Virus record (IMG/VR): IMGVR_UViG_3300032163_000830
Coordinates: 1-33,616 of that record
Reading direction: 5' to 3' (one strand)
Source of the DNA: a virus
DNA: 33,616 bases
Part shown: positions 1 through 33,616 of the stretch, piece after piece
Layout: each line of letters begins with the position of its first letter
Numbering within the stretch: the stretch's first letter is position 1
Notes under the pieces: model-generated
Seen by the model: the letters and a program-made list of their open reading frames with translations, nothing else
Database searches by the model: none
What the model was told of the DNA's origin: nothing
Translations under genes and position numbers: made by a program

Positions 1-65
1 AACTATTGAAAAATATTAAAGCCAATAACGAGAAATTAGCAGGTAATAAGGGATTAGATACTTAA
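1..65 (+). CDS. 3' end of an unidentified gene (partial)
   Basis: The frame beginning at base 3 is open from the window edge to a TAA at 63-65, giving about 20 codons ending in GNKGLDT. It is called only because the next ORF starts with an ATG overlapping this stop (TAATG), the junction style used throughout the window. Too little remains to suggest a function. Confidence 0.4.
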   Translation, partial: LLKNIKANNEKLAGNKGLDT

Positions 66-190
66 TGACTAATATTACGAAAGAAGTTTATAGGTTTTTG
101 CTGACTGGAAAAATCACTCAACTTATAGATTTACGGTTTTATATTAAATATGAACTTAAAAACAAATTACCAAAAGAACTTGATTGGTAG
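65..190 (+). CDS. Small hypothetical protein, 41 aa
   Basis: The ATG at 65 overlaps the upstream TAA, and the frame runs 41 codons to TAG at 188-190. The product starts MTNITKEVYRFLL and ends KELDW, and is mixed charged/hydrophobic. It belongs to a chain of very short coupled ORFs covering the first 1.2 kb. No motif is recognised. Support comes from coupling and position only. Confidence 0.45.
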   Translation: MTNITKEVYRFLLTGKITQLIDLRFYIKYELKNKLPKELDW

Positions 191-203
191 CATTGAGGCC
201 CTA

Positions 204-467
204 ATGATAGACACAATACATAAAATATATATTTGTCATTTTTGTGGCCCAAGAACCATAACTGATAATTTTTATTTGGCTGAAAAAGTTTCTATATTAG
301 ATGAGATGTCAAATAAAGTTCAGATTTTTCTTCGACCTTATATAGCAGAAAAAAGAGAAATTGGGTATATTAATAAACTTATTTCCGCTTATATATTTTT
401 GATTAAAACAAAAGTCTCAAATGTTATAGAGATATTAAAAGTATTTAATAATTTGGAAAAGATATAA
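204..467 (+). CDS. Hypothetical protein, 87 aa
   Basis: The frame is open from 150, but the ATG at 204 has a GAGG ribosome-binding site (195-198) five bases upstream and begins just after the stop of the preceding small ORF. It is therefore preferred over the ATG at 150, which would overlap that ORF by 41 bases. The product has one early Cys pair (YICHFC) and a hydrophobic helix-like segment near the C terminus (LISAYIFLI). No family is recognised. Bases 468-576 just downstream hold no convincing gene, only a 20-codon ORF at 471-533. Confidence 0.5.
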   Translation: MIDTIHKIYICHFCGPRTITDNFYLAEKVSILDEMSNKVQIFLRPYIAEKREIGYINKLISAYIFLIKTKVSNVIEILKVFNNLEKI

Positions 468-576
468 ATTATGCGTAGAGAAAAGATGGCTTTAGGTTTA
501 GGCCCCAACAGCAAGTGTTATGGTCGGCAGTAGGATAATAAGAATAAAGTTGATTAAAGATATACTTGGAGAATAA

Positions 577-782
577 ATGAAAATAAAAAAAAAGTAAAAA
601 TACGATGCGATATTGAAATTCCATATGAAGAGTTTGATACCGAAAAAGAAAATAAAAAAGCGGAAACTGAAATGCTTAATTGGATTAAAGATACGATGAG
701 ATTTGATTGGGCATATATACCGTTTGGAGATGATGGTTGTAGTCGTGAAACAAAAATAAAAATAAAAAAAGTAAAACGATGA
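577..782 (+). CDS. Hypothetical protein, about 68 aa, probably read by -1 frameshift
   Basis: An ATG at 577 with GGAG at 568-571 opens only six codons (MKIKKK) before TAA at 595. The run of nine A followed by G (585-594) contains the heptamer A AAA AAG at 588-594. A -1 shift there continues into a 63-codon frame starting VKIRCDIEIPYEEF and ending at TGA 780-782. That frame has no ATG in its first 26 codons, looks protein-like, and its stop overlaps the next gene's ATG (ATGA at 779). The alternatives are a homopolymer sequencing error, or a decayed gene starting at the internal ATG 672. No family is recognised. Confidence 0.45.
588..594 (+). promoter_or_regulatory. Candidate -1 ribosomal frameshift site A AAA AAG
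   Basis: The heptamer is in phase with the ATG at 577: P-site AAA 589-591, A-site AAG 592-594, then a zero-frame UAA. A AAA AAG is the best-known efficient -1 slippery sequence in bacteria (as in E. coli dnaX). Slipping back one base reads AAA then GTA and enters the 63-codon downstream frame. I saw no clear downstream stem-loop. Transcriptional slippage in the A-run, or an indel error, would look the same. Confidence 0.35.
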
Positions 783-940
783 TTTATGATCCTCCATATG
801 TCGTAATACAAGATGTTTATATGAACCTACTAAAATATAAAAACTCCCTTCCTTTGTGTTGTGGGTGTCTGACTTGCTATGTTAGGATTAAATATGGAAC
901 ATCTATAAAAGCAAAATTATTAAGGTGGCGTTATACATGA
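779..940 (+). CDS. Small Cys-containing hypothetical protein, 53 aa
   Basis: The ATG at 779 overlaps the preceding stop (ATGA) and the frame runs to TGA at 938-940. The product carries a Cys cluster LCCGCLTC near residues 26-33, suggestive of a small metal-binding knuckle, followed by a basic C-terminal third. It overlaps the next gene by another ATGA. No family is recognised. Confidence 0.45.
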   Translation: MIYDPPYVVIQDVYMNLLKYKNSLPLCCGCLTCYVRIKYGTSIKAKLLRWRYT

Positions 941-1155
941 TACTGTGGCGAAACTTTAATATGGATTACAGGATAGGCGATTTTTATGAATATATGCTTA
1001 TTAAAAAATCAAATCGTTTAAAATTTCCCGTAGGTGATTGGAATTCGTATATAAAAAATGGCACCTCTAAAAAATTAAAATTATTGAAGATGTTTTATAG
1101 TATTTGGTATGGTAGTGTTTTATTTAATGTTCAATATTGTGGTAAATATATATGA
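937..1155 (+). CDS. Hypothetical protein, 72 aa
   Basis: The ATG at 937 overlaps the preceding TGA, with AAGGTGG at 922-928 as a plausible ribosome-binding site. A GTG at 925 in the same frame is an alternative start. The product is rich in aromatic and basic residues (RIGDFYEYMLIKKS, MFYSIWYGS). There is no recognisable domain. It closes the run of small coupled ORFs at the window's left end. Confidence 0.5.
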   Translation: MILWRNFNMDYRIGDFYEYMLIKKSNRLKFPVGDWNSYIKNGTSKKLKLLKMFYSIWYGSVLFNVQYCGKYI

Positions 1156-1188
1156 TAGGAATTGTTATTAAAATTTAAGGAGATTAAT

Positions 1189-1470
1189 ATGACAGATTTT
1201 GCTGAATTTGAAACTGAAACTGGTAAGGTTATGGTTAATGTTGATAGAGTTGAGTGTGTTTTGGCGCAGGATAATGGGCTTGAAGCGGTTATTTGTATGA
1301 TCGATGGGGATAAATATTTTGTTAAAGACACCTATGAAAATGTAAGCAATTTTATATTTTGGGTGGCTGATGGACGACCTGATTTAGATCACGACGAAAA
1401 TTGCCCTGATTGTGGTGGGCCTTTGGAAGATATGCCAGATGATAGTGATAAGAAGACCAAGTTAGATTAG
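1189..1470 (+). CDS. Acidic hypothetical protein with C-terminal CxxC, 93 aa
   Basis: The ATG at 1189 has AAGGAG at 1178-1183, five bases upstream, so it is chosen over the TTG at 1162. The first two thirds look like a small beta-rich domain (FETETGKVMVNVDRVECVL). The C terminus is acidic and holds CPDCGG, half of a zinc-ribbon signature; a metal site would need partners or dimerisation. It forms a unit with the next two genes. No family is recognised. Confidence 0.7.
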   Translation: MTDFAEFETETGKVMVNVDRVECVLAQDNGLEAVICMIDGDKYFVKDTYENVSNFIFWVADGRPDLDHDENCPDCGGPLEDMPDDSDKKTKLD

Positions 1471-1478
1471 GAGGCTTT

Positions 1479-1697
1479 ATGTTTAGAATGAAAGAAGACG
1501 GATTATATGTTAAGGTTGTAAGGGAAGATGGTGAGGCAGCCGTATCAAAATTAGAAGAGCAATACGCTGAGCAAGCAGTAGAAAATCTACCAGAAGGCGT
1601 ATATGTAATTAGTAAGCATGATCATGTATTTAGAATATTTAGAGTTGATGATTTAGATGAGAAGGAAACAGATGAAGCGGATGATGATTTGAACTAA
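1479..1697 (+). CDS. Hypothetical acidic protein, 72 aa
   Basis: The ATG at 1479 follows a strong AGGAGG ribosome-binding site eight bases after the preceding stop. The protein begins MFRMKEDGLYVKVV and ends in a strongly acidic tail (DLDEKETDEADDDLN). The core contains a short helix (SKLEEQYAEQAVENL) followed by strand-like VYVISKHDHVFRIFRV. The fold may be small alpha/beta; no function is recognised. Confidence 0.72.
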   Translation: MFRMKEDGLYVKVVREDGEAAVSKLEEQYAEQAVENLPEGVYVISKHDHVFRIFRVDDLDEKETDEADDDLN

Positions 1698-1698
1698 T

Positions 1699-1902
1699 AT
1701 GAGATTGCTTTTAGATTTATATTGGTATAAATATTTATTTGGTTCTTTTCACCCACCTTACAAGAAAACAAAATATAAATGGCCGGGATTTAGAGTTGTT
1801 TGGTGTAGATTTAGAGAACACCCATATGGCGTAGTTTGGTATAATACGGCAGGATTAGATCCAGATATGCGTTGTAAAGGTTGTGGAGAAGATTTGGGAT
1901 GA
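1699..1902 (+). CDS. Small hypothetical protein with C-terminal CxxC, 67 aa
   Basis: The ATG at 1699 lies immediately after the previous stop. The product is aromatic-rich (DLYWYKYLFGSFHPPYKKTKY) and ends MRCKGCGEDLG, a rubredoxin-knuckle-like CxxCG. Only one knuckle is present, as in the protein two genes upstream. Its TGA overlaps the ATG of the uracil-DNA glycosylase gene, so the two are probably co-translated. Function unknown. Confidence 0.65.
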   Translation: MRLLLDLYWYKYLFGSFHPPYKKTKYKWPGFRVVWCRFREHPYGVVWYNTAGLDPDMRCKGCGEDLG

Positions 1903-2489
1903 AGTTGAAAGTATATGAAGAATTAAGACAAACGGCCCTGAACTGTAAGAAGTGCGATTTGGGATGTGATAAAGTAGATGACCAAGATCCGCATGTATTT
2001 GGTGAAGGTAATTTGAATAGCAAAATAGTCTTTATCGCCGAGGCCCCGGGCAAGCAAGAAACAATTTTTAAGCACCCATTAATACCGCCGGGAAAAAGCG
2101 GATTAATCTATGAAAGGGTGTTATCTGGACTTGGGCTTACACGAGAGCAGGTATATACTTGTAATACTATTGTTTGTAGGCCAGAAAGGAATGCTGATCC
2201 ATTACCATATCAATCATTAGCGTGTAGGTCGTTTTTAGACGCACAGTTAGGACTAATACAGCCGAAGTTGATAATAACTTTTGGTAGATTTGCCGCTCTT
2301 ACCTTTTTATCGGATTTTAAAATAACTCGAGATCATGGAAAGATACAAAGATGCGATAGATATAATGCTGATATATTTGCTCTATACCACCCGGCTTATG
2401 TTTCAGTTTATGCGCCTCAAAACAAAAAAGAAGAATTTAAACAAGATTTAAAGTATTTAAAAACAATAATTGGAAATTATTTGAGATAA
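1899..2489 (+). CDS. Uracil-DNA glycosylase, family 4-like (Fe-S type)
   Basis: This protein should remove uracil from DNA, the first step of base-excision repair. It is 196 aa from the ATG at 1899, usual for the family. It shows an N-terminal C16-x2-C19 pair, motif 1 AEAPGKQE (47-54) matching the family 4 GEAPGxxE, a second Cys pair in NTIVCRPERNADP and YQSLACRSFL placed as in 4Fe-4S UDGs, and the C-terminal HPAY motif. A TTG six codons upstream is less likely, because the ATG is coupled to the previous stop (ATGA) with GGAG upstream. Uracil removal fits beside the phage dCMP deaminase (3982), which raises dUMP supply. Confidence 0.9.
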   Translation: MKLKVYEELRQTALNCKKCDLGCDKVDDQDPHVFGEGNLNSKIVFIAEAPGKQETIFKHPLIPPGKSGLIYERVLSGLGLTREQVYTCNTIVCRPERNADPLPYQSLACRSFLDAQLGLIQPKLIITFGRFAALTFLSDFKITRDHGKIQRCDRYNADIFALYHPAYVSVYAPQNKKEEFKQDLKYLKTIIGNYLR

Positions 2490-2497
2490 GGAGTTTG

Positions 2498-3430
2498 GTG
2501 AGAAAATTAACCATTCAGGATGCTATAAAGGAAGCAAAAAAACATAAAGGTAAGTGTATTTCAAAAGAATATGTTAATAGTCTAACATATTTAGAATGGG
2601 AATGTGAAATTAAACATAGGTGGTTAGCAACATTATCACATATAAGATATGGAACTTGGTGTCCAAATTGCGCTAATAATGTTAAATTAGGATTGGTAAT
2701 AGCACAGCAAATAGCCAAAGAAAGGGGAGGAAAGTGTATATCTACGGAATATATAAATAATAGCACAAATTTGAAATGGGAATGTAAAATCAAACATAGA
2801 TGGAAGGCCACATTACAAAATATTAAAAATAATAATTCTTGGTGCCCAGAATGCTATAAAAAAGATATGAATGTAAATCTCAAATTAAAAAATGGATTAA
2901 AAATAGCACAACAAACGGCAAAAAAAATGGGCGGAAAATGTATATCATCAAAATATATTAACTGCAGAGAAAAAATGGAATGGGAGTGTATAATCAAACA
3001 TAGATGGTTTGCATCCTTAGATAATGTAAAAAATCATGAACATTGGTGTGCGCAATGCTCTAATTTTAAAAGTCAAAACAAATTAAAAGAAATAGTAGAT
3101 AGTATTTTTAAAGTAAATAGTATTTCAAATTTTAGAGGCTTTGATTGGCTAAAAACCAAAAATACCGGAAAGCAAGAAATAGATATTTATATCCCAAAAT
3201 TAAAAATAGCAATAGAATATGATGGAAAACAACACTTTGAAGTAGTTAAAATATTTGGCGGGAAAATAGCATTGAATAAAAGAAAGAAATTGGATAGATT
3301 AAAAAATAAAAAAATTAAACAACACCCAAAAGATATTAATTATTTTGTAAGATTTAATTATAAAGATAAATTAAATGTAGATAATGTTATTAAAAAATTG
3401 AGAAATAATGGTATAGTAATAAAGGAGTGA
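2498..3430 (+). CDS. Free-standing homing endonuclease: three zinc-finger repeats plus EDxHD (Vsr-like) nuclease
   Basis: About 310 aa. The first two thirds hold three repeats of one unit: a KGKCIS-x-EYIN strand, a WECxxxHRWxA core, then WCPxC, WCPEC or WCAQC. Each looks like a treble-clef DNA-binding finger. The C-terminal domain carries EID (E227, D229) and IEYDGKQHF (E240, D242, H246), the pattern of the PD-(D/E)XK-derived EDxHD homing endonucleases such as I-Bth0305I. It probably cuts cognate alleles lacking the gene and so spreads itself. GTG at 2498 is preferred: AAGGAG at 2488-2493 is too close to the TTG at 2495. A paralogue with four fingers lies at 29035. Confidence 0.82.
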   Translation: MRKLTIQDAIKEAKKHKGKCISKEYVNSLTYLEWECEIKHRWLATLSHIRYGTWCPNCANNVKLGLVIAQQIAKERGGKCISTEYINNSTNLKWECKIKHRWKATLQNIKNNNSWCPECYKKDMNVNLKLKNGLKIAQQTAKKMGGKCISSKYINCREKMEWECIIKHRWFASLDNVKNHEHWCAQCSNFKSQNKLKEIVDSIFKVNSISNFRGFDWLKTKNTGKQEIDIYIPKLKIAIEYDGKQHFEVVKIFGGKIALNKRKKLDRLKNKKIKQHPKDINYFVRFNYKDKLNVDNVIKKLRNNGIVIKE

Positions 3431-3433
3431 ATT

Positions 3434-3778
3434 ATGGGAAATCGTGGCAATATTTGTATGGAAGAGGGGGATGGCAAGAAGATATATTTTTATGGCCATT
3501 GGAGTGGTGATGGTTTATTTAAAATATTACAATCAGCTCTAAAAAGAGGTCATAGTAGATGGAGTGATGAACAATATTTATCTCGTATCATTTTTTGTGA
3601 GATGGTAAAGGGCGATGAACAAAATCTTTCGGGGTTTGGAATTAGCACTTATGTCGGAGATAACGAGCACCCAATTTTAGTTGTTAATTCCAGCAAACAA
3701 ACGGTCAGTATAGAAGAAGACACCAAAAAGTCTTGGTCTTTTGAGGATTTTGTGAATTTAAAAAAGGACCCAAGATGA
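3434..3778 (+). CDS. Conserved hypothetical protein of the MGNR family, 114 aa
   Basis: Starts MGNRGNICM, then IYFYGHWSGDGL, RIIFCEMVKG and GFGISTYVGDNEHPILVV. I recall this sequence style (MGNR, HW-G, FGIS-Y-GD-HP) from a family of uncharacterised proteins scattered in bacteria and phages; no function is known to me. The ATG at 3434 has AAGGAG just upstream. The short length and lack of membrane segments suggest a soluble single domain. Its stop overlaps the next gene (ATGA). Confidence 0.75.
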   Translation: MGNRGNICMEEGDGKKIYFYGHWSGDGLFKILQSALKRGHSRWSDEQYLSRIIFCEMVKGDEQNLSGFGISTYVGDNEHPILVVNSSKQTVSIEEDTKKSWSFEDFVNLKKDPR

Positions 3779-3978
3779 GCGAAATAAATAAGTTTCCCAA
3801 ATTACAAGAAGAAGATAAAAGTAAATTAATTTCATGGCTAAACAGAGAAATAACACAAGCAAGAAAAGAAATGTCATCCTATGGTGCTTGTGAAAATTAT
3901 TCCGCCGCTTTACAATTTGAACATAGAATAAGTGATTTGAATTATATTAAAATGATAATGGAATATCACGAGGAATAA
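3775..3978 (+). CDS. Hypothetical helical protein, 67 aa
   Basis: The ATG at 3775 overlaps the previous TGA. The sequence is charged and helical throughout (LISWLNREITQARKEMSS, ALQFEHRISDLNYIKMIMEY). It has no recognisable motif, and the pattern suits a small helical-hairpin protein. GAGGAATAAT at its end supplies the ribosome-binding site of the deaminase gene at 3982. Confidence 0.65.
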   Translation: MSEINKFPKLQEEDKSKLISWLNREITQARKEMSSYGACENYSAALQFEHRISDLNYIKMIMEYHEE

Positions 3979-3981
3979 TAT

Positions 3982-4473
3982 ATGTTAGGCCCTAAAACTG
4001 ATATTTTGAATTGGGATGATTATTTTATGGCCATTGCTAAACTATGTGCTATGAGAAGCCGTGATCCTCAAACGCAAGTAGGGGCGGTATTGGTTGATGA
4101 ATTAAATCATATAGTTGGCACAGGATATAATGGACTACCTAAAAATTGCGATCCAAATAATTTTCCTTGGGACCGAGAAGGTGATTTTTTAAATACTAAA
4201 TACGCTTATATTTGCCATTCCGAAATAAATGCCATAGATAACGCAGATAAAACACGATTAAGGGGCAGTAGGATATACACAACGCTTTTTCCTTGTAATT
4301 CTTGCGCCAAAAGTATAATTCAAAATGGTATAGTAGAGGTAATTTATTTTTCCAACAAATACTATGCCACCAACGAAAGCATAGCAGCCAGAAAGTTATT
4401 TGGTGAGGCTAAAATTAAAACAATGGCGTATGTTCAAAAAGAAAAGCCCATCGTTATATATTTAAAGGAGTAA
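3982..4473 (+). CDS. dCMP deaminase (deoxycytidylate deaminase)
   Basis: Converts dCMP to dUMP, the substrate of thymidylate synthase. At 163 aa it is typical for the family. Zinc ligands and the catalytic residue are visible: CHSE (H79, E81) and PCNSC (C105, C108), with the N-terminal GAVLVD and GTGYNGLP signature of dCMP deaminases (ComEB and T4 Cd type) rather than free cytidine deaminases. Start ATG 3982 has GAGGA upstream. With the dNMP kinase-like gene (11856) and deoxynucleotidase (12805) it forms a nucleotide-pool set, consistent with an AT-rich genome needing dTTP. Confidence 0.93.
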   Translation: MLGPKTDILNWDDYFMAIAKLCAMRSRDPQTQVGAVLVDELNHIVGTGYNGLPKNCDPNNFPWDREGDFLNTKYAYICHSEINAIDNADKTRLRGSRIYTTLFPCNSCAKSIIQNGIVEVIYFSNKYYATNESIAARKLFGEAKIKTMAYVQKEKPIVIYLKE

Positions 4474-4474
4474 T

Positions 4475-4891
4475 ATGAAAAGTGTAATTTTAGATTTAGA
4501 TGAAGATCTAACCGACGAACAAATAGATAAGATAATAGACAAATTAAAAAGTAAAAAGAAAGTTGTTAAGATTAAACCAACACTCACCCTTACCGATAAA
4601 GAAACTAAACTTATAAAAAAGATAGAATTAATTATTAATGATACTTTTGGCATATTAGATTACGACAACTATAAAGGCATAACCGGTGATATGAGGGCTG
4701 AACTAAATGATGTTATGTGTAATAATAAAACTAATATAGAAGAACAAAAAGAGTGTATACACGAGTGCCAAGAAGACATAAAAGACTATAAAAAAGAAAT
4801 AATACAATTACAAAAAGAAGATAAAGAATTAAAAGAGGGCCATAAACTAATAGCCCAATTAGAAAAATTAATAAAGGGGCGAACGAATTAA
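4475..4891 (+). CDS. Hypothetical coiled-coil protein, 138 aa
   Basis: Begins MKSVILDLDEDLTDEQIDKII, then a basic segment (KLKSKKKVVKIKPT). From about residue 85 a long Glu/Lys-rich helix (ECQEDIKDYKKEIIQLQKEDKELKE in two halves) looks like a coiled coil. Nothing identifies a function. GGAG precedes the ATG by four bases. The 54-base gap after the gene has no conspicuous promoter or terminator. Confidence 0.7.
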   Translation: MKSVILDLDEDLTDEQIDKIIDKLKSKKKVVKIKPTLTLTDKETKLIKKIELIINDTFGILDYDNYKGITGDMRAELNDVMCNNKTNIEEQKECIHECQEDIKDYKKEIIQLQKEDKELKEGHKLIAQLEKLIKGRTN

Positions 4892-4945
4892 GGCTCAAAT
4901 GACAAAAGAGAATAATTAAAATAATAAAGGATTGTAAGTTGATGT

Positions 4946-5263
4946 ATGAAGGCAATTTTAGTATTAGGGTGCGAGGGAAGACAGGATGATGGATTTAAGT
5001 TTTGTAATGGTGTAAGTAATACCATATTAGATTTAGAAAAAATCAATGCTTCCGATAATTATATGACTTTAATTAAATATTTGGATAGAGTTGCTAATCT
5101 ATTTATTAATCCGTGCTGCGATATAAACATAATAGGAAATACGATCTATAAATTATATGAATTAAACTATATAAATGAAAAAACTAACAACTATTACATA
5201 CATTTTTACAATTTACACAAAAGATGCGCTTTAATATTACAGATTTTACCCAAGGAGAAATAA
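4946..5263 (+). CDS. Hypothetical protein, 105 aa
   Basis: Open from ATG 4946 to TAA at 5261-5263. The N terminus MKAILVLGCEGRQDDG resembles the first beta strand of a Rossmann-like fold, but no nucleotide-binding loop is complete. There are several Cys (GCEG, FINPCCDIN, KRCAL). The ribosome-binding site is weak (AAGGA lies about 16 bases upstream), so the start is less certain. It is followed by AAGGAG and the next gene. Confidence 0.6.
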   Translation: MKAILVLGCEGRQDDGFKFCNGVSNTILDLEKINASDNYMTLIKYLDRVANLFINPCCDINIIGNTIYKLYELNYINEKTNNYYIHFYNLHKRCALILQILPKEK

Positions 5264-5264
5264 A

Positions 5265-5615
5265 ATGGCAGAAGCACCAATTACAATAGAAGATAGAATA
5301 AAACAGGCCAGAGAAAACATACAAAAGTGTTTTATGGCTTTTCATAATCTTTTAAAGGATAAGGTATTAGATAAAAATAAAACTGAAGCCCAAAAAAATA
5401 CTGAAAAGAAAATAGTGGATGATTTACACAAAGCAGGTGTTGCTCTTGACGGACTTAATGTTGGCGAAGGTATATTATCTTTGGCCATAATAGGTATAAG
5501 AGAGCATTTAAAAACAAGGGATAGAATAAATGAATTAGAGTATGAATTATATAAAACTAAAAGGGATTTGCCCGAATTAGTAAAGAAGGTGTTAGAGAAA
5601 GATGTCAAAAAATGA
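5265..5615 (+). CDS. Hypothetical helical protein, 116 aa
   Basis: The ATG at 5265 follows an AAGGAG box. The protein is charged and helical (IEDRIKQARENIQKCFMAF; C-terminal RINELEYELYKTKRDLPELV), suggesting a coiled coil, with a less charged middle (VALDGLNVGEGILSLAIIG). It overlaps the next gene by 14 bases. No family is recognised. Confidence 0.7.
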   Translation: MAEAPITIEDRIKQARENIQKCFMAFHNLLKDKVLDKNKTEAQKNTEKKIVDDLHKAGVALDGLNVGEGILSLAIIGIREHLKTRDRINELEYELYKTKRDLPELVKKVLEKDVKK

Positions 5616-5829
5616 TGATCCCTCTATTGAAGATTTTAGGTTATTTTTGGCCAGTTATATGATCAAAGAAGCAGACAGATATTCACACTTAATCGATTCT
5701 CTACACCCAGAGATGCTAAAAACTACCAACTGTGGTGCTGATTTTTTAAAGATGTTAGAATCTGTTCATAAAGCCAAAATGGAACTTTTAGATGAAATAT
5801 TTAAAGAGTTCAATAAGGTGGCTAAATGA
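5602..5829 (+). CDS. Hypothetical protein, 75 aa
   Basis: The ATG at 5602 lies inside the end of the upstream gene; the two overlap by 14 bases. The product is acidic and helical (SIEDFRLFLASYMIKEADRY, KMELLDEIFKEFNKV). The sequence shows no domain. Its stop is overlapped by the start of a membrane protein (ATGA at 5826), so the three genes 5265-6050 probably form one translational unit. Confidence 0.65.
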   Translation: MSKNDDPSIEDFRLFLASYMIKEADRYSHLIDSLHPEMLKTTNCGADFLKMLESVHKAKMELLDEIFKEFNKVAK

Positions 5830-6050
5830 ATATTATAGTGATAGTATTAGGATTAATTTTAGTCTTGATGCTGTCTATAAGAATAATAAGATGGGTAGTT
5901 AAGACATTATATGACACTGCTCCGCTTATATTTCTCGTAGTTTTTAGTTTAGCCGCAGTGTGGTATATAGATAATTATGAACGAACAGGACATACAAAGA
6001 ATATTGAAGGAATTGAAAATAGAAGCAGAAGTGGTGGAAACGCAAAATAA
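5826..6050 (+). CDS. Small membrane protein, 74 aa
   Basis: Two hydrophobic segments are evident: residues about 2-18 (IIVIVLGLILVLMLSIR) and about 32-49 (APLIFLVVFSLAAVWYI), joined by a short basic loop, with a polar C terminus. The last 74 bases overlap the start of the FtsK-like gene in another frame. A membrane partner directly coupled to an FtsK-like ATPase is suggestive, since FtsK itself has an N-terminal membrane domain. Such a pairing is inference. Confidence 0.65.
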   Translation: MNIIVIVLGLILVLMLSIRIIRWVVKTLYDTAPLIFLVVFSLAAVWYIDNYERTGHTKNIEGIENRSRSGGNAK

Positions 6051-7053
6051 CGGAGTGATGGCCAAGTATTTTCTCAAATTAAGTGTTGGGACAAAAATTA
6101 ATAAAATAAGAAAATGCGAAGAAGAAATACAAGCAGGTTTAAAAGCCTATGCCAAGCCCATTATCAAAGTAGTGCCAGGACGAGGATTAGTGTCTATTGA
6201 GCTACCAATAGGCAAACAAAAAGAAGTATATTTTAAAGACATAACTTATAGTGATGAAACAGAATTGCCGTTAGTATTAGGAAAGACTTATGATGGTAAT
6301 AATTTAATATACGATCTAATCAAATGCCCACACTTGTTAATAGCCGGAACAACAGGGAGTGGCAAGACGATTATGCTACACTCTATAATATGCGGTCTTA
6401 TAGCATCTAATAAAAATGTTAAGTTTATGATGATAGATCCGAAAATGATAGAACTTTCTTACTACAATGGTATTAAACAACTACTACGGCCGGTAATAAC
6501 AGAGATGGATGATGAAGATGAAAAACATCCAGCACTTTCTATATTAGATTTGTTAATAGAAGAGATGGAAAATAGATTTAGTAATTTTTTGGACGCATCA
6601 GTAAATAGCATAATAGACTATAATAAAAAATACGATGAAGAATTGCCATATATAGTGTTAATAATAGACGAGTTTTCTTCTTTGATGGGACAAAATATTA
6701 AAAAAGAATTTCAAGAAAAACTTTGTATCTTGGCCCAAAAATCAAGATCCTGTGGTATTCATATTATTATAGCAACACAAAGGCCTTCGGTAGATGTAAT
6801 TACTGGTATAATTAAAGCAAATTTTCCAGCCAGAATTAGTTGTAGGGTAGTTTCGCAAACTGATTCGAGAGTTATATTAGATCAAAATGGGGCAGAAAAA
6901 TTAACTGGTATAGGTGATGCTTTATTGAATTGTGGAACTTTTGATATGTTAAGATTTCGTGGAGCGTATATAAGTATTGACGAAATACAAAAGGTGTGTT
7001 ATAGTAATAGGGACAAGTCTAATATTTTTAAACGGCTTTGGAGGCTTTTTTGA
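5977..7053 (+). CDS. FtsK/SpoIIIE-like DNA translocase ATPase
   Basis: 358 aa. Residues about 28-95 resemble the FtsK pre-motor region (VMAKYFLKLSVGTKINKI, PGRGLVSIELP). Walker A is AGTTGSGKT (123-131). The family's K-ID-PK block appears as FMMIDPKMIELSYYN, Walker B as IVLIIDEFSSLM, followed by SRSCGIHIIIATQRPSVDVI and FPARISCRV. This is the RecA-fold motor that pumps double-stranded DNA. The N-terminal membrane domain and C-terminal gamma (sequence-reading) domain are absent. The start overlaps the membrane-protein gene by 74 bases; no strong ribosome-binding site is seen. Roles in chromosome segregation, partition or replication are possible; a packaging role is less likely because terminases differ. 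Confidence 0.88.
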   Translation: MNEQDIQRILKELKIEAEVVETQNNGVMAKYFLKLSVGTKINKIRKCEEEIQAGLKAYAKPIIKVVPGRGLVSIELPIGKQKEVYFKDITYSDETELPLVLGKTYDGNNLIYDLIKCPHLLIAGTTGSGKTIMLHSIICGLIASNKNVKFMMIDPKMIELSYYNGIKQLLRPVITEMDDEDEKHPALSILDLLIEEMENRFSNFLDASVNSIIDYNKKYDEELPYIVLIIDEFSSLMGQNIKKEFQEKLCILAQKSRSCGIHIIIATQRPSVDVITGIIKANFPARISCRVVSQTDSRVILDQNGAEKLTGIGDALLNCGTFDMLRFRGAYISIDEIQKVCYSNRDKSNIFKRLWRLF

Positions 7054-7667
7054 TTAAAAAATGGACAGAGATTAATGCCCCTTGGTTTGAGATTGAAAGA
7101 TTTCCTCAATTAGTAGAAAGTAAAATTAATATTATAGATGTATTGGGCTTATTAAAATTAGAATATTCGCAGTCCAGAAGTGGCGAATTTACACACAGAA
7201 TGAGATGTCCGTTTAAAATTCACGCCGATGGGGAAGAAAGAACACCGTCTTTATTTATGTCCCAAGATACTAATAGTTTTTATTGTTATGGTTGCCACTC
7301 CCATGGAACTTTTATTAATTTTATTATGTATTATTTAGGTTGTCCATACTTTAAAGCAATAGAATGGGTTGTTGAAGCTACCGGAATGATGGGCGGGGAT
7401 ATACAAAAGGCATTAGAAAACTTACCAATTAGAGAAAGAATGGACCCAGAAAAAACTATCGAAACTTGGGTATTTCGCATAGGAAATGATGTTAGGAATT
7501 ATTTAAATAGTTTGAAGGGCAAGAATAAATATAATACAGAGTTATTTTGGGCCGACACAAAAATATACCCAAAATTAGATTATATTATGGACGAATTTTC
7601 TGATAAAGACTGGGAAAGAGTTAAAAAATATCACGATAAAATAAAGAAATATATGGGTGTAATATGA
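7050..7667 (+). CDS. Stand-alone primase zinc-binding (CHC2) domain protein
   Basis: About 205 aa. It matches only the N-terminal module of DnaG: CPFKIH, ERTPSLFM, FYCYGCHSHGTFINFI, the C-x4-H...C-x2-C CHC2 zinc finger that recognises initiation sites on the template. About 100 residues follow without a Toprim domain. The Toprim core is encoded separately at 30616. TTG 7050 is chosen: GGAGG (7040-7044) lies five bases upstream and the codon overlaps the FtsK stop (TTGA); the TTG at 7038 would overlap its own ribosome-binding site. Its stop overlaps the LAGLIDADG gene (ATGA). The finger is intact, so this is not simply a broken primase. Confidence 0.85.
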   Translation: MIKKWTEINAPWFEIERFPQLVESKINIIDVLGLLKLEYSQSRSGEFTHRMRCPFKIHADGEERTPSLFMSQDTNSFYCYGCHSHGTFINFIMYYLGCPYFKAIEWVVEATGMMGGDIQKALENLPIRERMDPEKTIETWVFRIGNDVRNYLNSLKGKNKYNTELFWADTKIYPKLDYIMDEFSDKDWERVKKYHDKIKKYMGVI

Positions 7668-8533
7668 AAAAATATAATTTTGATGAAACATTTTTTTCAA
7701 ATGATACTCCAGAAAGTTTTTATTGGGCAGGGTTTATAGCGGCAGATGGATGTATAAAAGAAAGGGGCAATGGAACTTGTCTTACCATAGCATTATCTTA
7801 TGCCGACAAACGACATCTTCAAAAATTTAAAAAGATAATTAAGTTTAGCGGACCAATAAGTAAGGGCAAGCATACAGATAAAAAAAGAAAAAAGGTTTAT
7901 TATGAATCTCGAATTAATATCACGATAACCAAAACAAAGGCAATAGAAGATCTTAAGAAATTTAATATAATTCCAAGAAAATCACTAATTTATACTTTTC
8001 CAAAATGGTTAATTAAACATAAATTAGTTAGTCACTTTATGCGTGGTTATTTTGATGGTGATGGTAGTTTTTCAATTGTCAAGCAAAAAGGCAAAAGGGA
8101 TAAAAAATTAACAATAAGTATAAGAGGAACAGAAGAATTTTTAAATAATTTCAATAATATATTAATAGATAGATGCTCTATTACTGATAATCGCAAAGTT
8201 CATAAATATGATTCTATAGGAAGTTTGTCCTATGTTGGAAATAAAATATGCACGAAAGTTAGAGATTTTTTATACAAAAATTCTAATAACAATATCAGGT
8301 TAAGTAGAAAATATAAATTATCGCATTTAAAATATTTTATGAATATACCAGAAAATTGTAATTACAAACCAGCGAAATGCATTGAAATTTGTAGTGGAAT
8401 AGAATATAAATTTAATTCAATAAAAGATGGGGCTAAATTTTTTAATATTAGACGTCAAAATATATCATCATGTCTATCTGGTAGAAAACCATACCTTTGT
8501 GGGTTGATTTGGGACTATGGAGATAAAATATGA
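7664..8533 (+). CDS. LAGLIDADG homing endonuclease with C-terminal NUMOD1-like domain
   Basis: 289 aa. It has two LAGLIDADG helices, YWAGFIAADG (catalytic D28) and MRGYFDGDG (D133), 105 residues apart, as in monomeric two-motif enzymes. The last 45 residues (CIEICSGIEYKFNSI...AKFFNI...ISSCLSGRK) resemble NUMOD1, a DNA-binding module of mobile nucleases. It sits between intact ORFs and overlaps both neighbours by ATGA, so it is a free-standing gene rather than an intron or intein product. It probably targets DNA near this junction in phages lacking it. Confidence 0.87.
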   Translation: MKKYNFDETFFSNDTPESFYWAGFIAADGCIKERGNGTCLTIALSYADKRHLQKFKKIIKFSGPISKGKHTDKKRKKVYYESRINITITKTKAIEDLKKFNIIPRKSLIYTFPKWLIKHKLVSHFMRGYFDGDGSFSIVKQKGKRDKKLTISIRGTEEFLNNFNNILIDRCSITDNRKVHKYDSIGSLSYVGNKICTKVRDFLYKNSNNNIRLSRKYKLSHLKYFMNIPENCNYKPAKCIEICSGIEYKFNSIKDGAKFFNIRRQNISSCLSGRKPYLCGLIWDYGDKI

Positions 8534-9732
8534 AAATTTCTGTGATAGGAGATACACATTTTGGCGCTTCTTATTCTCTTGGCAAAACAGATTTAAATAC
8601 CCAACTCAACTCTCGACTTATAGATTTTTCCAATACGTTTAATAATATAATAGATAATTTTATCAAACGAGGAGTTAAATTAATTGTATTAACAGGTGAT
8701 ATTTTCGAAACCCGCTCACCAACTTCCGCCCAACTTAATGCTTTTTCAAAATGTATTAGACGTGCCACTGATTTTGGGTTATCAATAGTTATAGTAGTTG
8801 GAAATCACGACCAACAAAGAGTTATATCTACAACAACGGTTGATATATTTAATCACTTAAAATTAGACAAAGTAATTGTCTTTCCAGAGATGGGAGTTCA
8901 TTCGATTAAAGATGATGATGGATCCACATTTCATCTTATTTTAATGCCATATAGAGATCGTAGGATGTTAAACGCGACAACTAATAACGACGCTATAAAT
9001 ATATTAAAAAATAGATTAAATGAATTTTCATCAACATTAATTGGAACCAAAATAGTAGTTGGACATTTTATGCTGGAAAGAACTGATGAACAAGAAAATC
9101 CAGATTCTTTCAGTATCAATGAATTAGTATTGCCTTGGAATATGTTTAATGTAGTAGATGCTGTTGTAATGGGCCATGTCCATAAGCATTCGGTAGTATT
9201 AGAAAAAAATCCAGTCATAATATATTCAGGATCTATGGAGAGAGTATCATTTGGAGAAAGAGAACATAATAAGAAGACAGTAGTTTTGGATACACAAAAT
9301 ATAACTAATTATGAACTTATACCAACTTCTGTCAAAAATCTTATAGAAATTAATTTTGATTATTCAAATGTAGAGCCATTTAAAAATAAAATAAATGATA
9401 AAATATTTAATGATATAGAGGATTTTTGTAAGACTATTGATATAACCAACTCTATATTAAGAATAATTTTAAAATTAAAAGATTTGGATATGTATTATTT
9501 AAATCAGCAAAAGATAAGGGATCAGATAATGTCAAAAAATGTAGAAAATTTAACTCAAATACAAGTTTCATCAACATCATCTCGACAATTAAGAAACTCG
9601 GAAATTAATGAAGGATCTGATGTAAAAATTGCTATGAATACTTTTATTAAAACACTTTCAGAGCCGGAAAATACTAAAATTAAATTATGTAAATATGCGG
9701 AAGAAATAATTGATGAAATAGAAGGTAAATGA
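8530..9732 (+). CDS. sbcD: Mre11/SbcD-like nuclease (T4 gp47 counterpart)
   Basis: 400 aa calcineurin-like metallophosphoesterase. Motifs in order: GDTHFG (D8, H10), LTGDIFE (D57), VVGNHDQQ (N92, H93), VVGHF, and VVMGHVHKH near residues 215-223, all the metal ligands of Mre11, then YSGSMERVSFGE. With Rad50/SbcC (next gene, overlapping ATGATG) it forms the complex that processes double-strand ends and hairpins; in T4 the pair gp47/gp46 resects ends for recombination-dependent replication. Located in the cytoplasm on DNA. The C-terminal quarter is lysine-rich and helical, expected for the Rad50-binding part. Confidence 0.93.
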   Translation: MKISVIGDTHFGASYSLGKTDLNTQLNSRLIDFSNTFNNIIDNFIKRGVKLIVLTGDIFETRSPTSAQLNAFSKCIRRATDFGLSIVIVVGNHDQQRVISTTTVDIFNHLKLDKVIVFPEMGVHSIKDDDGSTFHLILMPYRDRRMLNATTNNDAINILKNRLNEFSSTLIGTKIVVGHFMLERTDEQENPDSFSINELVLPWNMFNVVDAVVMGHVHKHSVVLEKNPVIIYSGSMERVSFGEREHNKKTVVLDTQNITNYELIPTSVKNLIEINFDYSNVEPFKNKINDKIFNDIEDFCKTIDITNSILRIILKLKDLDMYYLNQQKIRDQIMSKNVENLTQIQVSSTSSRQLRNSEINEGSDVKIAMNTFIKTLSEPENTKIKLCKYAEEIIDEIEGK

Positions 9733-11816
9733 TGATTCCAATTTATCTAAAAATAAATAATTTCATATCTCATAATGATTCCGAAATTGATTTTACTAAA
9801 TTTAATGTGGCTTTGATTTTAGGATCATTTAGTAATGATTTAGATAGATCAAATGGATCCGGAAAAAGTTCAATACTCGAATCCATATTGTGGGTATTAT
9901 TTGGAAAATCAAGGCATAAAAAGAAAGATGGCATAGTAAAAAAAGATAAAAAAAGTTGTAAAGTTAAATTTATATTTGAAGTAGAGAATAACAAATATAG
10001 AATAGTGCGGGTTAGGGATAAAGTAATAAGCGAGACTGATGTTGTTTTGGAAGTAGATAATAATGGTCAATGGAAAAATATTTCTTGCGACACTAATACC
10101 TTGACTGATGATAAAATATGTGGTATCATTAATTTAAATTACGAAGTATTTTTAAATTCTGTATATTTCAAACAAAATGACATATCTTTGTTTGCCGAAG
10201 CCAAGCCAAATGAAAGAAAAGATATATTAAAGGCCCTACTAAAAATGGACAAATGGGATATATTTCAGCGTTCGGCCAAAGATAAAGCAAAAATATTATT
10301 GTCAAAAATAGAAGATAAAACTAATAATTTAGTATCCATCGATACAATAGAAGACAATATATATAAATGCGAGAATGAAATAAAAGATATACAAAATAAA
10401 TTATTAAAATGTAATAATGAATTTACTATTATCAATAATGATGTAATGAACAAAAAATTAAAATATGAGACAGTATCAATAGAATCGCAGAATGCACCAG
10501 AAATACTTAAAAAAACTATAAGAGAGTATAATGATACAAAATCCAAAACAGGCAACATAAATATAAAAATAAATGAAAATTATGATATCATAAAAACTAA
10601 TCAAAATATTATTTCCAACATTCAACAAAAAATTAAATCACTTAATGATAAAATAAAATTAAAACAAAATATAAACTTACCAGAATTACAAAACAAAATA
10701 GTTAATGGCAAAATAAAAGAAAAGATGATGAAAGAACATATGCTTCATCTCGAAAAAGATATAGTGGCCGAACAAAAATGTCCAACTTGTAGAAAGGTAG
10801 TAAGTAAATATGAAATTAAAAATCTAAAAGAATATAGACAAAAAGAATTAAATAATTTAAAATTGCGACACATAGAATTGAGAAATAAATTGTTGAAGGC
10901 CGAACAAAAAACAAAAGAATTAGAAAGTATATCTAATGAAGCGGTAAAATCCGAATTAGAAAAAAGCAAAATAGAAACCAAAATGATGAAATGCCAGTCC
11001 GATTTAGATTCAAGTATTCAAGATAATACTTACTTACACCAAGAATTAAAAAACTTACAAAATAGAAATTTCGAAAAAGAAATACAAGAATTAAGAATTA
11101 AATTAGACAAAAATGAAATAATCAAATTAGAAAAAGAAATAGAAGATATGTCAGAAAAAATTAAAAATCTCAAAAATGAATGCGATTGTCTTAATATATT
11201 GTATGGAAATCAAACCGGCAATTTAGATAAATATACAAAGCAAATAAATGAACAAAAAATAATTCAAAAAGAAATAGATAAATTAAAAAATGATTATTCA
11301 ATATATGATAAATTAAAACAATATTTTGGAAAAGATGGGATTCAGGCTATTATATTAGAAAATGTTATAGAAGAATTAGAAACATATGCTAATGATACTC
11401 TTTCTAAAATATGTAATGAGCCTACCACTATAACTATAAAGACTCAAAAACAAAGCGATTCTGGTTCTTGGATGGAAACTTTTGATATAGAAGTGACTTC
11501 CAACAATAGAACTGATGATTTTGAGACTTTTAGTGGTGGAGAGCAGTTTAGGATTTCATTTGCTTTAAGATTGGCTTTAAGCAAGATATTGTCCCAAAGA
11601 ATAGGTGGCAATATTAAGTTCTTATTGTTAGACGAGGTTAGTTCCTCATTAGATAATAAGGGATTAGAGATGTTTATAAATATAGTTAAACAGTTGGGAA
11701 ATGACATGAAGGTATTGGTCATAACTCATGACGAGAAATTAAAAAATTCGTTTTCTGACATCATAATGGTGAATAAGACCAACGAAGGCAGTAAAATAGT
11801 ATATAGTTCTTATTAA
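9729..11816 (+). CDS. sbcC: Rad50/SbcC-like SMC ATPase (T4 gp46 counterpart)
   Basis: 695 aa. Walker A NGSGKSS (42-48), then long coiled-coil arms (about 190-540) with the zinc hook CPTC at 351-354 in the middle. The signature motif is FSGGEQFRISFALR (from 601) and Walker B is LLLDEVSSSLD (D635, E636), followed by a VLVITHDE switch. This is the complete Rad50 order. Length lies between T4 gp46 (560) and E. coli SbcC (1048), so the arms are short. It works with the upstream nuclease in end resection. ATG 9729 or 9732 could start translation; both overlap the sbcD stop. Confidence 0.94.
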   Translation: MMIPIYLKINNFISHNDSEIDFTKFNVALILGSFSNDLDRSNGSGKSSILESILWVLFGKSRHKKKDGIVKKDKKSCKVKFIFEVENNKYRIVRVRDKVISETDVVLEVDNNGQWKNISCDTNTLTDDKICGIINLNYEVFLNSVYFKQNDISLFAEAKPNERKDILKALLKMDKWDIFQRSAKDKAKILLSKIEDKTNNLVSIDTIEDNIYKCENEIKDIQNKLLKCNNEFTIINNDVMNKKLKYETVSIESQNAPEILKKTIREYNDTKSKTGNINIKINENYDIIKTNQNIISNIQQKIKSLNDKIKLKQNINLPELQNKIVNGKIKEKMMKEHMLHLEKDIVAEQKCPTCRKVVSKYEIKNLKEYRQKELNNLKLRHIELRNKLLKAEQKTKELESISNEAVKSELEKSKIETKMMKCQSDLDSSIQDNTYLHQELKNLQNRNFEKEIQELRIKLDKNEIIKLEKEIEDMSEKIKNLKNECDCLNILYGNQTGNLDKYTKQINEQKIIQKEIDKLKNDYSIYDKLKQYFGKDGIQAIILENVIEELETYANDTLSKICNEPTTITIKTQKQSDSGSWMETFDIEVTSNNRTDDFETFSGGEQFRISFALRLALSKILSQRIGGNIKFLLLDEVSSSLDNKGLEMFINIVKQLGNDMKVLVITHDEKLKNSFSDIIMVNKTNEGSKIVYSSY

Positions 11817-11855
11817 AACTTATACTAATATTATACTGTTAAATATAGGAACATA

Positions 11856-12518
11856 ATGATAGAATTTCCACAAAAAAGAATATGGGCGATTATAGGAAAA
11901 TCGCGTAGTGGAAAAGATACTGTGGCAAAATATCTTCAAGAAACGAGAGGTTTTGCTTCATATGCTTTTGCTGATAAAATTAAGGCCGAGTTTGGAATAA
12001 GCAAGGGAGACTTCGAAATATCAAAAATTAATGGGCAGGCAGAACAAATTAGAAAGGATTTATGGGAGTTTAGCGATAGTAAGACCTCCAAAGATTCATT
12101 ATATTTTGTTAGAAAAATATTGGATGATATAAATAACTCCAATCTTTCGGCAATTATTACAGATATAAGAACACCGGAAGAATTTAATGCCTTCTTTTAT
12201 TATGATTACGATACAACAGTAAATAGAAGGGTATTTTATATTAGCTCGTCAAATAGCCCATTAGTAGATGATTTTGAAAATTCTATATTAAAAGATTCTC
12301 GATTACCAATAGAATTGATATCACAATCAATACAAGACGGAAGCATTCAGTATTTATTGAATAATAAAAATAGTATATTTTATTTTTACCAATATTTAGA
12401 CAGTTTATTTTTCAAAGAAGATGTTATAGATTTGCATGATATAAAGCAAAATTTCAATGAATGGAGATCTATGGCAACCGATTATTTAAATCAATTTACT
12501 ATAATTCAAAAAGTTTGA
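11856..12518 (+). CDS. Deoxynucleoside monophosphate kinase-like P-loop protein
   Basis: 220 aa with N-terminal P-loop GKSRSGKDT (14-22), the form seen in phage dNMP kinases (T4 gp1: VKRSGKDTTA). It is followed by YAFADKIK, as in these kinases, and later SAIITDIRTPEEFNAF, resembling their second-strand DVR motif. It would phosphorylate dNMPs toward dNTPs. The C-terminal half diverges, so substrate is uncertain; dephospho-CoA kinase-like folds also share these features. A 39-base AT-rich gap separates it from sbcC, with AGGAA before the ATG. Confidence 0.72.
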   Translation: MIEFPQKRIWAIIGKSRSGKDTVAKYLQETRGFASYAFADKIKAEFGISKGDFEISKINGQAEQIRKDLWEFSDSKTSKDSLYFVRKILDDINNSNLSAIITDIRTPEEFNAFFYYDYDTTVNRRVFYISSSNSPLVDDFENSILKDSRLPIELISQSIQDGSIQYLLNNKNSIFYFYQYLDSLFFKEDVIDLHDIKQNFNEWRSMATDYLNQFTIIQKV

Positions 12519-12544
12519 TGTCATAGCCTCGCATTGGGGGTTTT

Positions 12545-12808
12545 ATGGATTTTATTAAGTTTGTTGGTATAGATAGAAAGAATGTAGTAAGAAAAGCGTT
12601 GGATTATTATTTTGACCACAGATGCGAGCCAAATGTAAATAATTTCTTGAGTAAATGTAGAATTCAAAAGGATTTAAAAACTATTCATTATTACTATAGT
12701 ATGAAGATAAATAAAAATATAAAAAAGAATAAATTTTCTTTTACAAATTCAATAAAAGATTTTTTTAAAAAAATAAAAGAAAGATTTGTAAAAAATGGAA
12801 TTAAATGA
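12545..12808 (+). CDS. Basic hypothetical protein, 87 aa
   Basis: The ATG at 12545 lies six bases after a GGGGG-type ribosome-binding site. The product is strongly basic, especially the C-terminal half (KNIKKNKFSFTNSIKDFFKK, KERFVKNGIK), suggesting nucleic-acid binding, but there is no named motif. The stop is overlapped by the next gene (ATGA). Confidence 0.62.
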   Translation: MDFIKFVGIDRKNVVRKALDYYFDHRCEPNVNNFLSKCRIQKDLKTIHYYYSMKINKNIKKNKFSFTNSIKDFFKKIKERFVKNGIK

Positions 12809-13401
12809 AAACAAATGTATTATGTGATATAGATGGGGTTATTTGCGATTTTTATAAAGGCTTTGGTGAGTTTTTAAATAAAAAATATGAAGCTAAATTA
12901 AATCTTAATAAAGAGCCAACAAGTTATACCTTTAAAGATTGGGCGTCTGGTGTAAAAAGTATTAATTACGATAAGTCGAGTTATGAATGGATTATGAATG
13001 GTGGAATGCTGACTGCTCCAATATATGATGGTGCGAGAGATTTTATTTTAGATTTAGCCAATATAGCTGACATATATATAGTTACTGCCAGAATAGGAGA
13101 TTTTAGAAAACTATTCCCAGAAGAAGCCATAAAGAAAATTGAAATAGATACACTACAATGGTTCAAATATCATAATATACCAGTAGATAATGTGTATTTT
13201 GAACATAATAAAATAGATTTTTGTAAGAAAAATAATATACCAATATTAATAGAAGACAAGTTATCTACTGCTATTGATGGCGGTCTTAATAAAATAAAAT
13301 CAATATTGCTGGATAGAGGTTGGAATAAAGATACTTTGAGTAATCATTTATATGATAGAGCATTTTCATATAATGATATTATTCAAAAAATAAAGGGATA
13401 A
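12805..13401 (+). CDS. HAD-family 5'(3')-deoxyribonucleotidase-like phosphatase
   Basis: 198 aa. HAD motif I is CDIDGVICDF (nucleophile D8, acid D10); motif II is probably IYIVTARIGD; a Lys/Asp region (FEHNKIDFCKKNNIPILIEDK) supplies motifs III and IV. The layout matches small 5'(3')-deoxyribonucleotidases and their phage homologues, which dephosphorylate dNMPs. It sits next to the dNMP kinase-like gene and would fine-tune nucleotide pools or salvage host nucleotides. The exact substrate cannot be read from sequence. Confidence 0.78.
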   Translation: MKTNVLCDIDGVICDFYKGFGEFLNKKYEAKLNLNKEPTSYTFKDWASGVKSINYDKSSYEWIMNGGMLTAPIYDGARDFILDLANIADIYIVTARIGDFRKLFPEEAIKKIEIDTLQWFKYHNIPVDNVYFEHNKIDFCKKNNIPILIEDKLSTAIDGGLNKIKSILLDRGWNKDTLSNHLYDRAFSYNDIIQKIKG

Positions 13402-13403
13402 TA

Positions 13404-13757
13404 ATGAAGTATGATATGAATTTAAATGAAGTCGAAACGCTTCTTCTCGGGTTAGTTCAAAATGGTAAAGACAAAATGTATCAACTTATGCGAGATAAAG
13501 CATTTGGACTTATACAAAAGGAAGATGATATAGATATAATGTTTATGGATATGTATGAATATATGTTATCTTTGGCCAGAGAAAATTTGGATGATAATAT
13601 GGAAGTAGAAAAAATGTATTATACGCTTTCATCAATATTACGGAAATTAGCCCAAGAATCTCATTTATTTTATATACAAAATAATAAAGCAAGTGAAGAT
13701 AATAGATTTTTAAGAACAATTAAATATATAAAAAATTCAAATATAAAAGAGCCATAA
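13404..13757 (+). CDS. Hypothetical helical protein, 117 aa
   Basis: Open from ATG 13404, three bases after the HAD gene, to TAA 13757. Almost wholly helical and acidic in the middle (EDDIDIMFMDMYEYMLSLAR, NLDDNMEVEKMYYTL). No family is recognised. The coding pattern matches neighbours and the gene is spaced as part of the same operon. Confidence 0.65.
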   Translation: MKYDMNLNEVETLLLGLVQNGKDKMYQLMRDKAFGLIQKEDDIDIMFMDMYEYMLSLARENLDDNMEVEKMYYTLSSILRKLAQESHLFYIQNNKASEDNRFLRTIKYIKNSNIKEP

Positions 13758-13759
13758 TA

Positions 13760-14656
13760 ATGATCGTTTCTACATTAACATTTATAAGTTCCGATAAGGA
13801 AATATCATCAGGGATACCAGAGAGTGTAAGTATAGAATCTAACATTCCATCTACCATTCATTTTACTTTGAATGGTTCTATGCCCACAATAGACTCTCCC
13901 ATATATATATTTGGTATAGATTTACCAACTGGTAGAAATTCCATTACTTTGCGGGCTTTTGGTGTTGATTCTAATAATACGGCGGGACCGATATTGACAC
14001 AGACTTTCGCGCCAGATACAACTAAAATAACAGTATCGAGAAATATAAGCCCAGAAGGTATTATAGCTAATAGAGCAGATTTAGATATCGATATTCCAAC
14101 AGGCTTTGATGCCGAAGGAGCACCAGCAAGATTTGTAGATATAGATCCTGCCTTATTAGATATTATACATAGCGATAGGGGTTTTGAGGGAATTAATCCG
14201 GGAACACAAATAGTAGTGAATATCCCAGATCCTAATACGACACCATATCCATATGATGATAATTTTCATCCATTTTCTACTCCAGAATTTGCCGGTTCAT
14301 TTAATCCATATGCCATGATGATAGTTATAGATAATAGATTAAATAATGAAATTAAATTAATGCCAAGAGCATATGGTTCGTCATCAAATATATATAGAGA
14401 ATTTGGGGGTAAAAGATTGAGAGAATCACCAGATAATTCTACTTATGTTAGTGGTGGGTTTGTTAAAAGGTTTTATAATAGCAGGAATAATGTAATGGTT
14501 AGTTATTACTTTGACCATAGTGAAAGAAGATATGTAAAAAATATACAGGAACTTCCAAATAATATACCAAATACCAGTATTGGTGGATCAACCAGCACTA
14601 TGCCTTTGGTTTTTAAATGGTTGGGCCGAGATGGTCGTCAAGCAGGAAATAGATAA
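13760..14656 (+). CDS. Protein with N-terminal chitobiase C-terminal-like (CHB_HEX) domain, 298 aa
   Basis: Residues about 20-75 (STIHFTLNGSMPTIDSPIYI, LPTGRNSITLRAFGVDSNN) match the pattern of the beta-sandwich CHB_HEX_C domain: Y-T-DGS-P, then Y-x-PI, then a strand and IxAxxxD. The rest is beta-like, with GFDAEGAPARFVDIDPALLD and a Gly/Ser/Asn-rich end. No signal peptide or catalytic motif is visible. Such domains occur in secreted enzymes and virion surface proteins, so a virion role is plausible, yet its neighbours are replication and nucleotide genes. Function unresolved. Confidence 0.6.
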   Translation: MIVSTLTFISSDKEISSGIPESVSIESNIPSTIHFTLNGSMPTIDSPIYIFGIDLPTGRNSITLRAFGVDSNNTAGPILTQTFAPDTTKITVSRNISPEGIIANRADLDIDIPTGFDAEGAPARFVDIDPALLDIIHSDRGFEGINPGTQIVVNIPDPNTTPYPYDDNFHPFSTPEFAGSFNPYAMMIVIDNRLNNEIKLMPRAYGSSSNIYREFGGKRLRESPDNSTYVSGGFVKRFYNSRNNVMVSYYFDHSERRYVKNIQELPNNIPNTSIGGSTSTMPLVFKWLGRDGRQAGNR

Positions 14657-15432
14657 TGAATATATTAGAAGAAAAATTAGATATTGAAGAGCCAAAAATA
14701 CAAATAATTAAATTATCAGCATCATCAATGAAAACCTATGAACAATGCCCATTACGATATAGATATACTTATATAGATAAATTGCCTCGTAAGGAATTCG
14801 ATCATTTTGATCTTGGTAACTTATGCCACAAAACTCTTGAAAATTTTCACGAAGTATGTATGAATGATAATCCCAAAAAAGCTTCTTATGGTAAAATAAT
14901 GAAAACAGCCTTTACAAATGCCAGAAAAGAATTTGAAGATAAGAAATTAAGCGATATTATGAAAAATGAAGCTTATGATCTTATATTAACTTATTTAAAA
15001 ACAATTAATAAAAGTGGTATGCCAGATGTTAAGGGAGTAGAAAAGGATTTCTCTTTTAATATAAGAGATGATATTTTGATAAGAGGCTTTATAGATAGGC
15101 TTGACATAATGGAAGATGGAAGATATCATATAGTAGATTATAAAACTACCAAAAGAGAAGAATATTTGGATTCTTTTCAACTTCTAATTTATGGATTATG
15201 GCTTAAAAAGGAATTTGGAAATATAAATAGTTTCAAAGGATCTTATGTATTATTAAGACATGGCTCTAAATACAAAGAATATGAGTTCAATACGCATGAT
15301 TTAGATATGGCAGAAAAAAAAGTAATTGCTTATGCCGAAAAAATAAAAAATGAAAATACTTGGACACCCATTCCTACACGTTTGTGTAATTGGTGTGATT
15401 TCGTCAAGATTTGTCCAACACAAGGCTGGTAA
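14656..15432 (+). CDS. PD-(D/E)XK nuclease, RecB/Cas4-like
   Basis: 258 aa. It starts with SASSMKTYEQCPLRYRYTYI, the usual beginning of RecB-family (PDDEXK_1) nucleases. GNLCHKTLE follows, then catalytic DILIRGFIDRLDIM and HIVDYKTTK (D and K of DxK), then the QLLIYGLWL motif. The first Cys (YEQC) plus a terminal cluster LCNWCDFVKIC could hold a 4Fe-4S cluster as in Cas4/AddB. It probably degrades or trims single-stranded DNA ends, alongside Mre11/Rad50. The ATG overlaps the upstream stop (TAATG). No Cas1/Cas2 or repeat array is nearby, so a CRISPR role is unlikely. Confidence 0.88.
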   Translation: MNILEEKLDIEEPKIQIIKLSASSMKTYEQCPLRYRYTYIDKLPRKEFDHFDLGNLCHKTLENFHEVCMNDNPKKASYGKIMKTAFTNARKEFEDKKLSDIMKNEAYDLILTYLKTINKSGMPDVKGVEKDFSFNIRDDILIRGFIDRLDIMEDGRYHIVDYKTTKREEYLDSFQLLIYGLWLKKEFGNINSFKGSYVLLRHGSKYKEYEFNTHDLDMAEKKVIAYAEKIKNENTWTPIPTRLCNWCDFVKICPTQGW

Positions 15433-15434
15433 TT

Positions 15435-16277
15435 ATGAAAACTATTAATTTGAACAACAAGCAGGTAGAAACTTTTATAGAGCCTATTAGTAATAAATAT
15501 ATGGGTTTTGCTGGCATTATAAAAATAAATAGTAATGATTCGGTATTTGTCGATACGAGAGATGGTAAGGGATATGATAGGGTAATTGAAAGTATGTCCA
15601 AAATGATAACTTATTTATCAAATAAGTTTAGATTTAATGGTTTTGCAAAAGATGATGTCAAGCAACATATTGTAATGCTTATACTTGATGGAATTCCTAA
15701 ATTCAATCCAAATTTAGATGTTAAATTATCTACTTTTTTACAAATAAGAGTTGGCCGAAGACTAATTAATGAAGTTAGAGATAATAGTAGATATTTCAGA
15801 AACGCTACTTTCTTGAATTTAAACAGATATAGGGTTAATTGTAAGTGTGGCAATAACTTCGCGCTTTCTATTTGCGAAGATCAAGATATAGATAGTGAAG
15901 AATGCCCAAATTGTAATACTAAAATAATAAATTCAAAAAAATATAATATTAGTCATAATGAAATATTATTTAATGACAATATTTACAATAAAAATAATGA
16001 TCCAGTCCATGATAATAGTTTAGATAATATTATAGATTCTAATATATTTGGTGAAGAAAAGTCGCCTTTAGAAGATGATATTATTTTTATGAATGATTTA
16101 CAAGATTGTATTACAAATGAGGGGCCGGAAGTAATTAAAATGATGAGTTTAATATGTCTTTATGATTATTCTATCTCTGATGCTGCTAAAGAAGCCGGCA
16201 TTTCCTATACTCACGCAGCTAATTTATTAAAAAATATGCGTAATAATAAAAAGATTCAAAAATTGATGGATAAATAA
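15435..16277 (+). CDS. Sigma-70-like factor with inserted zinc ribbon
   Basis: 280 aa from ATG 15435, just after the nuclease stop; an upstream TTG lies inside that gene. Residues about 48-120 look like sigma region 2: DDVKQHIVMLILDGIPKFN, then VKLSTFLQIRVGRRLINEVR, matching the FNP...KFSTFL...IR pattern. The C-terminal 45 residues (YSISDAAKEAGISYTHAANL) look like a region 4 helix-turn-helix. Between them lies a Cys cluster, C136-x-C138 and C157-x2-C160, with the look of a zinc ribbon. It probably binds host RNA polymerase and directs phage transcription. The insertion is not a usual sigma feature. Confidence 0.72.
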   Translation: MKTINLNNKQVETFIEPISNKYMGFAGIIKINSNDSVFVDTRDGKGYDRVIESMSKMITYLSNKFRFNGFAKDDVKQHIVMLILDGIPKFNPNLDVKLSTFLQIRVGRRLINEVRDNSRYFRNATFLNLNRYRVNCKCGNNFALSICEDQDIDSEECPNCNTKIINSKKYNISHNEILFNDNIYNKNNDPVHDNSLDNIIDSNIFGEEKSPLEDDIIFMNDLQDCITNEGPEVIKMMSLICLYDYSISDAAKEAGISYTHAANLLKNMRNNKKIQKLMDK

Positions 16278-16278
16278 T

Positions 16279-16857
16279 ATGTATAATATTCTTTTAAATA
16301 AATTAAAGATCTTGGCCAGAAAAAATATAGCCAGATATAATAAGATTTTGAAGAATACCACAGAAATTAATAAGAAAAGTGTATTAAATAACATATATAA
16401 AGAGCAGGCCATAGTTATTGCCGATGCTATTAATCAAATACAGTCATTACCAACATTAGGGCATTTAAGGGAGTTATTGGAAAAAAATTCAATAGCAGAA
16501 GGTAATATGCTGCAACATAATACAAGTATTTCGGCCAATGATATAAAACGATGGGCCTTGAAGTCCGCAGTAGATGAGTATTATAAATTAATTCAATATA
16601 ATTCAATGACACCAATAGTTGATGCAATTGGAAGTTTAACAACTAAACGAGAATTTGCCCCTAATAAAGAATATGTTTATAAATTATATATGAATACATT
16701 AGAATCAATGATCGCAAGGAAAGATGCTTATAAATTGGATCCAAAAGTATTAGAAGAAATTTCTGATAAAGGTATTCCGCAAGGTGGGGCATTTGAAAAA
16801 AATATAGAAAGGTATAGAGAAGAATTTATGACGCAACTTAATTTTTTTAAGAGGTAG
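16279..16857 (+). CDS. Hypothetical helical protein, 192 aa
   Basis: Open from ATG 16279 to TAG 16857, two bases after the sigma-like gene. It is predominantly helical, basic at the N terminus (LNKLKILARKNIARYNKIL) and acidic toward the C terminus (KDAYKLDPKVLEEISDKG). There are no Cys motifs, membrane segments or known signatures. Its position between the sigma-like factor and trigger factor gives no clear clue. Function unknown. Confidence 0.7.
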   Translation: MYNILLNKLKILARKNIARYNKILKNTTEINKKSVLNNIYKEQAIVIADAINQIQSLPTLGHLRELLEKNSIAEGNMLQHNTSISANDIKRWALKSAVDEYYKLIQYNSMTPIVDAIGSLTTKREFAPNKEYVYKLYMNTLESMIARKDAYKLDPKVLEEISDKGIPQGGAFEKNIERYREEFMTQLNFFKR

Positions 16858-16860
16858 GTA

Positions 16861-18129
16861 ATGGAAGATTTAATAAAGATTGAAGAAGTAAGTGATATAA
16901 AGAAGAAAATATTAATAATAGTTTCCCCAGATAATGTCAATAAAAAGTTTGATGATTTTTTCAAAAATATCAAAAAAGATGTTCATATAAATGGATTTCG
17001 CAAAGGTAAAGTTCCGGTAAATGTCCTTAAAAAGTATTTTGATGATAGAGCAAAAGATACTGTTTCTCAAATATTATTAGAAGAATATTATTCAAAGGCT
17101 ATAAGGGATAACAATATAAATGTTGTTGGTTCCCCTATTTTGGATAATGAATCTACTGGTGTATTTAGCAAAGATAATTCATACTCTGTTAATTTTTTAG
17201 TAGAAATTTTGCCTAATTTAAATTTAGAAAACTATGATAAAATTAATTTAAATATAGAAACAACTAACTTAACAATAGATATAGAGGCAAAGATACTGTC
17301 ATATAGAGAACAATTTGCTGAAAGAAAACAAGTTTCTGATAGGAGCGCTCAACTTGGAGATGCTGTTGTTATAGATTTTACAGGATTTATAAACAATATT
17401 CCATTCGAAGGCGGGCATTCTGACGGACATTCTATAAACAAATTGGGTAATGAAAATCTTATAATAGGATTTGAAGATCAAATAGTTGGTATGAAGATAG
17501 AAGAATCTAAACGAATTAAAATTAAATTTCCAGATGATTACGGTGCCAAAGAAATTGCCGGAAAGGAAGCCGAATTTGAAATTAAATTGCATACTATAAT
17601 AGAAAGTAAATTAGCCGATGTAAATGATGATTTGGCTTTGATGGTTGGATTCAAAACAGTTGATGAATTAAAAACAAAAATTAAAGCAGATGTTGAGGGT
17701 GAAATCGAAAATAGAAACAGAGTATCATTAGAAAGACAAATAGTAGAAAAGATTAAAGAAACTAATACTATTAAAATGCCAGAATCATTATTAAAAGATG
17801 AACAAGTTGCTATTTTGAAAAAAGCTGGCGTAAAGGATAAAATAAATGATGTTATGCTAAATAGTGTTAAGGGTATAGCCCAATTTAATATAGAAAGAAA
17901 ATTAATATTTGATGCTATATATGAAAAAGAAATTACTCTGGAAATAGCACCAGATGAGTTAGATAAAACATTAGATGAAAATGCGGTTAAATCAAATATG
18001 TCAAAAGATGATTTCATAAGTATGTTGTATAATTCAAAGCAAATGGATTCGTTTATGGATATTTTGAAAGCCAAAAAAGTGGTTGATTTTATAATAAATT
18101 GTTCAAAAAACAATAAGGATAAGGTTTAA
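16861..18129 (+). CDS. tig: Trigger factor (ribosome-associated chaperone)
   Basis: 422 aa, close to the 432 aa of E. coli Tig, with all three domains. The N-terminal domain carries the ribosome-docking signature GFRKGKVP at 45-52, which binds L23 at the exit tunnel. A FKBP-like PPIase domain follows at about 150-240 (GDAVVIDFTGFINN, GFEDQIVGM, FPDDYGAKEIAGKEAEFEI). The C-terminal helical chaperone arms extend from about 250. It would hold nascent chains as they leave the ribosome. A phage-encoded full-length trigger factor is very unusual. Start ATG 16861 has GAGGTAGGTA upstream. The intact signature suggests it still docks on host ribosomes. Confidence 0.93.
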   Translation: MEDLIKIEEVSDIKKKILIIVSPDNVNKKFDDFFKNIKKDVHINGFRKGKVPVNVLKKYFDDRAKDTVSQILLEEYYSKAIRDNNINVVGSPILDNESTGVFSKDNSYSVNFLVEILPNLNLENYDKINLNIETTNLTIDIEAKILSYREQFAERKQVSDRSAQLGDAVVIDFTGFINNIPFEGGHSDGHSINKLGNENLIIGFEDQIVGMKIEESKRIKIKFPDDYGAKEIAGKEAEFEIKLHTIIESKLADVNDDLALMVGFKTVDELKTKIKADVEGEIENRNRVSLERQIVEKIKETNTIKMPESLLKDEQVAILKKAGVKDKINDVMLNSVKGIAQFNIERKLIFDAIYEKEITLEIAPDELDKTLDENAVKSNMSKDDFISMLYNSKQMDSFMDILKAKKVVDFIINCSKNNKDKV

Positions 18130-18130
18130 A

Positions 18131-18352
18131 ATGAGTGAAGGTAAAGTAAGCACCCAGTCAGTTGGTGGGTTTAAAGTAGTAAATTATTCTGTCAAAAAGG
18201 GAAAGGAAGATGAAAGGGTTAGGTTAGTATTGGAAGCAAGTGTTGATGAAATAAGTGCTGGCGAATGTGACATGGGTGAAGTAATGAAAGCCCTATTAGA
18301 TCACGCAACGGGAGATACGGCAATAAGTTTATCACTCTTTGTAAATAAGTAA
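18131..18352 (+). CDS. Hypothetical protein, 73 aa
   Basis: The ATG at 18131 follows the trigger factor stop by one base. A beta-like N-terminal half (GGFKVVNYSVKKGKEDERVR, LVLEASVDE) is followed by a helix (DMGEVMKALLDHATGD) and a final strand (ISLSLFVNK). It could be a small alpha/beta protein. No family is recognised. Confidence 0.65.
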   Translation: MSEGKVSTQSVGGFKVVNYSVKKGKEDERVRLVLEASVDEISAGECDMGEVMKALLDHATGDTAISLSLFVNK

Positions 18353-18685
18353 ATGAAATTCAATGATATAATTAAGATTACTCAAAATGAATGCGTAGCC
18401 TGTATATCATTGATGTATGAATTACCTTGTCAAATTGATGAAGATATATATGAATATTTAAAGGATTTTGGAAGACTATTATATTCTTTTAAGTCTATAC
18501 GGTTATTACATATAAGATCTTCTGATAGTTTTGAAATAGAAGGTAAATTAGGTAATAATAAAATAAAATTTGTTATACCAAAAAAGTTTCAAAATCAAAA
18601 AATAAGTGAAGACAAAAAACTATATTTTGAAACTTTACTCTCGAAATGGATTACTAAAAAATTAAATATGGAAGTGGGTTTGTGA
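18353..18685 (+). CDS. Hypothetical protein, 110 aa
   Basis: Starts immediately after the previous stop (TAA at 18350-18352, ATG 18353). Contains Cys at NECVACISLMYELPC but no complete metal motif, then a beta-like part (FEIEGKLGNNKIKFVIPKKF) and a C-terminal helix. The TGA overlaps the next gene's ATG. Function unknown. Confidence 0.65.
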   Translation: MKFNDIIKITQNECVACISLMYELPCQIDEDIYEYLKDFGRLLYSFKSIRLLHIRSSDSFEIEGKLGNNKIKFVIPKKFQNQKISEDKKLYFETLLSKWITKKLNMEVGL

Positions 18686-19584
18686 TGTATTTGTATGTAG
18701 GTGTTTTTCCGAATAATAAAGTATATGTTGGCATTACCGTTAATTTTAATAAACGTAGGGTTATGCATAAAAGTAGAGCCAAAAATGGATATGATACTTA
18801 TTTGTATAATGCTATAAGAAAATATGGATTTGATAATATTACTTGGAATACGGCAGATGGCTATACTGATTGGGATGACTTATGTAGGGCGGAAATTGAA
18901 GAAATAAAAAGATATGACTCTACCGACCGTAATTTTGGATATAATATTAGTGCTGGTGGAGATGGTTATGTTGGATTTAAACATACTGATGAATGGAAAG
19001 AAATGATGTCTAAAAGAATGAGTGGCGAGAACAGCCCATCCTGGGGTAGAAAATTAACATTAGAAGAGAAACAGTATTTGTCAAAAATTAATACAGGCGA
19101 AAATAATCCACGATTTGGCCAAGAAAAATCAGAAAAAGAAAAAATGGCCATATCAAGTGGGCTTTTAAAATATTATATAGAAAATGATGGAAAATTTAAA
19201 GATAAAAATCATAAGAAGAGTAGTAAAGATTTAATATCAAAAGCTAATAGTGGAGAAAATAATGGTATGTTTGGGAAAAAAGCTTGGAATAACGGAATTA
19301 AAAATTCAGAGTGGTCTGAAAAAATGAAGGGAGAGCGAAACCCAATGTATAAGATTGGAGAAAATCACCCTATGTTTGGTAAGAAACACTCTAAACAGAC
19401 TATAAAAGAAATGAGCGGAAGCAATAATTCGCAAGCCAAATTGATAGAAATGGATGTATTAGAGATAAGAGAGAAGTATAAATCTAAAAAATATAAACAA
19501 AAGGATTTGGCTAAGGAATACAAAATATCTATAACAAACATTAGTAATATAGTTAATAATAAAATATGGAAGAAAAATGAATAG
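18685..19584 (+). CDS. GIY-YIG homing endonuclease with NUMOD3 repeats
   Basis: 299 aa. The GIY-YIG core is at the N terminus: MYLYVGVFPNNKVYVGIT, NFNKRRVMHKSRA (catalytic Arg), and an acidic RAEIEEIKRYD helix with the catalytic Glu. Then come at least four NUMOD3-type repeats (GENSPSWGRKL, GENNPRFGQEK, GENNGMFGKKA, GENHPMFGKKH) and a terminal helix-turn-helix (KDLAKEYKISITNISNIV), all DNA-binding modules of Seg/I-TevI-like enzymes. It lies directly upstream of, and overlaps by 8 bases, the intein-containing polymerase gene, so the polymerase locus has been colonised twice. ATG 18685 is used (GTGATG junction). Confidence 0.88.
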   Translation: MYLYVGVFPNNKVYVGITVNFNKRRVMHKSRAKNGYDTYLYNAIRKYGFDNITWNTADGYTDWDDLCRAEIEEIKRYDSTDRNFGYNISAGGDGYVGFKHTDEWKEMMSKRMSGENSPSWGRKLTLEEKQYLSKINTGENNPRFGQEKSEKEKMAISSGLLKYYIENDGKFKDKNHKKSSKDLISKANSGENNGMFGKKAWNNGIKNSEWSEKMKGERNPMYKIGENHPMFGKKHSKQTIKEMSGSNNSQAKLIEMDVLEIREKYKSKKYKQKDLAKEYKISITNISNIVNNKIWKKNE

Positions 19585-22500
19585 ATTTATACATCTACAT
19601 TGTCATTCGAGCATTGGAAGTATGTTAGATGCAATGACTAATATAGATGAGATGTTTAAACGTGCAAAAGAATTGGGACAGCCTGGCATGGCCATAACCG
19701 ATCATGGTTGCATGGCCGGAATATTTGACGCGAGAAAGGCCTCTAAAAAATATGGGATAAAATTTATACCCGGAATAGAGGCATATTTTGTTGATGATGT
19801 GACTGATAAAGAACAAAAAAGACGACACATAGTTTTGTTGGCCAAAAATGAAAAGGGATACAGAAATTTGCTCTCTTTAAATTATGAAGGATATTTAAAT
19901 TTTCAATATGTAGCTGTAATTAATAAAGTGTTTCCGAAAATAGATTGGAATTTATTGGAAAAATATCATGAAGGTATTATATGCTTAACTGCTTGTGGCA
20001 GTGGTTTGTTATCTCGTCAAATGTTTGTACATAATGAAGATGGCGAATGGTTGTTGGATACTTGTCATACTAATCTATATTCAGCCGCTAAAAAATTAAA
20101 AAATATATTTGGCGATGATTTATATTTAGAAGTTCAACCACATAATTTAAAAATTATAGATCGTAATAGAAGAACTGGCGAAATTAAATTGTCCAAAACT
20201 GGTGAAGAAATTGTCATAATAGATCAGGATCATATAAATAGAAAATTAATTGAATTAGGTAAATCACTTAATATTAATTTGGTAGCAACAGCAGATATAC
20301 ATTATCTAAATAAAGAAAATGCCAAAGATCACGATATGCTTATGGCTATATCTTCAAAAGCTCCGTTAAGCGATAAGACCCGCCATAGATATGAAGTAGA
20401 AGAATTTTATATGAAGGACAGACAAACTATCTTTAATCACTTTAAGGATAAGTTTGGAGAAACTTTTGCCAATGAAGTATGCGATAATACTATAAAGATA
20501 TTTGAAAAATGTATTGAGTCAGATTATTTAGACGTAAAGGAACCAAGATTTCCGAAGTTTGATGTAGATAATGTTCCTGATTTAGAACTATTCAAAGATT
20601 GGCAGGCAAAGCAAACCAATAATTCAATTCCATCAGATCACTCTTATATGAGATTCAAATGCGTATCGGAATTTAAAAAGTTATACGGACATTTAAAGGG
20701 TAAAGAAAAAGAGAAATACATAAAGCGTATGATGGATGAGATTAAGGTATTAGAAATGCATAATTTTTGTTCGTATATGCTTATTGTGTCCGACTTTATA
20801 GAATACGCTAAAAGTAAAAATATAATGGTTGGTCCGGGTAGAGGGTGTTTGATAGGTGAAACAAAAGTATTGACTGACAAGGGAATTAAAGAATTAAAAA
20901 ATATAGTTAGCGGAGATTTTGTATATTCTCATACAGGACAATTAAAAGAAGTATTAAATACTTTTAAGTATGAAATAAAAGAAGAGTTATTAAAAATACA
21001 AACTAATTGGTCTTATGAGGATATAATTCTGACAAAAGATCACAAATTATATGCCGAAAAAAGTCTAACAACAAGTAAGTTTAAGGATAGACTTAATTCT
21101 GGGCTTCGAACAGACAAATGCAAAAGATGGGTTAATTTTCAAAATAATCCTCAGTGGTTAAGTGCACAAGATTTGAGTATCCAAGATGGTATATTTATGC
21201 CGTTCTTAAAAAGAAATATTGAAAAACAAATTTCATTAGATTTGGTCGAATTTATTGATGAAGATATGTTCTATGATAAAGATTATATTTATAAGGAGAT
21301 ACCATTAGATAATATCTATTCTTATAGAAATATATCAAAAAAATTAAATATAAGTAGATCAACTATTATCAAGGCAAAACGCGGGAATAAAATAAATCAA
21401 AGTAACTCAGACAAAATAATAAATTACCTAAATAGTATTGGTACTAACTTAAGCGATTGGCAAAATAACAAAAATATCTATACAAAAAAACATAATAGAT
21501 TTATATGTTTTGATAATGATTTTGCTTATATTTTGGGCAGATGGATTGGCGACGGTTGGAAAAAAGAAAACAAAGACAGTAATTATATAGGTATAGCGTT
21601 TAATAGCGATGATACAATTGGTGTCGAAAAGATAAAATCATATTTTAATGGCATTGGTTTTGAGTGTAAATTAAATGTGTCAAAGACTAAAAAATTGATA
21701 CAGTTGTATGTTTATGGCAAAGTTTTGCCAAGAATATTTTCAAAATTCATATCGGATTATAAAAATTCATCTGGCAGCAAACATTTACCTGTGGCCTTTA
21801 GAAATATGGAGACTGGACTTTTAAAATCTATGCTAAACGGCTTGATAGATAGTGATGGATCCCTAGATACTAACGGTAATAGAACAAACATTGATACTAC
21901 AAGTGAAAGATTGGCCTGTGAAGTAAAAGAAGCACTACTGTATTTAAAAATACCTTCATCAATTTTTGTTAGAGATGAATTTTTGAGAGGTAAGTATCTT
22001 TGTAGGAAATCATATAAAATTAGATTTAATGAAAAAAATAAAAATAATATATTCGATAATGGATATTTTGTAAATATAAAAAATATAGAAGTGATAAATA
22101 ATATAAAATATGTTTATGATATTCAAGTTAAAGATGACACATCATATCTGACCCTTAACTATGCCGTTCACAATAGTGTCGGAGGTTCTTTAGTTGGTAA
22201 TTTGCTTGGAATTCATACTGTTGACCCAATACAATATGGCTTATTGTTCGAAAGATTTCATAACAAAGAAAAGAAAGCGTTTCCAGACATTGATACTGAT
22301 TTTAGTTCGGATGGTAGAGACGCTGTGGAGAAATACATAGTTGAGAAATATGGCAAAAATAAAGTTGCTCATGTCTCCAATTTAAGCAGAATGACGCCAA
22401 AAGTTATTATCAAAGATATTGCCAGATCTTTGGAACTCGGCGGTGGCAAAAGTGAAGCGTTCAAAATAGCAAATAAAATAACTGATACTATTCCATCTGA

Positions 22501-24337
22501 TGTTCAAACGATAGACGATGCACTAAAAGTATCAAAAGAATTTGTTGAATTTTGTCAAAAATATCCGGAATTAGAGAAATATGGCCGCAGATTAGTTGGG
22601 TTAGAACGAGCTTACGCAACTCATGCCGCCGGAATAGTTATAAGCGATATTGATTTATCTACTTATGTTCCGCTACGATTAGATAAGGATGGGGTTGTGT
22701 CAGTTCAATATGAAAAGAATAGATGCGAAGAAATGGGTCTCATTAAGATGGACTTGCTGGGGCTGGAACATCTTAGAATTATAGAGCATACCATAATTAA
22801 TTCCAGACTATTAGGAATGAAGTGCCCAGATCCAAAAGATATAGATTTAAACGATAAAAAAGTTTGGGATGAAATAGCAAAGGGCAGAACTATGTGCGTA
22901 TTTCAGATGGGTTCGACTCATATGAAGGCTCTATGTAAACAAATACGCCCACAAAATATTGAAGATTTAAGCCTGGTAAATGCCTTGGGGAGACCTTCTG
23001 CTGGGCAAAAGTCAAAAGATGGAACGCCAGCACCACGAGATACCTATATATTAAGACGAGATGGAAAAGAGCCTGTTTCTTACAAATATGAATGTTTACG
23101 GCCAGTATTGTCAGAAACATTAGGTATATGTGTATATGAAGAACAATTGGCAAAATTAGCAAATGCAGTAGCTGGTTGGGATTTAAATAAGGCTGATGGT
23201 CTCCGCAAATTAACAAAACTTAAGGAAAAGGGCAGAGAATTTACCACAAAACTTAAAGAAGATTTTATAGTTGATGGAATGAAGCACAACAATTTAAAGC
23301 GCGAAGAAGTCGATGAAATATGGGAAAAAATTATAGAACCATTTTCAGGATATGGCTTTAATAAGGCACATGGAATATTTTACAGCATAAACGGATATCA
23401 TACGGCTTATTATAAATATTATTTTCCAGCAGCTTTTATGGCCGCTGTTCTTCAATCAGAGGCAGAGAAAAACGCAGCCGTAAGAGACAGTAATATTAGG
23501 GCATATAAAAAAGAAGCTGAAAGACTGGGACTAACTATACTTCAGCCCGATTTAAATAAGAGCGGGCAATCATTTAGTGTTGTTGATAAAAACATCATTA
23601 TAACTGGCTTGAATGCCATAAAAGGTATAGGAAATTCGGCTGTCAATAATATATTAGAATCAAAATTGAAAGGTTCATTTAAAAGTTTCGCTGATTTCTT
23701 ATATAGAACTAATTCAAGAGTTGTTAGAAAAGATACTATTCAAGCATTAGCTATGTCAGGATGCTTTGATAGTTTAAAAATAAATAGAAAAGCAGCGTTT
23801 ATTTATTACCAAGATATTAGAGTGAAAGCCAATAAATATGGCACAGAAAAATCAAAAGAGGGTATAGATGAACTTAATAGACTTGATGGATTTATTTTTG
23901 ATTTAGATAAACTTGCAGAAGAATGGACTTTAAAAGAAAAACTTGATGGCGAAAAAGAAACACTTGGGGAATACATATCTGGAAATATAAATGATGTATA
24001 TAATGGATTTTTCACCGGCAAGGGAGTTACACCTCTTACTAAAATAAAGAATATGAGCGCAGGAACCCTTATAAGAACAGAATCAATAGTATCTGACATA
24101 AAAGAAATGAAATTAAAATCAGGCAAAAATAAGGGAAAAGTTTATGTTAAATGTGATTTGACAGATTTGAATAACGATATTATTCAATTAACAGTATGGC
24201 CAGAGCAATGGAGTTATTACAAAAATATATTGGATATAGGAAGTCCAATAAGAGCTGTGTGTAAAATCAATAGTTATAATGGAGCCAATAGTTTGGTGTT
24301 GGAAAGAATAGAAAATGGAGTAAATGATGCAATGTGA
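19577..24337 (+). CDS. dnaE: DNA polymerase III alpha subunit (DnaE), intein-containing precursor
   Basis: 1586-residue precursor; removing the intein (424-866) leaves 1143 residues, the usual DnaE size. The N-terminal PHP domain (FIHLHCHSS, MAITDHGCMAG, IPGIEAYF, TADIHYL) keeps an active-looking metal site, so it may proofread. Palm motifs: GPGRG (419-423) joined after splicing to SVGGSL, FPDIDTDF (D904, D906) and GLIKMDLLGL (third Asp). Fingers and helix-hairpin-helix parts follow, and a C-terminal OB fold (IVSDIKEMKLKSGKNKGK, LTVWPEQW). It replicates the phage genome. A bacterial C-family replicase is rare in phages, which mostly use A- or B-family enzymes. No clamp or loader is visible nearby. 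Confidence 0.95.
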   Translation: MNRFIHLHCHSSIGSMLDAMTNIDEMFKRAKELGQPGMAITDHGCMAGIFDARKASKKYGIKFIPGIEAYFVDDVTDKEQKRRHIVLLAKNEKGYRNLLSLNYEGYLNFQYVAVINKVFPKIDWNLLEKYHEGIICLTACGSGLLSRQMFVHNEDGEWLLDTCHTNLYSAAKKLKNIFGDDLYLEVQPHNLKIIDRNRRTGEIKLSKTGEEIVIIDQDHINRKLIELGKSLNINLVATADIHYLNKENAKDHDMLMAISSKAPLSDKTRHRYEVEEFYMKDRQTIFNHFKDKFGETFANEVCDNTIKIFEKCIESDYLDVKEPRFPKFDVDNVPDLELFKDWQAKQTNNSIPSDHSYMRFKCVSEFKKLYGHLKGKEKEKYIKRMMDEIKVLEMHNFCSYMLIVSDFIEYAKSKNIMVGPGRGCLIGETKVLTDKGIKELKNIVSGDFVYSHTGQLKEVLNTFKYEIKEELLKIQTNWSYEDIILTKDHKLYAEKSLTTSKFKDRLNSGLRTDKCKRWVNFQNNPQWLSAQDLSIQDGIFMPFLKRNIEKQISLDLVEFIDEDMFYDKDYIYKEIPLDNIYSYRNISKKLNISRSTIIKAKRGNKINQSNSDKIINYLNSIGTNLSDWQNNKNIYTKKHNRFICFDNDFAYILGRWIGDGWKKENKDSNYIGIAFNSDDTIGVEKIKSYFNGIGFECKLNVSKTKKLIQLYVYGKVLPRIFSKFISDYKNSSGSKHLPVAFRNMETGLLKSMLNGLIDSDGSLDTNGNRTNIDTTSERLACEVKEALLYLKIPSSIFVRDEFLRGKYLCRKSYKIRFNEKNKNNIFDNGYFVNIKNIEVINNIKYVYDIQVKDDTSYLTLNYAVHNSVGGSLVGNLLGIHTVDPIQYGLLFERFHNKEKKAFPDIDTDFSSDGRDAVEKYIVEKYGKNKVAHVSNLSRMTPKVIIKDIARSLELGGGKSEAFKIANKITDTIPSDVQTIDDALKVSKEFVEFCQKYPELEKYGRRLVGLERAYATHAAGIVISDIDLSTYVPLRLDKDGVVSVQYEKNRCEEMGLIKMDLLGLEHLRIIEHTIINSRLLGMKCPDPKDIDLNDKKVWDEIAKGRTMCVFQMGSTHMKALCKQIRPQNIEDLSLVNALGRPSAGQKSKDGTPAPRDTYILRRDGKEPVSYKYECLRPVLSETLGICVYEEQLAKLANAVAGWDLNKADGLRKLTKLKEKGREFTTKLKEDFIVDGMKHNNLKREEVDEIWEKIIEPFSGYGFNKAHGIFYSINGYHTAYYKYYFPAAFMAAVLQSEAEKNAAVRDSNIRAYKKEAERLGLTILQPDLNKSGQSFSVVDKNIIITGLNAIKGIGNSAVNNILESKLKGSFKSFADFLYRTNSRVVRKDTIQALAMSGCFDSLKINRKAAFIYYQDIRVKANKYGTEKSKEGIDELNRLDGFIFDLDKLAEEWTLKEKLDGEKETLGEYISGNINDVYNGFFTGKGVTPLTKIKNMSAGTLIRTESIVSDIKEMKLKSGKNKGKVYVKCDLTDLNNDIIQLTVWPEQWSYYKNILDIGSPIRAVCKINSYNGANSLVLERIENGVNDAM
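20846..22174 (+). mobile_element. Intein with LAGLIDADG endonuclease inside dnaE (443 aa)
   Basis: The intein starts at C424 (CLIGETKVLTDKGI, block A) and ends YAVHN (H865, N866), with Ser867 as the +1 nucleophile. Block B is TKDH (T486-H489). Two LAGLIDADG motifs, YILGRWIGDG (D659) and LNGLIDSDG (D760), form a DOD endonuclease. Residues between 500 and 640 may add a DNA-recognition region. Insertion is within the GPGRG/S polymerase motif, 37 residues before the catalytic Asp, so unspliced protein should be inactive. All splicing residues are present, so it is expected to be active. Confidence 0.93.
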
Positions 24338-24869
24338 TAATTGTGGTGTCAATATAAACGCTGAATTTCAATTTGCTATATCGAGCAATAACTGTCCTGG
24401 TTGTGGCAAAAATATAATGAAGGCAGAGAAATTAATTAACTTTCTTAATTTAAAAACTCTAATTTCTAATAATTTTATAGATATAGATAGTGAAAGATTA
24501 GTAAATCTTATTATAGCAAATTTTGAATTAAAGCAGCTATTCAAAGAAGAGCGTATTGAAAAAATAAATAAAGATGTTGAAGTAAAAAAACAAGGCGATC
24601 AAATTGAGGTCAAAGAGGCGGAAAGCATGGAAGATCTCAAAAAAAGTGATGAACTACACAAATTAAGACAAATGGCTGATGCAAAAGAAACATTAAAAAA
24701 GCTTAGAGATGAGGCGTATGAGGGTGCTTTAAGGGGCGCTTGGGGTATGGAAGATGAAACTACTAATGATCCAGCGGTAGTTGTGGATATGGCTAATAAA
24801 ATAGAAAGAGCCCAGAGTCAAGAGAATATATTGACAGGATCAAAGGGTGCTTTTACGAGAAGTCAATGA
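24327..24869 (+). CDS. Zinc-ribbon protein, 180 aa
   Basis: The N terminus is a zinc ribbon: CDNCGVN and NNCPGCGKN, spaced about 20 residues. Then come a helical region (ERLVNLIIANFELKQLFKEE) and a charged coiled-coil-like stretch ending in LTGSKGAFTRSQ. ATG 24327 lies six bases after GGAG and is preferred to the ATG at 24324, three bases away. It overlaps the end of dnaE, hinting at a replication or transcription partner, but no family is recognised. Confidence 0.72.
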   Translation: MQCDNCGVNINAEFQFAISSNNCPGCGKNIMKAEKLINFLNLKTLISNNFIDIDSERLVNLIIANFELKQLFKEERIEKINKDVEVKKQGDQIEVKEAESMEDLKKSDELHKLRQMADAKETLKKLRDEAYEGALRGAWGMEDETTNDPAVVVDMANKIERAQSQENILTGSKGAFTRSQ

Positions 24870-25135
24870 TAAGAGCCATAGCATATAGTAAAGTGGAGAT
24901 GACAGATCAAGAATATGCTTACTATAAAGAATTAGTAAGTCAATTTACTGACGATAAAGATAAGGGCGAAGAATTATTTAAAGGATTATTTGAATCCGAT
25001 GATGATGGATTTATAACATTAATAAGCCCCAAACAAACAATTCCGTGGGCTATTTTGTTTTTTATTCAACAATTAATGTTAAATCAAAGACTTAGAATAA
25101 TAGATGATTTAAGAAAGGAGTTAAAAAATAAATGA
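24866..25135 (+). CDS. Hypothetical protein, 89 aa
   Basis: The ATG at 24866 overlaps the previous TGA. Acidic first half (YYKELVSQFTDDKDKGEELF), then a hydrophobic patch (PWAILFFIQQLMLNQRLRII) too amphipathic to be a sure membrane segment. There is no motif. It overlaps the following gene (ATGA). Confidence 0.65.
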   Translation: MIRAIAYSKVEMTDQEYAYYKELVSQFTDDKDKGEELFKGLFESDDDGFITLISPKQTIPWAILFFIQQLMLNQRLRIIDDLRKELKNK

Positions 25136-25668
25136 GTGATAAAAACTTGACTGTTAGGGATTTATTGAATGGCAGAGATGGTAATTTTAATCCGTTAGAC
25201 ATAGATACTTCTGAAATAAAGGAGTTATCAGAAGCTATGCCTAAAGATGGCAATATAGATATCAATAATGCGGAGGTTTTAGCTACAAAATATTTAAGAG
25301 GAGCGGATATTTGTTCAGAATTATTAGCAATAGCCACCTCTTATGTATCTAAAGCTGATACTGAAAAGAAAAAAGCCTACAGTTATGCCGCTTTAATTAA
25401 GGCTTCCACACAAAATATTAAAACAGATAAGAGCAGATCTTGGTTTGCGGAGATGGACGAGGACTATATTGGTGCTTGTAATAAGTATTCAGAAGCATTA
25501 GCTTTTGCTAAATGGATAAGTAGTAAATATGATAGCTTTAATAAGATGCATTATTTGTGCAAACATATACTGAAAAGGGCATATCCGCATGAACAAGCAT
25601 CTTCTTGGAATGGAACGTTGGATGAGGAAAGTCATCAACCTAAACCGAAAACGGATGAAAGTTGGTAA
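25132..25668 (+). CDS. Hypothetical protein, 178 aa
   Basis: ATG 25132, with AAGGAG 10 bases upstream. The protein has an acidic N terminus, a helical middle (ATSYVSKADTEKKKAYSYAA; KYSEALAFAKWISSKYDSF) and a polar tail. Its position before the ssDNA-binding protein promoter and the YSYAAL-KA-N helix pattern recall small phage recombination or single-strand-associated proteins, but I cannot assign it. It is the last gene before the promoter at 25675. Confidence 0.68.
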   Translation: MSDKNLTVRDLLNGRDGNFNPLDIDTSEIKELSEAMPKDGNIDINNAEVLATKYLRGADICSELLAIATSYVSKADTEKKKAYSYAALIKASTQNIKTDKSRSWFAEMDEDYIGACNKYSEALAFAKWISSKYDSFNKMHYLCKHILKRAYPHEQASSWNGTLDEESHQPKPKTDESW

Positions 25669-25674
25669 TTTTAC

Positions 25675-25702
25675 TTGACATTTTGTGGTAGTAGTATATA
25701 AT
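25675..25702 (+). promoter_or_regulatory. Consensus sigma70-type promoter
   Basis: TTGACA at 25675-25680 and TATAAT at 25697-25702, both perfect, with a 16-base spacer. Transcription would start near 25709. It is the clearest promoter in the window and sits in a true gap upstream of the ssDNA-binding protein gene. It should be read by the host housekeeping RNA polymerase, so it may serve high early expression. Confidence 0.8.
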
Positions 25703-25725
25703 AATATATACCCGATTGCATGTAC

Positions 25726-25738
25726 GTGTTTTAAACAC
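25726..25738. repeat. 13-bp palindrome in the 5' leader (operator candidate)
   Basis: GTGTTTTAAACAC is a perfect inverted repeat with a central T, about 20-30 bases after the predicted start site of the promoter at 25675. It could bind a dimeric repressor, or a homodimer of the ssDNA-binding protein's regulator, or form a weak RNA hairpin. In an AT-rich genome chance is a real alternative. Confidence 0.35.
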
Positions 25739-25779
25739 TTAAAAGCTATAGGGTAATTTAAACAATGGAGAATTTAAAA

Positions 25780-26385
25780 ATGGATAAAGTAGTGGGCAAA
25801 CTGGAATCGTGGGCAGATGCAGACATTGGACGTAGTAATTTTATGAGACTTGAGGATGGTAGTAATCAGGTAAGATGTATTACCAGTCCGTGGCAATTTT
25901 ACATACATTGGAGTTCTGATGCTACAAATCAAAACCGTAAGGTCAAATGTGCATTAAAAGACTGCCCTTTGTGCCAGCAAGGTGAAAAGGCACAGGTTAG
26001 GTGGTATGTTGGCGTTCTTAATAGAAAGGACAGTAAGCCAGCAATAGTTGAGATGGGACCACAAATATTTAATCAGGTTTTGGCCTTATCAAAGAATATT
26101 AAATGGGGAGATCCTCGTGGATTTGATTTGGATATTCAAAAAAATCCAAAGAAAACACAACCATTATATACGGTTGTTCCAGAACCAAAAGAGAAATTAA
26201 CTTCTGAAGAAATAGCTATATGTAAGGAGTTTGTTGAAAAAATTGATCTATCAAAAATGGTAGAAACTCCTACTCCAGAAAGTGTTAGAGAGCGTCTGGG
26301 ATTGGCATCAATAAAGAAAAGTTCTGTTGTGGTAGATGATGTTTCTACATCTGATACAGAAGACTTCAATTTTGATAATGTTTAA
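25780..26385 (+). CDS. Predicted ssDNA-binding protein (gp32-like) with zinc site and acidic tail
   Basis: 201 aa. ATG 25780 has GGAG (25767-25770) nine bases upstream; the ATG at 25765 contains that box and is less likely. Conserved-looking LEDGSNQVRCITSPWQFYIH, a likely zinc site H43-x13-C57-x4-C62-x2-C65, and an OB-like strand region (QVRWYVGVLNRKDSKPAIVE) match the layout of gp32-type proteins. The C terminus is acidic (SDTEDFNFDNV), like SSB tails that recruit partner proteins. It would coat single-stranded DNA for replication and RecA recombination. A strong promoter and a downstream terminator suit a protein needed in bulk. Confidence 0.7.
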   Translation: MDKVVGKLESWADADIGRSNFMRLEDGSNQVRCITSPWQFYIHWSSDATNQNRKVKCALKDCPLCQQGEKAQVRWYVGVLNRKDSKPAIVEMGPQIFNQVLALSKNIKWGDPRGFDLDIQKNPKKTQPLYTVVPEPKEKLTSEEIAICKEFVEKIDLSKMVETPTPESVRERLGLASIKKSSVVVDDVSTSDTEDFNFDNV

Positions 26386-26400
26386 TTAAATTTAGCGGTG

Positions 26401-26440
26401 GGAGGCGGTTTTGGTAAAACGAAATCGCTTCCTCTTTTTT
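26401..26440 (+). terminator. Intrinsic terminator after the ssDNA-binding protein gene
   Basis: GGAGGCG (26401-26407) pairs with CGCTTCC (26426-26432) through one G-U pair. An inner GTTTT/AAAAC stem (26408-26412 with 26416-26420) stacks below it, and CTCTTTTTT follows (26434-26440). It ends exactly at the ATG of ruvC, so it may attenuate rather than block transcription into ruvC-dnaJ-recA. Confidence 0.7.
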
Positions 26441-27016
26441 ATGACAAAAATTTTAGCATTAGATGTATCTTCTGTGTCTTCTGGCTATGCTGTCATAGAA
26501 AATGGAGATTTGGTTAAAGATGCCTATGGTTTAATTCAGCCTGATAAAAAGCTTCCGTATGGTGCCAGATTAGTATACTTTCAAAATGAAATTAGAAGAA
26601 TAATAAAACTATATAATCCAGAAATAATAGCAATAGAAGATATATTTAAGGGTAGAAATATGCTTACCTTTAAATCATTGTCTATGTTTCGTGGAGTAGC
26701 TTTCAAAACTATTTTCGAAGAGATTAATAAAGATCCGGTTAATATTATGGCGGTGGAAGCCAGATCAACTTTGGGGCTGGATCCTTCCAAAGATAAGGCC
26801 TTTAAACAGGCAATTAAAAAATTTAAGCTTAAAGGCTTTAAATTTGAAAAAGACAATGATGTAGTCGACGCCATTATATTGGGTGTAGCTATTCATACTT
26901 TATTAAAACAAGGAATAAATGAACAATCCCTACACAGTTCTCGGCGTAAAAAAAGACGCGGATCAAAAGGAAATAAAAAGCGCCTTCCGAAAATTGGCCC
27001 TCGAATTTCATCCTGA
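26441..27016 (+). CDS. ruvC: RuvC-like Holliday junction resolvase
   Basis: 191 aa from ATG 26441. RNase H-fold motifs: [18 protein letters not shown] (D8), [14 protein letters not shown] (E66) and [16 protein letters not shown] (acidic pair), the RuvC order. It resolves four-way junctions from RecA recombination before packaging. TTG 26411 has GGAGG five bases upstream and would add ten residues (MVKRNRFLFF), but ATG 26441 matches the family start. The C-terminal tail (about residues 162-191) is highly basic ([17 protein letters not shown]) and is encoded within the first 98 bases of dnaJ in another frame. Confidence 0.88.
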
Positions 27017-27926
27017 TAAAAATCCCGGAAATAAAGAGGCAGAGGAGCGATTTAAAGCAATAACCGCCGCTTATGAAGTGTTAAGCGATGCAGAAAAACG
27101 AAATAATCTTGATAAGTATGGGGATGAAAAAGGCGCATCATATCAACAAAATGTAAATATAAATGATATATTTGGTTTTGATCTTGATCAGATATTTGGT
27201 ATGGGGCATAAGAAAAGAAATATCGGGCAAGATATACACAAAAGTATAGATATAGATTTTATGGAAGCCGTATTAGGTTGTTCTAAAAATATTACTATAG
27301 AAAGACCAGAATTTTGTGCTGCTTGTAATGGAAGTGGTGCCAAAGACAATACGAGTATAATAAATTGTAGTTCTTGTAATGGAAACGGCAAAGTAGGCTA
27401 TAGACAAGGTGGAATGCAGATATTACAAACTTGTGGGTTATGTTATGGAACTGGCAAAAAAATATTAGAGAAGTGCCCACATTGTTTTGGTGTTGGAAAT
27501 AAAATTAGAAAAGAAAGTATTAAAGTTACTATACCTACTGGTGTTGATGATGGAAATATTTTAAGATTATTAGGAAAAGGTGCTCCAAACGATATAGGAG
27601 ATAATTATGGTAATTTGTATTTATCAATAGGCATTAGAACACATAATAAATTTAAGAGAATAGGTTTGAATATTCAAGCAGAAGAGGAAGTAAATTATAT
27701 TGATGCTATTTTAGGAACCAAAATTGATATCAATACTATTTATGGTAGAGAGAAAATAATAATACCGCCAGGAACGCAACCTAATGCTGCTATAAAAATA
27801 GATGGCAAAGGTATAGTTAAGAGTAAATTTAAAGGCGACCATCTTATATTTGTAAAGATAAAATTGCCTAAAAAGGTTTCGGATGAAGAGAAAGAATTAT
27901 TAAATAAATTAAAAGTGTATCTATAA
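26919..27926 (+). CDS. dnaJ: DnaJ (Hsp40 co-chaperone)
   Basis: 335 aa. The J domain is at 1-70 with HPD at 31-33. The Gly/Phe linker is very short ([16 protein letters not shown]). Four zinc-binding CxxCxGxG repeats follow ([32 protein letters not shown]), then two C-terminal beta-sandwich domains ([16 protein letters not shown]..., [18 protein letters not shown]). This is a full type I DnaJ, somewhat shorter than the 376 aa of E. coli. It stimulates DnaK ATPase and delivers substrates. No dnaK is in this window, so it probably drives host DnaK. The ATG lies inside ruvC (98-base overlap). Confidence 0.94.
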
Positions 27927-27940
27927 AGTAGGGGTAAGAT

Positions 27941-29035
27941 ATGGCGCAAAAATCAATGGCAGAAATATGGAAGCAGTTAGAGAAGCAACATGGCGAAGAG
28001 GGGCTGTTTGTAGGAAGTAATGATAATTACTCTTATTCTGATTCAATATCAACGGGTAGTATTGCTCTTGATGATGCTTTGGGTATTTGGGGTATTCCGA
28101 AGGGACATGTGGTTCAATATTCTGGTTTCCCATCTTCTGGGAAAACTCTATTAAGCTACACCACAATAGCTGAATGGCAGAAAAAAGATACAAAAAATTG
28201 GGCCATGTTTATAGATGCAGAATATTCTTATGATCAACAATGGGCCAAATCATTGGGTGTAGATACTGATAGATTATATGTATATAAAGAAAATAGTGGC
28301 AAAGAAATATTCGATCGATTAGTTGGCGTTCAAAATAAAGGTAGCACTGGTAAAGCCAAAAAGGGCGTTTTAGATTTGGAAATTGAAATGAGTGGCACCG
28401 GTTTGGGTGTTATAGTGTTGGACAGCATTGCGGCCATGCAACCTCCAGTGGAGGAGGCAAGTTTGGTAGACGGTCAAGACATGGCGGCGATGGCGAGATT
28501 TTTACCCAAAGCTTTAAGACGGCTTACACCAATGCTAAGCGCTACGGGGATAGTATTTATAGCTATAAATCAGATCAGAATGAAACCCGGAGTTATGTAC
28601 GGAAATCCAGAGGAAAGCCCAGGAGGAACTGCTTTAAAACACGCATGCTCTCAAATGATCAATTTGGCTAAAATGTCTGGAAAAGACTCAAAAATAGAGG
28701 AAGGGAAAGAGCAAATTGGACATCATGTAAGAGCCAAAGTTGATAAAAACAAGAAAAGTGCCCCTTTTCGAACGGCAGAGTTTGCCATAGAATATTTAAG
28801 GGGAATAGTCAATAGAAACGAAGAAGTTTTGGAATTGGGTGTAAGATATGGCGTTATATTGAGACCAAATAACAGAACTTATGAGTTAGATGATGTAAAG
28901 TATAATGGTAAAGATACTTTGATAGAGGCTCTAAAAGATTTATCACTTCAAGAATCTGTTATAACAAGATCAAAAGAGGCAAGAGCTAATAATGTTAAGG
29001 TATCTGCGTTGATTGAAGAAGAGAATGAGGAATAA
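27941..29035 (+). CDS. recA: RecA-like recombinase
   Basis: 364 aa. It has an SISTGSIALDDALG N-terminal core start and Walker A GFPSSGKT (62-69). Then come WAMFIDAEYSYD, Walker B GVIVLDSIAAM, PKALRRLTPMLSATGIVFIAINQIR (L2 region) and GGTALKHACSQMI. It catalyses strand exchange in homologous recombination and replication-fork repair. It is nearer to bacterial/phage RecA than to T4 UvsX in overall look. The acidic C terminus (SALIEEENEE) is typical of RecA. It works with the SSB (25780), Mre11/Rad50 and RuvC. Start ATG 27941 has GGGG upstream. Confidence 0.93.
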   Translation: MAQKSMAEIWKQLEKQHGEEGLFVGSNDNYSYSDSISTGSIALDDALGIWGIPKGHVVQYSGFPSSGKTLLSYTTIAEWQKKDTKNWAMFIDAEYSYDQQWAKSLGVDTDRLYVYKENSGKEIFDRLVGVQNKGSTGKAKKGVLDLEIEMSGTGLGVIVLDSIAAMQPPVEEASLVDGQDMAAMARFLPKALRRLTPMLSATGIVFIAINQIRMKPGVMYGNPEESPGGTALKHACSQMINLAKMSGKDSKIEEGKEQIGHHVRAKVDKNKKSAPFRTAEFAIEYLRGIVNRNEEVLELGVRYGVILRPNNRTYELDDVKYNGKDTLIEALKDLSLQESVITRSKEARANNVKVSALIEEENEE

Positions 29036-30183
29036 TGCCTAAAAAACATACTTTTGAATATGTAAAAAATAAAATAAAAAGTATGGGTGGAATTCTCATA
29101 AGTAAGAGTTATTTAAATAATACTCAAAAATTAAAAATAATATGCGATAAGAAACACAAAATACAGATGTGTTTTGCTGAAATACAAGATGGAAGTTGGT
29201 GTAAGAAATGTTCAGACATAGCTAAGAGTAAAAGATACGCTTTGCCATATAATTTTGTCAAGCAAGAAATAGAGAAGCACGGTGGAACTCTTATATCTAA
29301 GGAATATATTAATGATTCAACCAGCTTGGAGATTATGTGTGCTGAAAAACACAATTTTAAAACAACTTATGATACTATTAGATCTGGATCATGGTGTGCT
29401 GTTTGTGCAAATATAAACAGAAGTAAAAAATTATCGTATACCTATGATTTTGTTAAAAATACAATAGAACAAAAAGGTGGAATATTACGCTCTAAAGAAT
29501 ATTCCGGTTGTAAGAAAAAAATATCTATACTATGTGGAGTTGGACATATATTTGATATGACTTTTGATAGTATTATGACTGGCTATTGGTGTCGTAAATG
29601 TGCCTCTATTAAAAATGGAAAAAAGATAGCGCATACATATGAGTTTATTAAGGATATTGTAGAAAAACACGGTGGGATCTTGATAACTAAAGAATATACA
29701 AATGCTCGCACTACTTTAAAAATAATATGCGATAAGGGACACGCGTTTGAAACTAATTATGCCAGAATTGGAATAAATGGAAGTTGGTGTAGTTATTGCC
29801 CGGCAAGCAAAGCACAAACTAAATTAAAAATTATATTAGATGAACTATTGAAAACAGAAATACTTCAAAATTATAAAAAATTTGATTGGCTTAAAAACAC
29901 AAAGACCGGTTTGAAATTAGAAATTGACTTGTGGGTGCCGGAATTAAAATTAGCGATAGAATATGATGGTGAACAACATTTTACTCCAGTATGTTTTGGT
30001 GGAATAACCAAGAAAGAAGCATCTAAAAATCTGGAACAAACTAAATACTTGGATCATATCAAAAATAATTTAATAAAAAATAATTCAAGTGATATTAAGT
30101 ATTTTGTTAGATTTAATTATAAAGAAGATATAACCGAAGAATATATTAGAGAAAAATTAAAAAAATATAGAATTATGTATTAA
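29035..30183 (+). CDS. Free-standing homing endonuclease: four zinc-finger repeats plus EDxHD nuclease
   Basis: 382 aa paralogue of the gene at 2498. Four repeats of about 62 residues carry the same pattern (GGxLxSKEY, then KIxCxxxH, SWCxxC, SWCAVC, YWCRKC, SWCSYC). The nuclease domain has EID (E296, D298) and IEYDGEQHF (E309, D311, H315) with identical spacing. The C-terminal part shares DIKYFVRFNYK with the other copy. One more finger than its paralogue suggests repeat-number change altering target recognition. It is inserted right after recA (TAATG), a favoured site for such elements. Confidence 0.83.
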   Translation: MPKKHTFEYVKNKIKSMGGILISKSYLNNTQKLKIICDKKHKIQMCFAEIQDGSWCKKCSDIAKSKRYALPYNFVKQEIEKHGGTLISKEYINDSTSLEIMCAEKHNFKTTYDTIRSGSWCAVCANINRSKKLSYTYDFVKNTIEQKGGILRSKEYSGCKKKISILCGVGHIFDMTFDSIMTGYWCRKCASIKNGKKIAHTYEFIKDIVEKHGGILITKEYTNARTTLKIICDKGHAFETNYARIGINGSWCSYCPASKAQTKLKIILDELLKTEILQNYKKFDWLKNTKTGLKLEIDLWVPELKLAIEYDGEQHFTPVCFGGITKKEASKNLEQTKYLDHIKNNLIKNNSSDIKYFVRFNYKEDITEEYIREKLKKYRIMY

Positions 30184-30196
30184 AGAGGAGTAAATT

Positions 30197-30619
30197 ATGT
30201 TAATAGCTTGTAATAATAAAAAATGTATGCAACACAGTGATGCTAAATTAAATACGACATCAATGGAAGTTATATGTGCTGCTTGTAATAATCCCATAAC
30301 TAATATCACGGAATCAATGAAAAGAGCACTTAAAAGTTTTGGACAGACAATAAAGGAAAATGCCAAAAAAGCATTTGTTATGGCCTGTAAGAATTGTAAC
30401 GCCAATAGAGAGGTTGTCATGAGTAATGGTGGAGAAACTGTATGCAAGGTATGCAAAGGTGCTATAAAGGTTCACACAGCAATGAAACAGGCAATAAAGG
30501 AATTTGGTGAAAAAGAAGAGCCAGTGGTAGCAGTAACAACTCTATCTGATACTACCACAGCAGAGTCTCCAGTTAAAGTAAAAAAACCCCGCCAACCTAA
30601 AGCATCTGTTAAGCAATGA
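30197..30619 (+). CDS. Double zinc-ribbon protein, 140 aa
   Basis: Two similar halves: a CNNKKC / CAACNNPI pair, then CKNCNAN / CKVCKGAIK, each followed by an amphipathic helix (ESMKRALKSFGQTIKE; TAMKQAIKEFGEKEE). This looks like an internal duplication of a zinc ribbon plus helix. The C-terminal tail is Pro/Lys-rich (VKVKKPRQPKASVKQ) and probably nucleic-acid binding. It overlaps the Toprim primase gene (ATGATG), so it may act with the primase or as its zinc partner. Function unproven. Confidence 0.7.
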   Translation: MLIACNNKKCMQHSDAKLNTTSMEVICAACNNPITNITESMKRALKSFGQTIKENAKKAFVMACKNCNANREVVMSNGGETVCKVCKGAIKVHTAMKQAIKEFGEKEEPVVAVTTLSDTTTAESPVKVKKPRQPKASVKQ

Positions 30620-31347
30620 TGAGTGACCTATTTTATGATAAATTGGTAGATGTATGTCATAGATTCTTATATGAAGATAAATATATCCTAAATTATATCC
30701 AAAATAGAGGATTATCAGAAGCTACTATTAAAAAGTATAAAATAGGATCTTTTCCTAAAGATTTAAGAAGATTATTCAAGTATATACATCCAGAAGATCT
30801 AAGAAAGAATAATATAGTTTGGAATGCTGATACCAGTCCATTCAAAAAATATCCAGTTGTTATACCAATTAGAGATATTCATGGTAAAGCTATAGCCATA
30901 GGATGTAGAACACTTCTTTCAGATAATGAACGAAAAATATTGGGTATTCCTAAATATAGAAATAGTAGTTATTCAAAAACATCTCATTTGTTCTGTTTGG
31001 AACAATCTATTAATTATATAAGAGAAAGTAATCAAGTATTCGTAGTAGAAGGTTATTTTGATGCTATTTCAGCTCATCAAAGGGATATTAAGAATGTGGT
31101 TGCTGCCTGCGGAACAGCATTCTCTAATAGACAATTAATTACATTATCACGATATACCAATAATATTTGTTTACTTTTTGACAATGATGAGCCTGGAATT
31201 ACAAGTTCTAAAAAGATATTAAGTAAATTAATATATAAAGATGGGCTAAATTTAGAATGCCAATTTACTCCGGCTGAGTATAAAGATTTGGATGAGTTTT
31301 TAGTAAATAATGGGAATTTTGATATTTTCATTAAATCTGATCGATAA
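30616..31347 (+). CDS. Primase Toprim core (DnaG catalytic domain) without zinc domain
   Basis: 243 aa. The N-terminal part (YILNYIQNRGLSEATIKKYK) matches the start of the DnaG RNA polymerase domain (YL-RGLS-E-I-F-IG). Next come PVVIPIRDIHGKAIAIGCRT, then the Toprim motifs VVEGYFDA (E145, D149) and LLFDNDEPG (D189, D191). No CHC2 finger and no DnaB-binding C-terminal domain are present. The missing finger is encoded at 7050. Together the two genes total about 450 residues, equal to DnaG without its helicase-binding end. It would synthesise RNA primers for DnaE. ATG 30616 or 30619 may start it. Confidence 0.87.
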   Translation: MMSDLFYDKLVDVCHRFLYEDKYILNYIQNRGLSEATIKKYKIGSFPKDLRRLFKYIHPEDLRKNNIVWNADTSPFKKYPVVIPIRDIHGKAIAIGCRTLLSDNERKILGIPKYRNSSYSKTSHLFCLEQSINYIRESNQVFVVEGYFDAISAHQRDIKNVVAACGTAFSNRQLITLSRYTNNICLLFDNDEPGITSSKKILSKLIYKDGLNLECQFTPAEYKDLDEFLVNNGNFDIFIKSDR

Positions 31348-31359
31348 TTGGGAGAGATT

Positions 31360-31821
31360 ATGCCTAAACACTTTACTTGTAGTAAGTCTGGCGATTTAGA
31401 TATAGTGCCAAGTAATTTTATTGAAATAACTATAGATCCGAGTTTATTAAATAATTTTGCTAATGAAGATGGTATGAATGCATATTTTAATAGTTATACA
31501 AATTCAGAAGATTTCCAAAAACTTCGATTAGAGTTGGTTAAGGAAGTTTTATTTATAATAGATAATAATTTAACTGAAAGACAAAGACAGGTTATAAAAA
31601 TGACCTATTTAGAAGATAAAACCCAAAATGAAATATCTGATCAGCTCGGCAAACACCAAACTACTATACACAAAATATTACAGGGCAATATAGATTATAA
31701 CAATAACAAAAAACGATATGGTGGAGCTTTAAAGAAAATAAGAAAACTATGCTCTAATAATATGAAGATTAAAGAAATATTACTTAAAATGAGAGAAAAG
31801 AAAGAAGAATACACAGAATAA
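31360..31821 (+). CDS. Sigma region 4-like helix-turn-helix protein, 153 aa
   Basis: ATG 31360 follows GGGAGAG and is preferred over an upstream TTG. The central part (LTERQRQVIKMTYLEDKTQN, EISDQLGKHQTTIHKIL) is a clear sigma-70 region 4-like HTH that binds -35 DNA. It is preceded by an unrecognised 70 residues lacking region 2 and followed by a basic helix. It may be a small sigma factor, anti-sigma or transcription regulator. It lies between the primase core and IF3, perhaps one co-expressed unit. Confidence 0.75.
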   Translation: MPKHFTCSKSGDLDIVPSNFIEITIDPSLLNNFANEDGMNAYFNSYTNSEDFQKLRLELVKEVLFIIDNNLTERQRQVIKMTYLEDKTQNEISDQLGKHQTTIHKILQGNIDYNNNKKRYGGALKKIRKLCSNNMKIKEILLKMREKKEEYTE

Positions 31822-31840
31822 ATGAGGAGATAATTATTTA

Positions 31841-32341
31841 ATGAATGTAACTCTAATTGATGATAAAGGCAATCTTGTAGGGAATTTAAATATAGATGAG
31901 GCCAAAAGAATGGCCAAATCTACTGGAAATGATTTGATATTGGTTAATCCACAAAATAATATATATAAGATGGCCGATCGTGGGAAATTAAAATTTGACC
32001 AAAAACAAAAAGAAAAGAAACAAAAGGCACAACAAAAGATGCAGAAAGTTAAGGAAATTCAAATAGGGCCTCATATAGAGAGGCATGATCTTGATGTTAA
32101 AATCAATCATATTAAGGAATTTCTAAGTAAAGGTCTAAAAACTAAGGTTATAGTGAAATTCAAAAATAGGCAATTAGCCTTCAAAGAAATAGGTATAGAT
32201 AAAATGACCATAGTTATAAATGAAATCATCAATAATAGCTTGGGAAGTATAGATTCGTCTCCCAAATTTGAAGGGCGAGATCTAATCGTGCTTATATTTC
32301 CAAACAAAAACACCATAAATGTGGCAAAAACGACACAGTAA
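31841..32341 (+). CDS. infC: Translation initiation factor IF-3
   Basis: 166 aa, near the 180 of E. coli IF3. The N-terminal domain (VTLIDDKGNLVGNLNIDEAK) is followed by the signature MADRGKLKFDQKQKEKKQK, the lysine-rich linker, and QKVKEIQIGPHIERHDLDVK, the IF3 pattern VKEIKFRP...D...K. The C-terminal domain has RFLEEG-type FLSKGLKTKVIVKFKNRQLA and FEGRDLIVLIFP. IF3 binds the 30S subunit, keeps ribosome subunits apart and checks start codons. Both domains are present. A phage-coded IF3 is rare, mainly reported from huge phages. GGAG is 11 bases from the ATG, rather far. Confidence 0.92.
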   Translation: MNVTLIDDKGNLVGNLNIDEAKRMAKSTGNDLILVNPQNNIYKMADRGKLKFDQKQKEKKQKAQQKMQKVKEIQIGPHIERHDLDVKINHIKEFLSKGLKTKVIVKFKNRQLAFKEIGIDKMTIVINEIINNSLGSIDSSPKFEGRDLIVLIFPNKNTINVAKTTQ

Positions 32342-32403
32342 GTTTACAATCATTAACAAAATTATAATATTTCTATTAATATTATGATCTTATATTGTAA
32401 GGT

Positions 32404-32435
32404 GAGGTCTATCTTGGCCTCTCTTTGTATTTTTC
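32404..32435 (+). terminator. Intrinsic terminator downstream of infC
   Basis: GAGGTC (32404-32409), a six-base loop, and GGCCTC (32416-32421) form a 6-bp stem with one G-U pair, followed by the U-rich TCTTTGTATTTTT. It lies in the 109-base gap between infC and the next gene, and probably ends the transcript from the sigma/IF3 unit. The AT-rich bases 32342-32403 show no convincing promoter. Confidence 0.6.
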
Positions 32436-32450
32436 AATAGGGAGTTGTTA

Positions 32451-32909
32451 ATGGATACTTTAAATTGGAACTTGCTATCCGACATTGTAGATAATAAGGG
32501 CAGAGTTCCATATAATCAGAATCAACATTTATTTACCAAAATAGCATTTGATGTATTTCAGCTCAATTCTTCGCCAATAGAATCTCTATGGATTATGCAA
32601 GAAGATGATAATGGTGAGTCATATTTGGCCGCTATGTATGATGAGAAAGAACAGCAAATTGAGGCTAAAAGCGGATGGAGTGCTTTGGCAGATAAAGAAG
32701 CACAAAATATAACATTGTTATATAAAGATATACCAATACATCGTTTTGCGTCAAAAGACTACAAATTTAACTCAGAAGATGCTAATATATTTCAAAATAT
32801 ATTGATAAGTAAAATTAGTTCTGATAAAGAATTTTTAAAGAAGTTCCTTAATTCTCAACCCAAAGAAAAACAAAAACAAATCCTATCTCAGTTCCCAGAA
32901 TTGGCATAA
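32451..32909 (+). CDS. Hypothetical protein, 152 aa
   Basis: ATG 32451 has GGGAG (32440-32444) six bases upstream; a TTG two codons earlier is less likely. It contains a beta-like central part (PIESLWIMQEDDNGESYLAA), ALADKEAQNITLLYKDIPIH, and a helical C terminus ending in SQFPELA. No family is recognised. It lies beyond the terminator with the next gene, so it may belong to a separate transcription unit, perhaps structural or late. That is inference from position only. Confidence 0.7.
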   Translation: MDTLNWNLLSDIVDNKGRVPYNQNQHLFTKIAFDVFQLNSSPIESLWIMQEDDNGESYLAAMYDEKEQQIEAKSGWSALADKEAQNITLLYKDIPIHRFASKDYKFNSEDANIFQNILISKISSDKEFLKKFLNSQPKEKQKQILSQFPELA

Positions 32910-32920
32910 ACGGAGGCTAT

Positions 32921-33616
32921 ATGTCTGATCTTAATATCCATGCTCTTGCCGCACTCGCTAAGAGAGCGCTCGATGAGCAAACTAACGGTAAAACATTTAT
33001 GCTAAATGATGTATATACCCAAACAAGAATGGCTTACGAAAGATTCCCAGAGGATCCTGTAATACGTCAAATGGCATTTACTATAGAAAGAATGCTTGAT
33101 AATTCCAAGAAGGGCGAAACAATTACCCAGGCAAAGTTATCCGATATATATAATAACTTTGTTCGTTTGTCATCTAATTCTAAATTTCGAAATGTATTGG
33201 GTCATCTATTGCTTGAACAGCAAGCAATATTTAGTTCTAAGAATGAAGAATTCATCAACCTGAACAGAGTTGATTCTGATAATTCAAAGATGACTAACAA
33301 GGATTTTGCTGATCAAACAATTTCAAATGAATTAGATGCAGCTTTCGATAGCAAAGTAGGGAATAATACATATGATTCCAGACTGGCTGAGAGAGGTGCT
33401 TTTATAGTCGGTGCTGAACTTAAAGCATTAGGTTTCGACAAATCCAGGGTAGAAATATTGGGTGGAAATAAAGATTTTGTGGTATATGCGGCTCATTTAG
33501 ATTCTATAAAAGGATTAGTCTCTATTGCTATACCAGTAGAATTAAAAAATGATATTATGTCTGCCCCAAGTGTATTTTTGGTAAATAATAGACTTGAAAA
33601 TCTTACAGCAGAAAAT
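32921..33616 (+). CDS. 5' part of an unidentified gene (partial, 232 codons)
   Basis: ATG 32921 follows CGGAGG and the frame stays open for 232 codons to the window edge. The N terminus is SDLNIHALAALAKRALDEQT, then a helical region and, from about residue 150, a mixed alpha/beta part (GAFIVGAELKALGFDKSRVE, DFVVYAAHLDSIKGLVSIAI, PVELKNDIM). The first 15 codons are noticeably richer in G and C than the neighbours. It may be a virion-associated protein, but no motif supports that. The reading frame is confident; the function is not. Confidence 0.8.
   Translation, partial: MSDLNIHALAALAKRALDEQTNGKTFMLNDVYTQTRMAYERFPEDPVIRQMAFTIERMLDNSKKGETITQAKLSDIYNNFVRLSSNSKFRNVLGHLLLEQQAIFSSKNEEFINLNRVDSDNSKMTNKDFADQTISNELDAAFDSKVGNNTYDSRLAERGAFIVGAELKALGFDKSRVEILGGNKDFVVYAAHLDSIKGLVSIAIPVELKNDIMSAPSVFLVNNRLENLTAEN

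Follow-up and report, generated by a model that had tools for sequence, protein, structure and literature searches.

Why would a virus encode an initiation factor (IF3), a trigger factor (TF) and the co-chaperone DnaJ in one region of its genome? The stretch of DNA that raises this question, hereafter the window, comprises the 33,616 bases of a virus record in IMG/VR that is classed as linear. An earlier note had suggested that the three genes reflect a capture of host protein production and not only of replication. The analysis reported here makes it rather probable that the window belongs to a huge-phage lineage in which a bacterial TF was acquired once, long ago, and became fixed with DnaJ in a replication block, IF3 being present in many members.

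The three genes and their surroundings

All assigned genes of the window lie on the + strand. The gene tig (16861..18129) codes for a three-domain TF of 422 residues, identified by Pfam, by alignment with E. coli TF and by a predicted model matching the structures 2vrh and 1w26. The gene dnaJ (26919..27926) codes for a protein of 335 residues with a J domain and its HPD motif, four CxxCxGxG zinc motifs and a C-terminal domain (Pfam; motifs), and infC (31841..32341) for an IF3 of 166 residues (Pfam; alignment; model). The coordinates and the 15.5-kb span originally given for the trio are correct, and all three proteins are full-length by Pfam. Shine-Dalgarno-like sequences are found 5' of TF, DnaJ and IF3 (AGAGGTAGGTA-ATG, AAGGAATAA-ATG and GAGGAGATAATTATTTA-ATG, respectively).

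The TF domains Trigger_N, FKBP_C and Trigger_C follow one another in this order with 93.7, 53.6 and 53.6 bits (Pfam cut-offs 22.2, 21.1 and 22.7, respectively). Alignment with E. coli TF places the docking motif GFRKGKVP at residues 45-52, and the FKBP-pocket positions F204, Y227 and F239 are kept (F198, Y221 and F233 in E. coli). The AlphaFold model matches E. coli TF 2vrh with a TM score of 0.73 and an E-value of 2.4e-24; searched against the viral structure library BFVD, it gave no match at E 0.001. PHROG 26774 matches the protein and is annotated as unknown function. DnaJ is recognized through the Pfam families DnaJ (94.0 bits), DnaJ_CXXCXGXG (42.4) and DnaJ_C (115.5), and IF3 through IF3_N (47.2) and IF3_C (79.3). 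The AlphaFold model of IF3 matches the bacterial IF3 5lmn (E 2.9e-13), with a helical, lysine-rich linker between its N and C domains.

Besides the trio, the window contains replication, recombination and nucleotide genes. SbcD (8530-9732) and SbcC (9729-11816), both assigned by Pfam and synteny, form the upstream part of a conserved block. They are followed by a Cas4-like PD-(D/E)XK nuclease (14656..15432; Pfam), which is a conserved upstream neighbour of TF, and by a sigma-factor-like protein with region 2 (15411..16277), detected by the PHROG sigma factor family and slightly below the Pfam cut-off for Sigma70_r2. Between TF and DnaJ are conserved a DnaE-type DNA polymerase III alpha subunit with an intein (19577..24337; Pfam, synteny), three small lineage genes (24324, 24866 and 25132, together 24324..25668; tblastn conservation), an SSB-like protein (25765-26385) and, just upstream of DnaJ, RuvC (26411-27016; PHROG/Pfam and synteny for both). 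Downstream of DnaJ are RecA (27941..29035), the catalytic half of DnaG (DNAG_N and Toprim; 30616..31347) and a sigma region 4 protein immediately 5' of IF3 (31348..31821), all three assigned by Pfam. Genes for UDG, dCMP deaminase, FtsK, dNMP kinase and NT5C are also present, and a tRNA search of the 33.6-kb window found none.

The window has several further features. The RuvC and DnaJ frames overlap by 98 bases (26919-27016), an arrangement that is similar in contig G001 and not in G002. The primase is split: the DnaG zinc ribbon is a separate gene (7038-7667; Pfam) 23 kb from the catalytic core, and the two are separate across the lineage. The sigma-like regions 2 and 4 are likewise carried by two genes about 15 kb apart; both have conserved slots in the block of many relatives and could possibly form a two-part sigma factor. 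The DnaE intein occupies residues about 456-866 of the product, and homing-endonuclease-like genes (LAGLIDADG, NUMOD3, HNH) are inserted among the core genes (7664-8533, 18682-19584 and 29035-30183). In the close relative G003, a LAGLIDADG gene is found just 5' of IF3 instead, and DnaJ is separated from RecA by a transposase.

Distribution and synteny in related contigs

Scans of IMG/VR with single TF, IF3 and DnaJ sequences gave no matches, and an alignment-based scan recovered 23 contigs with TF. The patterns of this first TF scan included the docking motif, which partly predetermined both the presence of TF and the conservation of its motif. Because of this bias, IMG/VR was scanned independently of TF with the upstream Cas4-like nuclease (alignment A5), and the best 80 of 348 loci were considered. 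A gap in E-value from 5e-36 to 9e-25 separates 48 of them from the other 32; this split was placed after inspection of the list, and TF presence tracks it exactly. TF is found at most 5 kb downstream of the nuclease, on the same strand, in 48/48 contigs above the gap, and in none of the 32 loci below it among the best 80 of 348, some of which are short. Four or more pairs of these 48 contigs look like near-duplicates, so that the number of distinct phages is somewhat lower.

The lineage contigs are genome fragments of very large, uncultured phages, and those found through the nuclease reach 481 kb. Virion genes are present among them, namely a terminase large subunit in G008 and tail and head-maturation protease proteins in G016 (394 kb); terminases were detected by PHROG, PF03237 being too weak for divergent ones. 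The window itself has no structural gene, and its membership of the huge phages rests on synteny. Mapping the window proteins on the TF contigs gave one conserved order: SbcD, SbcC, Fn3, nuclease, (sigma), TF, DnaE, three small genes, SSB/RuvC, DnaJ, DnaG, sigma. This order persists even where TF identity falls to about 20%; RecA is placed either 5' of SSB or 3' of DnaJ. A very divergent TF (L045, about 20% identity) was also found on a 166-kb viral contig (G023) without the rest of the block; it was excluded from the lineage counts.

In 49/49 contigs where both genes were found, DnaJ follows TF on the same strand at a distance of 7.9-16.6 kb (10.1 kb in the window), and none of the 25 lineage contigs with a length of 100 kb or more lacks it. 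Two of the 48 contigs, G038 and G040, have no PF00226 match despite the expected region being present; the other lineage contigs without DnaJ are short or end too early. IF3 was detected in 17 of the 25 contigs of at least 100 kb, one of which (G026) had been found through IF3, and was undetected in eight. It is on the TF strand in 25/25 and occupies three places relative to TF: at +12 to +17 kb in the clade of the window (whose own value is +15.0 kb), and otherwise either at about -11 to -14 kb or at about -23 to -37 kb. With a DnaJ spacing held in 49/49 contigs and three positions for IF3, TF and DnaJ are the fixed elements and IF3 is a mobile, looser partner. The co-occurrence of infC, tig and dnaJ anticipated for related phages is thus strongly borne out by TF in 48/48, DnaJ in 25/25 and IF3 in 17/25; a random occurrence of single genes, which would have spoken against a coordinated set, is excluded by TF and DnaJ always being on the same strand and near each other.

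As a small control, both DnaJ and IF3 were missing from three contigs outside the lineage. Among 12 deposited large phages, picked mostly by IF3 or DnaJ matches, no full TF was found; IF3 was present in six, all of which also carried DnaJ. This deposited set shows only that the combination of IF3 and DnaJ is not unique to the TF lineage.

Other protein-production genes were found in relatives. GroEL is encoded in G003 (33774-35279, L125), together with a tRNA nucleotidyltransferase, and in G025 (78925-80445, L126). Release-factor genes with an RF-1 domain are present in G016, G034, G050 and G054, which are among the largest contigs (L312 at 106967-107296 of G016; also L311, L309 and L310). A batch scan of G016 also returned a Peptidase_M24 protein (methionine aminopeptidase superfamily), Thg1 and an RNA ligase.

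The origin of TF was addressed with a tree in which 52 TFs of viral records were placed alongside 34 bacterial ones. Of the viral-record proteins, 51/52 group in a single clade that excludes the sampled bacterial TFs (SH 0.972), and the phage TF looks like one ancient acquisition. The remaining one (L033, in G011) groups with bacterial TFs and was treated as contamination. The nearest bacterial TFs are about 25-35% identical and mostly from Bacillota, which may reflect the search pattern. As the genome scan retains the best matches to the window, the bacterial sample is rich in Bacillota. Pairwise dN between phage TFs is far below dS (e.g. 0.053 versus 1.04, many dS values being saturated), and the protein is under purifying selection.

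Possible roles as translation helpers or replisome chaperones

The GFRxG docking motif is kept in the TF of 45/48 nuclease-found contigs, the remaining three having GYR or GSR. The FKBP-pocket motifs (FEGG and the Tyr221 position) are lost in most distant phage TFs. This persistence of the docking loop while the prolyl-isomerase pocket degenerates suggests that the distant proteins act as a ribosome-bound holdase and not as an isomerase. The HPD motif is present in all 21 phage DnaJ sequences examined. The window DnaJ and its five closest relatives have four out of four zinc motifs, and distant members two to four canonical ones, the set being incomplete in several. A search for Hsp70 in 27 contigs found none, and together with the conserved HPD this makes host DnaK the likely partner of the phage DnaJ. 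The IF3 of the window lacks both the N-terminal tail and the PP of the PPVC loop, and another residue takes the place of the Tyr of IMDYGK; its C domain is retained. Its five closest relatives share this pattern, and in distant phage IF3 the same N-domain elements are mostly kept. These losses weaken the claim of standard initiation checking, not the homology to IF3, and one may speculate that the altered N domain changes initiation checking in the window clade.

With TF fixed, DnaJ almost always nearby and IF3 often present, the phages probably supply the protein production of the host with helpers of their own. Judging from the conserved motifs, the phage TF would dock on the exit tunnel of the host 50S subunit through its GFRxG loop and shield nascent phage proteins. 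DnaJ would pass clients to host DnaK, as suggested by the lack of a detected Hsp70 in the 27 contigs, and IF3 would favour or reset initiation at the 30S subunit during takeover. In a far-reaching version, advanced here tentatively and considered doubtful, the lineage would universally re-equip host ribosomes, with TF at the exit tunnel, DnaJ feeding nascent chains to host DnaK and, for the window clade, an altered IF3 working at the 30S subunit; phage-specific co-translational folding would then be deployed together with the replisome. IF3 is neither fixed nor stationary, and the incomplete zinc motifs of several distant DnaJ proteins also count against a role of the trio as translation helpers.

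The location of the genes fits a role at the replisome too. The suggestion that protein production was captured, and not only replication, is supported as to co-occurrence and qualified by the slots of TF and DnaJ, which lie inside the replication/recombination block; because these slots are fixed there, TF and DnaJ may serve the replisome alongside general translation or in place of it. Replication of phage lambda DNA requires host DnaJ, DnaK and GrpE. Taken to its end, this argument would make TF and DnaJ dedicated chaperones of replisome assembly or remodelling, without any general steering of translation, and IF3 a separate and looser acquisition. Their places among nuclease/sigma, DnaE, SSB, RuvC and DnaG and the mobility of IF3 agree with it, but a chaperone working only at the replisome would have no use for the ribosome-docking motif that nearly all lineage TFs retain, and we consider it unlikely.

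The phage TF and DnaJ might also displace or titrate host chaperones as decoys, either blocking a defence or inducing a heat-shock state. A precedent exists in the Rki protein of phage RB43 (PMC3486835), and host DnaJ is reportedly required by a defence protein, according to work cited in the moraphage study (PMC12619734). Loss of domains and catalytic positions is what one would expect of a decoy, yet all three proteins have full domain sets, including the TF arms, and the PPIase positions are kept in the window clade, which leaves this explanation quite improbable. That the trio stems from a chimeric assembly, or from bacterial DNA wrongly binned as viral, a reservation also raised in the earlier note, is hardly credible given that the same arrangement recurs on contigs from many metagenomes, that members carry phage hallmark genes and that the TFs form a separate clade, even if bacterial contamination does explain some of the 'phage' TF records in INPHARED. 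Two such neighbourhoods were read, tig-clpP-clpX (L010) and tig-clpP in an Acinetobacter record, and both matches were rejected as bacterial.

Comparison with known phage and bacterial systems

Some translation genes, IF3 included, and J-proteins or DnaJ are already known in phages. For a phage-encoded TF, no report was found in the open-access literature, an absence that is not proof; a Southern Ocean survey states that TF was undetected (PMC8407431), and TF goes unmentioned in a 2026 review on jumbo phages. Huge phages encode IF1/IF3, ribosomal proteins and release factors, for which a redirection of host translation was proposed (Al-Shayeb et al. 2020, PMC7162821); the main text of that study includes neither TF nor DnaJ, whereas in the present lineage TF belongs to the fixed, syntenic core. 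DnaJ, IF3 and ClpA/X were found in jumbo phages, mainly of group 2.2 (Iyer et al. 2021, PMC7824862), where DnaJ and IF3 are sporadic and TF is unmentioned, in contrast with the fixed and syntenic TF and DnaJ described here.

The moraphages are, like the TF lineage, large aquatic phages with DnaJ (PMC12619734). They have a family B polymerase, some carry a Flavobacteriales DnaK, and TF is unmentioned (PMC12619734). The block of the TF lineage carries DnaE instead, the family B DNA polymerase that defines the moraphages as a core gene is not part of it, and no Hsp70 was found in the 27 contigs searched. Rki of RB43, a J-protein, binds DnaK and stabilizes sigma32 without being a co-chaperone of the generic kind (PMC3486835). 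Both Rki and, as proposed here, the lineage DnaJ are phage J-domain proteins acting through host DnaK; unlike Rki, the lineage DnaJ is full-length with zinc and C-terminal domains.

The phage TF shares with the bacterial protein (E. coli Tig; 1w26, 2vrh) its three domains, GFRxG loop and fold. It differs by its low identity (23% over the structural match), its separate clade, the absence of clpP/clpX neighbours and, in distant phages, a degenerate PPIase pocket. That an entire lineage of huge phages has a ribosome-bound chaperone among its core genes suggests that the growth of such large viruses can be constrained by co-translational folding and not only by initiation or tRNA supply, and the lineage offers a defined setting for asking whether a virus replaces a host factor at the ribosome exit tunnel.
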